From Comamonas testosteroni (GTDB lineage: Bacteria > Pseudomonadota > Gammaproteobacteria > Burkholderiales > Burkholderiaceae_C), in contig NZ_CP129672.1 in assembly GCF_030505195.1 (NCBI RefSeq), forward strand, positions 5,490,501-5,554,500: 64,000 bases of DNA, given 5' to 3'. The notes beneath the pieces were generated by a model, which saw only the letters and a list, made by a program, of their open reading frames with translations, ran no database searches and was not told the origin of the DNA. The position numbers and the translations under genes are program-made. The stretch's first letter is position 1, and every line of letters begins with the position of its first letter. Shown here piece by piece: positions 1-64,000 of this stretch.

Positions 1-817
1 TGGCCACGATCCAGGCGCTGTCGGCGTTCTGGGGCTGCGGGTTCTCGGCCACCGAGCAGGCGGGGCTGAAGGTAAAGCCTCCGCCGCATTGATAGAGCGA
101 GCGAATGACACGGGCCGAGTCATGTTCGTGCACGATGTTCAGACCGAGCTGCAGATCGCTGGCGGCCTGCTCCACCGTCTGGCGTATGGAAAAGCGCCGT
201 GACTGCAGCACCAGTGGCTGTGCTGCGGCATGGGCAAAGTCCAGGCAGGGAGTGTTTTGCGCCGTGCTGTGTCTATACAGCAGGGGCGCTACCTTGCTCT
301 GTGCGTCATGGCCGCAGAAATAGATGGGCTCGGCGGCCATGGGCTGCACCTGCAGGCCTTGCAGACTGGCGGTGTCGACCAGAACACCCAGATCGGCGCG
401 ACGCTCCAGCATGGCTTTTTGCACCATCAGACTGGAGTCATCGAGCACAAACACCCGTATGCGCGGGTGACTTTGGCGCAAGCCGGCAATCACCGGCCCC
501 ATGAGCAGGCCGGTCAGCAAGAACGGCATGGCAATGCTGACCGAGCCTTCGGGCCCCATGGGCAGGCGCTGCAGGCGTTCGCACATCGCGTCGGCATCGG
601 AGAGCAGGCGGCGCGCATCCTCATACAGCCGGGTACCTGCGGGCGTCGCCGTGACTCCCGCATGGGTACGCTCCAGCAGCTGGACGCCGAGCTCGGACTC
701 CAGCTTCTTGATCTGCGCCGTCAGTGCCGGCTGGGCCACATAGAGCGAATGGGCCGCCCGCGAGATCGAGCCGGCCTCCAGCACGGTGATGAAGTAGCGA
801 AGCGCACGCAGATCCAT
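1..817 (-). CDS. LysR-family transcriptional regulator (3' end outside window)
   Basis: The reading frame is open from the ATG at 817 to the left edge, about 272 codons without a stop. The N-terminus begins MDLRALRYFITVLEAGSISR and continues with a winged helix-turn-helix (residues about 1-60, with AAHSLYVAQPALTAQIKKLE), typical of LysR regulators. The rest fits the periplasmic-binding-like effector domain, with the last residues cut off. It is divergent from the ferritin-like gene at 981, with a 163-bp gap where an operator would lie, so it may regulate that gene. The effector cannot be told from sequence; the HTH resembles the Nac/Cbl-type branch. Confidence 0.9.
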   Translation of the reverse strand, partial: MDLRALRYFITVLEAGSISRAAHSLYVAQPALTAQIKKLESELGVQLLERTHAGVTATPAGTRLYEDARRLLSDADAMCERLQRLPMGPEGSVSIAMPFLLTGLLMGPVIAGLRQSHPRIRVFVLDDSSLMVQKAMLERRADLGVLVDTASLQGLQVQPMAAEPIYFCGHDAQSKVAPLLYRHSTAQNTPCLDFAHAAAQPLVLQSRRFSIRQTVEQAASDLQLGLNIVHEHDSARVIRSLYQCGGGFTFSPACSVAENPQPQNADSAWIVA

Positions 818-980
818 GATTGCAACTCGAAAAATCAGCTTGAAAGCCGGTATGAAAGCCTGTAGAAGGCTATTTGAAGAATTGTTAGTCTCCTGTAATG
901 TCGGTGAAATCTGACATGGCGTAAGGGCCAAATGTCGACAAGATGGCATATCTCCAAGTCTGAAGCCCGACAGATTCAGT

Positions 981-1859
981 ATGTCGGTCCTACAACTGAT
1001 GCAGCAAAACGTGTCCCTATCTTCACCTTCAACCACCCCGAGCAGAAACGGCTCTGCCCACTGGCGCATTGAAAACATTGACTTCTCTGCCATCGATCGC
1101 CGCGCAATAGAGCACAACCAGGACCTGTTCTTCTTGCTGATGAGCGCCTCGTTCATAGAGACCGGCTCGGATACCTACGCGGCAAACCTGGCCCAGCATT
1201 ACGCTGCCTGGCCCGAGATCGCGATCTGGCTCAAAGATCAATGGGAGTGCGAAGAACTGCAGCACGGACGCGCGCTGCGGGCCTATGTGGAAGCCGTGTG
1301 GCCGGAGTTTCCCTGGCAAAAAGCCTACGACAGTTTTTTCGCCGAATATTCGCAGCTGTGCACCATGGAGGAGCTTTACCCGGACCCGCGCCTGGAAATG
1401 GTGGCGCGCTGCGTGGTGGAGACCGGCACCACGGCCTACTACCACACCTTGCGCGAACTCAGCGACGAGCCGGTTCTGAGCGAGTTGCTGGGAAATATCC
1501 GCAACGACGAGGTCAACCACTTCAAGCATTTCCTCAAGTACTTCAAGGAGCTGCAGCAGCAGTCGCCTGTGGGCCGCACGCGCATTGCCAAGGCACTGTA
1601 TGGTCGCCTCAAGGAGTTGCGAGAGAGCGATTCGGATATCGCGCTGCGTCACGTCTGGGCGCACAAGGGCTCTTATTTCGCCGATAGCAGCACTCGTTTC
1701 GAAGACATGGCCCAGCGCATTTACGAACTGGTCAGCCGTCGCCTGCCTGCCGACCTGGCCGTGCGCATGCTACTCAAGCCCATGCTGCTGCCAGCAAGCG
1801 TGGAGGGTATGGTGCGCACCCCCATCTCGAAGCTGGCGACACGCATGATGTCGTACTGA
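981..1859 (+). CDS. Ferritin-like diiron protein (iron-containing redox enzyme type)
   Basis: A 292-aa helical protein with a full set of four-helix-bundle diiron ligands: E60, an ExxH at E92/H95, E147, and a second ExxH at E177/H180. The spacing of the two helix pairs fits the ferritin/ribonucleotide-reductase-like superfamily. The protein is longer than bacterioferritin and lacks a signal peptide, so it is probably a cytoplasmic diiron oxidase or oxygenase and not a storage cage; this is inference. It is divergent from a LysR regulator. No strong Shine-Dalgarno is visible before the ATG. The substrate is unknown. Confidence 0.8.
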   Translation: MSVLQLMQQNVSLSSPSTTPSRNGSAHWRIENIDFSAIDRRAIEHNQDLFFLLMSASFIETGSDTYAANLAQHYAAWPEIAIWLKDQWECEELQHGRALRAYVEAVWPEFPWQKAYDSFFAEYSQLCTMEELYPDPRLEMVARCVVETGTTAYYHTLRELSDEPVLSELLGNIRNDEVNHFKHFLKYFKELQQQSPVGRTRIAKALYGRLKELRESDSDIALRHVWAHKGSYFADSSTRFEDMAQRIYELVSRRLPADLAVRMLLKPMLLPASVEGMVRTPISKLATRMMSY

Positions 1860-1969
1860 GTCTTGCTGCAGCAAACAAGCCCGGCCGGCTCCAATTGTCT
1901 GGGCATTTATTTCCCTGGCAGGCACCTGTCTCACGGCGGCTGTATCTGCCCGCTGCTGGCATACGACAG

Positions 1970-2422
1970 ATGCTGGGACGCTGGCGCGGGCCCAGGCTAC
2001 GTTGGCGGCCTTTGGCTAATGCTCTGCTAAGGTGCTCGCGCCGAGGGACTGGGGCCGGTACCGCCCAGGTGCAACTGCTGACACAGCGCTGGATGAATGC
2101 GGCGATGACGGTTTTTCGCGGACGTTTGGGCCTGATCCAGGACTGGGCCCGCATGCATGAACACGAGGCCCAGATGGCTCGGCCTGCAGGGCTTCAGCCT
2201 GAACTACCGACCTATCTGGAGCAGGCAATCGGCTTCAGGAGGGCTGCCTTGCAGCGTCGTCTGATGCCTGCGGAGCTGCAGGAGCTTGACGGCTCTACGG
2301 GGCCGGATTGGGAGGTATTCGCCGCCAGTGGCGAAAAGCTGCTTGCGCGGGGCGTTGCAGCCCAGACTGCCGTCGTGCGCCAACTGCGCGTGCGTTATCG
2401 GGAGCGGTCACTGCAAGCCTGA
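1970..2422 (+). CDS. Hypothetical protein, weak TipAS/MerR C-terminal-like
   Basis: Open frame of about 150 codons from the ATG at 1970; an upstream TTG at 1895 would add 25 residues. The middle region (QLLTQRWMNAAM and following helices) recalls the ligand-binding TipAS domain found at the C-terminus of some MerR regulators, but no MerR DNA-binding domain precedes it. It lies 37 bp upstream of a methyltransferase gene on the same strand. It may be a truncated regulator or an unrelated small helical protein. Start and function are uncertain. Confidence 0.4.
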   Translation: MLGRWRGPRLRWRPLANALLRCSRRGTGAGTAQVQLLTQRWMNAAMTVFRGRLGLIQDWARMHEHEAQMARPAGLQPELPTYLEQAIGFRRAALQRRLMPAELQELDGSTGPDWEVFAASGEKLLARGVAAQTAVVRQLRVRYRERSLQA

Positions 2423-2459
2423 AGCTGAACTCTTTGTTGAAAAAGCAAGGAGTTTTGCG

Positions 2460-3294
2460 ATGACTGCGATTAGTTGCCCCAGCCCTTCGGCCCTGCGTGT
2501 TGCCATGGCACGCGCCGTTCATCAGATTTTGGAGGACGAGCCGGTTTCGCTGACCGTTTTGCCGGGGCCTGCCCTCGGTAGTGCGGTAGCAGCAAAGCTG
2601 CTGCGTCAGCCTCTGGTGCATAACGATGTGGCTTCACGGCCGCTTCGTACCGGCATCTTGGCCCGGGCCCGATGGGCCGAAGACCGTCTGCGGGATGCCG
2701 TGGCTGGGGGATGCATGCAATACGCCATCGCGGGCGCAGGCCTGGATACCTGTGCCTTGCGCATGGCGGCTCAGTTGCCTGCTGTCCGCATCTTTGAGCT
2801 GGATCAGCCGGTAATGCTGACCTGGAAGACCCGGCTGTATGAGCGCAATGGCTGTGACTTGCCCTCAAGCCTGTGTCAGCTTGGCATTGATCTGCGTGAA
2901 ATCGGGACTGTTCAGGGCTTGAAGGCTTCTGGCATGGATCTCGATTCACCAGTCAGTCTGTCGATGTTGGGTCTGCTGGTGTGTTTGAGCGATGAGGCCG
3001 TTGAGCGCGAAATATTTGCACTGAACCGTCTGGCAACAGGGTCGACCATCATGCTGGACTACAGAGTGGATGAGCAGCAGCTCAGCTCCATGGCGCAGAT
3101 AATGGCCGCAGGTGGCGAACCATGGCATGCATCCATCACACCGCAGCGCACGGCTGCTGGTCGCGGTGGGCTTCGGGGTGGAAGAGGATCTGGGGCCTGC
3201 GCAGCTCAATTCCTGCTCCTTTGCAGGCAGGCGCTATGGTCTGCAGATTGCGGGCGGCGGTTTTCGCTACATGAGTGCGCTCAAGCGGGCTTGA
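2460..3294 (+). pseudogene. LCM-type SAM-dependent methyltransferase, frameshifted
   Basis: Starts at the ATG at 2460 behind AAGGAG at 2447-2452. Frame 1 gives a class I methyltransferase of the leucine carboxymethyltransferase / TIGR00027-like group, with the SAM motif AIAGAGLDTCALR about 95 residues in and a downstream ELDQP acidic motif. Near 3150-3165 the homologous reading jumps to the next frame, where VGFGVEEDLGPAQLN and the family's usual C-terminus end at the TGA at 3292-3294. One base appears to have been gained, or two lost. This is either a real inactivating frameshift or a base-call error. The original frame runs on to 3431 with non-homologous sequence. Confidence 0.75.
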
Positions 3295-3320
3295 GTGCTT
3301 GTCCAAAGACCTGCATAGAG

Positions 3321-3353
3321 AAAAAGGCACAGGGCTTTGAGCAGCCTGCGCCT
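3321..3353 (-). terminator. Rho-independent terminator after prmB
   Basis: Nine-base stem (AGGCACAGG at 3325-3333 against CCTGCGCCT at 3345-3353, one mismatch) with an 11-base loop. Read on the minus strand it is followed by a run of five T. It lies 20 bp past the prmB stop, so it closes the pilU-dapE-prmB unit. Confidence 0.7.
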
Positions 3354-3372
3354 TGGGTGCGGGACAAAAAAC

Positions 3373-4320
3373 TTACAGTTGCAAGGCTGCGGTATTGCCC
3401 TCGGACCAGTGGCGCAGCGCCTCCTCGGTAATCAGCAGTACCTGCTCGTCGCCTGAGCTGGTGTCGAGCCAGAACACGGGCAGATCGGGGAAGGCGGCCT
3501 CGAAGTACGGCTTTTCATTGCCGATCTCCAGCACCACCACGGCGTCCTTGTTCAGGCGCGCAGGCAAGTCCTGGAGCAGCTGGCGGATGAAGTCCATGCC
3601 GTCGGCGCCGCCGGCCAGGGCCAACTCGGGCTCGGCTTGGTATTCGGCAGGCAGCTTGCCCATGCTGTCGGAGTTCACGTAGGGCGGGTTGCACAGTACC
3701 AGATCCCAGGGGCCGGGCACCTGGCTCATGCCGTTGCTCTCCAGCAGCGTCACGCGATCCTGCAGCCCGTGCTTGTCCACATTGATACGGGCGACGGCCA
3801 GGGCATCGGTCGAGATATCGGCACCGGTCACCCGGACTTCGGGATAGGCCATGGCGGCCAGGCAGGCCAGAGACCCGTTGCCGGTGCATAGGTCGAGCAC
3901 CTGCACGGTCTTGTCCGACAGCCAGCCGTCGATGCTCCCATCGGCCAGAAGCTCGGCGATGAAGCTGCGCGGCACGATGGAGCGTTCGTCAATGTAGAAG
4001 GGAACACCTACCAGCCAAGCCTCGTTCGTCAGATAGGCGGCGGGCTTGCGGCTGCGGATGCGTTCTTCAAAAAGAGTAGCTATTTGCGCTTGTATATCAA
4101 GGGATACAGGCTGATTCTCCACGGATTCCGGCGCGCCTGGAGTGAGCTCGCTGTCCAGGGGCAGGCCCAGCTTCCAGAGAACCAGCCAGGCCGCTTCGTC
4201 TTCAGCCGTGGCCGTGCCGTGGCCAAAAGCCACGCCGGAAGCTGTGAGAGCCTGAACGCCGCTGGCAATCAGTTCGGCAACGGTGTTGCCTGAGATCGGG
4301 GGTGTGCTGGTATTGCTCAT
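3373..4320 (-). CDS. prmB: Ribosomal protein L3 N5-glutamine methyltransferase
   Basis: 315-aa SAM-dependent methyltransferase. It has the glycine-rich SAM motif DLCTGNGS at about 143-150, the NPPY active-site motif at 211-214 that binds the target glutamine amide, and the [11 protein letters not shown] stretch just before the SAM domain. PrmB carries that stretch, and it separates PrmB from PrmC/HemK. It methylates Gln of L3 in the large ribosomal subunit. The ATG at 4320 overlaps the dapE stop in an ATGA, which indicates translational coupling and fixes the start. Longer upstream reading would run into dapE. Confidence 0.93.
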
Positions 4321-5516
4321 GCGGTCTGGGGTGCGGTCTGCTGGCGCTGGAGTTGTTCCAGAGCCTTGCGGTAGATGTTTTTCAGCGGCTCGATATCGGC
4401 CACGGCGATGTGTTCGTCGATCTTGTGGATGCTGGCGTTGGGCGGGCCCATCTCGATGACCTGAGGGCATATCTGGGCGATGAATCGGCCATCGCTGGTA
4501 CCGCCTGTGGTGGACAGCTCGGTATCGAGTCCGGTCTCATCCTTGATGGCGGCTTGCACGGCCTGCACCAGGGTGCCTGGCGTGGTCAGAAAGGGCTGCC
4601 CGCCGACGGTCCAGACCAGCGAGTATTCGACGCCATGACGGTCCAGGACCTCATGCACGCGTTTTTGCAGGGAGTCGGAGCTGGACTCGGTGCAGAAACG
4701 GAAATTGAAGTCGATCACCACATGGCCGGGAATGACGTTGCTGGCGCCCGTGCCGCCATGGATATTGCTGATCTGCCAACTTGTGGGCGGGAAGAACGCA
4801 TTGCCGCGGTCCCAGACCGTGGTCGCGAGTTCGGCGAGTGCGGGCAAGGCCTCATGAATGGGGTTGCGTGCCAGTTGCGGATAGGCGATATGACCTTGCA
4901 CGCCGTTGACGGTGAGCTTGCCACTCATGGTGCCGCGGCGGCCGTTCTTGATCATGTCGCCGGTCTGTTTGACCGAGGTAGGTTCGCCCACAATGCACCA
5001 GTCCAGGCGCTCGCCGCGTTGGCGCAGCTCTTCGACCACGACCTTGGTGCCGTCAATCGAGGGGCCTTCCTCGTCGCTGGTCAGCAGCAGGGCGATATCG
5101 AAGGCGGGTTCGGGCGTGGCCTGGAGAAACTCTTCCAGCGCCACGACAAAGGCGGCGATGGAGGTCTTCATATCGCTGGCACCACGGCCGTAGAGCTTGC
5201 CGTCGCGGTGCATGGGCACGAAAGGCGGGCTGGTCCATTCCTTGAGCGGGCCGGGCGGCACCACATCGGTATGGCCGGCAAAGACCAGCACAGGCCTATC
5301 TGAACTGATGGCGTCTTGTGTAGATTGATTCTGCGTTGGAGAGCGTTTTGCCCACAGGTTTTGTACGCGGAAGTCTGCGGGGCCGCTATCCAGGCGCTCG
5401 CAGGTAAAACCCATGGGTGTCAGGGCATCGGCGAGCAGCTCAAGGCAGCCAGCATCTTCGGGGGTGACGGAGGGCAGGCTGATAAGCTGCTCGGTCAGTT
5501 GCAGTGTCCGGGACAT
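4317..5516 (-). CDS. dapE: Succinyl-diaminopimelate desuccinylase
   Basis: 399-aa M20-family metallohydrolase that removes succinate from N-succinyl-L,L-diaminopimelate, in the lysine/peptidoglycan pathway. Metal-site motifs are visible: [11 protein letters not shown] (about residue 85), GRGASDMK (about 115) and [11 protein letters not shown] (about 150), with a C-terminal GTSDGRF motif. There is an insert of about 15 residues after the N-terminal strand ([16 protein letters not shown]) compared with usual DapE length. The gene is co-oriented with pilU upstream and prmB downstream (ATGA overlap), near dapC and dapD. Confidence 0.96.
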
Positions 5517-5565
5517 GGAGGGGCTTCAAACTAAAACAATGCCTGGGTCGCCTTGGCTGGCGGCT

Positions 5566-6735
5566 TCAGGCGGTTCTGACATCCAGGGTGATTTCCGTGA
5601 AGGACGGCATATCGTCATCGCCGGGCAGAATCACATCGGTGACGGCTGGGGCTTTGGCAGCAGTGGCCGCGTGGCTGACGTCATTATCCATGCGCCACAT
5701 CAGATTGGTGGGCGAGTCGGCATAGGCCAGCGCTTCACTGCGCTCAATTGTGCCACTGCGCACCAGGGCTGCCAGGGCGTCCTCGAAGGTCTGCGAGCCT
5801 TCGGCCATGGATTTCTCCATGGCCTCCTTCACGCCACCGAAGTCACCCTTGACGATCATGTCGCTGATGAGCTTCGTGTTGAGCATGACTTCCACGGCCG
5901 GCACGCGCGTGCCGGTGACGGTACGGACCAGGCGCTGAGAGATCACGGCTTTGAGCGAGGCGGCCAGCTCGCCCAACATGCTGGGGCGAACCTCCTCGGG
6001 GAAGAAGGACAGGATGCGATTGAGCGTGTGATAGCTGTTGTTGGCATGCAGGGTTGCCAGGCACAGATGGCCGGACTGGGCATAGGCCAGTGCGGCCGAC
6101 ATGGTCTCGCGGTCGCGGATTTCTCCGATCAGAATCACATCGGGTGCCTGGCGCAGCGCATTTTTGAGTGCGGTTGCGAGGGTACTGGTGTCAGTGCCGA
6201 CCTCACGCTGGTTGACGATGGATTTCTTGTTGCGAAACTGGTATTCGATGGGGTCTTCCACTGTGAGGATGTGGCCGGTGAGCGTTTCGTTGCGCTCGTC
6301 GATCATGGTCGCCAGTGTCGTGCTCTTGCCCGAGCCCGTTGCTCCCACAACCAGCACCAGACCGCGCTTTTCCATGACCAGTTCGCTGACGATGTCGGGC
6401 AGATTCAGTTCATTGCGCGACGGAATCTGATACGAGATAAAGCGCACGACCACCGCATAGGAGCCACGCTGGCGCATGGCGCTAATACGAAAACGTCCTA
6501 TGCCGCTCAGGGGAATGGCCATGTTCAGCTCGCCCGTCTGTTTGAGCTCTTCTATGGCTTCAGGCTTGACGACCTCGGAAAGCAAGGCCAGCGGAGCTTC
6601 GACTGGCAGCTCCTGATTGTTGATGGGGATGCAGATGCCGTTGATCTTGATCAGCGCCGGCGCACGGGCGGAGAGATAGACGTCCGAGGCCTTTTTTTCG
6701 GACATCAGACGCAAAATTTTTTCCATGGTGCTCAT
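5566..6735 (-). CDS. pilU: PilT/PilU-family type IV pilus retraction ATPase
   Basis: 389-aa hexameric secretion ATPase. It has an N-terminal PAS-like domain, Walker A GATGSGKSTTLA at about residue 130, an Asp box, Walker B VILIGEIRD, and a His box around LATLHANN. Length and C-terminal tail fit PilU better than PilT. It powers or assists pilus retraction at the inner membrane. An AAAGGAT ribosome site lies 9 bases before the ATG at 6735; a second ATG at 6726 is possible. No pilT partner is adjacent; the gene sits between dapD and dapE, a placement I recall from other comamonads. Confidence 0.9.
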   Translation of the reverse strand: MSTMEKILRLMSEKKASDVYLSARAPALIKINGICIPINNQELPVEAPLALLSEVVKPEAIEELKQTGELNMAIPLSGIGRFRISAMRQRGSYAVVVRFISYQIPSRNELNLPDIVSELVMEKRGLVLVVGATGSGKSTTLATMIDERNETLTGHILTVEDPIEYQFRNKKSIVNQREVGTDTSTLATALKNALRQAPDVILIGEIRDRETMSAALAYAQSGHLCLATLHANNSYHTLNRILSFFPEEVRPSMLGELAASLKAVISQRLVRTVTGTRVPAVEVMLNTKLISDMIVKGDFGGVKEAMEKSMAEGSQTFEDALAALVRSGTIERSEALAYADSPTNLMWRMDNDVSHAATAAKAPAVTDVILPGDDDMPSFTEITLDVRTA

Positions 6736-6837
6736 TTTTTCTTCATCCTTTTTCGCTCAGCCTCTCTTTGGACGCATGTTAGCGTGTGTCAACTCGGTGC
6801 AGGTCGCGCTTGATGCGCAAAGCAGATCTAGGGCATG

Positions 6838-6871
6838 AAAAAAGCCTGCACGCTCGGGAGCGGGCAGGCTT
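6838..6871 (-). terminator. Terminator after dapD
   Basis: Perfect 8-bp stem (AAGCCTGC at 6842-6849, GCAGGCTT at 6864-6871). On the minus strand it ends in a run of six T. It separates dapC-dapD from pilU-dapE-prmB, so the latter needs its own promoter in the roughly 100 bp before 6735. Confidence 0.75.
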
Positions 6872-6932
6872 GTGAGCGGGGTGGCCACGGCAGTGTCTGC
6901 ATCAAGGCAGAGCAAGCATGGTCAGGGGCCCA

Positions 6933-7766
6933 TCAGTCGCGCAGCAGGTCGTTGATGCTGGTCTTGGAGCGGGTCTGTGCATCCACGCGCTTGACGATGA
7001 TAGCGGCATACATGGAGTAGTCCTTGCCATCCTTGGTCTGCTTGGGAATGTTGCCGCTGACCACCACGGAGCCGCTGGGCACGCGGCCGTAGGTGATTTC
7101 GCCGGTTTCGCGGTTGAACAGAGGGGTGGACTGGCCGATGTACACGCCCATGCCCAGAACGGAATTCTCTTCCACGATCACGCCTTCGACCACTTCAGAG
7201 CGGGCGCCGATGAAGCAGTTGTCTTCGATGATGGTGGGGTTGGCTTGCAGGGGCTCAAGCACGCCGCCCAGGCCCACGCCGCCGGACAGGTGCACGTTCT
7301 TGCCCACTTGAGCGCAGGAGCCCACGGTGGCCCAGGTGTCGACCATGGTGCCTTCGTCCACATAGGCGCCGATGTTCACATAGGAAGGCATCAGGATGGC
7401 GCCCTTGGCGATGAAGGAGCCGCGACGGGCCACGGCCGGAGGCACCACGCGCACGCCTGTGGCAGCGATTTCGGCCTCGCTCATGCCTTCGAACTTGGTG
7501 GGGACCTTGTCGAAGAAGTTCAGGGCACCGCCGTTGATCAGGGCATTGTCCTTGAGGCGGAAGGACAGCAGCACCGCTTTCTTGATCCACTGGTGCACGG
7601 TCCACTGGCCCACACCTTCACGGGTGGCCACGCGCAGCTTGCCGTCGTTGAGCTCGGCAATCACGTGCTCCACGGCATCCACCACTTCCTTGGGGGCGGC
7701 GGAAGGCGAGATATTGGCACGGTTGTCCCAGGCGTTGTCGATGATGGATTGCAGTTGTTGCGTCAT
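6933..7766 (-). CDS. dapD: Tetrahydrodipicolinate N-succinyltransferase
   Basis: 277-aa enzyme, close to the 274 aa of the E. coli enzyme. The N-terminus [16 protein letters not shown] is followed by left-handed beta-helix hexapeptide repeats ([25 protein letters not shown] and neighbours). It transfers succinyl from succinyl-CoA to tetrahydrodipicolinate. The ATG at 7766 is preferred over an in-frame upstream start at 7826 because it matches the family N-terminus. It lies 81 bp after dapC, with a hairpin in between, and is followed by a strong terminator. Confidence 0.95.
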
Positions 7767-7815
7767 GATGTTTTCGGTCAAGGATCGAAAGTTGAGGTGA
7801 ATCGTTGAGTCATGA

Positions 7816-7838
7816 AAGGCCTGCACACAGCAGGCCTT
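7816..7838 (-). terminator. Hairpin between dapC and dapD
   Basis: Perfect 9-bp stem (AAGGCCTGC, 5-base loop, GCAGGCCTT). On the minus strand it is followed only by TTTC, so it is an attenuator-like or mRNA-stabilising hairpin more than a full terminator. Confidence 0.5.
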
Positions 7839-7847
7839 GGATGTGGA

Positions 7848-9053
7848 TCAGCGGGTACGGGATTCGATGAATTGTGCAATACGCTGGGCGGCTTCAAGGC
7901 ATTCCGCCGTTTCGGCCACCAGAGCCATGCGAATGCGATTGGCGCCGGGGTTGAACCCCTGAGCCTCACGCGCAAGGTAGCTGCCTGGCAAGACCGTCAC
8001 GCCTGTATGAATATACAGCTCTTTGGCGAATTGTGCATCATCCATGCCCAACTCCGATGGAATGCCTGCCCAGAGATAGAAGCTGGCATCGGGCAGCTTC
8101 ACGTCCATGACTTGGGACAGCACGGGCGTGACCTGCGCAAACTTCTCGCGATAAAGGCGGCGGTTTTCCTGCACATGGGCTTCGTCGCCCCAGGCCGCAA
8201 TCGATGCCGTCTGCACCACGGGACTCATGGCGCCGCCGTGATAGGTGCGATAGAGCAAGAAGGACTTGAGCAGAGCCGCATCACCCGCCACAAAGCCGCT
8301 GCGCAGTCCGGGCACATTGCTGCGCTTGGACAGGCTGGTGAACATCACCAGATTCTTGAAGTCATGGCGGCCCAGCTTTTGGGCAGCTTCCAGACCGCCC
8401 AGCGGGGCTTCTTCCTGGAAGTAGATCTCGCTGTAGCACTCGTCGCTGGCAATCACGAAGCCATGCCTGTCGGACAGGGCAAACAGCTTCTCCCATTCGC
8501 CGAGCGGCATCACTGCGCCCGTGGGGTTGCCGGGCGAGCACACAAAAATCAGCTGTGTGTGTTGCCATACCTCCTCGGGCACTGCATCCCAGTTCACGGC
8601 AAAGTTGCGCGCAGCATCGCTGGCAGCGTAATAGGGGGTGGCTCCGGCCAGCAGCGTCGCACCTTCGTAGATTTGATAGAAGGGGTTGGGGCAGATGACA
8701 CGCGCACCGGCCTTGGTGTTGTCCACCACGACCTGGGTGAAGGCAAACAATGCCTCACGCGAGCCATTGACGGGCAGAACCTGAGTGGCAGCATCCAACT
8801 CGATTCCATAGCGCTGGTTGGCCCATTTCGCACAGGCCTGGCGCAAGGCCGGCAGACCGGCGGTGGCAGGGTAAACGGACAAGCCCTGCAGTTCGCTGCT
8901 CAATGCTTTTTCAATGAACTCCGGCGTGGCATGGCGTGGCTCTCCGATGCCAAGACTGATAGGGCGCAGGCCCTCAGGTGGTTGAGCCGAGGCAAACAGT
9001 TGGCGAAGACGTTCAAACGGATAAGGCTGTAAGCGCGAGAGCAGGGGGTTCAT
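7848..9053 (-). CDS. dapC: Succinyldiaminopimelate transaminase
   Basis: 401-aa fold-type I PLP aminotransferase. The PLP lysine sits in SLSKRSNVPGLRSGF (about residue 240), with the upstream CSPGNPTGAVMP motif and the substrate-arginine region NRIRMALV near the C-terminus. It converts N-succinyl-2-amino-6-ketopimelate to N-succinyl-diaminopimelate, the step between DapD and DapE. Adjacency to dapD supports this over other aspartate-type aminotransferases. It is first gene of the leftward unit and divergent from the MCP gene at 9243. Confidence 0.93.
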   Translation of the reverse strand: MNPLLSRLQPYPFERLRQLFASAQPPEGLRPISLGIGEPRHATPEFIEKALSSELQGLSVYPATAGLPALRQACAKWANQRYGIELDAATQVLPVNGSREALFAFTQVVVDNTKAGARVICPNPFYQIYEGATLLAGATPYYAASDAARNFAVNWDAVPEEVWQHTQLIFVCSPGNPTGAVMPLGEWEKLFALSDRHGFVIASDECYSEIYFQEEAPLGGLEAAQKLGRHDFKNLVMFTSLSKRSNVPGLRSGFVAGDAALLKSFLLYRTYHGGAMSPVVQTASIAAWGDEAHVQENRRLYREKFAQVTPVLSQVMDVKLPDASFYLWAGIPSELGMDDAQFAKELYIHTGVTVLPGSYLAREAQGFNPGANRIRMALVAETAECLEAAQRIAQFIESRTR

Positions 9054-9242
9054 AGGTACACATTATGGGCTGATGCCATTTTCGCATGAGAAAACAGCGC
9101 TCATAGTTTTGAGTTTGCGGGTTTGCAGGCTCCGGTAATTGCAATTTGTTACGTAAGCTGGGCGACAGAGCAAGTGGCTACCGTGAGCGAGCTGCGAGGT
9201 CAGCAAACGAAGTCAACAACAAAAAACGAATGGAGACACGCA

Positions 9243-10736
9243 ATGCAAAAGCGCATCTTGCCCGACAAAAAAAACCGCGTACGAGTGAGGAATTCCGGAC
9301 TGTTGTGGTTGGGGCTGCCATGGCTGCTGGCGGGGCCTGTTTTGCCTGTGCTGGGCCTGGGCGGGACATGGCAACTGGGCTGGTTGCTGCTGTGGGTCAT
9401 GGGAGTGCTGTTGTGGGTCGGCACTCTTCACAGGAGCTGGCAGCAGCAGTGGCTGGACATGCAGCTTACGCTTGAAAGAGTCGCTCATGGAGACCTGAGT
9501 CTGGGCGTCGCCGGAGAGCCGCAACAAGGGCTTTCCGCATCAAGCCTCACCAAGTCCATGGTGCAGGCGCTGTCGGCCATGGTGGCCGATGTTCGCAGCA
9601 ATGCGGCCCTGGTGGCCCAGGCTGGACAGAGTATGGTCAAGGACCATCAGGCCTTGTCTGAACGAACCGAGATGCAGGCGAGCAATCTCGCGCAGACAGT
9701 GGTCAGTGTCGAGCAACTCACCGCAGCGGTTGAGCAAAATGCGGAAGTGAGCAAGGCAGCACATTCCCGCGCTGACGGCGTTTGTGCCGCTGCCGATCAG
9801 GGCGCCCAAGCCATGCAGCATGCGGTGCAGTCGGTGGAGCTGATCGAGCGCAATGCCGGGCGCATGCGGGAAATCATTGGCGTGATTGACGGCATCGCCT
9901 TCCAGACCAATATTCTTGCCCTGAATGCAGCGGTGGAGGCAGCCAGAGCCGGTGAACAGGGGCGTGGCTTTGCTGTGGTGGCCAGTGAGGTGCGCACGTT
10001 GGCCCAGCGCAGCGCCGAAGCAGCCAAGGAGATTAGACAACTGATCGGCGAGACCGTGCAGCAGGTCACTCAGAGCACGCAGCAGCTACGCAGTGCAGGC
10101 GAGGAGATCCACGGAGTGACGCGGGCCATTCACGATGTGGTCGCCCATATGGGGACGCTTGCGGACACGGCCAGCAGCCAGAGCTCCGGTCTTCAGGAAA
10201 TCAGCAATGCCGTGCGTCAGATCGATGAAATCACCCAGAACAACGCCCAGATGGTAGGTCAAGCGCTTCAGCAGGCGCAGGAGTTACAGCTGCGCGCCCG
10301 GCATCTGTCGGATGCGGTGTCGCGCTTCAGGCTGCAGCAGGGCACGGCCGAGGAGGCGGTGGCTCTGGTGAATGCGACCATGCGACAAGCCAAGAGCTCG
10401 TCCAGCGTTGCCAGCCTGCTGCAGACGGTCACCGATCCCTCGCAGCCGTTCCACGACCGCGACATGTATGTGTTTGCCCTGTCTTCCGAGGGGGAGTACC
10501 GGGCCTTCGGCGGTAACCCAGCCAAAGTAGGGCTGCGCGTTCAGGATGTGCCCGGCATCGACGGTGACAGTCTGATGGCCGACATCATGGCGCAGGCCGA
10601 GCTTCGTCCGGGCTGGGTGGAATACGACTACATCAACCCCAGCAACCAGCAGGTGCAGACCAAGATGTCCTATGTCTGCAAGCATGCAGACTTGTACTGG
10701 GGCTGCGGTGTCTACAAGAGCCTGGTCAGTGCCTAA
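9243..10736 (+). CDS. Methyl-accepting chemotaxis protein with C-terminal Cache-like domain
   Basis: 497 aa from the ATG at 9243, chosen because GGAGA lies six bases upstream; an in-frame ATG at 9123 would add 40 residues. Two membrane helices (about residues 18-60) are joined by a very short loop, so there is no periplasmic sensor. The cytoplasmic part has the conserved MCP hairpin ([20 protein letters not shown], about 222-241) for CheA/CheW contact. After it, residues about 395-497 form a Cache-like domain ([34 protein letters not shown]) placed in the cytoplasm. The ligand is unknown. No CheR-binding pentapeptide is seen. Confidence 0.9.
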
Positions 10737-10826
10737 TGCGGTCCTGATTGGCACTTGTCGCCACTGATTTGTTTCTGCATTGGGAGCGCAAGCGTTTTTT
10801 TTCAAGCGCTGGAGGCTGATTGGGTA

Positions 10827-11501
10827 TCAGGCTCCTGCGCGCAGGGCTTTAGCCCTGGCCAAAATGGCTGCAAGCGTGGCCTTTTTGTCTGTGGGGGGCG
10901 TTGACGGTGTGTCGGCTTGAGCGCCAGCTCCTTCAACTGGGGTTTGTGCCGTGGTGCGTACCGGTGCGTTGGCCTTGCGACCCGTACGCAGCAAATGCGC
11001 GCAATAGCGGCTGCGGGCCTGCTCGGCCTGCTCAGTACTCCAGGCGGACCAGCCTGTGGCTTCAGAGCTGGCATTGACCAGCTCTATGCAATCAACGGGG
11101 CAGACAGGAATACACAACTCGCAGCCCGTGCAATGCTCGGCAATCACGGTATGCATGCGCTTGTTGGCACCCAGAATCGCATCGGTAGGGCAGGCCTTGA
11201 TGCACAGCGTGCAACCTATGCACCAGGCCTCGTCTATCACGGCCAGGGCACGAGGCGCTTCCAAGCCGTTTTTGGCGTTGAGCGGCAACTCCAGCCTGCC
11301 GGTGATGGTCGCGAGACGGCGCACGCCTTCCTGGCCGCCGGGGGGGCATTGGTTGATGGAGGCTTCTCCGCTGGCAATGGCCTGGGCATAGGACGCGCAG
11401 TCGGGATAACCGCAGCGCGTGCACTGTGTCTGGGGCAGAGCTGCATCAATGTTCGCAGCCAGTGCTTGAAGCGAGGAGGCTGCGGACATGGATGAGTTCA
11501 T
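10827..11501 (-). CDS. RnfB/RsxB-like ferredoxin
   Basis: 224-aa iron-sulfur protein. It has an N-terminal Fe-S domain with the [13 protein letters not shown] motif (about residues 27-39), then two 4Fe-4S ferredoxin motifs ([12 protein letters not shown] and [12 protein letters not shown], about 95-135) and a low-complexity Ala/Lys tail. RnfB's N-terminal membrane helix is missing, which is the usual form of the stand-alone proteobacterial homologue. It probably carries electrons for a cytoplasmic reductase; no other rnf/rsx genes are nearby. It begins 17 bp after phaZ on the same strand and may be co-transcribed. An alternative ATG lies at 11489. Confidence 0.85.
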
Positions 11502-11518
11502 TCTGGTCTGGTGAGCCT

Positions 11519-12952
11519 TTATGCCCTGGCGCGATACGAGCCGCGTCCTTTCTGGGCAAGGGCGCTATTTTCACCTGTTTTCGCGGTCTTGGCAGGCTTG
11601 TCGGCATGGGCCTCATGGCTTTCCAGCTCGGCCCCGTCATCGCTGACGCTGCTCAGGTGACCGGCGGCACTGGCGGCCGTGGCGCTCGCGGGCTGGTGTG
11701 ACAGGATAAAGTCGCGCACCTGGGGGTAGACAGTCTTGCGCCAGCGGCTGCCGCTGAAGATGCCGTAGTGGCCGGCTCCTTGCACTTCGATATGGTGGCG
11801 CGCCTCGGCAGCGATGCCGGCACACAGGTCATGGGCAGCGCGGGTCTGGCCTGCGCCTGAGATATCGTCCAGCTCGCCCTCCACCGTCAGCAAGGCCGTG
11901 TTCCTGATGTCCTGCGGGCGAACCAGCTCGGGCTTGCCTTGCTCGTTCTTGACTTTCCAGGTGCCCTTGACGAGCTTGTACTCCTGGAACACGGTGGCGA
12001 TGGTTTCCAGGTAGTAGTCGGCGTCCATGTCCAGTACGGCGTTGTACTCGTCATAGAACTTGCGGTGATGCTCGGCGCTGGCTTCGTCACCCTTGATCAG
12101 GTCCTTGAAGTAGTCGTAATGGCTGTTGGCGTGGCGGTCGGGATTCATGGCCACAAAGCCCGAGTACTGCAAAAAGCCCGGGTAGACACGGCGGCCGGCA
12201 CCGGGGTAATTGTTCGGTACTTCGTAAATGACGTTGTTCTCGAACCACTCGTAGCTGCGGGTTTCGGCCAAGTTGTTCACGGCCGTCGGTGAGCGGCGCG
12301 CATCGATGGGGCCGCCCATCATGGTCATGGACAGCGGTGTGACTTCGCCACGGCTGGCCATCAAAGAGACCGCCGCCAGCACCGGCACCGTGGGCTGGCA
12401 GACGCTGACTACATGGCACTGGCCATAGCGCCCTTGCAGATAGCGAATGAACTCCTGTACATAGTTCACATAGTCGTCCAGGTGGAATTCACCCTCGGAC
12501 AGCGGCACGATGCGGGCATTTTTCCAGTCGGTGATATAGACCTTGTGGCCTCCCAGCATGCTTTGCACGGTGTCGCGCAGCAAGGTTGCGTAGTGGCCGG
12601 AGAGCGGGGCCACGATCAGCACCACAGGCTGGCTGAGCATGAGATCCAGCGTTTCTGGGTCGTCGGAAAAACGCTTGAAGCGGCGCAGCTCGCAAAACGG
12701 TTTGTCGATCTCCACGCGCTCGCGGATGGTGACATCCACGCCGTTGACTTCGACGTTATGCAGATCGAACTCGGGCTTCTCGTAGTCCTTGCCCAGGCGA
12801 TACATGAGGTTGAAGCCCGCAGCCATGCGCTGGGCCATGGGCACCTGGCTGAAGACCGAGTGAGGGTTATTGTAGAACTTGGAGGCGGCCTGGGCAAAGT
12901 CTGCAAATGGCTCGACCATTGCGCGTTGCATTTCGTAGATCTGATAGAGCAT
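11519..12952 (-). CDS. phaZ: Intracellular polyhydroxybutyrate depolymerase
   Basis: About 477 aa from the ATG at 12952; an in-frame GTG at 12961 would add three residues. The sequence closely follows the PhaZa1-type depolymerase of Ralstonia/Cupriavidus from MLYQIYE onward. The alpha/beta-hydrolase nucleophile is Cys185 in [18 protein letters not shown] and the [15 protein letters not shown] C-terminal His region complete the triad. A 50-residue Ala/Lys-rich tail extends past the family's usual end. It mobilises stored PHB granules. A TGC/GCA palindrome lies 19 bp upstream of the start. Confidence 0.94.
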
Positions 12953-12970
12953 GGGACGCACTTTTGCGGG

Positions 12971-12991
12971 TTATGTTGCAGTGCAATATAA
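12971..12991. promoter_or_regulatory. Palindrome upstream of phaZ (PhaR/PhbF-like site)
   Basis: 21-bp near-perfect inverted repeat centred on TTGCAGTGCAA (12976-12986). It contains the TGC-N3-GCAA pattern described for PHB regulators of the PhaR/PhbF family. Position and symmetry fit an operator for phaZ. The link to PhaR is inference. Confidence 0.45.
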
Positions 12992-13088
12992 CAGCAGAGT
13001 TTGACATGCGAAGTAGTGAATTCCCTTCAAATGATGGATCTTGCAGGTATTGCGCAACGCAGGCCGGAGCTCACTGAGTTTGAAAGTA

Positions 13089-13114
13089 AAAAAGCTGACC
13101 GACGTCAGCTTTTT
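13089..13114 (-). terminator. Terminator after dusA
   Basis: Perfect 11-bp stem (AAAAAGCTGAC and its complement) with a 4-base loop and T-runs on both strands. It sits 10 bp past the dusA stop on the minus strand and upstream of phaZ. Confidence 0.85.
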
Positions 13115-13123
13115 CATGAGTGC

Positions 13124-14158
13124 TCAAAGCATCTGCTCTGCGAGCTCCCTTTGAATCTCGTTCGGTTTGGTGCGGGCCAGTTTCATGACCTCGTGCGGCG
13201 GCAGGGTCTTGAGGCGGTGATCACTCCAGACCTGCCGCCAGCGGCGTGCACCGGCGAGACCATTGCGCAGCCCCAGCATATGCCGTGCAATCGAATACCA
13301 GTGCGTGCCATGCTCGCGCGCTTCGCGCTCCATATACAGCACCATCTGCTCTTCGATCTCCTCTCGTGTGCGTTCCCTGCTCTCGTCCTGATAGTAAAGA
13401 GCATCCCAGGACGACATCCACCAGGGGTTGTGACAGGCTTCACGGCCCACCATGACTCCATCGACCTGCTTCAGCTGCTGCTGCACTACGTCGTCGGTCT
13501 TGATGCCGCCGTTAACCGCGATCGTCAGGCCCGGAAAGTCACGCTTGAGCTGAGCCACGACCTCGTAGCGCAGCGGCGGGATTTCACGGTTTTCTTTGGG
13601 GGAGAGGCCTTTGAGCCAGGCGTTGCGAGCATGAACCACAAACACCTGGCAACCTGCGTCGGCGACGGTTCCGACGAAGTCACGCACAAAGTCGTAGCTT
13701 TCGATTTTGTCGATGCCGATCCGGTGCTTGACGGTGACCGGCACGGACACCACATCTGCCATGGCCTTGACGCAATCGGCTACCAGTGCGGCCTCGTTCA
13801 TCAGACATGCACCGAAAGCGCCGCGCTGCACGCGTTCGCTAGGGCAGCCGCAGTTGAGATTGATCTCGTCATAGCCCCATTGCTCGCCCAGGCGTGCGCT
13901 GTGCGCCAGATCGGCCGGCTCCGAGCCACCCAATTGCAATGCCACAGGATGTTCTTCGGCCTCAAACCGCAAATGGCGAGCCACATCGCCATGCACCAGA
14001 GCTCCGGTTGTTACCATTTCGGTGTATAGCAGGGTGTGCTGGCTTAGCAGGCGGTGGAAGTAGCGGCAATGCTTGTCTGTCCAGTCCATCATTGGCGCCA
14101 CGCTCATGCGCCACATGTTGTCAAGTTGTTGATTTTGTTTGATGTTTTGGTCGTTCAT
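13124..14158 (-). CDS. dusA: tRNA-dihydrouridine synthase A (5' end supplied by prophage)
   Basis: 344-aa FMN enzyme that reduces uridines in the tRNA D-loop. The proton-donor cysteine is in NCGCPS (about residue 105), followed by RVQRGAFGACLM; the FMN-binding HRIGID and VNGGI motifs are present. The first 22 codons (14093-14158) lie beyond the prophage attachment core and so come from the prophage. A different dusA 5' fragment is found at 60.1 kb. The gene remains intact after integration, as is typical for elements of the dusA-specific integrase family. Confidence 0.96.
   Translation of the reverse strand: MNDQNIKQNQQLDNMWRMSVAPMMDWTDKHCRYFHRLLSQHTLLYTEMVTTGALVHGDVARHLRFEAEEHPVALQLGGSEPADLAHSARLGEQWGYDEINLNCGCPSERVQRGAFGACLMNEAALVADCVKAMADVVSVPVTVKHRIGIDKIESYDFVRDFVGTVADAGCQVFVVHARNAWLKGLSPKENREIPPLRYEVVAQLKRDFPGLTIAVNGGIKTDDVVQQQLKQVDGVMVGREACHNPWWMSSWDALYYQDESRERTREEIEEQMVLYMEREAREHGTHWYSIARHMLGLRNGLAGARRWRQVWSDHRLKTLPPHEVMKLARTKPNEIQRELAEQML
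14077..14092. repeat. attL core, 16-bp direct repeat in dusA
   Basis: CTGTCCAGTCCATCAT, identical to 60068-60083. On the minus strand it encodes MMDWT(D/G) of DusA. The two copies bound the prophage, so this is the recombination core. The exact crossover inside the 16 bp cannot be seen. Confidence 0.85.
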
Positions 14159-14244
14159 AGCATAAAAACTGTGCCGTGGTGCCTTGGAAATACGCCTTGT
14201 TTTGCCCGATTTTGCCTATAAGCTCCACTCGCGGTGCTACATTG

Positions 14245-14269
14245 AGGCACCACGAATTTCATGGTGCCT
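14245..14269. promoter_or_regulatory. Palindrome overlapping integrase start, arm-site-like
   Basis: AGGCACCA (14245-14252) and TGGTGCCT (14262-14269) form a perfect inverted repeat around CGAATTTCA. The half-site GCACCACG recurs near both att sites (14175-14182 inverted, 59959-59966 inverted, 60009-60016, 60238-60245). It is therefore either an integrase arm-binding site or an autoregulatory operator. Confidence 0.5.
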
Positions 14270-14272
14270 TGT

Positions 14273-15364
14273 ATGGGAACAATCACTCAACGCAAGAGAG
14301 CGGATGGCTCGATCTCATTTCGTGCGCAGGTCCGTGTGCGGCAGGGAAATGAGTACCTTCACGGCGAGTCCAAGACCTTCACCAGGCGAGCACTGGCGCA
14401 AGAGTGGATCCGTCGACGTGAATTCGAAATAGAGAAGGCAACTGCCAGCGGGGAGCCGATCAAGGGCCACGTCACTCTGAAACAGATACTTGAGGATTAT
14501 GTCAGCGATGCAAAAGGCATCGTGGCATGGGGGCGGTCCAAGACGGCAGACATCACCCGCTTGCAAAAGGCAAAGTTGGCGCACCGGGATGCCCGGCATC
14601 TGCGTGCCATTGACTTCATCGATTACGCCAGGTGGCGGCGCACTGAAGATGATGCAGGCCCGGCCACGGTGCTCAACGATATCGTCTGGTTGCGCCAGGC
14701 CTGCCTGGGGGCTGTGACGCGCTACGGCATGAACAAGCTGGTTCAGGAGCTGGATGCCGCCAAGCAGGAGCTGCTGCGGCTCAAGGTCATCTCCAAGCCA
14801 CGCCGGCGCATACGCCGCCTGAAGGCTGAGGAAGAGGCTGCGCTGAGGGAGTACTTTGCCAAACAAGAGGCGCGCGCCTCAATTCCCATGCTGCAGATAT
14901 TCGATTTTGCGCTGCTGACCACGCGGCGCCAGGAAGAGATCACCACGCTCAAGGTTGCCGATGTGGACTTCGGTAGTCGCGTGGGCTGGCTGGATGATGT
15001 GAAACACCCCAAGCTCAAGACTGGCAATCGACGCTGCTTTCGGATGCTGGAGCCTGCGTTGGAGTTGATCAAGCGACGTATCGAATCAGGGCAGGCCGGC
15101 GAATTGGTCTTTCCCTATAACCATCGCAGCATCGGCTCCAGTTTCACGCGTGCGTGCAAGCTTCTGAACATCCCGGATCTTCGATTCCATGATCTGCGAC
15201 ATGAGGCCATCAGCCGATTGTTCGAGCGTGGTTACAGTATTGAACAAGTGGCGCAGTTTTCTCTTCATGAGTCTTGGGCTTCATTGAAGATATATACGCA
15301 CCTTGATCCTGCAGATATACCGGAGTTGGCTGGTAAAGACAGGGAGTTACTGATGAAGACGTGA
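14273..15364 (+). CDS. int: Tyrosine recombinase, dusA-specific integrase
   Basis: 363 aa from the ATG at 14273, preferred over the ATG at 14261 because the homologous copy at 60263 begins at the matching GTG (VGTITQRK). The N-terminal arm-binding domain spans about 1-60 and a core-binding domain 65-150. The catalytic domain has Arg in TTRRQEE (about 209), HxxR in FHDLRHE (about 296-299), His in LHESW (about 322) and the nucleophile Tyr in KIYTH (about 331). It catalyses integration and excision at dusA. It is adjacent to attL and reads into the phage. No excisionase is recognised nearby. Confidence 0.95.
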   Translation: MGTITQRKRADGSISFRAQVRVRQGNEYLHGESKTFTRRALAQEWIRRREFEIEKATASGEPIKGHVTLKQILEDYVSDAKGIVAWGRSKTADITRLQKAKLAHRDARHLRAIDFIDYARWRRTEDDAGPATVLNDIVWLRQACLGAVTRYGMNKLVQELDAAKQELLRLKVISKPRRRIRRLKAEEEAALREYFAKQEARASIPMLQIFDFALLTTRRQEEITTLKVADVDFGSRVGWLDDVKHPKLKTGNRRCFRMLEPALELIKRRIESGQAGELVFPYNHRSIGSSFTRACKLLNIPDLRFHDLRHEAISRLFERGYSIEQVAQFSLHESWASLKIYTHLDPADIPELAGKDRELLMKT

Positions 15365-15524
15365 AAAATTATAAAGCTTGGCCTGACTATCCTCAGTTAT
15401 TGCAGATGCAGTTATCTGCAATAAAGTTTTTCTAGATGGAAAATTTGGCAAGTGCCTCTTTAATTAAACCATTAGTATTTTATTAGTGAATAATAGAGAT
15501 TTACATTTGAATTAGAAATACTAC

Positions 15525-17312
15525 ATGTCCTATAAATTTCAAAAACCATTTGCATCTGGAAAATTAATGAAAAATAATAGTGTTGATTTGAGTGGTGGCA
15601 CCGTGTCTAAGTTTTCAAGACCAAAGGTGTATTTGATGGACCTTGACGCTTCGGTGAAGGAGTCATTAATTGAATCCGGAGTAAATGTAACTTCGGGGTC
15701 TTTTGGAAAAGTATATGAGGTGAGTCGAGGTTCTGATTTTGAAATATTTCTTGACTCTTCGGAGGTAAAGGGGCATGAAGAGCAGGAAATTATATTCATC
15801 GATATGAGCTACAGTGTTTCGAAATCTAGGCATGGTAAACCGGTTTTTTCCGAGGGGGAAAAGGGTATCTATATTAAACGTACCCGAGGGTTGATTGACT
15901 CTCGTGGGGTAGTTGCAAATAAACTGAGAAAGAATTTCGATAAAATAATTGCCACCGGTGGTGTGGTTGTTGTATTTGCATCTGCAAAAACCAACATGGA
16001 ACATTTTGCTGCCACATTGAATGCTGGGAGTATTTGGCATCCAGAACTAATGAATATTGATGAATGGTCATTTCTTACTGCGCTTGGAAGTCTCAAAGCT
16101 TCAGATCTGGAGGGGGAAGAAATTACAATCTGCGAAACTCGAACTTCCTTAGGTAAGGTGCTGGCCGCAAGATCCGCTGAAATGCGCTTTGAGTGCACTA
16201 TCGACCCTGATTTTTACTCGGAAAAGCAGTGGGTTACTCTTGCAAAAAATAAGTTTGGCGAAACTGTTGCATTGGAGAGAGTCTATCCAGATGGTGGGGC
16301 GGTAATCGTTCTGCCGCAAATTTCAAATAAGGCAGATTTTATTAAGCAGATGCTTATGGAGGTTTTTCCGGAGCGATTTCCTCATCTTTTTCCTGGAATT
16401 GAAAAAGGGCGATGGACTCACTTACCAGAGTACGAACTTTCAAATGTGAAACAAATGTGCGAAGCACGAGAGAAAGAAGTTGAACGACATAATCGGGAAA
16501 TGGATCGAATAGCTGCTGATATTGGGGCTGCTCGCCAGGCTGATGGATGGTTGCACGAGCTTCTAACCCAAACTGGCGATCCGTTAGTAGCGGCTGTTAT
16601 CAAAGCTCTCGGCGAAATTGGCTTTGATTCGGTTGTGGATATGGATGAGATTCTTGATAAGGAAAACCGGTCTCGACGCGAAGATCTTCAAATAAGAGAC
16701 AAAAGTCCTACATTGGTTGTTGATATTAAGGGTATCAGCAGTTATCCTAGTGATGAAGACACAATGCAGGCGTCAAAACATGCTGCACTTGTTATGCGTG
16801 AGGAAAAAAGAGTCAATGTAAATGGTCTTTCGATTATTAATCACCAGAGGCATTTAGCTCCTTTGCAACGAGACAATGATATGCCATTTAGGGCGGAAAT
16901 TGTGGAGGTTGCCAAACATCATGAGTATGGATTAATTACTACATGGGATATTTATAAACTATTGATGAATAAACGTAGGCACTCATGGGATGCAGATAAA
17001 GTAATTCCAGTTTTATACCGGCATGGTCGAATAGAAGCAGTCCCTGGGCACTACATTTTTATCGGTTGTATTACTAAGGTATGGGAGCATTCTTTTGGGG
17101 TCGATATTGTAGGTGGCTCATTGAGCGTGGGCGATACGGTGGCGCTTGAATATGAAATATTCTTTGAAGAGTCTGTTGTTGAATCTCTGCAAGTTGAAGG
17201 TAAAAGCAAGCAAGAAGCAATTTTCGGAGATAAAACGGGTATTCCTTGGCCTATTTCTCTGCCGCGTCCTCGTAAGGGAATGCGGGTCTTTGTCATCAAG
17301 GCTGGTGGTTAG
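15525..17312 (+). CDS. AT-rich cargo gene: PD-(D/E)XK nuclease-like protein with C-terminal beta-barrel
   Basis: 595-aa protein of unknown family, clearly AT-richer than its neighbours and flanked by 160-195 bp gaps, so a transferred single-gene cargo. The N-terminal alpha/beta region (about 85-160) has hydrophobic strands IIFIDM and VVVVFASA. A helical linker follows at about 300-340. Residues about 355-430 look like a restriction-endonuclease fold: D387 in REDLQI, then D400-I-K402 in LVVDIKG, then Q415. The last 70 residues (FGVDIVGGSLSVGDTVAL, VESLQ, GDKTGIPWP) resemble domain 2 of EF-Tu-type factors. An anti-phage role is inferred from position and domains. Confidence 0.7.
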   Translation: MSYKFQKPFASGKLMKNNSVDLSGGTVSKFSRPKVYLMDLDASVKESLIESGVNVTSGSFGKVYEVSRGSDFEIFLDSSEVKGHEEQEIIFIDMSYSVSKSRHGKPVFSEGEKGIYIKRTRGLIDSRGVVANKLRKNFDKIIATGGVVVVFASAKTNMEHFAATLNAGSIWHPELMNIDEWSFLTALGSLKASDLEGEEITICETRTSLGKVLAARSAEMRFECTIDPDFYSEKQWVTLAKNKFGETVALERVYPDGGAVIVLPQISNKADFIKQMLMEVFPERFPHLFPGIEKGRWTHLPEYELSNVKQMCEAREKEVERHNREMDRIAADIGAARQADGWLHELLTQTGDPLVAAVIKALGEIGFDSVVDMDEILDKENRSRREDLQIRDKSPTLVVDIKGISSYPSDEDTMQASKHAALVMREEKRVNVNGLSIINHQRHLAPLQRDNDMPFRAEIVEVAKHHEYGLITTWDIYKLLMNKRRHSWDADKVIPVLYRHGRIEAVPGHYIFIGCITKVWEHSFGVDIVGGSLSVGDTVALEYEIFFEESVVESLQVEGKSKQEAIFGDKTGIPWPISLPRPRKGMRVFVIKAGG

Positions 17313-17507
17313 AAATATTCCATGCTTATCTAGCCTAACTATTCTGAAAAAGAAATGTATCGTTAAATGGATGCTTAGTTTCTCTAGGTCATCCAATGTG
17401 ATGCATAACGGATTGCTGGGATAGGTTTCTAAGGTAAGTCTTGGCAAATCATATGAATCGTTCTTTTGATGACGCACGCCGAACTGCAATCGCCAAATCG
17501 TCTGGTG

Positions 17508-17759
17508 TCAGCACCTCACAGCTCTCCATTCCTGTTCAGCCTGAATCTTCTTCTGATCGATGTACGCAGCCAGCTTGCTCGCGTCCATGAACCACTGACT
17601 CTTGTTGGACCCCAGCCGATAAGCAGGCACAGGCAATGCCTGCCTATTCGCTGCCTCACCCGCTTTTTTGGGGCTTAGGCCGAAGAACTCCATGCAGCAT
17701 TTCTCCAGCGGGATGTTCACGTCGCCGTAGATGGCGAGCAGTGCGAAGTGTGTGTTCAT
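17508..17759 (-). CDS. PrtN-family transcriptional activator
   Basis: 83-aa protein with the pattern of the pyocin activator PrtN family: MNTHFALLAIYGDVNIPLEKCC, FGLSPKKAGEAANRQALPVPAYRLG, and a C-terminal helix (FMDASKLAAYIDQKK). In Pseudomonas PrtN switches on pyocin genes. Here it is the last gene of the leftward operon starting at 21922, with a 4-bp ATGA overlap with the ASCH gene. It may activate late or lysis genes of this phage; the target is inference. Confidence 0.75.
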   Translation of the reverse strand: MNTHFALLAIYGDVNIPLEKCCMEFFGLSPKKAGEAANRQALPVPAYRLGSNKSQWFMDASKLAAYIDQKKIQAEQEWRAVRC

Positions 17760-18175
17760 GGTGCGGCCCTCTCTTTATGCTCAGGCGCTGAGAGCACGTC
17801 CTTGGGGACGTTGAAGAAGTTGAGCTTGCCCTTCCAGGGCTTGAACTCGATGGCGCGGCTGTTGCGCAGCACAAAGGCCCAGCTGCCTTCCTGCTTCCAC
17901 TTGGAGGGGTGCTCCTGCACGCAGTCGGTCACATGCGTCCAGCCTACAAAGCCGCCGCGCCGCAGTTCGTCGTAGTCGGGCAGATCTGCGGGCAGCAGGC
18001 CCATGCCGTCCAGCTCCTGCACGACCTGGTCGTAATAGGCGCGGGTCAGGGTCAGGCCTGCGTGGATGAGCAGGCGGCCGCGAAAGTTGGTGGGCCAGTC
18101 GCGGTTTTCTATGTCCTTGTGGCCGTTGACGATGAGCCAGGCCCAGGGTTGGCGAATGCTGAGGGCGGGGATCAT
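17756..18175 (-). CDS. ASCH-domain protein
   Basis: 139 aa. The N-terminus MIPALSIRQPWAWLIVNGHKDIENRDW is the hallmark of ASCH domains, a PUA-like fold that binds RNA or modified nucleosides; GRLLIHAG and GFVGWTHVTDCV follow. Phage ASCH proteins are poorly understood and may act on transcripts or modified bases. ATGA overlaps on both sides place it in the leftward operon between the ParB-like gene and prtN. Confidence 0.85.
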   Translation of the reverse strand: MIPALSIRQPWAWLIVNGHKDIENRDWPTNFRGRLLIHAGLTLTRAYYDQVVQELDGMGLLPADLPDYDELRRGGFVGWTHVTDCVQEHPSKWKQEGSWAFVLRNSRAIEFKPWKGKLNFFNVPKDVLSAPEHKERAAP

Positions 18176-20340
18176 GCCAGTGCCTCCTGTGCTTCAACGG
18201 CCTGCAGTTCCGTGTAATCGGCGCTGATGACCCAGCGCTCCGTCATGTCCGTGGGCTGGGCGTGGGGGTCTGCCGGCAGCTCGATCAGGAATGCGCGGTC
18301 GCCCATCTTTTGCTTGATGACTGCCAGTCGCTGGCGTGTGGGCAGCAAGGCCTTTTCAGCGCCGCGCAGGTCGACCTTGATGCGCACGGTCTGGCCGGGC
18401 TCGAATGCGGTGGCGCTGGTGGCGGCGTCTGCCGCCTGCATGGCTTGCGCAATGGCCGCGCTGGCTTCCTGCTGCCTGACCTTGGGCTCGGTCTTCTTGC
18501 TGGCAGGCTTGGCCGGCGCCTTGCCTGCACGCTGGGCGGCCTCGGCTTTCATTTCGACCTGCACCTGGTTCCGGATGCCTGCCAGGTGCAGGTCGGCCAG
18601 GTTCTGCAGCTCTTGCAGGTAGCGGAACTCTTCGGGCGAGTCTGTCGCCAGATCCTGGGTGCACACCATCTGCATCATGGCAATGAGGAAGGCGGGCAGC
18701 TCCTGCTCCGCAAGCGATTCCAGTGACTCCTGGATCTCATAGGCGGCGTCGTCGCCATCGTCATCGATGCAGAACATCGCCTTCAGGTACTTTTGCGGTA
18801 CGTCGGCGGCCAGCTTTTTCAGAACGTATTGCGCAATGTTGGCGGGGATGTGGTCCACCGCATCGGCGGGGCAGGTCTCCAGCCCGGCAATCGTTGCCTC
18901 CACCGCGCGCTCGCGCCAGCGGCGTTCGTATTCGGCTTGCAGCGTGGCGCGGTCAGGTGCTGCGGCCTGGCCCTTGGCCTTGTCGGCCTTGGGCGCTGGC
19001 TTGGCTTTGGCCTCCTGCGCTTTCTCCTGCACGGCCGCGCTGGCGGCGTGCACGGGCACGGCTTCGGTAAAGCTGCCGCTGGGTGTTTCGATCAGCACCA
19101 CGCGGCTGGCGGGCACGTCCTGGCCCAGCACCTGGCGGGTTTCGGCCTTGCTGCCCTGGCTGGCCTTGTCCAGCGCGATATAGCCGCGCATGGTGCCGGT
19201 CTCGGTGGGCATGATGTCGCGGGCGGCCTTGCCGCTGATGATCTGGCGACCCGCCTGCACGGCATCGGCCTTTACGCGGGCCAGGTGGGCCTCTTTCTTG
19301 TCGGCAAAGCAGGTGGTGTCGGTGCAGGCGTCCGGGCCTTGCTTGTCCCACAGCTCGGGCGTGGCGCCGGTGCGCTTGGGGCAGTGGGTGCAGGTGCCGG
19401 CCTGGGGGCAGAGCAGGGCGTCGGTCAGGTCGAACGGGGCCTTGTCCAGCTCGGTCATGTAGTTGCGGCGGGCCAGGTCCTGGGCGCTGCGCAGGCTCAT
19501 GGTGCCGCCATCGGGGCCGCCGGTCAGCACGCGCTCGGTGAACTCTTCCTGTATGGCCTGCGTGGGGCGCTGCAGCACCAGCAGTGCGAGGCTGCGGGAC
19601 ATGCGGCCTTCCTTCAGCGCGGCCATGGCCTTGGGCGACAGGGACAGCAGGCGCAGCGTCTCATAGACATGGGTGCGGCCCTTGCCAATGGCGTCGGCCG
19701 CGGCTTCGCGGGTCAGGCTGAACTCTTCAATCAGCCGCTGCACGCCGTGGGCTTCTTCCAGCGGGTTCAGGTCCTTGCGGTGTAGGTTCTCGATGAGCTG
19801 GATCTGCAGTGCCTCCAGCCCTTCGGCGGTGCGCAGCAGATAGGGAATGGTGCGCAGCCCGGCAATGGCTGCAGCGCGCCAGCGGCGCTCACCCGCGATG
19901 ATTTCATAGGCGGCCTTGCGCGTTTCGGGGTTCTCGAAGGTGTCCTGCATGCGCTCGGGTGGCAGCCTGCGCACGATGATGGGCTGCAGCACCCCATAAG
20001 CCTTGATGGTTGCGGCCAGTGCGTGCAGCTCATCGTTCTCGACCACGGTGCGGTTGGTGCGGCTGGGCGCAAACTGGTGCAGCGGGGCCTGGGGCTGCTC
20101 TGCCTCGCCCGCCGTGGCCTTGAGCTGGGGCGTGACGCCATCCAGCGTCATCAGCGTGAAATCGGCCATGGGCAGGGTGACCAGCGTGCCGTCGCAGTCC
20201 AGTTGGTACTGGCGGCCGTTGGGCGTCTTGCCCACCACCCTGGCTTTGCGGCCCGCCTGCGGCAGCGGGTGGCCCTTGTTCGTGGTCGCGTCGTGGTTGA
20301 TGACGACCTCGCGGTCGATCAGCGGGTCTTTGGTAGCCAT
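18172..20340 (-). CDS. ParB/Spo0J-family protein
   Basis: 722 aa. The N-terminal ParB domain (about residues 88-185) has the SRTNRT region, VLQPIIVRR and the CTP-binding GERRWRAA motif, followed by LIENLHRKDLNPLEEA and an HTH (REAAADAIGKGRTHVYETLRLL, about 206-227). A cysteine cluster (CTHCP, CTDTTC, about 328-356) may bind zinc. The long C-terminal half is Ala/Lys-rich plus an unassigned domain. No parA is present, so it may work as a CTP-dependent DNA-binding regulator and not a partition protein. It lies in an operon with overlaps on both sides. Confidence 0.88.
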   Translation of the reverse strand: MATKDPLIDREVVINHDATTNKGHPLPQAGRKARVVGKTPNGRQYQLDCDGTLVTLPMADFTLMTLDGVTPQLKATAGEAEQPQAPLHQFAPSRTNRTVVENDELHALAATIKAYGVLQPIIVRRLPPERMQDTFENPETRKAAYEIIAGERRWRAAAIAGLRTIPYLLRTAEGLEALQIQLIENLHRKDLNPLEEAHGVQRLIEEFSLTREAAADAIGKGRTHVYETLRLLSLSPKAMAALKEGRMSRSLALLVLQRPTQAIQEEFTERVLTGGPDGGTMSLRSAQDLARRNYMTELDKAPFDLTDALLCPQAGTCTHCPKRTGATPELWDKQGPDACTDTTCFADKKEAHLARVKADAVQAGRQIISGKAARDIMPTETGTMRGYIALDKASQGSKAETRQVLGQDVPASRVVLIETPSGSFTEAVPVHAASAAVQEKAQEAKAKPAPKADKAKGQAAAPDRATLQAEYERRWRERAVEATIAGLETCPADAVDHIPANIAQYVLKKLAADVPQKYLKAMFCIDDDGDDAAYEIQESLESLAEQELPAFLIAMMQMVCTQDLATDSPEEFRYLQELQNLADLHLAGIRNQVQVEMKAEAAQRAGKAPAKPASKKTEPKVRQQEASAAIAQAMQAADAATSATAFEPGQTVRIKVDLRGAEKALLPTRQRLAVIKQKMGDRAFLIELPADPHAQPTDMTERWVISADYTELQAVEAQEALA

Positions 20341-20564
20341 TACTTCGATTCCTTGAGATTGCGCACTGCGGCCGTGGCGGCCGCACGGCGTGCCTGCACC
20401 TGGTCGGCGGGCAAAGCTGCAAAGCGGTGGCAGCTGGTTTCGGCGCTGAAGGTGTGGCCGGGCGTGGGGTAGTGGCTGCAGTTGGCAAAGCCCAGGGCCA
20501 CCATGCGCGGCGACGTTTTCTCGGGCTGCCAGTGCTTGCAGCGTTTGCAGGCGGGTTGCTCCAT
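20340..20564 (-). CDS. Small Cys-rich phage protein
   Basis: 74 aa from the ATG at 20564. CKRCKHW near the N-terminus, then C29 and C45, suggests a zinc-binding fold. The stop overlaps the ParB-like start by one base (TAATG), and the start overlaps the stop of the upstream gene (TGATG), which supports it as a genuine operon member. No function is assigned. Confidence 0.65.
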   Translation of the reverse strand: MEQPACKRCKHWQPEKTSPRMVALGFANCSHYPTPGHTFSAETSCHRFAALPADQVQARRAAATAAVRNLKESK

Positions 20565-20743
20565 CACAGGCAACCCCAGCGCAGGCACAGGTAGAGCGCG
20601 GCCCAGAAGGGCGCCGTCAGGGTGAGCGCCATCACCACGGCCAGTGCCACGGCCATGCCAAACAGCACGCGGCGCTGGCGGCGCAGCTCTTGTGCCAGTG
20701 CGGTGTCGTGGCGCGTGATGAAAAGGGTGTGGCGGCTGCTCAT
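20564..20743 (-). CDS. Small membrane protein
   Basis: 59 aa. A basic N-terminus with TALAQELRRQRR is followed by one or two hydrophobic helices (VLFGMAVALAVVMALTLTAP, FWAALYLCLRW). It is linked by one- and four-base overlaps to its operon neighbours. It may be a superinfection or regulatory membrane peptide; there is no direct evidence of role. Confidence 0.6.
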   Translation of the reverse strand: MSSRHTLFITRHDTALAQELRRQRRVLFGMAVALAVVMALTLTAPFWAALYLCLRWGCL

Positions 20744-20877
20744 GGCTGCACCCGCAGGGCCGATGCGCTGTGCACGCCAAAGATGCATTGCGCGATGACG
20801 ATGGCGACGCTGGCCGAGGTGTACAGGCCGTAGTAAGGCTTGCCACCGGGTACTGTAACTTTGTACAGCTGGGTCAT
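20740..20877 (-). CDS. Small hypothetical protein
   Basis: 45 aa (MTQLYKVTVPGGKPYYGLYT start), with an alternating hydrophobic C-terminal stretch (SVAIVIAQCIFGVHSA). ATGA overlaps at both ends fix start and stop within the operon. The fold resembles a single beta-hairpin plus helix. Function is unknown. Confidence 0.6.
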   Translation of the reverse strand: MTQLYKVTVPGGKPYYGLYTSASVAIVIAQCIFGVHSASALRVQP

Positions 20878-21629
20878 GCGGCCCCCTGATCGTTGGTGGC
20901 CGTGGGTACAGGCGCCTGTACGTCGCTGCAATCTGCCTGAGAAGCGACTGGCTCTACACTGGCCTGATGTTTACTGGAACCATTGTCAAAATCAGCAGTG
21001 ACGGTGAGCGCTTCATCGTCGAGTACCCCTGGGCTCCCAAATCCCGGGAGTACAACGTCTTTATGCTTGCGCAGCCCTGCAACCAGGTGACGTTGAAGGT
21101 AGGGGACCTCATAAGCGGTCGCCTCAATTCCATGCTTCATGAAAAGCTCAAGCGCCTGTCCGACGGAAAAGAGTTCGAAGCCTCCGGGCAACTGGGGGCG
21201 GAGAGCTACGAGCTGGCGATGAAATGCATCTGATGCGCGGTGCCTGGGCCCGATGGGCAGGGCACCGCAAAGCTGCAGCAGGGTGATCAGCCCGCACTGG
21301 CGGCCATACCAGTGATTCCAGATGGAGCTGTCTTTGCCTTCGTCGCGCAAACGGTCCAGATTGCGCTCTGCCAGCCAGATGTGCTCGCTGGCCTTGTCCA
21401 GCACTTCCTGCAGCGAAGTGGGGTGCACCGTGGGTTCCGAGTCGCCGTCCCAAAAGCCTGTGCGCTCGGCTTCGCTCTGCAGCAGTTTTTCTGTGGCGGC
21501 AATGTGCTCGCGCAGGTTACGCACCAGTATGGGCGCGAGCTTCTGGCGAAATTCATCGGTGTTGTCGCAGATCGCGATGAATTCGGCTGCCGATTGCAGC
21601 GTGCTGTGCAGCTTGTTGGGCGTGCTCAT
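20874..21629 (-). CDS. Hypothetical phage protein, helical
   Basis: 251 aa, mainly helical in the first 130 residues (repeated Leu/Glu/Arg helices, W/H-rich stretch IWNHWYGRQCGLITLLQLCGALP), with a more variable C-terminus. ATGA couplings connect it to the genes on both sides. No known domain is recognised. A plus-strand open frame at 20967-21233 opposes it but has no ribosome site. Confidence 0.65.
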   Translation of the reverse strand: MSTPNKLHSTLQSAAEFIAICDNTDEFRQKLAPILVRNLREHIAATEKLLQSEAERTGFWDGDSEPTVHPTSLQEVLDKASEHIWLAERNLDRLRDEGKDSSIWNHWYGRQCGLITLLQLCGALPIGPRHRASDAFHRQLVALRPQLPGGFELFSVGQALELFMKHGIEATAYEVPYLQRHLVAGLRKHKDVVLPGFGSPGVLDDEALTVTADFDNGSSKHQASVEPVASQADCSDVQAPVPTATNDQGAA

Positions 21630-21922
21630 GGCTGCACCCCCGACGCTTGGGGCTGCGCAGGTGCGCCTGCATCGAGCTGATCCGGCACCACGACTAAGAG
21701 CTTTTTTGTTGCCCAGTCGTTGATGCTGGTGTTGGCCACCCGGCAGGCCAGCTGCACGCGCAGGGTGTCCAGCGCAATCAGCGTGACATGGATCTGGGTG
21801 CGCAGCTTGACCAACAGCTCGGTGACTGCGGGTTGCTGGGCTGTGTCGTCTTCAAAGCCAGCGACAAACTGCTCTGCTTGTTGTAGCGCCTCCAGCTGCG
21901 CCAAGAGTGGGGATTGCGACAT
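21626..21922 (-). CDS. Hypothetical protein, first gene of leftward operon
   Basis: 98 aa from the ATG at 21922 (AAAGGAG seven bases upstream), beginning MSQSPLLAQLEALQQAEQF. It is predicted helical with Gln/Val-rich segments and no recognised domain. It is the promoter-proximal gene of the leftward operon down to prtN; the operator-like palindrome at 21957-21994 lies 35 bp upstream. Confidence 0.65.
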   Translation of the reverse strand: MSQSPLLAQLEALQQAEQFVAGFEDDTAQQPAVTELLVKLRTQIHVTLIALDTLRVQLACRVANTSINDWATKKLLVVVPDQLDAGAPAQPQASGVQP

Positions 21923-21956
21923 CTGTGACTCCTTTGAGGGAATGTGAGTCACGATA

Positions 21957-21994
21957 GTAAAGCATTGATTTATCAAAATCAATTATTGCTTTAC
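21957..21994. promoter_or_regulatory. Operator-like palindrome upstream of the ParB operon
   Basis: GTAAAGCA (21957-21964) and TGCTTTAC (21987-21994) are perfect inverted half-sites, with a nested TTGATTT/AAATCAA pair. The same half-site occurs three times in the repressor control region at 25145-25214, so the XRE repressor at 24738 probably binds here too. Confidence 0.6.
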
Positions 21995-22033
21995 TTATTG
22001 TGGCTTGCTGTCGCGTACAGAAAGGTTGCCACA

Positions 22034-22080
22034 AGTGCTAAATAGTGCAGAATGGTGCTAATTGGTGTGTCACACACCAA
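22034..22080. promoter_or_regulatory. 10-bp phased repeats and palindrome before toxin-antitoxin pair
   Basis: Four GTGC/GTGT-type units occur at 10-bp spacing (AGTGCTAAAT, AGTGCAGAAT, GGTGCTAATT, GGTGTG). The last one runs into the 19-bp palindrome TTGGTGTGTCACACACCAA (22062-22080). Helical phasing plus symmetry suggests cooperative binding by the antitoxin or toxin-antitoxin complex. Confidence 0.5.
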
Positions 22081-22157
22081 GGCCAGAGGCCAAGCAACAG
22101 CCGTGAGGTTGCTGTCCCTGAAGTGCTGAGACGCTGAGCCAGCGCGGAGACCCCAAA

Positions 22158-22403
22158 ATGACTACAGAAACTTTGAAAAGCAGGGCGCCAGTACGGTCGT
22201 CCAGGAGTGCTGCACCCCGAAAAACCACTCAGAAGAAGCTGGATGTGACTGTTGTGCTGTCTGAAAAGCAGCAGCAGGAACTGGCTGAGATGGTTGACTA
22301 TGCCCAGGAGTTGAGCAGCAGCAAGAAGAAGTCCATCGACTTCCTGAAGCGCGCTGGCATCTTGAATAGCCGAGGCAATCTCGGCAAGGCCTATCGCGGC
22401 TGA
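22158..22403 (+). CDS. Putative antitoxin of ART-like toxin
   Basis: 81-aa basic protein. The N-terminus is disordered and Arg/Ser/Lys-rich, and the second half is helical (LSEKQQQELAEMVDYAQELSS, KKKSIDFLKRAGIL). GGAGA lies about 10 bases before the ATG. The gene ends two bases before the toxin-like gene at 22406, a usual antitoxin-toxin arrangement. There is no recognised DNA-binding domain, though the basic tail may bind the phased repeats upstream. Assignment is by context. Confidence 0.55.
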   Translation: MTTETLKSRAPVRSSRSAAPRKTTQKKLDVTVVLSEKQQQELAEMVDYAQELSSSKKKSIDFLKRAGILNSRGNLGKAYRG

Positions 22404-22405
22404 GA

Positions 22406-23008
22406 ATGCTGGAGACCCCGTATTACGAGTCGCAGCCCAGTGTCATCCTAGGCTTTCACGGCTGTGACGAAAAAGTCGGCATGCGTATCCTTTGCGATCC
22501 CGAGGAACATCTCACGCCGTCGGCCAAGAGCTATGACTGGCTGGGCAGCGGCATATATTTCTGGGAAGGCAGCTTGGCTCGTGCATGGGATTGGGCAAGA
22601 AGCTATGAGTCCAGGGGAAAGATCAAGAAGGCCTTTGTGCTGGGGGCTGTGATCGACCTCAAACACTGCCTTGACATGTTCGATTCCGGTTCTTCCGAGC
22701 AGGTCTTGGCGGCGTACCAGTCCCTGGAATCCTTCATGCACCAGTCTCAGACGCCTATGCCCGAGAACACGGGGGCTGCGGCGCTGGACAAACCCGCCCG
22801 CCATCTGGATTGCGCAGTCATGAACACCCTGCATCAGATGCGCAAGGACAGAAAGCTGCCCGCCTACGATTCGGTGCGTGGTGCCTTCCTAGAGGGCAAC
22901 GCGATTTACCCCGATGCGGGCTTTCGTAGCCACACGCACATTCAGATCTGCGTGCGCACGACAGCCTGTATCAAGGGCTATTTCAAACCCATCAATGCTC
23001 AAGCATAA
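22406..23008 (+). CDS. Putative ADP-ribosyltransferase-fold toxin
   Basis: 200 aa. An N-terminal GFHGCD motif (H18), then SYDWLGSGIYFWEGSLARAWDWA (Y51, E54), matches the H and Y positions of PARP/diphtheria-toxin-type ADP-ribosyltransferases. Near the C-terminus FLEGNAIYPDAGF (E163) and SHTHIQICVRTTACIKGYF could provide the third motif and core strands. It would use NAD+ to modify a host macromolecule; the target is unknown. It is preceded by a small basic protein two bases away. The family assignment is from motif pattern only. Confidence 0.55.
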   Translation: MLETPYYESQPSVILGFHGCDEKVGMRILCDPEEHLTPSAKSYDWLGSGIYFWEGSLARAWDWARSYESRGKIKKAFVLGAVIDLKHCLDMFDSGSSEQVLAAYQSLESFMHQSQTPMPENTGAAALDKPARHLDCAVMNTLHQMRKDRKLPAYDSVRGAFLEGNAIYPDAGFRSHTHIQICVRTTACIKGYFKPINAQA

Positions 23009-23023
23009 GCGACTGCTTTCCAG

Positions 23024-23917
23024 TCAGGCGACGCGGCGCTCTTTACTGGAAACACGCTCCGCTGCAGCCATGGGGTTGGGCTCTGTTCGAGCGACAATTT
23101 TTTGTCCGTCAGCGAGTGCCAGAACCTGATTGATGGCCCGTTTCTGAATGGGATCGTTCCGATCTCCAACCATCAGCAATTCAAAGATCTCGGGCTTCTC
23201 GTCTTCCAGCAAGCCGATTTTTTTGCTGGGTTTTTTGAGAATTCGCTTCAGCGCCGAGAGCTCGAATAGCTTGCCATAGGCTCGTTCCGTATTGCCCTCC
23301 AGTCCTCGAACATTGCTTGTGACCTGCAGAAAATAGCAAGCATAGTTCTGCCCCAAAAAATCTACTTGGAGTGGATGGGTCTCTCCGCCCAACGTGAGCT
23401 TCTTGTTGAAGCGTTTGGCGAGGTGCTTGGCATTTGTGTCGCGCTGGATCGCAGATTTGACGCGGCTCACAATTCCATGATTACGCTGCTGCTGTGTGAT
23501 GACATAAGCATTGAGCAGCGTATGTACGGTGCTGCATCGGCGGAGCATCAACTCCAGTGCTTCATCCGCACTAGCAGCTGAAAATCTGCTCAGATTCTCA
23601 ATACGAGCATTGGAGAATGGCGGTGTCCATGTTTCTGCTGGCTGATGCTTCCAATGCTCCAGCAAGGAGTTGCATAGATGCTGTGCCACGGTGTGCAGCG
23701 CCTGTCCAGCCACGCCGAAAGCGTGCTCCGCCTTACGCTCATCGATGGCGCAAATTGCTTGTACATAGCCATCTTCAGTGCGAACGACTACGCCAGCGCA
23801 TAACTTTTCCGAACTGGTGGGCTTCGGAGCGAACTCAATTACTGCGCGCCAGCCACTGACTCGTCCTTCGTTCCAGTTGACGTCAGCTTCAGTTGCGGGT
23901 GGCCAAGTCGGTTGCAT
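23024..23917 (-). CDS. Unknown protein of repressor-kinase operon, weakly DUF3037-like
   Basis: 297 aa. The N-terminal part (WRAVIEFAPKPTSSEKLCAGVVVRTEDGYV) recalls DUF3037 proteins, which often lie next to HipA-like kinases; the rest is helical and unassigned. The start at 23917 lies inside the 3' end of the kinase gene (overlap 23839-23917), so the two are tightly coupled. It is the last gene of the leftward repressor transcript. The function may be linked to the kinase; similarity is weak. Confidence 0.55.
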   Translation of the reverse strand: MQPTWPPATEADVNWNEGRVSGWRAVIEFAPKPTSSEKLCAGVVVRTEDGYVQAICAIDERKAEHAFGVAGQALHTVAQHLCNSLLEHWKHQPAETWTPPFSNARIENLSRFSAASADEALELMLRRCSTVHTLLNAYVITQQQRNHGIVSRVKSAIQRDTNAKHLAKRFNKKLTLGGETHPLQVDFLGQNYACYFLQVTSNVRGLEGNTERAYGKLFELSALKRILKKPSKKIGLLEDEKPEIFELLMVGDRNDPIQKRAINQVLALADGQKIVARTEPNPMAAAERVSSKERRVA

Positions 23918-24786
23918 AGTAGTTCGTAGGTGATGCCGAGACGCTGCTCGATAAACGTAATCAGTTCTTTAATCTGAGATTTTTGTTGCCAATGACTGGT
24001 GTCCGCGTACTCAACGATACCGGGGATATCCAATGGCCCAGCTACCTCAGCCAACCATTGGCCGAGACCTTCCAGCACTTGGTGACACTGCTCTGCTGTG
24101 AAAGTTTTCATCGGTATGGCCAATGCGTTTTCAAAAACTCCATCCGCCAACTCATTCAACGGATAAAGGGTGCGGAACGCGCCGCCAAAGGCCTCTGCGT
24201 GATCAATGATATGGAGACTCTTGTCCCTGAAGATGATGTTGCCAAAATTGCGGTCACCGTTGGCAACCCATTCATCAAAGGCAACAACTTTAGCCCAGTC
24301 TGCCCATTTAGTGAGCAAGGAAATGGCAGCTTTTTTGTCGCTGCGGAGAAACTGAAGAAAAGTGTCTCCGCCTAGATCTTTTGTTGCAACGCAGAGGGCG
24401 GCAGAGCCTTGCTTGATGAAGGCAGAGTGAGGTAGGTGACCAGGTGGAATGTGGACTATGAAAACCTCTGGCGCAGGCAAGTCAAGAATGCGGGCCAAGC
24501 ACCCACAGACTGCTTCGGCGATCAGGTTATCTGATGAACCTACTCTCAAATATAGAGAAATAGACTTCTGATCGGGGTCCGAAGAATCGTAGGCATCACC
24601 TAACCATAACTCATCAAGCTTTTCAGCGTCCGAGTCACGGGGGACCAGGCTGGCACCTTCGTTGAGAACTAGGTGCCTGATGCGCTCTGGCACAGGGACA
24701 AATGTGTCTTCATTGGCTGGTGCCAGTGAAGGCGAGTTCAAGGCGTTTGCTTGAACCGACTGGCTAGTTGGTCGATCAGTGTCCAA
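23839..24786 (-). CDS. HipA-like kinase
   Basis: 315 aa. The kinase catalytic loop FDEWVANGDRNFGN (D178, N183) and metal-binding LHIIDHAEAF (D195) match HipA/PI3-4-like kinases of the stand-alone HipA_2 type. The N-terminal region (PERIRHLVLNEGASLVPR, RVGSSDNLIAEAVCG) lacks the usual HipA N-terminal subdomain. The start overlaps the XRE gene by 49 bp, resembling hipB-hipA layout. It may phosphorylate a host factor to arrest growth or modulate the repressor. An alternative downstream start is possible. Confidence 0.75.
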   Translation of the reverse strand: MDTDRPTSQSVQANALNSPSLAPANEDTFVPVPERIRHLVLNEGASLVPRDSDAEKLDELWLGDAYDSSDPDQKSISLYLRVGSSDNLIAEAVCGCLARILDLPAPEVFIVHIPPGHLPHSAFIKQGSAALCVATKDLGGDTFLQFLRSDKKAAISLLTKWADWAKVVAFDEWVANGDRNFGNIIFRDKSLHIIDHAEAFGGAFRTLYPLNELADGVFENALAIPMKTFTAEQCHQVLEGLGQWLAEVAGPLDIPGIVEYADTSHWQQKSQIKELITFIEQRLGITYELLCNRLGHPQLKLTSTGTKDESVAGAQ

Positions 24787-25166
24787 TCTTCATCCCTCAG
24801 TGCATTTTTTTTGGCCAGCAGTGCCAGCTTGTTGATTGTTTGCAAAGACCGCGGACTGGCCTGAAGTCGCCAGTCAGAGAAAGCTTGGCTAAGCAGATCC
24901 TCTGCCGTTGGTTCGGGATCCTGTGAAGCGAGAGGTGTCTCCTGCTCAATGCTTAGCCACCATTCGAGCGGCTTCCCTGTCACTTGTGCAAGCTTTGGCA
25001 AGTGCTTCTTATCGATTCGACCTGTTTTTTTCCAGCCTTGAACTGCTTGTTTAGAGACGCCACACGCGTCTGCGATGTCTGACTGCTTGACCTTTGTGTC
25101 ATCAAGAACTAATTCAAGTTTTGCAGCTAATTGTTGAGCAGTTGAAAGCATTGCTTTAGTTTTCAT
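24738..25166 (-). CDS. XRE-family repressor (HipB/CI-like)
   Basis: 142 aa. An N-terminal helix-turn-helix (VKQSDIADACGVSKQAVQGWKKTGRID, about 27-53) and a helical C-terminus without an S24/LexA peptidase domain are seen. RecA-stimulated self-cleavage, as in lambda CI, is therefore unlikely. It is divergent from a YdaS/Cro-like gene across a 57-bp region with three operator half-site pairs, one inside its own codons 3-7, as in autorepression. It shares an overlap with the HipA-like kinase, so it could act as both phage repressor and antitoxin. Confidence 0.8.
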   Translation of the reverse strand: MKTKAMLSTAQQLAAKLELVLDDTKVKQSDIADACGVSKQAVQGWKKTGRIDKKHLPKLAQVTGKPLEWWLSIEQETPLASQDPEPTAEDLLSQAFSDWRLQASPRSLQTINKLALLAKKNALRDEDWTLIDQLASRFKQTP

Positions 25167-25214
25167 CGCTGATGTTGAATGGTCAATGCTTTACTTTCAC
25201 AAGCATTGCTTTAC
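25145..25214. promoter_or_regulatory. Three operator sites between repressor and cro-like gene
   Basis: AAAGCATTGCTTTA (25145-25158), AATGCTTTAC (25185-25194) and AAGCATTGCTTTAC (25201-25214) share the half-site TGCTTTA. The arrangement resembles lambdoid right operators, and the same half-site flanks the ParB operon promoter at 21957-21994. Confidence 0.65.
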
Positions 25215-25223
25215 CATTGGGGT

Positions 25224-25481
25224 ATGAAGCAGCCTCAAAACACTCATATGCAGAGGGCAGCAGTACTGCTGGGAGGACAGTTGTCTCTTGCAAAAGCTTT
25301 GAAAGTTACACCGCCAGCTGTGAATCAATGGCTAAGCGGTAAGCGGCCAGTCCCAGCAGAGCGATGTCCTTCTATTGAGCGATTGACGGGAGGCGCAGTT
25401 ACCTGCGAGCAACTGCGCCCAGATGTGGAGTGGAGTTTTTTACGGCAGTCATCACAGCCGTTGGATGAGGGCGGGCAATGA
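25224..25481 (+). CDS. YdaS/Cro-like regulator
   Basis: 85 aa from the ATG at 25224. The helix-turn-helix LSLAKALKVTPPAVNQWLSGKRPVPAERC (about 22-50) followed by IERLTGGAV and CEQLRPDVEW is typical of YdaS-type Cro homologues of lambdoid phages. It opens the rightward early operon, opposite the XRE repressor, and probably counters it in lytic choice. The ATGA overlap with the next gene supports the frame. Confidence 0.85.
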   Translation: MKQPQNTHMQRAAVLLGGQLSLAKALKVTPPAVNQWLSGKRPVPAERCPSIERLTGGAVTCEQLRPDVEWSFLRQSSQPLDEGGQ

Positions 25482-25735
25482 ACACGATGCCCCCCGTCTA
25501 TCTGGAGGCAGGAGTGCGCAATGTGCTGCCGTTCTGCGAGGACCGCAGACGTGTTGGCCTTGGCTTTGACATTCCCGGCCAGGAGACGGTGCGCGTGGCA
25601 CTGACTCTGGAAAGCGCCCGGGTTTTGATGACCAGCCTTGAGGAATACATCAAGGAGGCGGAACGCCCCAAGCCGCGTGAGTGTGCGGTTTGGGAGCTGA
25701 TGGGGTGCTCTCAACCACCTCAGGAAAAGATATGA
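25478..25735 (+). CDS. Hypothetical early phage protein
   Basis: 85 aa (VYLEAGVRNVLPFCEDRRRVGLGFDIPG). A beta-rich first half is followed by a helix (SARVLMTSLEEYIKEAER). It overlaps the YdaS gene (ATGA at 25478) and the next gene (ATGA at 25732), so it is a real member of the early operon. No domain is recognised. Confidence 0.6.
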   Translation: MNTMPPVYLEAGVRNVLPFCEDRRRVGLGFDIPGQETVRVALTLESARVLMTSLEEYIKEAERPKPRECAVWELMGCSQPPQEKI

Positions 25736-26088
25736 AGTCGCTTCATGAGACGTTGCGCTGGTACGCGCAAGCCAGCGCACGCGCAGCACTGAATACAGGG
25801 CAGGAAATGCATGTATGGGAAGCGCGTGCCTTTGCTCGGGCCTTACGCCTTGTGATTGAGGATGCGCATCGCCGAGGGGAGATTGAGGCCGGAGAACTGG
25901 ACGATGGCACTGATGCTCTCGTCGCGGCGCTCCACCCAAAGATCCTTGCTGCCCGTCGTGCCCAGATCGCCCAACAGTTTCCAGCCCGGCTCGATGGGAA
26001 TGCTGGTGAAAACCTCGATCACGCAGTAGCAGCCTGTTCCGTCCTCGACAGCGAGAAAGCCAGTGGCTTGCCCGATGGCAACGACTGA
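25732..26088 (+). CDS. Hypothetical early phage protein
   Basis: 118 aa from the ATG at 25732, in ATGA overlap with the upstream stop and with AGGA six bases ahead. Residues 1-50 are helical (SLHETLRWYAQASARAALNTG, ARAFARALRLVIEDAHRRGE) and convincing. The C-terminal half is less so and lies antisense to a plausible minus-strand frame at 25843-26109. No function is assigned. Confidence 0.55.
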   Translation: MKSLHETLRWYAQASARAALNTGQEMHVWEARAFARALRLVIEDAHRRGEIEAGELDDGTDALVAALHPKILAARRAQIAQQFPARLDGNAGENLDHAVAACSVLDSEKASGLPDGND

Positions 26089-26109
26089 GCCGGTTCGATT
26101 GTCTTGCAT
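25843..26109 (-). CDS. Possible small beta-rich protein antisense to early gene
   Basis: 88 aa from the ATG at 26109: MQDNRTGSVVAIGQATGFLAVED and then CYCVIEVFTSIPIEPGWKLLGDLG. The pattern of short strands (GsVVAIG, FLAVED, VIEVF) looks like real small phage proteins, but it overlaps 246 bp of the better-supported plus-strand gene. GGGA at about 8 bases is its only ribosome-site hint. Confidence 0.3.
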   Translation of the reverse strand: MQDNRTGSVVAIGQATGFLAVEDGTGCYCVIEVFTSIPIEPGWKLLGDLGTTGSKDLWVERRDESISAIVQFSGLNLPSAMRILNHKA

Positions 26110-26229
26110 CTGAAATTCCCGAAAGTAGGTAGTCAATGAAAAGCTCAGCAGGTATTCCGCTGGATAGCTTGGAAGTCCGCTTCACCGCTTGGAGCGATTC
26201 CAAGCGGTTTGTTGTTGCAGGGCCTGCGA

Positions 26230-26457
26230 TCAGCTCGCAGCAGCCGTTGCCGCTCTGTGCAGATCCAGCAGCAAAGTCTCTGTCGCCAGATCGCCGCGCT
26301 TTTCTTCGAGCTTGGCCAGGCGTGCCAGGTCGTTGGCAAAAGCTGTTTGCTTTTCTTCGGGCAGCTGTCGCACGGTGGCGAACACCAGCGCGCCGAGGGC
26401 GTTGACGATGGCGTTCATGGATTCGGCGTTCAAAGGCTGTTGGGTTTCGTTGCTCAA
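26230..26457 (-). CDS. Small helical phage protein, TTG start
   Basis: 75 aa from a TTG at 26457, chosen because AGGAG lies about seven bases upstream; an in-frame ATG at 26514 would give 94 aa. It is amphipathic helices (MNAIVNALGALVFATVRQLPEEKQ, AFANDLARLAKLEEKRGDLATETLLLDLHRAA). It runs against the early operon in the gap before the CII-like gene. Function is unknown. Confidence 0.5.
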   Translation of the reverse strand: MSNETQQPLNAESMNAIVNALGALVFATVRQLPEEKQTAFANDLARLAKLEEKRGDLATETLLLDLHRAATAAAS

Positions 26458-26616
26458 GCTTGTCTCCTGTGTGGGCTTCGTGGGTGCCAGGGGGCGTTGT
26501 GCCCTCGGGTGCATTGTCCGTCACCGGGCTGAAGTGCCCGGTGGCGGTTTTTTTGCGGCGATGAATGCTTGTGTGGGGCATGGGCTGAAGTCTTGCCGGC
26601 CTGCAGCCCAAAGTCA

Positions 26617-26800
26617 TTCCGACGGGTTCCGACTTTTTCGGAACGCGTCGGAACCCTTTGCCTATAGAGCACGAATTTCGTGGGCCGTTTTTCGTGATGC
26701 AAATCAAGGCTTTGCTATGCCTTTTAGCGGTGTATTTGGCTTGCAGATTGCGCTGGAGAGCATTTCGTGGGTGTTCCGACAAAGTCGGAACCCGTCGGAA
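26617..26800. repeat. Two clusters of TTCCGAC/GTCGGAA repeats
   Basis: Cluster 1 (26617-26653) holds TTCCGAC twice and TTCGGAA/GTCGGAA, all 10 bp apart. Cluster 2 (26774-26800) contains the perfect palindrome GTTCCGACAAAGTCGGAAC plus another GTCGGAA 10 bp on. They occupy the 376-bp non-coding stretch 26458-26833 upstream of the CII-like and replication genes. Candidate binding sites for the CII-like protein, the ParB-like protein or an initiator. No gene is seen in the rest of this stretch. Confidence 0.7.
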
Positions 26801-26833
26801 CGTGTCAGCGCTGGACTACAGAAGGGCTAGACG

Positions 26834-27244
26834 ATGGAAATCAGCCTGGATTACGAGGACGAGCTGGACGCCGCACGGGAGGCGGTGCGCCATGCCGGTG
26901 GAGCGAAGAAGGTGGGGCCGCAGATGTTCCCGGACAAGTCGGTGGAGTCTGCCGCGCGCTATCTGATGGATGCGCTGAACCCGGCGCGGGCCGAGCGGTT
27001 GACGCCTTCACAGGTGCTGATGCTGATGCGCCTGGCGCGGGAGGCGGGCTTTCATGGCTTTGCGACCTGGTGGATGCGGCAGGCGGGCTACCAGGCGCCG
27101 GTGCCGATTGCCCCGGTGTCAGAGGCTGCTGTGCTGACGGCGCAGATCAGCATTCTGGTGCCGAGGCTGGAGGAGTTGCTGCACCAGGCAGCGCGGCTGC
27201 AGCAGGCGAACCAGCCAACAGGCACACAGGGCGGGGTGGCGTGA
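26834..27244 (+). CDS. CII-like phage regulatory protein (Phage_CP76-like)
   Basis: 136 aa. The region AAREAVRHAGGAKKVGPQMFPDKSVESAARYLMDALNPARAERLTPSQVLMLMRLA has the layout of CII-type regulators (helix-turn-helix with NP...LT..Q motif), followed by a TWWMRQAGY stretch and a C-terminal coiled coil. It probably binds direct repeats near its own promoter. One-base overlap with the primase gene shows the replication operon begins here. Confidence 0.7.
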   Translation: MEISLDYEDELDAAREAVRHAGGAKKVGPQMFPDKSVESAARYLMDALNPARAERLTPSQVLMLMRLAREAGFHGFATWWMRQAGYQAPVPIAPVSEAAVLTAQISILVPRLEELLHQAARLQQANQPTGTQGGVA

Positions 27245-28305
27245 TGGAGAACTACCAGGATGTGCTGAGCCAGATGGAGCTGTTTGGCATTGAGCTGCGC
27301 GACAAGGATTTGCCTTTGCGGCTGGACAAGGGCAAGCGGGTGACCTGCGGCAAGGGCGGCAAGGATTGGTACAAGCTGTACCTGTTTACCCCCCAGAACA
27401 CGAGCAAGCAGTGGGTGACGGGCACGTTTGGCACCTACCGCGCAGGCGGCGACTGGCGCAAGGTGCTGGTGGACTGGGCCGAGCTGAGCGAGGAGGAGCG
27501 CGGCCGTATGAAGGCGGAGCGCGAGGCCAAGAAGGCCGCCGCAGCCGCCGAGCGTGCCCAGGAGATTGCGAATGCCAGCGCGGATGCGCTGACGATCTGG
27601 CGCAAGGCGGTGGCGACGGAGACGACGCCGTACCTGGAGCGCAAGCAGGTGATAGGGGAGACCTGCCGCATGCTGGCCCAGAGCCTGACGCTGCGCTGGC
27701 CCGCCCAGCGCAAGGGTGAGGACGATACGGTGTGGACGCTGCCGGCCGGCACGCTGGTGCTGCCGCTGATGCGCTATGACATGCCGCGTGCGGAGGCAAT
27801 GCGGGGTGTGCAGTTCATCAAGCCGGATGGAGCCAAGATTTACCTGCGCCAGTTTGACAAGCCGGGCTGCTGCATTCGGCTGGGTGAGATCGACGCCAGC
27901 ACGACGCTGCTGCTGGTGGTGGAGGGCTATGCGACAGGCGCCACAGCCCGCCGTGCCACGGGCTACATCTGGCCGGTGTTTGTGGCAATGGATGCGGGCA
28001 ACCTGGCCCATGTGGTGCCGCTGCTGCGCGGGCTGTACCCGAATGCCCGGATTCTGATTCTGGCCGATGACGACTATCTGACCCGCGACAAGCGCACGGG
28101 CCAGCTGAACAACCCTGGCCGAACGGCCGCGAAGGCGGTGGCCCGCAAGACAGAGCGCTGTGACTTTGTCTGGCCTGTTTTCAAACCCACGAGCCGTGGC
28201 CCGAAGGACACGGACTTCAATGACCTGCATGTCCTGGAGGGGCTGGGCGCGGTGAGCGACCAGTTGGCGGGCGTGATCCGGGAAATAAGCAAGCACTATG
28301 GCTGA
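27244..28305 (+). CDS. TOPRIM-domain primase-like protein
   Basis: 353 aa from the ATG at 27244, overlapping the previous stop by one base. The N-terminal 60 residues hold a GKGGKDWYKLYLF motif seen in phage/plasmid primases. A Lys/Glu/Ala helix follows at about 85-115, then a TOPRIM domain (about 215-300): LLLVVEGYATGA, then FVAMDAGNLAHVV and ILILADDDYL. It probably primes phage DNA synthesis with the helicase encoded downstream (8-bp overlap). Confidence 0.85.
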   Translation: MENYQDVLSQMELFGIELRDKDLPLRLDKGKRVTCGKGGKDWYKLYLFTPQNTSKQWVTGTFGTYRAGGDWRKVLVDWAELSEEERGRMKAEREAKKAAAAAERAQEIANASADALTIWRKAVATETTPYLERKQVIGETCRMLAQSLTLRWPAQRKGEDDTVWTLPAGTLVLPLMRYDMPRAEAMRGVQFIKPDGAKIYLRQFDKPGCCIRLGEIDASTTLLLVVEGYATGATARRATGYIWPVFVAMDAGNLAHVVPLLRGLYPNARILILADDDYLTRDKRTGQLNNPGRTAAKAVARKTERCDFVWPVFKPTSRGPKDTDFNDLHVLEGLGAVSDQLAGVIREISKHYG

Positions 28306-29965
28306 TAACGATACAGAGATGGAACAGGGCGGGGCGGCAACGCCACCGCCGCCTGCGGCCGCAGAGCCGCAGGCGCTGCCTGCCCCCGACGCGAAGGCGT
28401 CGCTGGATGGGTCTTTGGCTGCGGGCGAGTCTGCAGCGGGGTCTGTGGTGCGGGTGGATTTTCAGGCGGGGGTACGTGTGCCGCCAGAGGCCGAGCTGCC
28501 CCTGCCCCCCGGCCCCCCGAAGAAGCGCGCTGTTGCGCGCTCCAAAGGGGATGGGGGGCAAGAGGAGGGCGCTGAGGATAGCGCCGAGAAGCCCGTACAG
28601 AGCCGCAAGAAGGAGAAGACGATTGACTGGGGCAAGTTCAACCATCTGATTGAAAACTTTGCCCTGATCTACGGCACGGACACGGTGTGGGATGACTCCG
28701 AGCGAATGATCATGAAGATCAGCAATATGGGGCACGCCCACGGCAGCCAGCTGGTGGCGATGTGGAAGGCGAGCGAGAAGCGCCGCACGATCCGCGCCGA
28801 CGAGCTGGTGTTTGATCCGACAATGAAGTGCGACACCGAGCGCTTCATCAATATGTATGAGGGGATGGCGATGGTGCCCAAGAAGGGCGACGTCAACCCG
28901 ATTCTGGACCTGATCAGCTTTCTGGTGAGCCGGGCCACGCCGGATGAGGGCGACACGGGCGATGTGATGCATTGGCTGCTGTGCTGGCTGGCGTACCCGC
29001 TGCAGCACCCGGGCGCCAAGATGCGGTCGGCCGTGGTGATGCATGGCGATGAGGGCGCGGGCAAGAACTTCCTGTTCGAGACAGTGGTGCAGATCTACGG
29101 CAAGTACGCGAGCATCGTCGGCCAGGACGAGCTGGACGACAAGTACAACGATTGGCGCAGCTGCAAGCAGTTTGTGGTGGGCGACGAGATCATGAGCCGG
29201 GCCGAGCTGGTGCACAACAAGAACCGGCTCAAGGCCTTGATCACGACGCCGACGGTGCAGATCAATAGCAAGTACCAGATGCGGCGGGAAGAGAAGAACC
29301 ACATGAATATTGCGTTCCTCTCGAATGAGCTGATTCCGCTGGCCCTGGACAACACGGACCGGCGTTATCTGGTGGTGTACACGCCCAAGGCCCGGGAGGA
29401 CCAGTACTACATCGACCTGGGCGTGTGGCGCGACAACGGCGGGGTTGAGGCGTTCTATGAGTACCTGCTGACTTATCCGCTGGGCGACTTCAGCCCCTAT
29501 ACCAAGCCGCCCATGACGGAGGCGAAGACCAATCTGATCGGGCTGAACCGCAAGAGCCCCGAGCGGTTCTGGGCGGAATGGTCTGAGGGCGAGCTGGATC
29601 TGCCGTACCGGTCCTGCGCGCGGTCGCAGGCGTACCGGGCCTATATCAAGTGGTGCCAGCGCACGGGCGAGCGGTATCCGTTCAACGAGACGCTGTTTTC
29701 CAGCACGCTGACGCGGTTCTCGGACACACAGGGCAAGCCGGCCCGCATCAAGGGCATGAATGTGACCCGCCCCGGACACGCAAGAAAGACCCAGCGCATG
29801 TTGCTGGTGACCGAGCCTGACTTTGGCGAAGGCGAGAGCAAGCAGACCGAGGGCGCATGGGCCACGCATGCGGTGGAGTCCTTCGAGGACGAGCTGCGCA
29901 AGTACCTGGGCTATGGCTCAGGCTCCCCGACCCCTGACTCTGCGACAGCAGAAGGGAATGAATAA
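28298..29965 (+). CDS. Phage replicative helicase (DUF5906/SF3-like)
   Basis: 555 aa. Residues 1-105 are low-complexity Ala/Pro/Gly. The ATPase core has Walker A MHGDEGAGKNFLFE (about 248-261), Walker B-like FVVGDEI (about 290), and a sensor region (NIAFLSNELIPLALDNTDRRYLVV) as in phage/plasmid primase-helicases. A C-terminal winged-helix-like region follows. It unwinds DNA at the phage origin, plausibly the iteron array directly downstream. It overlaps the primase gene by 8 bp. Confidence 0.85.
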   Translation: MADNDTEMEQGGAATPPPPAAAEPQALPAPDAKASLDGSLAAGESAAGSVVRVDFQAGVRVPPEAELPLPPGPPKKRAVARSKGDGGQEEGAEDSAEKPVQSRKKEKTIDWGKFNHLIENFALIYGTDTVWDDSERMIMKISNMGHAHGSQLVAMWKASEKRRTIRADELVFDPTMKCDTERFINMYEGMAMVPKKGDVNPILDLISFLVSRATPDEGDTGDVMHWLLCWLAYPLQHPGAKMRSAVVMHGDEGAGKNFLFETVVQIYGKYASIVGQDELDDKYNDWRSCKQFVVGDEIMSRAELVHNKNRLKALITTPTVQINSKYQMRREEKNHMNIAFLSNELIPLALDNTDRRYLVVYTPKAREDQYYIDLGVWRDNGGVEAFYEYLLTYPLGDFSPYTKPPMTEAKTNLIGLNRKSPERFWAEWSEGELDLPYRSCARSQAYRAYIKWCQRTGERYPFNETLFSSTLTRFSDTQGKPARIKGMNVTRPGHARKTQRMLLVTEPDFGEGESKQTEGAWATHAVESFEDELRKYLGYGSGSPTPDSATAEGNE

Positions 29966-29984
29966 GGAATGGACCCGATGAAGC

Positions 29985-30209
29985 GTTACGACGTTACAGC
30001 AGGCCGTAACACGCAAACCCAGCACTGGCGCGGTTTGTTACGAGGTTACGACGTTACGACCTCCCACACGTATGCAGGTGCAGGCGTGCGCAGATGCGCA
30101 CATACATGGGCGCGTGCATGTGCGAGCGCAGCGGGTGTAACACCGTAACGTCGTAACAAGCGAGGCGTGGCGCGGCTTGCGCTGTTACGCGCGCCCGTAA
30201 CGCTGTAAC
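29985..30209. repeat. Symmetric 8-bp iteron array, candidate phage origin or packaging site
   Basis: Forward units GTTACGAC/GTTACAGC lie at 29985-30000 and GTTACGAG-GTTACGAC-GTTACGAC in tandem at 30037-30060. Inverted units GGTGTAAC-ACCGTAAC-GTCGTAAC lie at 30134-30157, and GTTACGCG, CCCGTAAC and GCTGTAAC at 30184-30209. A 73-bp GTGC/GCAC-rich centre (30061-30133) separates the two arms. It is located between the helicase and terminase genes in a 283-bp gap with no other gene. Confidence 0.75.
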
Positions 30210-30248
30210 TACTTCATTTATTTCTTAAGGAAGAAAAGGAAAAGAGAG

Positions 30249-30419
30249 ATGGAGAAGGACCTGGAGCTGTTGACCAAGGGCATCGCCTGCGCCGGGCCCA
30301 CCCCCCTTGTAGGTACTCCTGCCGCTCGGATTCATGGGGGTAATTCGACCCCCTCGGGTACGCCAGTGGCTGAGTTTTCCAAAAGTGAACGAACTGGTGA
30401 ACGCCGGGAGGCAAAGTGA
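30249..30419 (+). CDS. Small protein before terminase small subunit
   Basis: 56 codons from the ATG at 30249 (MEKDLELLTKGIACAGPTP...), with an unusually strong purine-rich ribosome site (AAGGAAAAGAGAG immediately upstream). The stop TGA at 30417 overlaps the GTG start of the terminase small subunit at 30416, consistent with translational coupling. The product is polar with many Thr/Pro/Gly and no known domain. It may be mainly a leader for coupling. Confidence 0.5.
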   Translation: MEKDLELLTKGIACAGPTPLVGTPAARIHGGNSTPSGTPVAEFSKSERTGERREAK

Positions 30420-31006
30420 ACGTACGCGTGGATCTGATCTCTCAGGCCGAGTACGCCCGCCGCCGTGGCGTGGCGAAGTCGGCAGTGGCGAAGGCCGTGA
30501 AGGAAGGCCGCATTACCTTGGTCGAGGGCAAGATCCATCAGACCCTGGCCGATATCCAGTGGGCGCAGAACACCCGCACGCGCATCGATGGCGGGCGCCC
30601 AGCAAGCGAGCAGGGCGCAGGCATGGGTGAGGCAGCCCCGGCCGCCAATAGCGCGCCACAGGCCCCGGAAACGCCTCAGGTCAGCTCTGCTCAAGAGGTG
30701 CTGGACCTGCGCGTGCGCAAGGAGAAAGCAGCGGTCGAACGCGAAGAGCGCGAAAACGCCCGTGAAGCCGGCCTGCTGGTCAGTCGCTCCGCCGTTCGTA
30801 CTGCGGTGTTTGATGCCTTTCGAGCCCTGCGCGACGAGATCCTGAGCGCGCCTGTGCGTGCGGCACCGGCGGTGATCGGCCTGGGCGACTCCCGCGACAT
30901 CGAGCGCGTGTTCTCGGACGAACTGCGCAAGGCCTTTGCCAACGCTGAAAAGCGCATGCGCGCCTATCTGCCCGCCGAACGACCTGCTGAAACGGAGGTC
31001 GAATGA
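30416..31006 (+). CDS. Terminase small subunit-like protein
   Basis: 196 aa, GTG start at 30416 with GGGAGG five bases upstream. An N-terminal helix-turn-helix (SQAEYARRRGVAKSAVAKAVKEGRI, about 9-33), an Ala/Pro linker, then a helical oligomerisation region (LDLRVRKEKAAVEREERENAREAGLLV) match Nu1/DUF1441-type subunits that recognise the packaging site. Its ATGA overlap with the large subunit gene supports the role. Confidence 0.8.
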   Translation: MNVRVDLISQAEYARRRGVAKSAVAKAVKEGRITLVEGKIHQTLADIQWAQNTRTRIDGGRPASEQGAGMGEAAPAANSAPQAPETPQVSSAQEVLDLRVRKEKAAVEREERENAREAGLLVSRSAVRTAVFDAFRALRDEILSAPVRAAPAVIGLGDSRDIERVFSDELRKAFANAEKRMRAYLPAERPAETEVE

Positions 31007-33177
31007 ATCTGGCCGATGGCTACACGCTGATGATGGAAGCCGCGATTGACGCTTCGCGCCCAGACCCCGAGCTGCGCTGTGATGAGTGGGCGGAGGAGTT
31101 CATGGTGCTGCCCAAGTCCGGCCCCAAGCCGGGCATCTATCGCTTTGACCACAGCTACCCGGCCCGGCGTGTGCACCAAGTGCTGTCGCCGGCACACCCG
31201 GCCAAGCGCGTGGTGGCCAAGGTCGCGTCGCAGATGTTCAAGACCCAGACGGCGCTGAACTGGATTGCCTCGCTGATTCACCGCCGGCCGCGCAACATCC
31301 TGGCCCTGCAGCCCACGGATACCCTGGTCAAGCGCTTCTCGGCCCGTGTGGCAACGATGATCCGCAATGTGCCCGAGCTGACGGAGTGCGTGGCCGCCGC
31401 CAAGAGCCGCGATTCGCGTAACACGACCCAGGCCAAGGATTTTCTGGGCGACGCCACGCTGTACATGAACACCGCTGGCTCGGCAGCCAATCTGGCCGAG
31501 GTCTCGGCGCCCTACATCTACTTTGACGAGATCGACCGGGCCGAGCAGAACATCGACGGCGAAGGCGACCCCGTCACGCTGGCCGAGGCGCGTGCCACCC
31601 AGTACGCCAACGATGCCAAGTTCTTCTACACCTCCAGCCCGAGCATCGAAGGCATCTCCAAGATCGACAAGCTCTACGACAAGGGCACGCAGGAGAAGTA
31701 CTTTGTGCCTTGCCCGCACTGCGACCACCTGCACCCGCTGGAACTGGAGAACTTTCACTATGCACGCGACGAGGAAACCGGCTTCATGGACCGTGCCTGG
31801 TTTGTGTGCCCGGAGTGCGGCTGCGAGATCGATGAGCGCCACAAGGTCACCATGCTGCCCGACGAAGCTGCAGGCGGCAAAGCGCGCTGGGTGGCCACGG
31901 CCACGGGCGATGGCGAGACGGTAAGCTTTACCTGCTCGGCCTTCTATATGCCCATTGGCGCCCAAACCTGGTTGTCCTTGGCGCGCTACTACGCCTTTGC
32001 CAAGGAAGCCATCAAGGTTGGTGACCACTCATTCATGCAGGTGTTCTACAACACCCGCCTGGCCCTGAGCTACCGCAACAGCGAGACCACCACTACCGCC
32101 GCGCAGCTGCGCCGCCGTGCCGAGAATTACCCGCTGCGCGTGCTGCCTGACGCCGCACTGGTCGCCACGATGACGGTCGACACCCAGGGCGACCGGCTGG
32201 AGTGCCAGATCGAGGCCTGGGGGCCGGGCATGGAGCACTGGGTCATCGACTACATCGTGCTGCCGGGCTCTCCCACCGAAAGCGCAGACGCGCCTGGCAG
32301 CGTGTGGCAGCGCCTGGACGAGATCAAGCGCACGCCGCTGCTGCACGCCAGCGGCAGGCTCATCCCGATCAGCGCCTACGGCATTGACTCGGGCGGTCAC
32401 CACACGCAGGACGTCTACAACTACGGCATGGCCCGCAAGCGGCTCAACTGCGTGGTACTGCATGGCTCGCCCCGCCCGCACAGGCCCATCATGAGCAGCA
32501 TGCCCAGCAAGGTGGACATCGACTGGGGCGGTACCAAGGTCAAGGGCGGGGTGGAGCTGTGGACGGTCGGCACAGACGTTGCCAAGGACTGGCTCAGCAA
32601 TCGCATGCAGCAGACCGAAGGCAGTGGTGCCATGCACTTCCACCAGGATCTGCCGCCCGCCTGGTTCGACATGATGGTCGTGGAGCAGCCGCGCATCAAA
32701 TTCATCAAGGGCCGGTCAATACGCGAATGGTTCAAACCACCAGGCGCCCGCAACGAGGCATGGGACTTGTCTGTCTACAACCTGGCACTGGCCCACCAAC
32801 TGGGCCTGCACAAATGGAGCGCAATGGACTGGAAGCGTCTGCGCGACAAGCTGATTCCGCCCAACCTGGACCTGTTTGCACCCGCGCCAGTTCAACCAGT
32901 CGCGCCTTTGCCCATGCCGGAGCCTCTGCCGTCCGTGGCATCAGCGCCCGTCAGCGAGCCTGCGGCGCCTCAACCCAACCCCACGCCAGAGTCTGAAACC
33001 ACGGCACAGACCGTACAGGCGCCTGTACCCCCGCCGCAGCAGCCTGCGGTCAGTGAGCCCGTTGCTCCTGCCCCACCAGCTGTGCCGGCCCCGGCACCAC
33101 AGGCCCCCATGCCCGTGGTAACCGCCATCAACAGAGCACCCGTGGGGCGCCGCATACTTTCGAGAGGGATTCGCTAA
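31003..33177 (+). CDS. Terminase large subunit, GpA family
   Basis: 724 aa. ATPase: Walker A-like VASQMFKTQT (about 74-83) and Walker B YIYFDEID (about 171-178). A zinc-binding pair CPHC/CPECGC (about 236-275) is typical of GpA terminases, followed by the nuclease domain with VDTQGDRLE and GIDSGGHHTQDVY. The last 90 residues are a Pro/Ala/Val-rich tail beyond the family's usual length. It packages DNA into proheads and cuts at pac/cos. It overlaps its neighbours by 4 bp and 1 bp. Confidence 0.95.
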   Translation: MNLADGYTLMMEAAIDASRPDPELRCDEWAEEFMVLPKSGPKPGIYRFDHSYPARRVHQVLSPAHPAKRVVAKVASQMFKTQTALNWIASLIHRRPRNILALQPTDTLVKRFSARVATMIRNVPELTECVAAAKSRDSRNTTQAKDFLGDATLYMNTAGSAANLAEVSAPYIYFDEIDRAEQNIDGEGDPVTLAEARATQYANDAKFFYTSSPSIEGISKIDKLYDKGTQEKYFVPCPHCDHLHPLELENFHYARDEETGFMDRAWFVCPECGCEIDERHKVTMLPDEAAGGKARWVATATGDGETVSFTCSAFYMPIGAQTWLSLARYYAFAKEAIKVGDHSFMQVFYNTRLALSYRNSETTTTAAQLRRRAENYPLRVLPDAALVATMTVDTQGDRLECQIEAWGPGMEHWVIDYIVLPGSPTESADAPGSVWQRLDEIKRTPLLHASGRLIPISAYGIDSGGHHTQDVYNYGMARKRLNCVVLHGSPRPHRPIMSSMPSKVDIDWGGTKVKGGVELWTVGTDVAKDWLSNRMQQTEGSGAMHFHQDLPPAWFDMMVVEQPRIKFIKGRSIREWFKPPGARNEAWDLSVYNLALAHQLGLHKWSAMDWKRLRDKLIPPNLDLFAPAPVQPVAPLPMPEPLPSVASAPVSEPAAPQPNPTPESETTAQTVQAPVPPPQQPAVSEPVAPAPPAVPAPAPQAPMPVVTAINRAPVGRRILSRGIR

Positions 33178-33674
33178 TGTCCAACCACCACCAGACTGAC
33201 CCCGAGGCCCCGCGCCTGGCCGCTGCCGCCCCGCAGGCCGATGAAGCCCCGGCTGCAGACAGTGAAGAGCAGCAGGATCTGGACGCGCTGTGCGAGCAAT
33301 GGGTGCGCTGGAAGGCCACGCGCCGCTTTTACGCGCCACCGTCCAAGATTGGCTCCATTCTTGGCCAGCTCAGCGGAGCGCGCACCAGACCGCTGAAGAC
33401 TGATGGGCCAGATGCCATCTGCAGCGCGGAGCTGGCGGCGTTTCACATTGCCTATGTGAGTCAGCCCGACGCGCTGGACAAACGGGTTTTCGACCTGTAC
33501 TACGTGCACCGCGTTGCGCCGGTCAAGACTGCGGCGGCTGCGTTGAACATCAGCCGTAGCCATTTCTATCTGGTGCTGGGAGACTTCCGCAAGCGGCTGT
33601 ATGCTGCGGCGCAGGCGGTGCTGGAATTCAATCTGCAGGCGGTGACTGCAGGTAGTGCGCGGTATGGCTTGTAG
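33177..33674 (+). CDS. Q-like antitermination/late regulator
   Basis: 165 aa. After an Ala-rich N-terminus the protein has WVRWKATRRFYAP, a central segment (SAELAAFHIAYVSQPDALDKRVFDLYYVH) and a C-terminal helix-turn-helix (TAAAALNISRSHFYLVLGDFRKRL, about 118-141), the layout of phage antiterminator Q / ArpU-type proteins. It starts on the last base of the large terminase stop (TAATG). Finding a late regulator after the terminase is unusual, so regulatory function is not certain. Confidence 0.55.
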   Translation: MSNHHQTDPEAPRLAAAAPQADEAPAADSEEQQDLDALCEQWVRWKATRRFYAPPSKIGSILGQLSGARTRPLKTDGPDAICSAELAAFHIAYVSQPDALDKRVFDLYYVHRVAPVKTAAAALNISRSHFYLVLGDFRKRLYAAAQAVLEFNLQAVTAGSARYGL

Positions 33675-33791
33675 CTGCAAAAGAATTTCAAGAATACTTC
33701 ACATCTGTGAACAAGCGTTGCCGATTGCTCAAAGATCTTTTTTAATTTTTTTTGTTTCTTGGTATCCTTGTGTTCAGAGAAAAATCACCAA

Positions 33792-34175
33792 ATGAATAAA
33801 GACATTCAGGTCAAACCTTACGGATTGGTGGCAGACATGTCGCTTACTTACCAAGACTTACTGAAGCGTCGCAAGGCGGTAGAGGAAATTGTCAAGTCCC
33901 ATCGAGGTCGGGGTTGGCGCGCTCTCCCGAAGCAGACGCTTGTCTACGGCTCGCCCATCGACATGAGTAAGAAGACTTCCAAGGCTACGCCGATGACTGT
34001 TGTTGTCGACCTCAAGCCTAATGCAGACATTCTGGATTTAGCAGACATCAGCGAGGAGCTGTCCCACCTCTTCAATCAGGAGGTCACAGTCAACTCCTCT
34101 GGAGGCATCTCAAGCAAGGTGCTGGGAGGTGCTGTCGAGGTCAAGGAAGACGGTCGCTTCTTCTTCGCCGCCTGA
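33792..34175 (+). CDS. Cargo gene, weakly MNT nucleotidyltransferase-like
   Basis: 127 aa from the ATG at 33792. TLVYGSP (about 49-55) followed by MTVVVDLKPNADILDLADISEELSHLFNQEVTV (about 68-100) follows the order of a minimal nucleotidyltransferase (GS motif, then DxD-bearing strand, then helix), but the first Asp of the DxD is missing. It stops one base into the next gene (TGATGA), so the two form a pair. It is more AT-rich than the head genes and flanked by gaps. Confidence 0.45.
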   Translation: MNKDIQVKPYGLVADMSLTYQDLLKRRKAVEEIVKSHRGRGWRALPKQTLVYGSPIDMSKKTSKATPMTVVVDLKPNADILDLADISEELSHLFNQEVTVNSSGGISSKVLGGAVEVKEDGRFFFAA

Positions 34176-34804
34176 TGACCACAGCGGCGAAGGCTGGTCG
34201 TGCCGTGATTTACGACCCAATGATGCTGATCCCGCATGGAAAGCAGAAACCTGCAGTTCCGGCAATGCTCTCTCCTGCTGGGATTCAGCAGGTGACTCGG
34301 GCCTTTGAGTCCATTCTCTATGCTCGCTCGTATACAGCGATGTGGAAGAAGCATGAGTTTGTTACCAAGCGCCTGACCACTAAAGATCCATTTAGCCCGC
34401 TGCCCTCGCCCGCGCTACAGTTGTCGCGTGATGGCATGGTGCGCCGGTTTGAAGTTTTGGGGCAGTGTCTGCACAACGTCTGCATGATAGGAGCTGGTAA
34501 CGAGAACGCTATCAAGGCAGAGCAAGCCCGAATGGGGGCGGAAAAGAAAAAACTCCAGCTCCCTCCGCGGATGCAAAATATGCCGTTTGTAAACATCTTC
34601 CACGGTCCCGATGGGCATCTGCTGACTGTTTCAGGCGTAAATATTTCTCGCTGGTACGGTCTCCGTGCGGTCATTAGTCATAACTACAACAATGTTGACT
34701 ACCGCTTGTTGTGGAACCGCCTTTTCTCGAAAGAAACTGAGTCAACATTGAGGATCCTCGGGCAGCTTCTTATAAATTCGGGTGCTCCGATTCCCGAGAT
34801 TTAG
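34175..34804 (+). CDS. Cargo gene, unknown function
   Basis: 209 aa. Helical core SPAGIQQVTRAFESILYARSYTAMWKKHEFVTKRL, then DGMVRRFEVLGQCLHNVCMIG and a C-terminal NIFHGPDGHLLTVSGVNISRWYGLRAVISHNYNN. No domain is recognised. Translational coupling to the gene at 33792 suggests a two-component module (toxin-antitoxin, defence or exclusion). It is not found in the standard terminase-portal gene order, so it is an insertion. Confidence 0.5.
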   Translation: MTTAAKAGRAVIYDPMMLIPHGKQKPAVPAMLSPAGIQQVTRAFESILYARSYTAMWKKHEFVTKRLTTKDPFSPLPSPALQLSRDGMVRRFEVLGQCLHNVCMIGAGNENAIKAEQARMGAEKKKLQLPPRMQNMPFVNIFHGPDGHLLTVSGVNISRWYGLRAVISHNYNNVDYRLLWNRLFSKETESTLRILGQLLINSGAPIPEI

Positions 34805-34846
34805 AGGTTTATTTTTGTACGTCAACCGCTAAATTGTCAGCTCCAG

Positions 34847-34883
34847 ACAAGACACTTTAGTCCTCGACTTCACAAGACACTTT
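34847..34883. repeat. 12-bp direct repeat after cargo pair
   Basis: ACAAGACACTTT occurs at 34847-34858 and again at 34872-34883, 25 bp apart. Nothing else coding is seen between 34805 and 35017. It may mark an insertion edge or a regulator site. Confidence 0.5.
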
Positions 34884-34968
34884 GCCCCAAAATTCGGGCT
34901 AATTCAGGTAGGTCTAAAAAATCCGCCTGATACGAAACAACCGCCGCAGCCGCCTGAAAATCAGGCAG

Positions 34969-35003
34969 AGCCCTCGCACTCAGCAATGAGCCGGGGGCTT
35001 TTT
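34969..35003 (+). terminator. Terminator before head genes
   Basis: AGCCCTCG (34969-34976) pairs with CGGGGGCT (34992-34999), one G-T pair, followed by TTTTTC. It probably ends the cargo-pair transcript. A second small perfect hairpin GCCTGA-AAA-TCAGGC lies at 34952-34966. Confidence 0.5.
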
Positions 35004-35017
35004 CTTGGAAGATCCAG

Positions 35018-35767
35018 ATGCTCAACATCTCGCACACGGGCCAGTCTCTCGCAGACATGGCAAACCAGGTGCGAGGGGTGCCTGCGCGCCTGATTCCCTA
35101 TGCCACGGCTACGGCGTTGACGCGCTGTGCCAAGCAGGCGCAGACCCAGGATCTGCCCCAGGCCATGCGCAAGGCCTTCGACAACCCGACCAGCTACACG
35201 CTGAATGCGCTGCGCATAGAGCCGGCCAGCAAGAACAAGCTCAGTGCCCGCGTCCTGGTCAAGACCAAGGCCATGACCAGGGGCAACGCGCAGGAAAGCT
35301 ATCTGCTGCCCGAGGTCGAAGGCGGTCAGCGTGGTGCCAAGGGGATGGAGAACGCGCTGCGCTATGCCGGCGTGCTGACGGCAGGGCAGTTTGTGGTGCC
35401 TGGCGCCGCAGCTAGGCTGGACGCCAACGGCAACGTCAAGGGCGCAGACATTCGCACCATTCTCAAGGCGCTGAAGAACCTCAAGGCTGTCAGCGCCACG
35501 CGCAGCCGCAGCGGCAAGCGTCTCGCCAAGGGCCGACAGCTGGCAAACGACCTGTATGTGGGCAAGCCACAGGGCGGCAGTCGCCCGGACGGCATCTGGC
35601 GGCGCGAAGGCAAACGGCTGCGCCCCTTGTTTGTGTTCACTAATGCTGCGCCGACTTACCGGCCGCGCCTGGACTTCTCTGGCGTAGTGCAGGGCGTGGC
35701 GCGCAAGCAGTTTCCGGCTGAGTTTGCCAAGGCTGTCGCCTCCATGAAATCGAAAGGACGCTGGTAA
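35018..35767 (+). CDS. Putative minor structural protein (tail Z-like)
   Basis: 249 aa. RGVPARLIPYATATALTRCAKQAQTQDLPQAMRKAFDNPTSYTLNALRI recalls minor tail protein Z and HK97-gp10-like proteins; the C-terminal half is basic and beta-rich (LFVFTNAAPTYRPRLDF). The TAATG overlap with the gpW-like gene ties it to the head-tail module. The position upstream of portal is not lambda's, so the name is tentative. Confidence 0.5.
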   Translation: MLNISHTGQSLADMANQVRGVPARLIPYATATALTRCAKQAQTQDLPQAMRKAFDNPTSYTLNALRIEPASKNKLSARVLVKTKAMTRGNAQESYLLPEVEGGQRGAKGMENALRYAGVLTAGQFVVPGAAARLDANGNVKGADIRTILKALKNLKAVSATRSRSGKRLAKGRQLANDLYVGKPQGGSRPDGIWRREGKRLRPLFVFTNAAPTYRPRLDFSGVVQGVARKQFPAEFAKAVASMKSKGRW

Positions 35768-36006
35768 TGAGCACCGCAGAACTTCAGTCCTGGCAGGACC
35801 GCCTCGCCAGCTACCTGGCTGCCGAAAAGCGCATTCTTGACTCGCAGGAATACCAGGTAGGCCAGGGCCTGACGGCCAGGCGAAACCGCCGTGCCGAGCT
35901 GGAGCAGGTGCAGAACGGCATTCGTGAGTGCCAGCAAAAGATCGGCCTGCTGCAGGCGGCCATGGCGCCACGCGGGCGCCGCATCATCAATCTTCGACCC
36001 CGATAA
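35767..36006 (+). CDS. Head-tail joining protein, gpW-like
   Basis: 79 aa, all helical: LQSWQDRLASYLAAEKRIL, then RRNRRAELEQVQNGIRECQQKIGLL, the usual gpW-type pattern just before a lambda-family portal. It would close the packaged head. It starts on the stop of the previous gene and ends two bases before the portal ATG. Confidence 0.7.
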   Translation: MSTAELQSWQDRLASYLAAEKRILDSQEYQVGQGLTARRNRRAELEQVQNGIRECQQKIGLLQAAMAPRGRRIINLRPR

Positions 36007-36008
36007 GC

Positions 36009-37613
36009 ATGCAGCTCAATATTGTTGACAGGGCGATCGCCTTTTTCGATCCGGCCCGGGGGGCAGCTCGCGCCAGGCAGCGGGTGCAGATAGCGGCCGC
36101 CGACCAGCTGCTGCAGCACCCGGGCCTGAGCGCCATGGGGCCGGCCGACAGCTCCGAGGCCGTCAACCGCTCCAGCCGCTGGTGGAATCCGTCCCCGCGT
36201 GATGCGCGTGCCGACAGCATGGCGCGGCTGCCCCTGCAGCGCGGTGCTTCCCGCGAACTGGCGCGAACCTCGCCCATTGCCACTGGGGCGATCAACACCA
36301 ATCTGGACCGCGTGGTCGGCACCGGGCTGGCCCTGGTTGCGGCGCCTGCCATGAAGGTGCTGGGCTGGAGCGATGAGCGCGCCCAGGCCTGGAAGACTAA
36401 GGTGCAGCAGGAGTTCAGTCTGTGGGCCGATAGTACTGACTGCGATCTGGAAAGTACGCTGACCTTTTATCAGCTGCAACAGCTGGTTCTGCGCAGCACG
36501 CTGGAGTCGGGCGACTGCTTCAGTAATCTGCCCGATGCCGCGCGCACCCGCATGCAGCCCTATGCCTTACGCATTCAGGTGCTGGAGGCCGATCGCATCG
36601 GCAACCCGCTGGGCAAGATGGACACGGCCACCATCGCCGGTGGTGTAAAGCTCGATGCCGCCGGCGCTCCGGTTTCGTATTTCATCTACGACCAGCATCC
36701 CGGTTCGGCCCAGGCCGTGGGCGCACGCGCTTTCCGTGGTGAATGGGTGGATCGCATCGGCAACCGCTCCGGCCGCCGCCGCGTATTGCACCACTTTCGC
36801 AAGCAGCGCCCCGGTGCCGTGCGCGGGGTGCCTTATCTGGCCCCGGTGATTGATTGCATCAAGCAGATCTCCCGCTACACAGAGGCCGAAATCATGGCGG
36901 CGGTGATCACCTCTTACCTGACGGTGTTCATCGAGACGCCAGATGGCACGCCATCCGGCGTGTTTCAGGGAGAGACCAGGCAGGAAGAAGAGTCTGGCGA
37001 GATCGCCCTGGGCATGGGCAGCGTGGTGGGGCTGGCTCCCGGCGAAAAGGCCAGCCTGGTCAATCCTGGTCGGCCCAATCCCAATTTCGAGCCTTTTATC
37101 CTGGCAGTCATCAAGCAGATCGGCATGGGCCTGGGCCTGCCTTATGAGTTGCTGCTCAAGCAGTTCAATGCCAGCTATTCAGCCAGCAAGGCAGCACTGC
37201 TGGATGCCTGGGCCTATTTCCGGGGCGTGCGCAACTGGCTGGCCCTGTCGTTTTGCCAGCCCATCTACGAAACATGGATGACCGAAGCGGTCGCTACCGG
37301 CCGCATTGAAGCTCCGGGCTATTTCTCCGATCCGCTGATGCGCTGGGCCTATACCCGTGCGGCCTGGCCGGGCGACTCCATGGGCTCAATCAGCCCCAAA
37401 GACGAAGTGGCCGCCTATGTGGCTGCCATTGATGCGCGCCTGATGACCCGCGAGCGTGCGATGTGGGAGCTGTTCAGTGACAGCTTTGACGACACGTACT
37501 CGCAGATGAAGTCCGAGCACGACCGCCTGAAGGCCGACGGCATCTTGCCGGTGCCCAAGGCCGGCGCCCCGGCCCCACAGCAGAACAAACCTCCTGAGGA
37601 GCCTCAGACATGA
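36009..37613 (+). CDS. Portal protein, lambda family
   Basis: 534 aa from the ATG at 36009 (lambda B is 533 aa). It contains conserved motifs RSSRWWNPSPRDARADSMARLPLQRG, ARTSPIATGAINTN, and the C-terminal GLPYELLLKQFNASYSASKAALLDAW. It forms the dodecameric ring through which terminase pumps DNA. It is followed in ATGA overlap by a small membrane protein. Confidence 0.95.
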   Translation: MQLNIVDRAIAFFDPARGAARARQRVQIAAADQLLQHPGLSAMGPADSSEAVNRSSRWWNPSPRDARADSMARLPLQRGASRELARTSPIATGAINTNLDRVVGTGLALVAAPAMKVLGWSDERAQAWKTKVQQEFSLWADSTDCDLESTLTFYQLQQLVLRSTLESGDCFSNLPDAARTRMQPYALRIQVLEADRIGNPLGKMDTATIAGGVKLDAAGAPVSYFIYDQHPGSAQAVGARAFRGEWVDRIGNRSGRRRVLHHFRKQRPGAVRGVPYLAPVIDCIKQISRYTEAEIMAAVITSYLTVFIETPDGTPSGVFQGETRQEEESGEIALGMGSVVGLAPGEKASLVNPGRPNPNFEPFILAVIKQIGMGLGLPYELLLKQFNASYSASKAALLDAWAYFRGVRNWLALSFCQPIYETWMTEAVATGRIEAPGYFSDPLMRWAYTRAAWPGDSMGSISPKDEVAAYVAAIDARLMTRERAMWELFSDSFDDTYSQMKSEHDRLKADGILPVPKAGAPAPQQNKPPEEPQT

Positions 37614-37903
37614 GCGATATCGTGCCGCGCCGCCGCGTGGCGTTCGACCCGACCATCAACCTGGGTCATGTGCTGACCTTTGTGGGCTTCATGGTCGCGG
37701 GCTTCTCGGCCTACAGCACGCTGGACAAGCGCGTGACGCTGATCGAGTCGCAGTTGCTCACCAGCTCCATGCATGTGCGCGACCAGGACAGCCGGATCAA
37801 GGAAACGCTCTCCGACATCCGTACGGACGTCAAGGATCTGCAGCGCACTGTCAACTTCATGAGCCGCAGCAGCGGCACCAACCATACACAGGCGACACCA
37901 TGA
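37610..37903 (+). CDS. Small membrane protein between portal and protease
   Basis: 97 aa. One membrane helix (HVLTFVGFMVAGFSAYSTL, about 20-38) is followed by a coiled coil (DKRVTLIESQLL, RIKETLSDIRTDVKDLQRTVNFM). ATGA overlaps at both ends show it is a genuine member of the head operon. It is not a lambda gene. It could be an exclusion or accessory envelope protein. Confidence 0.65.
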   Translation: MSDIVPRRRVAFDPTINLGHVLTFVGFMVAGFSAYSTLDKRVTLIESQLLTSSMHVRDQDSRIKETLSDIRTDVKDLQRTVNFMSRSSGTNHTQATP

Positions 37904-39255
37904 ACCTGCGCGACTTGATCCAGGGTGCCTGGGCGCTTGAGCCGGCCATGCTCAACGAAATCCAGGCCATTTACGACACCCATCTACGCGGCGACAAGAT
38001 CGATGTGGCAGCGGTCGAGGCCCGGCTGGGCCGTCCCCTTGCCAATGAGCAGCAGGAATACGAGGTCAACCCCGATGGAGTGGCTGTGCTGCAGCTGTCC
38101 GGCGTGATGGCCCCCAAGGCCAATCTGTTTGCCCGCGTCTCAGGCGGCATCAGCACCCAGGTGGCCGCCCGCCAGGTTGAAAGCGCCATGGTCGACCAGC
38201 GCGTCAAGGGCATGGTCGTGGTGCTTAACTCGCCCGGAGGCAATGTGCTGGGCGTGCCCGAGCTGGCCCAGACCATTTTCGAGGCTGCAGCCAGCAAGCC
38301 CCTGGTGGTGTTCTCGGACGAACAGATCTTGAGCGCCGGGTATTGGGCCGCCAGTGCGGCCAACGGTATCTATATCAGCTCCAACGTGGTGAGCATTGGC
38401 TCCATCGGCGTGGTCATGGACCGCAGCTATGAGCCTGGAGCCAGCAAGCGCCAGGAGTCGGTGGCCGCCGGCAAATACAAGCGCATGGTGAATGCGTCAG
38501 AGCCTTTGTCCCAGGAAGCCCGCGCCGAGGTGCAGGCCGATGTGGACTATGTCTACACCTTGTTCGTGGATGACGTGGCGCGTTTTCGAGGTGCCAGCAG
38601 TGAGCAGGTGCTTCAGTACATGGCCGATGGCCGTGTCTTTCGTGGTCAGAACGCGATCAATGCAGGCCTGGTGGACGGTGTTTCCACCCTGGACGACCTG
38701 GTCGCGCGAATGGCTGCAGATCCTTCCCAGTTCGCCAAGCGCCGCAAGGCGGTGTTTGCGCTGGGCAATTCGTCCCCAGGCGCCGGTGCTGCGCCCAAAG
38801 ACCCAACCCTTAAACGTGAGGTGAAAACCATGGGTGATCCCAATGCAACCCCCATCACGCGTGCGTCCTTGGAGCAAGACCACGCGCCGCTGTTCGTGCA
38901 GATCCGCGCGGAATTTCTGAGTCTGGGCGCCACGCAGGAGCGTGAGCGAATCCAGGCGGTGCTGGCGGTGGGCGATGGCCTGCCGGGCCACACCGAACTG
39001 CTGCAGGGCCTGGCCTTCGATGGCAAGACTACGGCGGAGCAGGCCGGCATGGCCGTGCTGACTGCGGAAAAGAACGCCCGCGCAGCCGCAGTGGCCGCGC
39101 ACAGCGAAGAGGCTCCCAAGGCGCAAAAGCCCAGCGCTGCGCCGCCCGACGTCGAGAAGTCCAAGGACGAGCAGGTGGCCGAGGCCCAAGCCTATGTCAA
39201 GGAAAACGGCGGCAGCCTGGTCGCCGCCTTCAAGGCGCTGGGATACGCCCAGTAA
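37900..39255 (+). CDS. Head maturation protease (S49/ClpP-like), with C-terminal scaffold
   Basis: 451 aa, like lambda C. The Ser nucleophile is S145 in SAGYWAAS and the likely general-base Lys is in GKYKR (about 192-194); the GGNVLGV loop (about 113-119) fits the S49 family. The C-terminal 141 residues form a separate helical, Ala/Glu-rich scaffold that can be made alone from an internal start. It processes scaffold and portal during prohead maturation. Confidence 0.92.
   Translation: MNLRDLIQGAWALEPAMLNEIQAIYDTHLRGDKIDVAAVEARLGRPLANEQQEYEVNPDGVAVLQLSGVMAPKANLFARVSGGISTQVAARQVESAMVDQRVKGMVVVLNSPGGNVLGVPELAQTIFEAAASKPLVVFSDEQILSAGYWAASAANGIYISSNVVSIGSIGVVMDRSYEPGASKRQESVAAGKYKRMVNASEPLSQEARAEVQADVDYVYTLFVDDVARFRGASSEQVLQYMADGRVFRGQNAINAGLVDGVSTLDDLVARMAADPSQFAKRRKAVFALGNSSPGAGAAPKDPTLKREVKTMGDPNATPITRASLEQDHAPLFVQIRAEFLSLGATQERERIQAVLAVGDGLPGHTELLQGLAFDGKTTAEQAGMAVLTAEKNARAAAVAAHSEEAPKAQKPSAAPPDVEKSKDEQVAEAQAYVKENGGSLVAAFKALGYAQ
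38830..39255 (+). CDS. Nested scaffold protein (Nu3-like) from internal start
   Basis: 141-aa in-frame C-terminal product of the protease gene. The ATG at 38830 (MGDPNATPITRAS) is preceded by GAGGTGA at 38818-38824, a good ribosome site inside coding sequence. Lambda makes its scaffold Nu3 from C in the same way. It is highly helical and charged, as expected for scaffold. Confidence 0.6.
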   Translation: MGDPNATPITRASLEQDHAPLFVQIRAEFLSLGATQERERIQAVLAVGDGLPGHTELLQGLAFDGKTTAEQAGMAVLTAEKNARAAAVAAHSEEAPKAQKPSAAPPDVEKSKDEQVAEAQAYVKENGGSLVAAFKALGYAQ

Positions 39256-39284
39256 ACGCTCAAGCTTTCTTCAGGAGCATCAAC

Positions 39285-39641
39285 ATGCAAACAAGCATTT
39301 CTCTTCTCGCGCTCACGGTGGCGGCTGGCGGGCCTCTGGCCGTTGAGCGCTTCATCACCCAGGCCGGCATCTATCCGGCGGCAGGCGCGGCGGCCTTTGG
39401 CGTCACCCGCACCAACGCCGCAGCCAAGGGCGACCTGGTGCCGGTCGATGTGCAGGGCACGGCCATCGTCACTGCCGGTGCCGCCATTGCACTGGACGTC
39501 CCTTTGATGGTCGACGCCGAAGGCCGCGTCGTCCCGCTTGCGGCCGGCAAGGCTGGCGTAGCCAAGGCCATGAGCCCAGCCACGGCGGCAGGTGAGCGTA
39601 TCGAGGTACTGCTCACCCCAATGGCTCAACTGGTGGCCTGA
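39285..39641 (+). CDS. Capsid decoration protein (DUF2190-like)
   Basis: 118-aa, small, beta-rich and Ala/Gly/Val-rich (LALTVAAGGPLAVERFI, GVTRTNAAAKGDLVPVDVQGTAIV, GKAGVAKAMSPATAAGERIEVLL). Position between protease-scaffold and capsid matches lambda D; the sequence pattern fits DUF2190 capsid cement proteins. It stabilises the expanded head. A 29-bp gap with AGGAGCATCAAC before the ATG is seen. Confidence 0.75.
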   Translation: MQTSISLLALTVAAGGPLAVERFITQAGIYPAAGAAAFGVTRTNAAAKGDLVPVDVQGTAIVTAGAAIALDVPLMVDAEGRVVPLAAGKAGVAKAMSPATAAGERIEVLLTPMAQLVA

Positions 39642-39673
39642 GCCACTTCATTCCAAGCACACAGGAGAAATAC

Positions 39674-40618
39674 ATGTCTCAAATGACCCCCAGCGAAGCG
39701 GCCGTCATCGACCCGATTCTGACCGCCGTGGCGCGCGGCTATGGCTCGCCCAATGCCAAGATTGCCGACATCCTATTCCCGCGCGTCGACGTGAGCAGCC
39801 GCTCGGGCACCATTCTGGTGTTCCCGCCCGATGCATTCCAGCTGGTCAACTCGGCCCGCGCCCCTGGCGCAAACACCAAGCGCATCCGCCTGGGCTACGG
39901 CAAGGGCAATTACTCGCTGGTCGATCACAGCCTGGAAGGCGAAGTGCCGATCGAGACCGAGGAGGAGGCACAGACCGTCCCTGGCATCGACCTGGGCAGC
40001 CACGCCATCAACACGGTGCAGGACGTCATGGCCAACGAGCGCGAGAAGCAGGCCGCTGATCTGGCCCTCGACGTGAACAACTACGACGCCAGTCACAAGG
40101 TGGTGCTGTCCAGCACCGACTACTGGACCAACTCGGCCAGCAACCCCTTCGATGTGGTGAATGAAGGCCGTGAGGCCATTCGCAAGAGCACGGGCAAGAA
40201 GCCTGGCGTGCTGGTGCTGTCCCCGACGGCGTTGCTGGCCTTGCGCAATCACCCCAAGGTTATGGACCGCATCAGCATCACCGCTGACCGCGTCCCTGCC
40301 ACGATCGAGCAGTTGCAGCGCCTGTTCGAGATCGAGCGCATTGTCGAAGGCGAAGCCACCTATCACGACGGTGCATCGTTTCAGGATATGTGGGGGGCCG
40401 ATGCCATCCTGGCATTCACCACGCCGGCCACGATGCAGCAGCGCGGCTCGCCCAGCTTCGGCTACACCTATCAGCTCAGGGACCGCCCCAACGTGGAGCA
40501 GGCCTACTACGAGCGCAATCCCAAGACCTGGTACTACCCCGTCAACGACGCTCGCCAGCCTGTGCTGGTGGGCGCCACTGCGGGCTATCTGATCAAGAAC
40601 GCAGGGAAGGGGGCCTGA
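39674..40618 (+). CDS. Major capsid protein
   Basis: 314 aa. It starts MSQMTPSEAAVIDPILTAVARGY, with IADILFPRVDV, EREKQAADLALDVNNY, LVLSPTALLALRNHPKVMDRI and a C-terminal ADAILAFTTPATMQQRGSPSFGYTYQLRDRP, the usual layout of lambda/Mu-like HK97-fold coats. AGGAGAAATAC precedes the ATG. The gene follows the decoration protein and so forms the capsid shell. Confidence 0.9.
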   Translation: MSQMTPSEAAVIDPILTAVARGYGSPNAKIADILFPRVDVSSRSGTILVFPPDAFQLVNSARAPGANTKRIRLGYGKGNYSLVDHSLEGEVPIETEEEAQTVPGIDLGSHAINTVQDVMANEREKQAADLALDVNNYDASHKVVLSSTDYWTNSASNPFDVVNEGREAIRKSTGKKPGVLVLSPTALLALRNHPKVMDRISITADRVPATIEQLQRLFEIERIVEGEATYHDGASFQDMWGADAILAFTTPATMQQRGSPSFGYTYQLRDRPNVEQAYYERNPKTWYYPVNDARQPVLVGATAGYLIKNAGKGA

Positions 40619-40620
40619 TC

Positions 40621-41043
40621 ATGCGCAAGTACGTAACCCGCCACCAGGTGCGACATGAGGGCAAGCGCCTGCCCATTGGCTCTGTCGTCGAGTTGTCCGA
40701 GCAGGATGCCAAGGATCTGGGCGACGCTGTGGAGCCTCAGTCGCCATCCAGCGGCGAGCAACAGGCCAACGCCCAGGCTGAAGAGCGCCTTCAGACCGAG
40801 ATCCGCGCCCGCGAGCAGGCCGAGGCACGAGTCGAAGCTGCTCAATCCGCGCTGCTTGAGTTGAGAAACCAGCTCGATGCTGAAGTTCGTGCCCGTGAGG
40901 AAGCCGCGGCACGCGCTGAAGCCGATGCCAAGGCCCGCGCAGAGGCAGAAGCTCGCGCTGAAGCTGCGGAAAAGGCGCTGGCTGATTCTGCCTCTGCAGC
41001 CGATGGCAAGGGCGGCAAGGGCAAGACGCTGCCGCTGGCCTGA
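40621..41043 (+). CDS. Head-associated protein with long coiled coil
   Basis: 140 aa from the ATG at 40621. The first 35 residues (KYVTRHQVRHEGKRLPIGSVVELSEQDAKDL) match the small DUF7210-like domain; the rest is a repetitive Ala/Glu/Arg coiled coil (EERLQTEIRAREQAEARVEAAQ, ARAEADAKARAEAEARAEAAEKAL). It sits where lambda FI lies. The next gene starts on its stop. Confidence 0.65.
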   Translation: MRKYVTRHQVRHEGKRLPIGSVVELSEQDAKDLGDAVEPQSPSSGEQQANAQAEERLQTEIRAREQAEARVEAAQSALLELRNQLDAEVRAREEAAARAEADAKARAEAEARAEAAEKALADSASAADGKGGKGKTLPLA

Positions 41044-41378
41044 TGCTCGACCTCGACCACGACATGGAGGCGGTCTTCTACGGCCCGGACTTCGCGCTGC
41101 AGCTCAAGCGCGTTCGGCCTGGTGTGGACGATCTCACGTTCCGGGGCATTGTGGGCATGACAGACAGGGAGGCTCTGGATGGGCACGCGATGGCGACATC
41201 GCGCACCCTCCAGTGCCCTGGCCTGGTGGATCTGCGTGCCGACGATATCGTGCAGCTGCTGGAGGCTGTCCCCCAGCTCGGCCTGGCCGAGGGGAGCAGG
41301 TTCCGCGTGCTCGACATGCCGGAGCGCGTCAACGACGGCGCTGAGCTAATGGTGCTGCTGGGGAGTACTCGGCCATGA
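41043..41378 (+). CDS. Head-tail attachment protein, gpFII-like
   Basis: 111 aa (AVFYGPDFALQLKRVRPGVDDLTFRGIVGMTDREALDGHAM, then LRADDIVQLLEAV and a C-terminal RFRVLDMPERVNDGAELMVLLG). Short beta-barrel pattern of Phage_attach/FII proteins that join tail to head. It overlaps both neighbours. Confidence 0.75.
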   Translation: MLDLDHDMEAVFYGPDFALQLKRVRPGVDDLTFRGIVGMTDREALDGHAMATSRTLQCPGLVDLRADDIVQLLEAVPQLGLAEGSRFRVLDMPERVNDGAELMVLLGSTRP

Positions 41379-41833
41379 GCAAAGCTGCAGACAAGTGCCC
41401 CAACGGCGTGCCGTTTGAGCTGGGCCGGATCTTGATCGAGGCGCTGCGTGCCGATCCCGGCCTGGCTGGTATCACGGTCCTGGACAACCCCGAGCGTGCG
41501 AGCGCCTTGCTGGACGGTGATCGGCTTGTGTTCCTGGAAGAGCAGCGGGACGTGCCTGTGGACGATCCCGGCCAGGTGCAAAAGCGCATCTACCACTTCA
41601 GCGTGGGCGTGATTGCCCGCAATGAGAGTGCACGCTTACAAGCGCATGGCGACTACCGCCTGGTCAAGCGCATCTTGCGCAATGACTGCATGAGGCTGAT
41701 CACTGGGGCGGGTATTGCCCTGGCCGGTTCAGGCCTGCAAGAGGGCGAGGTCCGGTACCGGCTAGAGAACATCGACGTCGGTGGCTCCCTGGTGCTGGGC
41801 GCGTTTTCGATCGAGTACCGCGACCCGAGTTGA
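41375..41833 (+). CDS. Tail terminator protein, gpU-like
   Basis: 152 aa. GRILIEALRADPGLAGITVLDNPERASALL, KRIYHFSVGVIARNESARLQAHGDYRLVKRIL and YRLENIDVGGSLVLGAFSIEY follow the alpha/beta pattern of minor tail protein U, which caps the tail tube. It overlaps the attachment gene and is followed by a terminator. Confidence 0.75.
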   Translation: MSKAADKCPNGVPFELGRILIEALRADPGLAGITVLDNPERASALLDGDRLVFLEEQRDVPVDDPGQVQKRIYHFSVGVIARNESARLQAHGDYRLVKRILRNDCMRLITGAGIALAGSGLQEGEVRYRLENIDVGGSLVLGAFSIEYRDPS

Positions 41834-41856
41834 TCTCGGTTTTCTGTTGGCTATCC

Positions 41857-41887
41857 GCCCGCCCGTGCATGCACCGGCGGGCTTTTT
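41857..41887 (+). terminator. Terminator between tail terminator and tail tube genes
   Basis: GCCCGCC (41857-41863) pairs with GGCGGGC (41876-41882) and is followed by TTTTTG. It may lower readthrough or be bypassed by antitermination. Confidence 0.7.
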
Positions 41888-41904
41888 GTTGAAAGGACAC
41901 GCAA

Positions 41905-42699
41905 ATGTCTCAAACCTCTTCTACCGCACGCGCCATTCTGGGCGCTGGCCTGGTGAACCTGAATCTCTGGAACACCATCACCCAGAAATACGACGGCTTT
42001 GGTGAAGCGCTCGATGCCGACAAGTTCGAGATCAAGCCCAACTTTGAAGAGAAGACCTCCGAGTCTCGCTCGCATCTGGACTACGGCCAGGCACGCGCCT
42101 CGGTCATTCTGGCGAAGCCCACGGAACTCACGATCGAGCTGTCTGCGGGCGACACCAAGGCCCTGGCGATGCAGTTCCAGGGCATCGTGGAAAAGCTCAC
42201 CCAGCCGATGGGTGCGACTACCGCTGGCGGTGCCGAGTTGACGGTCACTGATCTCGACATCTGGCTGCCCTTTGGCAAACGCAACCTCTACGGTGGGGCC
42301 GACCTGGTCATCAAGGACGAAGCGGGTACCAAAACCTTGGAGCTGGGCAAGCACTACGAGGTGAACTACCTGCGCGGTGAGTTTCGCTTTCTGGCTGTCG
42401 AGAATGGCGTCGCAAAGGGTGACAAGGTCAATATCGAAGCCAAGTGGGGTGCGGTCGACGGCAAGAAGATCCTCGGCGGTCGTGTGACCCAGGTGCGCTG
42501 CCAGGCACGATTTGACGGCAAGAACATGGTCAATGGTGAGCATGTGGAAGCCGACGTTCACGAGTGCGTGCTGGGCTCGAATAACGGCTTCGACTTTCTG
42601 GGCAGTGACTTCAGCGCCATTACCTTGACCGGCAAGATCGTTACGCCCAAGGGCATGACCGAGGGCTACGAGATCCGCTTCCCCGGCGTTTCTGCCTGA
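41905..42699 (+). CDS. Major tail tube protein
   Basis: 264 aa. ARAILGAGLVNLNLWNTITQKYDGFGEALDADKFEIKPNFEEKTSESRSH is typical of long-tailed phage tube proteins; the rest is beta-rich, with a C-terminal GSDFSAITLTGKIVTPKGMTEGYEIRFPG. AAAGGACACGCAA lies upstream of the ATG. It forms the rigid tail tube polymerised to the length set by the tape measure. Confidence 0.85.
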   Translation: MSQTSSTARAILGAGLVNLNLWNTITQKYDGFGEALDADKFEIKPNFEEKTSESRSHLDYGQARASVILAKPTELTIELSAGDTKALAMQFQGIVEKLTQPMGATTAGGAELTVTDLDIWLPFGKRNLYGGADLVIKDEAGTKTLELGKHYEVNYLRGEFRFLAVENGVAKGDKVNIEAKWGAVDGKKILGGRVTQVRCQARFDGKNMVNGEHVEADVHECVLGSNNGFDFLGSDFSAITLTGKIVTPKGMTEGYEIRFPGVSA

Positions 42700-42882
42700 T
42701 CAGCGCTTGCGTACAGGCGTCTGTACCAGGCCCATGAGTAGCAGCACGGGCCATCCCACCACGACGGTGGCGATGGCCCCGGCCCCCAGGGCCATCATGC
42801 GCTCGGATTCCAGCAGCAGGCCCAGCAGGGCCAGCGGCAAGCCGACGCACACCAAGACTACACACCAGAGCAAACCGTTCAT
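42700..42882 (-). CDS. Possible minus-strand two-helix membrane peptide
   Basis: 60 aa with two strong hydrophobic helices (LLWCVVLVCVGLPLALLGLLL and MALGAGAIATVVVGWPVLLLMGLV) and a basic C-terminus. It fills the gap between the tube and tape-measure genes, on the opposite strand. The start ribosome site (GGAG) is close to the ATG. The gap is where other siphophages encode the tail assembly chaperone; none is seen on the plus strand. Confidence 0.45.
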   Translation of the reverse strand: MNGLLWCVVLVCVGLPLALLGLLLESERMMALGAGAIATVVVGWPVLLLMGLVQTPVRKR

Positions 42883-42905
42883 TTCTCCATCCCCTGAGGC
42901 ATCAA

Positions 42906-45900
42906 ATGGCTGACCCCAAGATCAAATATGACATTGAGGCTGCAGTCAAGGGGGCTGCTGACGCCGATGATCTTGCCAAGGCCATGCGCAATGTCGGGGA
43001 TGTGCTCGAAGGCGACCTCAAGCAAGGGGCTGCTGACGCTGCCGCCGCGCTCGATGCGCTTGGCTCCAAGCAACGGGCGCTGCGCGGCTTTGCCGAGCTG
43101 CGGGTCGAGACACAGAGCCTGACGCGCCAACTGGACGCTTCGGTCGTGGTCGTCGATCGCCTGGGCCGCGAGCTGGAGGACTCTTCGACCAAGGCCAAGG
43201 CGCTGGGCCAGGCAGAAGCGACGGCCAGCCAGTCGGTGGTTGCAGCCCAGCAAGCCCTGGTCTCCAAGAAGAATGCGCTGCGCAGCCTGCGCGACGAAAC
43301 CAGTGCTGCGGGTAGGCGCACCAATGAATATCGCACCACGCTGGATGGCCTCAAAACGGGCATCGCTGCGGCCTCCAAGGAACTGAAGACCCAGCGCAGC
43401 GCCCTGGACAGTGCTGCCAGTGCGGCCCGCCAGGGCGTGAATGCCGAGGCCGCGCTGCGCAAGGAATACGAAACGGCCATCGGCGCATCGGCCAGGCTGT
43501 CTGCCGAGCTGGGCCGCAAGAATACGGCGCTGCAGCAGACCCGGGGTGCGCTCGAAGGCATGGGCATGAGCACCAGCGGCGTGGCCCAGCAGGAGAAGGC
43601 GCTGCAGGCGGCTGTAGCCCAGGCCCGCGCCGAGATCGTGGCCCTGGTGCCCGCGTACCAGCAGGCGGCCAATGCCTCGACCGCTTCCACGCAGGTCCAG
43701 GCGCAGAACCAGCGCACGCTGCGCGAGGGCATGACCTCGATCAGCGTGCAGCTGCAGCGCATTCAGAACATTGCCACTGCGGCGCTCGCCGGCAGCTACT
43801 TTGGCGGAATGATCAAGGGCCTGGCGAACACCGCCGACGCCTATACGAATCTGGAAGATCGCGTCCGCCTGGCTACGGGTGCCGGTGCGCAGTTTGAAAA
43901 GGGCCTGGCCGGAGTCCAGGCGGTGGCGCTCAAGACCAATACAGGGCTGGAGGAAACAGGTAATCTATTTGCCCGTCTCAAGAAAGCCTCGGAAGAGGGC
44001 GGCATGGCCGCTGTCCAGGCGCAAGAGCGTGCCCTCGGCCTGGCTGCCACCATCAACCAGGCCACGCAGCTATCGGGTGCTTCGGCAGCATCGTCCCAGG
44101 CGGCGCTGGTGCAGCTGATCCAGGGCCTGCAGTCGGGCGTGCTGCGTGGTGAGGAGTTCAACTCCGTCATGGAGCAGGCTCCGCGCCTGGCGCAGGCCCT
44201 GGCTAATGGCCTGGGCGTCACCACGGGCGAGCTGCGCAAGCTGGCCGGCGAGGGCTTCCTCACGACTGAAACCGTCATGCGCGCCCTGGAGAACCAGTCC
44301 CAGGTCGTGGCGCGCGAGTTTGAGAGCCTGCGCCCCACAGTGGGCCGTGCGCTGCAGAACCTCACCACCCAATGGACGATCTATGTGGGCGAGTCCAACA
44401 AGGGGCTGCTCAGCACGGAAAACGCCGCCAAGGTGATCAACGCCCTGGCCCAGAATCTGGATCTGGTGGTCGGCACTCTCACGGCAGCAGGCAAGGCCTG
44501 GGCAGCCATCAAGATCTCCGGCCTGGTGGCCGACTTCGCGCGCTGGGCCACCAGCACCATGGCTGCCACTAAGGAGCTGGAGGTCAATACGGCTGCAGCT
44601 GCCCGCAACACGGTCGCACAGCAGGCCAATACGGCGGCCAGTGCCCAGAACACAGCGGCCCAGGCCAGCAACACGGCAGCCACTACGGCCAACACGGCAG
44701 CGCGCGCCGCCAATGCCAAGGCCTGGGGCGATATCGGCGCGTTCACGCGTGCTGCCGGTGCTGCCCAGGGCGTTGCCACTGCTGCCACTGCGGCCAATAC
44801 GGCAGCGGTTGCGGCCAATGCGGCTCAGGCTGCCAAAGCCGGCATCGTCTGGCGTGGCGCTTCGGCGCTGATGGGGCCTTGGGGCATTGCTATTGCAGCG
44901 CTCACGCCTGAGATCCTGGGTTTGGGCCAGGCCTTGGGCGAGCAGGCTGCCAAGTGGATGGGCTACGGCAAGGCGATCGAGGAGGCAGAGCGCCAGATGC
45001 GTGTGGCCGACGAGGCAGCCAAGGTGCACGCCGAAAGCCTGCGCAGAAACAATGCCTTGATGGAGGAGGCGCGCAGCCGCCAGTTTGACCTGGGCAAGGA
45101 ATCCCGGGGCCTGGCCTCCAAGTTTGACCAGCTGCGGCAAAGCGGCGACAGCGCTGCCGACGCCATTGCCAAGATCGGCAAGGACTTTGATCTGTCCAAT
45201 GCAGCCGGCATCCGTTCGGCCACGGCAGTGCTCGACAAGCTGGCGGCAGACGGCAAGCTCTCGGCCAGTGAGGTGCAGGCGGCCTGGGCGCAGGCCCTGG
45301 ACGGCAAGGATCTTACCAAGTTCGAGATCCTGGCGCGCCAGGCCTTCGCCGGTGCCGGCCAGGAGGCAAACAAGCTGCGCGTGCAGATCGATGAGGCCAT
45401 CAGAAAGGGCGCGGCTCCCGAAGTCATCAAGGCCATGCAGGACCGGCTGGAGGGGGCCATGGCCGCCGCAGGCCGCGAGACAGAGCGCGTCGCCCAGATG
45501 ATGGACCAGACCCTGCGCGAGGCTGTGCGCCGCACGGGGCTGGATTTCACGGATCTGCAGGGGCGCATGACCACGGCGTCGCGCTCGGTCATCAATGACC
45601 TAGATGTCGTCATCAACGGCCTGGGCAGGCTCAAGGAGCAGGGCGTCGACACGGGGCGCGTGTTGGAGGCCAGCTTTGTCAAGGCACTGGACACATCCGA
45701 CAGTCAGCAGGCCGTGGAGGAGGTTACGCGCCGGATCGAGGAGCTGCGCGGCAAGCTGGGCGAGCGTGTGGCCGATGGCCTGCTGGACCAGGCCAAGACC
45801 AAGATCGATGCGCTCAAAGATGCGGCAGACAAGGCCAAGCCAGGTATCAACAGCCTCAAGGAAGCCCTGGACCAGCTGGGCGTGAAGACCGATCAATCCT

Positions 45901-46865
45901 TCAAGGATGTCGCCGCCAAGTCTAAGGAAGCCTTTGACATCGTCGCCAGCAGCGGCACCGCCAGTGCCCGCGAGCTGGGCGATGCCTTCAAGAAAGCAGC
46001 CGACGATGCGATCGCCGCCAACAAGGGTGTTGCACCTGAGTGGGTCAAGTCGCAGGCAGCCGTGCGCGGCTGGCGTGTGGAGGTCGACCAGGCCGGTAAG
46101 GCCACGCTGGTGAGCGTCAATGACTCCAAGCGTGCCCTGGATGACTTGAACGGAAGTACCAACAACGTCGGGCGCGGCTTTGCGGGCATGAAGGACCAGG
46201 CCGTCGCCGCACTGCAGGCCATGGGCATCGAGGCCGAGAACGTCTCTGAAAAAGTCCAGAAGCTGGTGCAGGACGGCCAGATGCTGGCCGGCGCGTTCCA
46301 GCAGCGTCAGGACAACTGGAATGCGGAGCTGGAGGGCTCCAAGTACATGAACCGGGGCAAGACAAACCCCGTCGATGCCGTGCCCTCATTCAGCAGTAGA
46401 GCCGAGGCCGAGGCCTGGTGGGCGACTTGGCAGCAGCAGTACGCGAGAGACAACCCCTTCACGGTCAAGAGTGGCGGCCAGCTCGGCAACTACATGTATG
46501 ACCTGACCAAGTTCGAGTTCGACCGCGAGCTGGACCAACTCACTCAGCGTGAGGCCATGGAGAGGGCGCGCAAGAAAGCCGAGTCCAGTCAGTCCAGCGG
46601 TGGCAATGGCGGCGGCGGATCTGGTGGCGGCACGGGCGGCGCAGGGGGCGGTGCAGGGTCTGGCGGCGGTAACGGTGGCGGCACGGGCGGATCTGGTGGC
46701 GGCAACGGTGGCGGCCAGCAGATCGATCGCATCGTCAATCTGTACTTCAACAGCGCGCCGGCCAATCCGGTGCCGACCAATCAGACCGGCCAGAACTCGC
46801 TGGAGGCCATGGGCCGCGAGTGGGTGCGAATCATGGAGCAACAACGGAGCCAGACCGGCAACTGA
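42906..46865 (+). CDS. Tape measure protein
   Basis: 1319 aa. Coiled-coil N-terminus to about 260; a tape-measure N-terminal domain (RLATGAGAQFEKGLAGVQAVALKTNTGLEETGNLF and GEEFNSVMEQAPRLAQALANGLGVTTGELR, about 315-450) also found in lambda H-type proteins. An Ala/Asn/Thr repeat region (NTAAQASNTAATTANTAARAANA, about 555-640), helical segments, a 45-residue Gly-rich linker (about 1228-1275) and a C-terminal NLYFNSAP strand follow. By the usual rule of about 1.5 angstrom per residue a long tail is expected. Confidence 0.93.
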   Translation: MADPKIKYDIEAAVKGAADADDLAKAMRNVGDVLEGDLKQGAADAAAALDALGSKQRALRGFAELRVETQSLTRQLDASVVVVDRLGRELEDSSTKAKALGQAEATASQSVVAAQQALVSKKNALRSLRDETSAAGRRTNEYRTTLDGLKTGIAAASKELKTQRSALDSAASAARQGVNAEAALRKEYETAIGASARLSAELGRKNTALQQTRGALEGMGMSTSGVAQQEKALQAAVAQARAEIVALVPAYQQAANASTASTQVQAQNQRTLREGMTSISVQLQRIQNIATAALAGSYFGGMIKGLANTADAYTNLEDRVRLATGAGAQFEKGLAGVQAVALKTNTGLEETGNLFARLKKASEEGGMAAVQAQERALGLAATINQATQLSGASAASSQAALVQLIQGLQSGVLRGEEFNSVMEQAPRLAQALANGLGVTTGELRKLAGEGFLTTETVMRALENQSQVVAREFESLRPTVGRALQNLTTQWTIYVGESNKGLLSTENAAKVINALAQNLDLVVGTLTAAGKAWAAIKISGLVADFARWATSTMAATKELEVNTAAAARNTVAQQANTAASAQNTAAQASNTAATTANTAARAANAKAWGDIGAFTRAAGAAQGVATAATAANTAAVAANAAQAAKAGIVWRGASALMGPWGIAIAALTPEILGLGQALGEQAAKWMGYGKAIEEAERQMRVADEAAKVHAESLRRNNALMEEARSRQFDLGKESRGLASKFDQLRQSGDSAADAIAKIGKDFDLSNAAGIRSATAVLDKLAADGKLSASEVQAAWAQALDGKDLTKFEILARQAFAGAGQEANKLRVQIDEAIRKGAAPEVIKAMQDRLEGAMAAAGRETERVAQMMDQTLREAVRRTGLDFTDLQGRMTTASRSVINDLDVVINGLGRLKEQGVDTGRVLEASFVKALDTSDSQQAVEEVTRRIEELRGKLGERVADGLLDQAKTKIDALKDAADKAKPGINSLKEALDQLGVKTDQSFKDVAAKSKEAFDIVASSGTASARELGDAFKKAADDAIAANKGVAPEWVKSQAAVRGWRVEVDQAGKATLVSVNDSKRALDDLNGSTNNVGRGFAGMKDQAVAALQAMGIEAENVSEKVQKLVQDGQMLAGAFQQRQDNWNAELEGSKYMNRGKTNPVDAVPSFSSRAEAEAWWATWQQQYARDNPFTVKSGGQLGNYMYDLTKFEFDRELDQLTQREAMERARKKAESSQSSGGNGGGGSGGGTGGAGGGAGSGGGNGGGTGGSGGGNGGGQQIDRIVNLYFNSAPANPVPTNQTGQNSLEAMGREWVRIMEQQRSQTGN

Positions 46866-46867
46866 CT

Positions 46868-47290
46868 ATGAGCGATCGAATCATTTTGACCTCGGGCGGC
46901 GTGGCTTTGGACCTGCCGCCCGATTTGATTTGGGTGGACGAACTGACGGCCTCCAATGTGGTCCAGCGCAGCAAGCGCAGCGCCTTTGGCACTCTGATCA
47001 TCAGCGCCATGCAGCTGCAGGGCGGCCAGCGCATCACCCTGCAGGGCGAGGGTGGCAGCGCCTGGATCGAGCGCCGCGCTCTCAAGCAAATCAAGCAGTG
47101 GGGCAGTGTTCCCGGCTTGCGCCTGGATCTGGATATCCGTGGCGAGACCTTTAGCGTGGTCTTTGACCATGGCGATGCCGACGAGACAAGGGCGCTCGGC
47201 ATGCAGTCCGTCATTGACTTCTGCGACAAGCAGGACGACGACTATTACGGCAGCCTGGTGCTGCGCTTTCTGGAAGCAGGCGAACAATGA
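46868..47290 (+). CDS. Tail protein, distal-tail-associated
   Basis: 140 aa from the ATG at 46868. ILTSGGVALDLPPDLIWVDELTASNVVQRSKRSAFGTLIISAMQLQGGQRITLQGE is a beta-rich tail component; FDHGDADETRALGMQSVIDF follows. It sits right after the tape measure, where lambda M/L lie. It overlaps the next gene by 4 bp (ATGA). Confidence 0.55.
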   Translation: MSDRIILTSGGVALDLPPDLIWVDELTASNVVQRSKRSAFGTLIISAMQLQGGQRITLQGEGGSAWIERRALKQIKQWGSVPGLRLDLDIRGETFSVVFDHGDADETRALGMQSVIDFCDKQDDDYYGSLVLRFLEAGEQ

Positions 47291-50200
47291 GTATCAAACA
47301 AGGCGACATCCAGCTGCGAGCCAGCCGAGTCATGGACGATGTGCCCGAGGGCGGCGGTGGGCCGTCCAACGTCGTGATCGAGTCCGGGCAAGAGAACGCC
47401 ATCATGCCCGACGTCTCCGAGATGGATCGTGCCATTGGCCGCGACAACATGCGTCAGGTGTTTGTGGGCGTGGACACCGAAGACCGCGACACCTACCAGG
47501 GTAGCAACGTCATCGTGGCAAAGCCGCCCGAAGATCCCAATATCTCCATCACCCTGTTTGCCACGGGCGGCGTCTATGACACCCGTGCCCAGGCGCAGGC
47601 CCGGCTGGAGGCCTACCTCAACAAAGGGCCGGAGTGGGCGGGCTATCTCTATGAAGATCACATCCAGGGTCAGCGCGTCATTCAGATCTTCCAGCGCCCC
47701 GGTACCGAGCTGCCCGCCGTGGGCAAGACCCTGGTGCTGGTGGGCAATGAAGGTCTGGTGAACGAGCAGATGCAGTATGTCCGCGCCATTCGCGTGACCA
47801 GCGTGGAGCGTACTTTCACCTATGACATCGACAAAGACTTCAAGGCAGTAATTGTCTCTGTAGAGATCTCGGATGCGCTGCGTTACGGCTTTACCGGCTC
47901 CCCGGCAAGCCGCCAGTTCACGCGCCTGGCCAACAGCGCCCGCTTGCGCGATACGGTGGTGGCTGATGCGGGGAGTTATGTGGGCGTCACGCCCCTGCAG
48001 AAGGCCGCCGCCCTGGGCGACTTCACCATCATCGCCCAAACGATCATGACCCAGATCGTGCCCTCGGCCCAGAGCGAGACGCCCATCCCGGCCACCATTC
48101 CCTATGCGGCGGCAGGCTTCCCGGTCTCTGCGGCCGAGGTCGTGACCTTCAGCACATCGCAGACCTGGAACACCACCACCAGCCTGGCCCTACCCGGTGG
48201 CTGCCTGCCGGGGTCTCTCTCCATCGTGGTGGGCGGAGTGACCTTGACCGATAAGGGCGGCATTCTGATGTCGGGCACCCAGCAGATCGGTCTGGTGGAC
48301 TATGCCAATGGCATCGTTACGTCCAGCTCGGGAAGCTATGACGGCACCAAGACCATCAGCTACCGGCCCGCTGCCTATATGCAGCGCGTGCCGCAGTCCA
48401 GCGAGATCCGCATCACGGCAGAGAACCGCAGCCAGAGCTATACGGGCTTTATCACGCCGCTGCCGGCGCGCGGCACGCTGAGCTTCAGCTACCGGGCGCA
48501 GGGGCGCTGGTATGTGCTCTCGGACGCCGGCGACGGCGCGCTGCGCGGTACCGACTCCAGCTATGGCGCGGGCACCTATAGCGCTGAGACCGGCAGCTTT
48601 GTGATCACGCTGGGTGCTCTGCCCGATGTGGGCAGCTCCATCGTCCAGCACTGGGGCGTGCCCACGCAGGAGACCGTGCAGCCTGCCGCTGACCTGCTGA
48701 TCAGCCAGACCATTGCCCTGGCCTTGCCTGCGGGGCAGGCGCTGTATCCCGGCGCTTTTGATATCAAGTGGATGGATGGCACGACCCAGCGCACGGCTAC
48801 AGCCACTGCCGCCTGGCAGCTGCAGGGTGATGCCACGGGCGAGGTGCGGGTCGGTCGCTCCGAGGTGCTGTTTGCGCCCAAGCTGCTGCCCGCTGTGGGC
48901 ACCGTGCTCGATGTCACGGTCGACACTGCTCCGGCGGTCGAGGTGAACCTGCAGCACCCCTCGCGCAACGGACAAGGCCGTCTGGCAGTCTCTGCCGGCC
49001 AGGGTGCTTTGGTGCCGTTCACGGTCGAGGTGGGGTGGAACACGATGACCGACCAGAGCGTGCTGGGTCTGTACACCCGCGACCAGCTCCGCGAGATGGG
49101 CGTGACGCTGGTCGACCCCACCCAGCTCGCCCGCGATGACGGCAATGGCAAGCTGATGCTGGGTGGCGTGCAGGTCGGCACGGTCAACTACAGCACCGGC
49201 GCGGTGGACTTCAACCCCGATGTGGTCATCAAGATCCCCAAGCCGGTTTACTCCTCCAGCCAGGTCAGCGGCGGTGGCTTCTCGGGCGAGGTGGCCCAGT
49301 ATCGCCTCAACTATGAGGGCATCGAGTACCTCAATGCCCCGTCTATCTACCCCAATGACGAAAGCGGCTACGTCAAGATCCGCTTTCGCACCACGGGCAG
49401 CGCAACGCGCCGCACGCTGCAGGTCACGTTTGCGCCTGAGTTTGACCTGGTCACAGGCGTGCAGGCTCCGGTCGTGCCTGGCTCGGCCGTGCTCATGCCC
49501 TCCAGCGGTCAGCCCTGGAGCGATGACGGCAGGGGCGTGCTGCGGGTGCTGACCTCGGGCGGCTTTGTGACGCGCGGCTCGGTCAACTACGCCACAGGCC
49601 GTGTGGGCCTGACCTCGTGGACGCCTGGCAATGCGAACCAGCTGCGCCGTGCAGGCTGCATCACCACGCTGGGCGATGCCATCAGCAGCGCCTATGTGTT
49701 CCGCACGGCAGCGGCTCCCCTGCGCCCTGGCTCCCTCACAGTGCAAGTGCCCAGGGCCTCGGGCGGCTCGCAGAACGTCAGTGCAGGCATCGACGGCACC
49801 ATCACGGCTCCCGGCGTGGTTGGCACGGTGGACTATGAGACTGGTCTGGTGCGCCTGGGCTTCGGCAGCCTGGTTGCTGCCGCAGGCAATGATGCCGAGC
49901 CCTGGTATGACGCGGCCAACGTGCAGCCGGACGGTAGGATCTTTAAACCGCAGCCCGTGGTTGCGAGTGCCTTGCGCTACACGGCTGTGGCTTATGCCTA
50001 TCTGCCCATGAATGCCGACATCATCGGCATTGACCCGGTGCGCCTGCCCAGTGACGGCAAGGTTCCGATCTTTAGGCCTGGCACGCTGTGCGTGGTGGGC
50101 CACACCAAGACCAGCGCCCAGCTCAACGTCAGCAACAACCAGACCATCAATCTGGCCCGCGTGCGTCTGTCGCGGGTGGTGGTCAGGGATGCCAACGGCA

Positions 50201-50880
50201 AGACCCTGAACACCGGCTACACCGCCGACCTGGAGGCCGGCCTGGTCACCTTTACCGATGTGTCCGCGATGACCATGCCGGTGACGATCGAGGACCGGAT
50301 CGAGGACATGGCCGTCGCCACCGATGTGCAGATCTCGGGCGAGATCACCTTCAACAGGGCGTTGACCCATGACTACCCGGTCAGCGGCACCTATGTTTCC
50401 AGCGCCCTGCAGGCCAGCGATCGCCGCGCCCGTGTGAGCCTGGCCTTTGCGCAAAAGACCTGGATCGATAACGTCTGGGCTGACGCGCCCACGGGGCCAG
50501 AGATTGCCGCCAAGTATGACCAGAGCGTGTCTCCTATCGAGATTACCAACGCAGGCGGCAGCACCGAGCGCTGGGTGCTTGAGTTCACGTCGACCAGCCA
50601 ATTCCTCGTGATTGGCGAGCATGTGGGCGTGATCGCCACGGGCGACATCAACAGCGTCTGCTCGCCCGTCAACCCGGCCACGGGCAAACCTTATTTCACG
50701 ATCCAGCCCCTGGGCTGGGGTAGCGGCTGGGCCATCGGAAACATTCTGCGCATCAACACCGTGGGGGCCATCTACCCCTTCTGGGTGGTGCGAACCATCC
50801 AGCCGGGTCCTGAGACCGGCATCGAGCACAGCTTTTCCATCCTGGCGCGCGGCGATGTGAACCGCCCGCAATCCGCCTGA
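47287..50880 (+). CDS. Large repeat-containing tail protein
   Basis: 1197 aa, almost all beta, with no known domain I can name. A recurring motif of type G-x-V-(D/N)-Y-(A/S/E)-(T/N)-G occurs at least four times: QIGLVDYANGIV (about 337), VGTVNYSTGAV (about 632), RGSVNYATGRV (about 762) and VGTVDYETGLV (about 847), usually after a PGSL or GVL strand. This suggests tandem beta-sandwich modules built on one unit. It probably forms part of the tail tip or hub. There is no clear counterpart in lambda. Confidence 0.6.
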   Translation: MSIKQGDIQLRASRVMDDVPEGGGGPSNVVIESGQENAIMPDVSEMDRAIGRDNMRQVFVGVDTEDRDTYQGSNVIVAKPPEDPNISITLFATGGVYDTRAQAQARLEAYLNKGPEWAGYLYEDHIQGQRVIQIFQRPGTELPAVGKTLVLVGNEGLVNEQMQYVRAIRVTSVERTFTYDIDKDFKAVIVSVEISDALRYGFTGSPASRQFTRLANSARLRDTVVADAGSYVGVTPLQKAAALGDFTIIAQTIMTQIVPSAQSETPIPATIPYAAAGFPVSAAEVVTFSTSQTWNTTTSLALPGGCLPGSLSIVVGGVTLTDKGGILMSGTQQIGLVDYANGIVTSSSGSYDGTKTISYRPAAYMQRVPQSSEIRITAENRSQSYTGFITPLPARGTLSFSYRAQGRWYVLSDAGDGALRGTDSSYGAGTYSAETGSFVITLGALPDVGSSIVQHWGVPTQETVQPAADLLISQTIALALPAGQALYPGAFDIKWMDGTTQRTATATAAWQLQGDATGEVRVGRSEVLFAPKLLPAVGTVLDVTVDTAPAVEVNLQHPSRNGQGRLAVSAGQGALVPFTVEVGWNTMTDQSVLGLYTRDQLREMGVTLVDPTQLARDDGNGKLMLGGVQVGTVNYSTGAVDFNPDVVIKIPKPVYSSSQVSGGGFSGEVAQYRLNYEGIEYLNAPSIYPNDESGYVKIRFRTTGSATRRTLQVTFAPEFDLVTGVQAPVVPGSAVLMPSSGQPWSDDGRGVLRVLTSGGFVTRGSVNYATGRVGLTSWTPGNANQLRRAGCITTLGDAISSAYVFRTAAAPLRPGSLTVQVPRASGGSQNVSAGIDGTITAPGVVGTVDYETGLVRLGFGSLVAAAGNDAEPWYDAANVQPDGRIFKPQPVVASALRYTAVAYAYLPMNADIIGIDPVRLPSDGKVPIFRPGTLCVVGHTKTSAQLNVSNNQTINLARVRLSRVVVRDANGKTLNTGYTADLEAGLVTFTDVSAMTMPVTIEDRIEDMAVATDVQISGEITFNRALTHDYPVSGTYVSSALQASDRRARVSLAFAQKTWIDNVWADAPTGPEIAAKYDQSVSPIEITNAGGSTERWVLEFTSTSQFLVIGEHVGVIATGDINSVCSPVNPATGKPYFTIQPLGWGSGWAIGNILRINTVGAIYPFWVVRTIQPGPETGIEHSFSILARGDVNRPQSA

Positions 50881-50902
50881 TTACTGATTTGGAGAGATAG
50901 AA

Positions 50903-52084
50903 ATGGCATCCATCGTAGACACCAGCGTCAAGCACATTTACAGCTCCATGACGGGCGTCAGCCCCATCAACGGCAACCCTGGCTCCATGATTCTCGTGCT
51001 GCGGGCATTTCTGGTCACGGGCTGGGGCAGCAAGGCCGTGGAGTCGGCTTCCATCAGCAATGGCGTGTGCCGTCTGGTCTTTGCCAGCGGCAAGAGCGCC
51101 GCAGAGCCGTATGCCGTCATCACCGTGTCGGGGGCTTCGCCCTCAGCCTTGAATGGCGAGCAGCGAGTCACTGCCGTAGCCAACGGCTGGGTGGAGTTCA
51201 AGACGGATCTGCCGGATGGTGCAGTTACGGGCTCCATCAGCTTCAAGATGGCGGGCCTGGGCTGGGAGGAGGTCTACAGCAAGACCAATGTGTCGGTGTT
51301 TCGACCCACCGATCCGCGTGGCACCCGCATGTTCTACCGGGTCAATGACTCGGCTGGCGGTCAGGCAAGAGTGCAGATGTATGAGTCCATGACCGATGTT
51401 GACACGGGTATAGGGGTCTCGCCATCGCTTGCGGGTGGCTGGTACTGGATCAAGAGCAACAACTACCCGGACTCGACGGCGCGCTATTGGCTGCTGATCG
51501 GCAATGCTCGCTCGTTCTACTTTTTTGCCTGCGCCGGGAATTCCTCGGCAACGGCACCGCAAGCAGGTTCCTACGGACTTGCATCATTTGCGGGGGACCT
51601 CAACAGCTACAAAAGCGGGGATGCCTGGTGTGGGACGGTCAGTGGCTTGGACAACAGCAGCTGGTCCGATCGGGCAGGCTGCTTGTTTCAATGTGCCGAA
51701 GATAAGGCTTCCTTTGCCATCGCGCGTCAAAGCCACGGCATTGGCAGCACGGCATCCAGCCGTCGTCGTGCTTATCGCAACGGCACTTCAGGGGCCGATG
51801 GCACATTGGGAGGGTATCCCTCCCGTGTTGACAACGGCTTGCGCCTGTCTCCCATCATCATCACGGACGGTGTTGATTCGGCCCCGCGTGGCGAAATGCC
51901 TGGTGCTTGGTACTGCCCTCAGAGCGGTGTGATGTCGGTGCTGGGCAATAAATTCGGCTTTGTTGCTGGCATGGGTGAGTTCTCGGGGAAGACCTTCCTC
52001 ACAGTCCCGCTACAGGGTGACGGCTCCAATTTTGGTATTGGCTTTTTTGACGCCTCCGGACCATGGGAGGTCGTCAATGGCTAA
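50903..52084 (+). CDS. Tail tip protein
   Basis: 393 aa, beta-rich and Ser/Gly-rich, starting MASIVDTSVKHIYSSMTG. GGAGAGAT precedes the ATG after a 22-bp gap. The N-terminal 130 residues hold a beta-sandwich (GVCRLVFASG, YAVITVSGASP, VTGSISFKMAG); the remainder (WYWIKSNNYPDSTARYWLLIGNARSFYFF) is globular. It lies between the large repeat protein and the carboxypeptidase-regulatory-type protein, so it is probably part of the tip complex. The next gene starts inside its last codons. Confidence 0.55.
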   Translation: MASIVDTSVKHIYSSMTGVSPINGNPGSMILVLRAFLVTGWGSKAVESASISNGVCRLVFASGKSAAEPYAVITVSGASPSALNGEQRVTAVANGWVEFKTDLPDGAVTGSISFKMAGLGWEEVYSKTNVSVFRPTDPRGTRMFYRVNDSAGGQARVQMYESMTDVDTGIGVSPSLAGGWYWIKSNNYPDSTARYWLLIGNARSFYFFACAGNSSATAPQAGSYGLASFAGDLNSYKSGDAWCGTVSGLDNSSWSDRAGCLFQCAEDKASFAIARQSHGIGSTASSRRRAYRNGTSGADGTLGGYPSRVDNGLRLSPIIITDGVDSAPRGEMPGAWYCPQSGVMSVLGNKFGFVAGMGEFSGKTFLTVPLQGDGSNFGIGFFDASGPWEVVNG

Positions 52085-53474
52085 GTCGGCGCTCTGGCGC
52101 ATCACTTCAGTCGATACCCGGGGCCAGGATCTGGTGCTCAGCCGCCTGCGGCTGCTGGCATCGAGTACACGCGTGGACTCCGGCGCGGTGCTGACTTGCA
52201 CGGCTGCGCCGGTCTCAGGCGCGTTGGCCGACTTGCTGGATGACTCGGCGGCGAGTTGTCGTTTTGCCGCTGCGGACGTCTCCGCGCCTGGCTTTCAGAT
52301 CGTGTTCACGCTACCTGCTGAGCAGGAGGTCGATGGCGTCGAGCTCGGGCTTGTTTCTGTTCCAGTTTCTCCTGTGGCTCTTGCCCTGGAATTTCTGGCT
52401 GACGGCATATATACCGTGCGCAGCGATTTCAGCGGCGTTGAAACAGCTGGTGCGCCCAAGATCCAGCAGGTGGGGGAGGTGATTGCAGGAACTCCGCAGC
52501 AGGGCTATATCGTCGCTTTGCGAGCGGGATCTGCTTACCCAGAATACAACGCATTCGATCAAGGCGCAGCGACGTGGGCGGGCAATTTCGGGCAGACGAT
52601 TGACATCGGGCTGTTTGCAAATGCCGGAACGAATCCCGGTGATACAGGTGTTCAACCGCAGAAAACAATCAACCAGTTTTCTATCCATGACACTTGGAAT
52701 TTGTCTTCATTGAATGGGTTTTACAACGGAGATATTGCCAATCTCGATATTGAGTTCTTGCGAAACGATGGAGGAGTAGTCGCAGCCATTCGACTAAAGC
52801 GCGGGGCAGAATACTCTACAGATATGTTTTTCGGGGCGTCTCTTGGAGCCCTCACAAAGGCATCGCAAACAGGTACTTTTGGATGGCCTAGCGGCGATAT
52901 CACCTTCAAAAGCCAAGCGATGGCTTGGATGCCGTCGGCGGCAAACAGTAACAATCACGCCGCTTGGTCATACCCGGCGCAGATGTCAGAAGTCACATCT
53001 GTGCGTTTCTCCAATGCACGAGCAATGTCGAATTACGGGGGGGCTGGTGCAGCTTTTGTCGCGATTCGTCGTGTGCCTGTATGGGTTAGGGAAGGCTATA
53101 CAGGCGAATTGCCGTACAGAAGCACTTCTGCAGCCGCTCTGAACGTTGTCTGCAGCGCAGAGACAATTGCACAAAATTCTTCTCTGATGCAGGCCTTGGG
53201 TACGGTCAAGTTTCTGGACGCTGAGTTTGGAGGCCGAGGCTTCATTTATGGCGTCGTCAAAGAACATGAGACCCAGCGTCTGTTGCAACGCCGCGTGCGC
53301 CTGTTCCGCAGCCGTGATGGCTATCTGGTGCGCGAGGTCTGGAGCGCAGCAGACGGCAGCTACCGCTTTGAAGGCATCAACGAGCGCTACGAATATGACA
53401 TCGAGGCCTGGGACCACGAGAAGAACTATTTTTCGGCGGTAGCCAACAACCAGATCCCCGAGGTGGTGGCATGA
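52077..53474 (+). CDS. Tail tip/receptor-binding candidate with C-terminal regulatory-like domain
   Basis: 465 aa from the ATG at 52077 (GGGAGG six bases upstream). The N-terminal 150 residues are like other tip proteins (WRITSVDTRGQDLVLSRLRLLAS). The middle (about 190-345) is more AT-rich and has a different codon style. The C-terminal 75 residues (GVVKEHETQRLLQRRVRLFRSRDGYLVREVWSAADGSYRFEGI) match the carboxypeptidase-regulatory-like fold seen in phage tail proteins. The middle may be a swapped receptor-binding domain. Confidence 0.6.
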   Translation: MAKSALWRITSVDTRGQDLVLSRLRLLASSTRVDSGAVLTCTAAPVSGALADLLDDSAASCRFAAADVSAPGFQIVFTLPAEQEVDGVELGLVSVPVSPVALALEFLADGIYTVRSDFSGVETAGAPKIQQVGEVIAGTPQQGYIVALRAGSAYPEYNAFDQGAATWAGNFGQTIDIGLFANAGTNPGDTGVQPQKTINQFSIHDTWNLSSLNGFYNGDIANLDIEFLRNDGGVVAAIRLKRGAEYSTDMFFGASLGALTKASQTGTFGWPSGDITFKSQAMAWMPSAANSNNHAAWSYPAQMSEVTSVRFSNARAMSNYGGAGAAFVAIRRVPVWVREGYTGELPYRSTSAAALNVVCSAETIAQNSSLMQALGTVKFLDAEFGGRGFIYGVVKEHETQRLLQRRVRLFRSRDGYLVREVWSAADGSYRFEGINERYEYDIEAWDHEKNYFSAVANNQIPEVVA

Positions 53475-53866
53475 GTGATGCACCCGTATTCGAGATCTCG
53501 CCAGCCCATGCCCTGGTCCGCCTGCAGGCCACTCAGGCCTTTGCGGACTCCGGCCCTGAAGCGTCGCGCATCTCCCTGTATGACGCTGCCGAGCAGCTGC
53601 TCGTCACGCTGACGCTCACCAAGCCCTGCGGCCAGATCGTGGAGGGCGGCTATCTGCTGCTGACTCAGGCAAGCGGCAGCGGCGACATGATTCTTGCGAG
53701 CGGCCAGGCCGCTATCGGCCTCTGGGCTACCAGCGACGGCAAGCTGGTTGGGCGCGGCCTGGTCACGGATGAGGCAGGCGCAGGGCACTTCAAGCTGCTC
53801 GGCAGCACCGGCACCCAGCTCTATGCAGGCGGCAAGGCCATCCTGGGTGAGACAAGGATAGCCTGA
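53471..53866 (+). CDS. Small tail protein
   Basis: 131 aa, beta-rich (ALVRLQATQAFADSG, ISLYDAAEQLLVTLTLTKPCG, GQAAIGLWATSDGKLVGRGLVTDEAG). It overlaps both neighbours (ATGA, and a one-base overlap at 53866), so it is part of the tip operon. No domain is recognised. Confidence 0.6.
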   Translation: MSDAPVFEISPAHALVRLQATQAFADSGPEASRISLYDAAEQLLVTLTLTKPCGQIVEGGYLLLTQASGSGDMILASGQAAIGLWATSDGKLVGRGLVTDEAGAGHFKLLGSTGTQLYAGGKAILGETRIA

Positions 53867-55752
53867 TGGCCGCCGTCGACCTGATCTTTAACCGCACCTT
53901 CAAGACCGGCAGCCCGGTCGAGCTGGTTTTTGGCGATGGCGGCGGCGCTCAGGTGCCCGATGCAACGCTGGCCGTTGCCGCGCGCATGCCGGGTCTGAAG
54001 GTCAGATCCCTGGTGCATGTGCGCAAGGATCTGGTCGTAGCGGGCCGTATGCCTGGGCTGCGCTGCAGCGCGGTCGTGCGCTACAACACCGACACGCCCC
54101 GGCCTGTGGTGGCTGAGGTGGCCTCCAGTGCCCAGCAGGCGCAGCCTGTGACGGAGGGCTGGATCTCCGGCTGGCAAGACACGGATGCACTGCCTGCGGG
54201 TTGGGTATCGAATGCGCAGGATGCCATGTCCATGCAAGAGCAGTTTGGTGTGGCCTGGCAGGATGGCCAGCGGCAAGGGGTGGCCCTGCAGGGGCGGTTT
54301 CAGCAGGCCCGGTCTCTGCCTGGTGCAGCAACCCGGGCCCGCTGGCAAGACGCCCAGGGCGTGCGCGTGGCCCTGCAGGCCAAGGCCCAGGATGCCGTTC
54401 CCGCTCGCGCCGGCTGGGCAGTGCGGTTTCAGGAAAGCCTGCGCGACCGCCGCCGCATGGTCGAGGCAACGGCCCAGGATGCGATGCGCCTGCAGTACCT
54501 GCTCACAACGGGCGCAGGCCCATCGGTGCCGCTGTACCGGGGCTTTCAAGCGCGCTACCAGCAGGCCATGAAGCCGCCCGCTGGCAAGTCGCAGACCAAG
54601 CCGCCAGAGCCGGAAAAGCCCGGTTGTTATGAGCAGCTGGTCGGGGGGCCGATCAAGCTGATGTTCTGCAAGTCCTGGTCTGCTTCGGCAGATCTTGTTT
54701 TTTACTGCTGCCAGTCCACGCCTGAGCCGGGTTCGCAGTTTGTCATTCCTTTGTTGAAGGTTTACATGCTTGTCTATCAGTCCAATGCAGTGCTGCTGCC
54801 CTCCGGCATGCCGGTGCCGCTGACGGGTGTGCGTATCGAGAGCGGTGATGATGGCTTCGGCTGGACGCTGTCTGCCTCTGGCCCGGTCGACCTGGTGGGG
54901 CTTCTGGCTCCGCAGGGTGGGGTGCCTCAGCAGATCCGGCTCACCATCAACGGTATCGATTGGGTGTTCGCGGTCAAGCAGCCGGTGCGATCGCGCAGCT
55001 TTGACGGTTGGGAGGCGTCTGTATCGGGCCAGAGCGTGACGTCCTTGATCGGGGAGCGTTACTGGCGCGCCAAGGCCTGGAGCATCGGCAGTCAGATGTC
55101 GGTGCAGCAGATTGCGAGCGAGGCGCTGCAGAACACAGGCATTGCGCTGGATTGGGGCGCTGAAGACTGGCAAGTGCCGGCTGCTGCCTGGTCGCACACG
55201 GGCACGCCGCTGTCGGTCATCAAGCGCATTGCCGAGGCAGCCGGTGCCGTGGTTCGCAGCCATCGCACCGACCCGGTGCTGCAGCTGGTGCCGGAGTACA
55301 AAGCGCTGCCCTGGAACTGGGCCACTGTGGTCCCGGATGTGGTCATGCCGGGGCAGATCATCGTGCAGGACACGCTGACGGATCTGGAGCAGGAGTTGCG
55401 CAATGCCGTCTATGTGTCCGGCTCCGCTGCGGGTGGCGTCGTGGGCCAGATTGTGCGCGCCGGTACCGCTGGCGATCTGCTGGCCGCCCAGATCACAGAT
55501 CCGCTGATGACCGACGTGATCGCGGTGCGCCAGCGCGGCATCGTGCCGCTGGCCGACTCGGCATTGCGCTGGCGGCAGGAGGTCAGCGTGCCCCTGATCA
55601 CGGGCGGCACGGCTCCGGGCTTGATCCTGCCTGGCTACCTGATTGAAGTTCAGGAGCCTGGCGAGACCTGGCGCGGCCTGGTGCGCCACCTATCCCTGGA
55701 TGAAAACATGCCCGAATTCACCCAAACCCTGACCATGGACCGCTTTCAATGA
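53866..55752 (+). CDS. Tail hub-like protein with WQDA-type repeats
   Basis: 628 aa. Residues about 95-235 hold repeats with W-Q-D/A or F-Q-x-A cores (GWQDTDAL, AWQDGQRQ, RFQQARSL, RWQDAQGV, RFQESLRD, RYQQAMKP), with a period of about 16-20 residues. A Cys-rich loop (CYEQLV, MFCKSW, CCQST) follows. The C-terminal 280 residues have a hub-like pattern (GGVPQQIRLTINGIDWVFAVKQPVRSRSFDGWEASVSGQSVTSLIGERYW). It probably forms the hub at the tail tip. Confidence 0.6.
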   Translation: MAAVDLIFNRTFKTGSPVELVFGDGGGAQVPDATLAVAARMPGLKVRSLVHVRKDLVVAGRMPGLRCSAVVRYNTDTPRPVVAEVASSAQQAQPVTEGWISGWQDTDALPAGWVSNAQDAMSMQEQFGVAWQDGQRQGVALQGRFQQARSLPGAATRARWQDAQGVRVALQAKAQDAVPARAGWAVRFQESLRDRRRMVEATAQDAMRLQYLLTTGAGPSVPLYRGFQARYQQAMKPPAGKSQTKPPEPEKPGCYEQLVGGPIKLMFCKSWSASADLVFYCCQSTPEPGSQFVIPLLKVYMLVYQSNAVLLPSGMPVPLTGVRIESGDDGFGWTLSASGPVDLVGLLAPQGGVPQQIRLTINGIDWVFAVKQPVRSRSFDGWEASVSGQSVTSLIGERYWRAKAWSIGSQMSVQQIASEALQNTGIALDWGAEDWQVPAAAWSHTGTPLSVIKRIAEAAGAVVRSHRTDPVLQLVPEYKALPWNWATVVPDVVMPGQIIVQDTLTDLEQELRNAVYVSGSAAGGVVGQIVRAGTAGDLLAAQITDPLMTDVIAVRQRGIVPLADSALRWRQEVSVPLITGGTAPGLILPGYLIEVQEPGETWRGLVRHLSLDENMPEFTQTLTMDRFQ

Positions 55753-55982
55753 TCCCCATCAACCTGTATCTGCGCCTGCAGGCCCTGCAGCGGCAGTCTC
55801 CCAAGCTGTTTGCCACGGTCAAGGCCCTGGTCGGTAACCAGGCCCAGATCGAGTACCCCGGTGGTGTGCGCGTCATGGTCAGCAACCCCATTGCTGCCCC
55901 GGTCGGCCAGGCGGTGTTTGTGCGCGATGCGGAGATCGTGGAGCGCGCTCCCACGCTCACGTATGTGAGGGCTGAGATCTAG
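55749..55982 (+). CDS. Small tail-tip protein
   Basis: 77 aa. A helix (LYLRLQALQRQSPKLFATVKALVG) is followed by a small OB-like beta segment (QAQIEYPGGVRVMVSN, VGQAVFVRDAEIVERAP). ATGA overlap with the hub gene is seen, then a terminator, so it closes the tail operon. Confidence 0.6.
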   Translation: MIPINLYLRLQALQRQSPKLFATVKALVGNQAQIEYPGGVRVMVSNPIAAPVGQAVFVRDAEIVERAPTLTYVRAEI

Positions 55983-56007
55983 CCGCATCGTTTCGCGTTT
56001 TCCATGT

Positions 56008-56039
56008 GCCTGCCCGTGGCAACACCGGCAGGCTTTTTT
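56008..56039 (+). terminator. Terminator after tail operon
   Basis: GCCTGCC (56008-56014) pairs with GGCAGGC (56027-56033), then TTTTTT. It lies 26 bp past the last tail gene and 25 bp before the lysis gene. Confidence 0.8.
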
Positions 56040-56064
56040 GTGTCCGTAGAAGAGAGGAGGGGTT

Positions 56065-57045
56065 ATGAACCCGATCAAGCGTTGGCGTTGGTGGGCAGTC
56101 CTGGTGCTGCCCGTGGTGGTGATTGTGCTCAATGCCATGGGGCCGAATGGCTGGCGTGAGCCGGTGGTGCGGCTGTTGTGGCTGTCCTGGACGGCGGTCG
56201 CGGTGTCGATCGCGCTCTCGGCCAGCAAGGCCATGGCGGACTACGCCCACGGGCGTGAGGCCTGGCAGAAGTCGCTGGAGCATCCTATCGGTGCAGGACT
56301 TTCCTTTCTGGCGCTGTGCCTGCTGCGCTCGGCCATGGTGATTGCGATCGTGTGGGCCAGCATGACGCAGTTTGCCAATGCGGCGGAGCCTGCCGGCATT
56401 CAGCGCGCCCGTGCGCTGGCCCCGATGGTGGTCAGCGAGATCGAGCAGCACTGGGCCGACATGCCCCGGCGCAGCTACCTGGGGGCGCTGATCGAGCAGG
56501 AGAGCTGCCCGAGCCTGTCACATCGCATGTGCTGGAGCACCACGGCCCAGCTCAAGACCTCGCGCGAGGAGGGCGGTGGTTTGACCCAGTTCACACGGGC
56601 CTGGACGGCTGCCGGCGCGCAGCGCTTTGATGCGCTGGCCGAGGTCAAGGCCATGGCTCCCAAGGCACTGGAGGAGCTGAATTGGGAGACGCTGTACCAG
56701 CGCGCGGATCTGAACGTGCGTGCTGCGATCGTTAAGCTGCGCAGCTGCGATGCAAACCTGACCAGGCTGACCCCTGGCCTCGATGACCTCACCCGCGTGG
56801 CGATGTGTGGCGCTGCCTATAACGGCGGCTGGGCGCACTTGCAGCAAGACCGCAAGCTCTGCGGCATGACGCCGGGCTGCAACCCCAATAAATGGTTTGG
56901 GCATGTGGAGATGCACAGCGTCAAGAGCCGCGAAAAATGGCAGGGCTACGGCCAGAGCGCCTATGACGTGAACCGGGGCCACGTTCGCAACACGGTCCCG
57001 CTGCAGTCGCGGCGGGCCAAATACGTCGAGATGCTGGGGGTGTGA
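56065..57045 (+). CDS. Fused holin-like membrane domain and lytic transglycosylase
   Basis: 326 aa. There are three hydrophobic helices (about 9-26, 35-53 and 76-105), followed from about residue 108 by an SLT-like domain with ALIEQES (catalytic E near 146), GGGLTQFTRAW and a MCGAAYNGGW motif. The lysin is tethered to the holin-like segment. It is upstream of nested Rz/Rz1 in a one-base overlap, which marks a lysis module. GAGAGGAGGGG precedes the ATG. Separate holin and lysin genes are not seen. Confidence 0.8.
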   Translation: MNPIKRWRWWAVLVLPVVVIVLNAMGPNGWREPVVRLLWLSWTAVAVSIALSASKAMADYAHGREAWQKSLEHPIGAGLSFLALCLLRSAMVIAIVWASMTQFANAAEPAGIQRARALAPMVVSEIEQHWADMPRRSYLGALIEQESCPSLSHRMCWSTTAQLKTSREEGGGLTQFTRAWTAAGAQRFDALAEVKAMAPKALEELNWETLYQRADLNVRAAIVKLRSCDANLTRLTPGLDDLTRVAMCGAAYNGGWAHLQQDRKLCGMTPGCNPNKWFGHVEMHSVKSREKWQGYGQSAYDVNRGHVRNTVPLQSRRAKYVEMLGV

Positions 57046-57563
57046 TGCGTAGCTACTTCAAGGCCAACGGCCTGCGCTGGCTGTGCTATCTGCTGGCGGG
57101 TCTGCTGGCCTGGCAGACCCTGCGCCTGCATTCCGAGCAGCGCGCGCACCAGGTGCTGCAGCTGGCCGTTGCCAATGCGGCCAAAGACCAGGCCGAGACC
57201 GGCCTCAAATCCGAGCGAGAAACCGGAAACCGCGAGCGGCAGCACGCCGTCGACACCCAGAAAGCAAGCGATGAATTCACGCAAAAACAACCTGGCCGCG
57301 ATGCTCAGCTGCGGGCTGATCTCGGTCGCGCTGAGCGCCTGCGGCTCGATGCCGAACGACGTGCCGCAACCTACCGCGCGCAAGCCCAAGCCAACGCCGC
57401 TGCCGGCATCGATCTTGCAGATCGACTCGAAGCCTACGACCGACACATTGTCGAGGGCGTCGAAGTGGTTGCAAGACTCCGAGGTGATCTTGCAAGGCGA
57501 GACGACGAGGTAGTGCTGCTGAGTCGGCAGGTGCTAGTTGAGCGGGCGCTGGGCGAAGAATGA
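57045..57563 (+). CDS. Rz-like i-spanin
   Basis: 172 aa from the ATG at 57045 (overlapping the TGA of the lysin; a GTG three bases earlier is possible). An N-terminal membrane helix (LRWLCYLLAGLLAWQTL) is followed by a long charged coiled coil (KDQAETGLKSERETGNRERQ, ERLRLDAERRAATYRAQAQ). It spans the periplasm with Rz1 for outer-membrane disruption. Rz1 is nested in another frame. Confidence 0.85.
   Translation: MRSYFKANGLRWLCYLLAGLLAWQTLRLHSEQRAHQVLQLAVANAAKDQAETGLKSERETGNRERQHAVDTQKASDEFTQKQPGRDAQLRADLGRAERLRLDAERRAATYRAQAQANAAAGIDLADRLEAYDRHIVEGVEVVARLRGDLARRDDEVVLLSRQVLVERALGEE
57271..57513 (+). CDS. Rz1-like o-spanin lipoprotein nested in Rz
   Basis: 80 aa in frame +1 relative to Rz, from the ATG at 57271. 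A signal peptide ends in the lipobox LSAC (AMLSCGLISVALSACGSMPND), and the mature part is Pro/Lys-rich (QPTARKPKPTPLP), as expected for an outer-membrane lipoprotein. It is fully embedded in Rz, the usual nested form. Confidence 0.85.
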   Translation: MNSRKNNLAAMLSCGLISVALSACGSMPNDVPQPTARKPKPTPLPASILQIDSKPTTDTLSRASKWLQDSEVILQGETTR

Positions 57564-57794
57564 ACTCAGGGGCTCTGTGAGCCTATGTTAGGACTTCACC
57601 GGCGGACTTGTTCAGGAAAGGGCCCAAGCCTTGATAGGTATCAGCTGCGCCAGAAGCGTTCGCCAACTTTTATCTGCACTGCATCAAGTGATGAGAAAGT
57701 TTCCAACTTTCATAGATTGTTTTGGCAAAGAATTGCAGTTACCATTTATCCGAATGAGTAAAAAAATCACTCAAAAGGATGATGGGGGTGCACG

Positions 57795-58289
57795 ATGGAT
57801 GGAACTCAGTTTTCCCCGCTGGCTGCAAAGGCGCTCAAAGATAACTTCAACCACTTCGCACAGCAGGTTGTTGATGCCGAGGAGGCCTTGAAGGAAAGTG
57901 ATGGCGTTGCTCGTCTGTATGTTCGTTACGGGAATGGTTATGACGCGGTGCTGGAGCCCTACGACGCGGAGTCTGAGCCGTCAACCGCTTATGTGCACGA
58001 TTGCACGCACACAGAGCTAAAGAAGAATTGGAGCACTGTGTCGGCAGCTATTATTTTCGACGTAGGGTTTCGATTCAAATTTAGAAATTCAAATGGAAAA
58101 ATGATAGCGCTGATTTTTTCCAGGGCCATTATTAATGAGCACTCATCAGAGGATTTTCTGTCGGATATTATTTCCGGTTACATGGCGGAAAATGAATCAG
58201 CTGAAAATGCGAAGTTTCAATTTCATTTGAATGAAATTCAAAATAAGCTGGAGAAGATGGATAAATTCATGCGCTCCAGAATAAAATAA
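57795..58289 (+). CDS. Cargo gene A of right-end cassette, unknown function
   Basis: 164 aa. GGATGATGGGGGTGCACG lies before the ATG. An N-terminal helical segment (SPLAAKALKDNFNHFAQQVVDAEEAL) is followed by beta strands (ARLYVRYGNGYDAVLEPYDAE) and a C-terminal coiled coil (ENAKFQFHLNEIQNKLEKMDKFM). No domain is recognised. It is AT-richer than the phage and followed 22 bp later by a PLD-type gene in the same orientation. Confidence 0.55.
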   Translation: MDGTQFSPLAAKALKDNFNHFAQQVVDAEEALKESDGVARLYVRYGNGYDAVLEPYDAESEPSTAYVHDCTHTELKKNWSTVSAAIIFDVGFRFKFRNSNGKMIALIFSRAIINEHSSEDFLSDIISGYMAENESAENAKFQFHLNEIQNKLEKMDKFMRSRIK

Positions 58290-58311
58290 TCATAGTTAAT
58301 TAAGGTAAATC

Positions 58312-59310
58312 ATGAATATCTTGTCAGGTAAAGAAATACAAAAGACAATCAAGAAATGTAATCCGTCAAGAATTGCGGTAGCTTATATCGGTGCTGATTG
58401 GGAGAGTTTTGTTGACCCCCAGAGCCTGGAGGCAGTCATCTTGTCTCCTACGTTAGGTAGCAACCCAAAGGCGATTAAGGATTTGGTAAGAAAAATTAAG
58501 GGAGGCTGGGATAGTGTTTATTTTTTGGATGAGTTGCATGCCAAAATTTACATCGGAGATGCGGCCGCTGTGGTAGGAAGCTCTAATCTAACTAAAAATG
58601 GGTTAGATGGAGGAGCTAATTCTCTTTTGGAGCTATGCGTTGAAATTTCCGATAAATCCCGCATGCGTGAAATAAGTGATACGTTTGCTAATTTTCAAGC
58701 CCTAGCCAAAACACGCTATCCAGAGCCTCAGGATAAGAAAAATAGGCTTGTGGAGTTGGAGAATATTTGGAATGCAGCTTTAGCCAATAAAGTTGTAGTC
58801 AATGGAAATAAAACTGCTCCGTCGTTGAAGGATTTCGACGTGTTGTCTAATGATGATTTTTATGTGTGCTGGTATCAATCTCCTCGTAGCGAGTCTGATT
58901 ACACAGAGAACGCTAAGGCATTTAAATCGATAGCATCAGACGAGATGGAGGTTGCACATGGGGAGAATATAAATAAAAACAAATGGATGCTTACCTGGAA
59001 GATAAATAATGATGGCACCCCCCATAAGACAGCAGATTTAGGTTGGATGTATATTCACGATATTATCGAAAATGCCGTAGTTAGCGAATATGGTTACACT
59101 ACTATTGCGATTGAGCGTGAAGATATGGAGAAGCCTGAAGTTCCATTTGAATTGACTAAAGAAGTGTCCAGAGCATTCAAGAAAATTGTGACGCAAAAGG
59201 ACATGGCAGATTATTTTGTCCAGGATATTAACGAATATGAAGGATTTTTGATGGAAAGATCAATTCCTGGCCTTAAGGAGTTAGTCCGCCGAATGAAGGG
59301 TGTTTTGTAA
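58312..59310 (+). CDS. PLD-superfamily nuclease-like cargo gene
   Basis: 332 aa. It has one HKD-type motif: LHAKIYIGDAAAVVGSSNLT (H76, K78, then S90-S91-N92), the single-motif form found in nucleases such as Nuc/BfiI that work as dimers. The rest (about 150-330) is unassigned, with aromatic segments (FYVCWYQSPRSESDYTENAK, NKWMLTWKINNDG). It is AT-rich. In a three-gene cassette next to attR it is a plausible defence effector. Confidence 0.7.
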   Translation: MNILSGKEIQKTIKKCNPSRIAVAYIGADWESFVDPQSLEAVILSPTLGSNPKAIKDLVRKIKGGWDSVYFLDELHAKIYIGDAAAVVGSSNLTKNGLDGGANSLLELCVEISDKSRMREISDTFANFQALAKTRYPEPQDKKNRLVELENIWNAALANKVVVNGNKTAPSLKDFDVLSNDDFYVCWYQSPRSESDYTENAKAFKSIASDEMEVAHGENINKNKWMLTWKINNDGTPHKTADLGWMYIHDIIENAVVSEYGYTTIAIEREDMEKPEVPFELTKEVSRAFKKIVTQKDMADYFVQDINEYEGFLMERSIPGLKELVRRMKGVL

Positions 59311-59337
59311 CAATATCAATAATATTTTGGATGATTA

Positions 59338-59736
59338 GTGCAGTATTTTGAATATTACAAAAAATATAGGTCTTTCGTTTCATTATGCTGGAACGAGAAG
59401 TCAGTTGACCTAGAGCAGTTGATGGGAGCGGTATTTTTTAGCCCATTTGCACATGCCAATCTGAGCCGTTTAAATGACAGCGATGGAGACATCGTTGCCA
59501 TAGTAGAGACTTGGCATCTCAGTCATTCAGAATATGCCGATCTTCTGAAACGTTGGCCATACCCAAAGAAAGCCCACCTTTTCCCAAAGGGGTGGGCCGA
59601 GGCTCGAAGGCTCTGTGTGGAAATTTACTGCGAGGGCGAAGCTTTGCTGTATGTGAACAGAGATTCGTTGACTGACGAATTGGTGGCAGGGAAGGTGATA
59701 CAGCCTGAATGTTGTCCACCGACAGTGAATCTTTAG
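59338..59736 (+). CDS. Cargo gene C of right-end cassette, unknown function
   Basis: 132 aa, GTG start at 59338 with GGAT upstream. Aromatic N-terminus (QYFEYYKKYRSFVSLCWNEKSV), a central helix (YADLLKRWPYPKKAHLFPKGWAEARRL) and a C-terminus with VEIYCEGEALLYVNRDSL. No domain is recognised. It lies 27 bp after the PLD gene. From 59737 to 60067 no further gene is seen, only a weak hairpin at 59744-59765 and integrase arm-like sites. Confidence 0.5.
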   Translation: MQYFEYYKKYRSFVSLCWNEKSVDLEQLMGAVFFSPFAHANLSRLNDSDGDIVAIVETWHLSHSEYADLLKRWPYPKKAHLFPKGWAEARRLCVEIYCEGEALLYVNRDSLTDELVAGKVIQPECCPPTVNL

Positions 59737-59958
59737 CCCCTATGGACTGGGCCAACGGGCAGTCCCGTACGCTGGATGGAGTGGGGGGCTTGCTTCAACT
59801 ACTATCGACTGCTTGCACTCATCGAATGTACCTCGCCAGCAGAGGCAAGCTATTTCAGGCAACTAGCTAGTCAGGTTGGCGAGTCGGTGGCCTGACTTAG
59901 ACTCAAACGCGTTCACGAACCTCTGGGTGATTCAGTCGAGCCATGAGATTTGGGTTTT

Positions 59959-60016
59959 CGTGGTGCTTTGATTCCGCGCGATTTCTGAGTGATCCATGCA
60001 CCGTTATGGCACCACG
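59959..60016. promoter_or_regulatory. Integrase arm-type sites near attR
   Basis: CGTGGTGC (59959-59966) and GCACCACG (60009-60016) are inverted copies, 50 bp apart, of the half-site also present near attL and the integrase start. They are candidates for arm-type binding or for regulatory sites. Nothing coding is seen in this part of the 59737-60067 gap. Confidence 0.45.
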
Positions 60017-60047
60017 AAACTTGAAACAATGATTTTTCTATTGAAAA

Positions 60048-60149
60048 TCAAATGGTTACCGTGATACCTGTCCAGTCCATCATAGGGGCCACCGATATGC
60101 GCCACATGCTGCTATCTGGTTGTTTTTTAACGGTTTGTTCGGTGCTCAT
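60048..60149 (-). pseudogene. dusA 5' fragment displaced by integration
   Basis: From the ATG at 60149 it reads MSTEQTVKKQPDSSMWRISV then APMMDWT, clearly a second DusA N-terminus, different from the one now in dusA. It is cut at the attachment core and runs into 6 foreign codons and a stop. It was the dusA start before this phage inserted, itself carried by an earlier element. Confidence 0.85.
60068..60083. repeat. attR core, 16-bp direct repeat
   Basis: Identical to 14077-14092. To its left is phage sequence; to its right is the displaced dusA 5' fragment and the second integrase. Confidence 0.85.
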
Positions 60150-60262
60150 ACTATGAAAAGTGCCTTGTGGTGCACTGAAAATTGACCCTGTTTCACCCCG
60201 TTTTGCCGGGTTTTTTGACGCTGAATGCTACATTGGTGCACCACGAATTTCATGGAGCACTG

Positions 60263-61315
60263 GTGGGAACCATCACCCAACGAAAGAGTGCCAAGGGTGT
60301 CGTATCGTTCCGGGCTCAGATCCGCCTGAAGGAAGGCGGAGAACTGACTCTTTCCGAGTCCAAGACGTTCACCCGGCGCGCTCTTGCCCAGGAATGGTTG
60401 CGCAGACGTGAGGCAGAAATCGAGGAGGCCCAAGCGACTGGCCAGCCTGTTCAAGGACTCGTCACCCTCAAGCAGATACTGCAGGATTATGTCAGCGATG
60501 CAAAAGGCATCGTGGCATGGGGGCAGTCCAAGACGGCCGACATCACCCGCTTGCAGAAGGCCAAATTGGCGCACCGCTATGCCCGGCATCTGCGTGCCAT
60601 TGACTTCATCGAGTACGCCAGATGGCGGCGCACTGAAGAGGATGCAGGCCCTGCTACCGTGCTCAACGATATCGTCTGGTTGCGCCAGGCCTGCCTGGGC
60701 GCAGTGACGCGCTACGGGATGAACAAGCTGGTGCAGGAGCTGGATGCCGCCAAGCAGGAGCTGCTGCGGCTGAAGGTCATCTCCAAGCCGCGCCGGCGCA
60801 TACGTCGCCTGAAGGCTGAGGAAGAGGCCGCATTGCGGGAGTACTTTGCCAAGCAGGAGACTCGCGCCTCGATCCCCATGCTGCAGATCTTTGAATTTGC
60901 ACTGCTGACCACTCGGCGCCAGGAAGAGATCACTACGCTCAAGGTTGCCGACGTGGACTTCAACGGCCGCGTGGGCTGGCTGGATGATGTGAAGCACCCC
61001 AAACTGAAGACAGGCAACCGGCGCTGTTTTCGGATGCTGGAGCCTGCGTTGGCGTTGATCAAGCGACGTATTGAGTCAGGGCAGGCTGGCGAGTTGGTCT
61101 TTCCCTATAACCATCGCAGCATCGGCTCTAGTTTCACTCGAGCGTGCAAGCTTTTGAACATCACAGATTTACGCTTTCATGATCATGCGACATGAAGCTA
61201 TCAGCAGACTGTTTGAACGAGGCTGCAGCATTGAGCAGGTCGCGCAGTGTTCGCTGCATGAATATTGGGCTTCACTAAAATCTTGATTCTGCTGATGTAC
61301 CTGAGTTGGTATGGC
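60263..61315 (+). pseudogene. Second dusA-type integrase, inactivated
   Basis: The GTG at 60263 (VGTITQRKSAKG) starts a homologue of the integrase at 14273. From about 60487 to 61190 the two are almost identical in DNA; the first 60 codons differ. One inserted base in the HxxR box (at about 61183, giving FHDHAT then stop at 61195) breaks the frame. Further on about 10 bases are missing where the catalytic Tyr should be. It is a relic of an earlier element at dusA, of which little else remains before 61360. Confidence 0.9.
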
Positions 61316-61359
61316 GTGACAGATCCTTCGGTCGATGAAAAAACTCCAGTGAAAACCGA

Positions 61360-62505
61360 TTACTGCACATCAGTGCAACCACAAAAGTGCGCCAGCTCAC
61401 TGACCGCATCTTGCAGCCGCTGGTGAAAAATTACGTCAGGTACCCAGCCCGGCTCCAGGTGCAGGTTATGAACATGAAGACGAGCTGCGGCCCGATCTAC
61501 CTTACAGTCGATACGGCCAACAAAGGCCTCTTGCCACAGAATGGGCAAACAAAAATAGCCGTACTTGCGCTGAGTCGCAGGCACATAGCTTTCAAGCCGA
61601 TACTCAAAGTTGAACATCTGCTTCAAACGTTCGCGATGAATCACTGCATTGTCAAACGGGGATAGCAGACGCACCTCAGCGCCTGATTGCGGATGGCGAG
61701 TGGCTAGATGCTCGACCTCCACGGCATAGGCATCAGGCAGTAATGGGGTGTCCAGTTTTTGAACCATACCTTGCTCCAGACGAGCTTGAAGCAGTTCACG
61801 TATCGCGTTGCGCAAGGGCTTTCCGGTACGCAAATGAAGGAGTTGCCCCAAGGTGAAAACACCATGCGCACGCATGGCGTTATCTATCAGATAGGCTGCC
61901 ACTTCTTCGGGGCTAGGTTCTTGCTGATTCAAACCTGGGGGGATCAATTGTTCAGGCAAGACATAAAGCTTTTCCATACCGTTGCGCTCGCAAATCATCA
62001 AGTCGCCTTGCATAAACAATTTTTCGAGCGCGCGCCTGCCCGGGCCATGGTCCCACCACACCCCTTTACCTTTTGTACTTTCTTTCAGGTCGCGTGTTTT
62101 CAGTACACCTTCGCCGCGCACACGGGCGATAATTTCTGCCATTAGCCCCTTGTCAACGTTCTTGAAGTAGGGGCTCTCGCCACGTCGAAAAGAGAGCATA
62201 AGTGGTAGCGCATATCGGTAGTCGCGCATAGGCAGGTAAGCCGCCGCATGAAACCAGTGCTCAAAAATTTTCCCGGTGCTGGTTAATTGATTCAAGTGCA
62301 GCCGAGAATACCCAGGCACCCGGTTCCAAAGAACATGGTGATGTGCTCGCTCCACAACTGATAGCGTGTCTATTTGCACATAGCCTAGATGCTCAATTGC
62401 AGCCAAGGTACCGGCAGGGCCCTTGCTAAATCTCTTGCGCAGTCCTAATCCCTGGGAGGCCAGCGCAAGGTGTCGCCAACGCATTTGAAGTGAGGGGGGT
62501 GTCAC
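61360..62505 (-). CDS. AlkZ/YcaQ-family DNA glycosylase
   Basis: 381 aa, GTG start at 62505 (an ATG at 62484 is possible). The catalytic QxD-type motif YVQIDTLSVVERAHHHVLWNR (Q44, D46) and the repeated winged-helix segments (HGVFTLGQLLHLRTGKPLRNAIRELL and others) match the HTH_42/AlkZ family, which removes alkylated or crosslinked bases. It is five bases after a GFA-family gene and both follow a LexA box, so it is part of the SOS response. Confidence 0.85.
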   Translation of the reverse strand: MTPPSLQMRWRHLALASQGLGLRKRFSKGPAGTLAAIEHLGYVQIDTLSVVERAHHHVLWNRVPGYSRLHLNQLTSTGKIFEHWFHAAAYLPMRDYRYALPLMLSFRRGESPYFKNVDKGLMAEIIARVRGEGVLKTRDLKESTKGKGVWWDHGPGRRALEKLFMQGDLMICERNGMEKLYVLPEQLIPPGLNQQEPSPEEVAAYLIDNAMRAHGVFTLGQLLHLRTGKPLRNAIRELLQARLEQGMVQKLDTPLLPDAYAVEVEHLATRHPQSGAEVRLLSPFDNAVIHRERLKQMFNFEYRLESYVPATQRKYGYFCLPILWQEAFVGRIDCKVDRAAARLHVHNLHLEPGWVPDVIFHQRLQDAVSELAHFCGCTDVQ

Positions 62506-62510
62506 GCGCT

Positions 62511-62906
62511 TTACTGGTGAGGATGCTCAGGGAACTGTTTGGCGTCATCGCATATACCGTACCAGTTGGGCTTCTCCTGGACAAATTCGTGAAACAGGTT
62601 GCTTACTGGCAATTCGACGTCAAAACAGTTAGCTGCGACAGGGAATGACTCGAGAATTGAGGTCACTTCGCCAAGTGCAGTGCCGCAGTGAGAGCAAAAG
62701 CAGCGGCTGTATTTATAGGGAGCTTGTGGTTTGAATGTGGTGATGGAGTCTGCGCCAGAAAGTAGAGTGAAAGATTCACGCTTGACGAACACGAAGGTGC
62801 TGGCTCCAATCTTTCTGCATCGGCTGCAATGGCATGTGCCCATCATGGTAGGTGGACTGGCGACCGTAAATTGCACTTCTCCACAGCAGCAACTACCTGT
62901 AAGCAT
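62511..62906 (-). CDS. GFA/CENP-V-family zinc protein
   Basis: 131 aa. Zinc cysteines CCCGEVQF (6-13), CHCSRCRK (25-32) and CFCSHCGTALG (69-79) are diagnostic of the GFA fold. Known members include S-hydroxymethylglutathione synthase; the substrate here is unknown. It is first gene of an SOS-type operon with the AlkZ-like glycosylase; a LexA box lies 27 bp upstream of the ATG. Confidence 0.88.
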   Translation of the reverse strand: MLTGSCCCGEVQFTVASPPTMMGTCHCSRCRKIGASTFVFVKRESFTLLSGADSITTFKPQAPYKYSRCFCSHCGTALGEVTSILESFPVAANCFDVELPVSNLFHEFVQEKPNWYGICDDAKQFPEHPHQ

Positions 62907-62932
62907 GTTCAGTCTTTCATTTTGATGCGATG

Positions 62933-62948
62933 CTGTATTTTAATACAG
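62933..62948 (-). promoter_or_regulatory. LexA (SOS) box
   Basis: CTGTATTTTAATACAG, a near-perfect palindrome with the consensus CTGT-N8-ACAG. It is 27 bp upstream of the GFA gene start. Confidence 0.85.
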
Positions 62949-63094
62949 TACTGAATGGATTTCCAGTGTTCTTTGTGGAGTGTGCAGCATAGGAACAATG
63001 CCTTCTTTGATCCGATCGCGCTTGGCGGCGAGCTCAATGGTATCGTTCATCTTTTTTTTGGAGGAATCCTGTTCAAGCAGGACCAGTACTCGCA

Positions 63095-64000
63095 CTAAGC
63101 CGGCTGCATTTCTTCAGTCTCTGATTGACGATAGACAGCCACACGGTTTCTGCCTTCACGCTTGGCTTTGTAGAGCATCTCGTCGGCGTATTTGATAACC
63201 GTTGGGATGTCGGAAGAGCTGTTCGGCCAGCTTGCCACACCCAGGGAAATGGTGATGTGGCCGACGCCTTCAAACACTGTTTCTTCCACCTGCTTGCGCA
63301 GGCGCTCTGCGACTTGAGCTGCAGTGTTTTCGCTGGCCCTAGGCAAGACGATTAAAAATTCTTCACCTCCGATACGACAAGGCAAGTCATCTGCGCGGGA
63401 GACTAATCTCATCTGCTTTGCCAGATCACGCAAGACGATGTCACCGACATCATGCCCAAAGGTGTCGTTGACCTTCTTGAAGTGGTCGATGTCGATAGAG
63501 ACCACTGAGAAAAACTGGCTGGATTTTGCAATGCAGCTTCCAGGCTACGTCGATTACCAAGCTTGGTCAAAGGATCTGTTTTAACGTCGTCCTGAAGCTT
63601 CTCTATATTTTCATTGAGCAAGGACAGGCCGATTAACATGGCCTTTTTTAAATCATGGGCCTCAACGTACCACGATTTGATATTCTGAATTTTATTCGCT
63701 ATTTCAGGATTACTTATGTCTTTCGCGTCCTCAGACAGCAATCGTAGAGGCTTTGCGATTCTGTGGGCACACCAGCAAATGAGTAATACAGAAACTATCG
63801 CGACAGGTAGTGTCTTAAGAACCACCTGCTTCATCAGCGAGTCCAATGGAGCAAGCGTTGCTGACATTGGTCTCTGGGAAACCACTCCCCAACGTGTAGT
63901 GGGAATAAGCGCATAGCCGGCAACCATCTCAATACCTCGAGTGTTCTGTACGATTCGGCTGCCCGATTCGCCATTTTTAATTCTTCCGATGACTTCATTA
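63095..64000 (-). pseudogene. Membrane-bound diguanylate cyclase, frameshifted and partial
   Basis: Read leftward from the right edge: a periplasmic Cache-type sensor (GYALIPTTRWGVVSQRP), a membrane helix (VVLKTLPVAIVSVLLICWCAHRI), a HAMP-like linker, then a GGDEF domain starting DPLTKLGNRRSLEAAL. Near 63530 the homologous reading moves to another frame, continuing SVVSIDIDHFKKVNDTFGHD, RADDLPCRIGGEEF (an RxxD inhibitory site plus GGEEF) and NRVAVYRQ, to the stop at 63095. One base is probably missing. Either a real inactivation or a sequence error. The N-terminus lies outside the window. Confidence 0.85.

Follow-up and report, generated by a model that had tools for sequence, protein, structure and literature searches.

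A putative defence nuclease of new domain architecture in a Comamonas testosteroni prophage, with relatives in restriction operons

The window, that is, the whole 64,000-nucleotide stretch of Comamonas testosteroni DNA that was analysed, contains a prophage of approximately 46 kb that occupies the 5' end of dusA and is bounded by a perfect pair of 188-bp repeats. The features that define the prophage and the gene of interest are as follows.

13124-14158, minus strand: dusA, named from its translation
14077..14264: attL-side copy of the 188-bp repeat, over the dusA 5' end
14261..15364, plus strand: tyrosine integrase of the prophage
15325..17507, no strand assigned: cargo slot; in congener prophages, homology ends near 15324-15339 and resumes from 17507/17508, the DNA in between being different
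15397..15424, plus strand: terminator-like hairpin of 12 pairs between the integrase and the gene, from a consensus scan only
15525..17312, plus strand: the 595-aa gene of interest, which may instead start at 15567
60068..60255: attR-side copy of the 188-bp repeat, 45,991 bp from the attL-side copy

Between the repeats lie genes for the integrase and for ParB-like, primase, terminase, head-protease, tape-measure, and tail proteins. The gene of interest is the first gene past the integrase, and its composition is distinct, with a GC content of 0.42 against 0.60 for the window and a third-position GC content of 0.35 against 0.66 for the integrase. The consensus scan found five terminators against a shuffle mean of 1.6, and a promoter scan was uninformative (five found, 4.9 expected). 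A broken remnant was rejected as an explanation for the ORF, which is a 595-aa open frame with an intact catalytic pattern. At the other end of the prophage, a second integrase (phrog_1, E 1.3e-25) at 60182-61195 starts inside the attR-side repeat, and its DNA is 86% identical to that of the first, so that a second element seems to be stacked in the same site. This second integrase is followed by an AlkZ-like glycosylase gene (61360-62505, minus strand).

The gene had been described as single-gene cargo in an earlier note made from the sequence, and comparison with congeners bore this out. Within the genus, the integrase DNA found a match in 14 of 53 genomes including this one, and four congener stretches (L044, L045, L046, and L047) were compared with the window. 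In L044 and L045, homology stops at 15324 and 15339, respectively, and resumes at 17508, and the slot between these shared flanks holds different DNA. The L045 slot (L045:1369-2779) carries two AT-rich ORFs of 294 and 177 aa with a GC content of about 0.31-0.39, neither of which gave a useful PDB match. The L044 slot (L044:1567-3231) carries, on the opposite strand, a 554-aa ORF that begins like a lipoprotein and gave strong collagen-like matches. In L046, the match resumes from 17507 and the integrase side is nearer to the integrase of the second element (92% versus 82%), and in L047 only the integrase matched the window. Because two congeners share the flanking backbone but differ in slot DNA, the slot exchanges cargo, and the collagen-like ORF of L044 indicates that it is not reserved for defence genes.

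Several other ORFs of the window were also recorded. Near the attR end, an AT-rich ORF at 58312-59310 (plus strand) encodes a PLD-like domain (PF13091, E 3.6e-6), matched no PHROG and no phage record by tblastn, and is possibly a second cargo gene. The 200-aa ORF at 22406-23008 (plus strand) is weakly matched by PD-T4-9_A in PADLOC (best E 7.8e-5) and also by a PHROG of unknown function (phrog_14664, E 3.6e-25). A HipA-like kinase (HipA_2, E 5.2e-12; PADLOC PDC-M66A, E 2.7e-8) at 23839-24786 (minus strand) overlaps the end of the ORF at 23024-23917. The DNA of a 139-aa ORF at 17756-18175 (minus strand) matches several phage genes annotated as ASCH-domain proteins, and a 209-aa ORF at 34175-34804 (plus strand), within a GC dip, has a sub-threshold HepT-like match (E 1.9e-4).

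Based on an AlphaFold2 model and structural comparison, three domains are predicted in the 595-aa protein, which in order resemble a sensor, a FokI-type nuclease, and part of a translation factor. All of the following lie on the plus strand.

15615..16394, residues 31-290: class-I glutamine amidotransferase (GATase) / ThuA / IFT52 (GIFT)-like domain, which may serve as a sensor or regulator
16440..16568, residues 306-348: long helix, a probable coiled coil from the AlphaFold2 secondary structure
16569..17042, residues 349-506: predicted FokI-like PD-(D/E)XK nuclease domain
16683..16685: codon of D387 (134/134 proteins), which follows the invariant E386
16722..16730: codons of D400-x-K402 (D/E in 134/134, K in 134/134)
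17055..17300, residues 511-592: predicted EF-Tu/SelB domain-2-like barrel

The earlier note had read the protein as a nuclease joined to a barrel; both parts were upheld by the model and the structural comparison, and the N-terminal domain had been overlooked. For the nuclease core previously proposed around D387 and D400-x-K402, the predicted structure contains a restriction-endonuclease fold, the absence of which had been named as a result that would speak against the proposal. Its closest folds in structural comparison are the DNA-cutting FokI and Nt.BspD6I, at a sequence identity of only 10-13%, and Foldseek alone gave no significant match for this domain. Compared with FokI and Nt.BspD6I, the protein lacks a FokI-type site-recognition domain and has no PF02384 methylase nearby, and it possesses the predicted N-terminal GATase-like and C-terminal EF-Tu-like domains instead.

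The active-site pattern D ... (D/E)-x-K is present in all 134 retrieved proteins, query included. D387, K402, G403, D410, K418, N439, and R449 are each kept in 134/134, Q415 in 133/134, and D400 in 129/134 with E in the other five. A chance match was rejected on the ground that residues are invariant across the 134 proteins. The nuclease is the best-kept of the three domains in this set, with 39 of its 158 columns at least 95% identical, compared with 27 of 260 in the N-terminal domain and 9 of 86 in the barrel. Six plasmid or phage relatives at 17-25% identity align with the protein over its full length and retain E386, D387, K402, G403, K418, and N439; position 400 is occupied by D or E.

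The C-terminal segment, which had been likened to EF-Tu domain 2, is backed by both the predicted structure and weak sequence matches. The model shows the domain-2 barrel fold of GTP_EFTU_D2 (PF03144). By sequence, 10 of 32 members of the protein family match this Pfam entry at E <= 10, the best reaching 4e-4, and the protein of the window does not. A barrel-only profile searched against PDB sequences returned 23 rows at E <= 10, comprising 19 translation factors, one Pbp11, and three pyruvate-dehydrogenase acetyltransferase-type chains. Each sequence match is weak by itself since the best PDB row, SelB, reaches only E 0.016; the likeness to domain 2 of SelB, EF1A, and eIF5B is one of fold, and weakly of sequence. 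The nearest barrels are domain 2 of EF-Tu, SelB, and eIF5B, the C-terminal domain of U32 peptidases, and Pbp11, a name that occurs in none of the open-licence PMC papers listed. In contrast to EF-Tu-type proteins, the barrel here lacks a GTPase domain and is joined to a nuclease. The class-I-glutamine-amidotransferase/ThuA/GIFT-like domain at the N-terminus is proposed to act as a sensor or regulator. Of two cysteines considered for the catalytic position in a GATase nucleophile elbow, C119 is common in other members and missing from the protein of the window, and C224 is kept in 133 of 134 proteins but sits within a strand and is lacking in the plasmid branch.

Homologues number in the hundreds, with 327 proteins at E <= 0.001 retrieved by the single sequence and 310 by profile A2, and no named family covers the protein of the window: it has no Pfam, PADLOC, or NCBIfam match at E <= 1 and one chance-level PHROG match (E 0.24). 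PDB sequence searches with the single protein or profile A2 gave chance rows only. No Pfam domain was found among the matches listed (the best 120 of 327 and the best 120 of 310), and the label "CBS-domain protein" carried by one homologue in one source found no support in this analysis. The occurrence of the gene is patchy, with counts of 1/53 genomes in the genus, 3/399 in the family, 1/399 in the order, 1/398 in the phylum, and, with profile A2, 1/369 in the class; these counts include the own genome, and the top three candidates were scored for most genomes. Assemblies of Planctomycetota, Cyanobacteriota, and Candidatus Eisenbacteria also contain relatives, as do plasmids of Klebsiella, Serratia, Pantoea, and Synechocystis. 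Among viral contigs, the protein alone matched none, profile A1 found one, and profile A2 found six including that one; blastn with a Klebsiella relative matched none of the E. coli genomes.

The neighbourhoods of close relatives were compared at 16 loci (14 from the homologue search, L015, and the window), and a Pfam scan covered 55 selected locus ORFs, further loci included. Three of the 16 copies are embedded in type I restriction operons, and two of these, in L004 and L011, stand between hsdS and hsdR.

L011: hsdM 686-2275, hsdS 2265-3590, the gene 3590-5389, hsdR 5386-9030, neighbours overlapping by 1-11 bases
L004: hsdM 6108-7679, a 216-aa ORF, hsdS 8563-9915, the gene 9920-11704, hsdR 11712-14927
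L013: EcoEI-type hsdR 7567-9984, the gene ORF to 11788 (start uncertain), hsdM 11799-13316, YhcG nuclease 13313-14470

In L011, the gene overlaps hsdS by 1 base, its ATG overlapping the hsdS stop, and hsdR by 4 bases. The 6.08-Mb genome has one PF02384 match, outside the window at C1:4,060,326; by a rough chance estimate, a random gene would therefore rarely fall inside such an operon. The type I RM trait needs two changes on a 24-row tree and thus more than one event, and the RM label is not significantly clustered on this tree (50 of 500 shuffles as low), which has long branches and four open forks. The tree omits L006 (partial), L027 (short frame), L029 (a near copy of L028), L030, and the duplicates L016-L018, of which L017 and L018, being on contigs of equal length to those of L001 and L009, were taken as their duplicates.

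Other relatives also have defence genes or mobile elements as neighbours. Abi_alpha (E 4e-24) and an integrase are neighbours of the relative in L001. On a Klebsiella plasmid (L020), pifC and a KAP NTPase lie just upstream and a gene annotated as "Abi family" lies downstream, the latter with no Pfam match. In L027, the relative (8015-9040) follows a phage GPA gene and precedes portal and terminase genes on the other strand, which corresponds to the P2-like gpA-portal interval; with an open frame of just 341 aa, it is probably a defective copy. In P2-like phages, the interval between gpA and gpQ (portal) is described as a defence hotspot (PMC9122126). L015, a viral contig, carries tail-fibre genes as well as a NACHT protein roughly 2.7 kb away, and L023 is a phage-like plasmid by annotation. 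Metabolic or housekeeping genes occur among the scanned neighbours at L002, L006, L007, L008, L009, and L012, for example, a purH-type gene (L002), glycosidases (L007), and a helicase with DUF3418 (L009). In addition, a colicin-like bacteriocin gene (Cloacin, Cytotoxic; L028:6159-7757, minus strand) lies about 1.3 kb from the relative in L028, a viral-collection record that is possibly a plasmid, and a NadS/RelE-type toxin-antitoxin pair lies directly 3' of two Klebsiella plasmid relatives (L030:2498-3128 and L022:2331-2961).

The defence association of the family is therefore real but partial. The expectation that homologues would sit in defence islands holds for the type I operons (3/16), the P2 hotspot, and the pifC/KAP and Abi_alpha loci, and it does not hold for several ordinary neighbourhoods. 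The defence reading of the earlier note thus stands in part, and the link to type I restriction operons, the strongest functional clue, had been missed. The case named against that reading, homologues confined to phage structural contexts, was not encountered, since several lie in defence contexts; the possibility that relatives are phage structural genes only was rejected, as many are chromosomal or plasmid-borne and three lie in type I restriction operons.

PrrC consists of an ABC-ATPase plus a HEPN-type nuclease, and prrC is positioned between hsdS and hsdR. Embedded in EcoprrI, PrrC is freed on T4 infection and cuts tRNA-Lys (PMC3874165, PMC12707154). The relatives in L011 and L004 are likewise embedded in a type I operon, and a guard role is proposed for them. 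In contrast to PrrC, the copy in the window is outside any restriction operon, unlike the relatives in L004, L011, and L013, and the protein has a predicted FokI-like fold and no Pfam family at E <= 1, with no ABC-ATPase plus HEPN-type nuclease composition. The hsdS-hsdR interval also serves as a site for other defence genes, namely DarTG2 and an RNA-binding/AAA pair (PMC12255303); the operon slot is shared with the L004 and L011 relatives, and the genes are unrelated. The combination of domains, for whose nuclease-barrel pairing the earlier note knew of no described defence protein, was not found in the main text of open-licence PMC papers, where the nearest system is CoCoNuT, in which one predicted OB-fold, in type III-A CnuH, is reported to resemble EF-Tu domain II (PMC11090510). 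A coiled coil, a nuclease, and an EF-Tu domain II-like fold are predicted features in common; compared with CoCoNuT, a single gene is found here, and the protein has no McrB GTPase or helicase domain by Pfam.

Based on these results, the gene, a prophage cargo, may encode a latent, infection-triggered defence nuclease that most likely cuts DNA (probability about 0.52). It is probably an undescribed defence nuclease because some relatives lie in restriction operons and in a known phage-defence hotspot. Counted in favour of the defence reading were the predicted nuclease fold with its conserved active-site residues, its likeness to DNA-cutting enzymes, the patchy occurrence, the type I operons, the P2 interval, the pifC/KAP and Abi_alpha neighbours, and the cargo slot; counted against it were the ordinary neighbours, the collagen-like cargo of L044, the unclustered RM label, the lack of a PADLOC match, the lack of a Foldseek match for the nuclease domain, and the "Abi family" gene of L020 without a Pfam match. 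In the proposed mechanism, the protein would be held inactive until infection, when the GATase-like N-terminal domain and/or the translation-factor-like barrel could sense a sign of infection. The coiled coil could then pair two FokI-like nuclease domains, which would cut phage or host DNA and thereby stop the infection or kill the cell. A nuclease that stays inactive until a trigger arrives, and that may have to pair in order to cut, is suggested by the FokI-like core, the long helix in front of it, and the absence of a linked PF02384 methylase; since the sole PF02384 methylase gene is far away, a latent enzyme that protects its own cell is a better fit than a constantly active one. In hosts with the type I operon, the protein may form a second line behind the restriction system or, by analogy with PrrC for EcoprrI, act as its guard.

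DNA is favoured as the target because the fold relatives are DNA enzymes, and the barrel would also allow a less likely RNA or translation target. A guard acting at the RNA level is a tentative alternative, in which, on sensing infection or inhibition of restriction, the PD-(D/E)XK domain would cut RNA where the barrel is docked (on tRNA, tmRNA, the ribosome, or a translation factor), making the protein a structural analogue of PrrC. The fold-level likeness of the barrel to domain 2 of SelB, EF1A, and eIF5B is consistent with such docking; however, the best nuclease matches are DNA enzymes, and the EF-Tu domain-2-type barrel family occurs outside RNA binding too. Precedents for an RNA-level guard come from three papers: the position of the L011 and L004 genes between hsdS and hsdR is that of the defence genes in PMC12255303, PrrC within the EcoprrI operon cuts tRNA-Lys (PMC3874165), and EF-Tu domain II-like folds are reported in the predicted RNA-targeting CoCoNuT (PMC11090510).

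Alternatively, the protein could be a modification- or sequence-dependent restriction enzyme without a methylase partner, in which the barrel or the N-terminal domain reads a modified base or site and the FokI-like domain cuts. The fusion of a predicted FokI-like cleavage domain to putative recognition domains and the absence of a PF02384 methylase in the window by PF02384 search argue for this explanation, which is nevertheless unlikely, as neither end domain resembles a known modified-base reader among the matches listed. It is improbable that the protein is a nuclease of phage biology (DNA processing, recombination, homing, or superinfection exclusion as a side effect) with no selected defence role: several relatives come from prophage or phage-plasmid records, but many are chromosomal or plasmid-borne, and three lie within type I restriction operons. 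Most improbable is a regulator or scaffold whose catalytic pattern is real and whose nuclease fold no longer cuts, because D387, D/E400, K402, and K418 are kept in 134/134 proteins.

The placement of relatives in type I operons and a P2 hotspot, together with the prophage cargo slot, makes this family a good candidate for a new defence effector, and hundreds of homologues of the predicted three-domain nuclease lack a family name in Pfam, PADLOC, NCBIfam, and PHROG. With a FokI-like nuclease predicted to be fused to a translation-factor barrel, the protein prompts the question of whether bacterial restriction has guards that read translation via an EF-Tu-like module. Speculatively, the barrel could, in the manner of EF-Tu/SelB domain 2, bind a ribosomal site or the tRNA acceptor end, with the GATase-like domain supplying a second signal; phage interference with translation or with type I restriction could then break or alter this contact and free the FokI-like nuclease. 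If true, this would make the protein a FokI-fold equivalent of PrrC, linking restriction to how translation is faring. If the barrel is merely borrowed for DNA or protein binding, the protein would still be a new single-gene effector with clear active-site residues.
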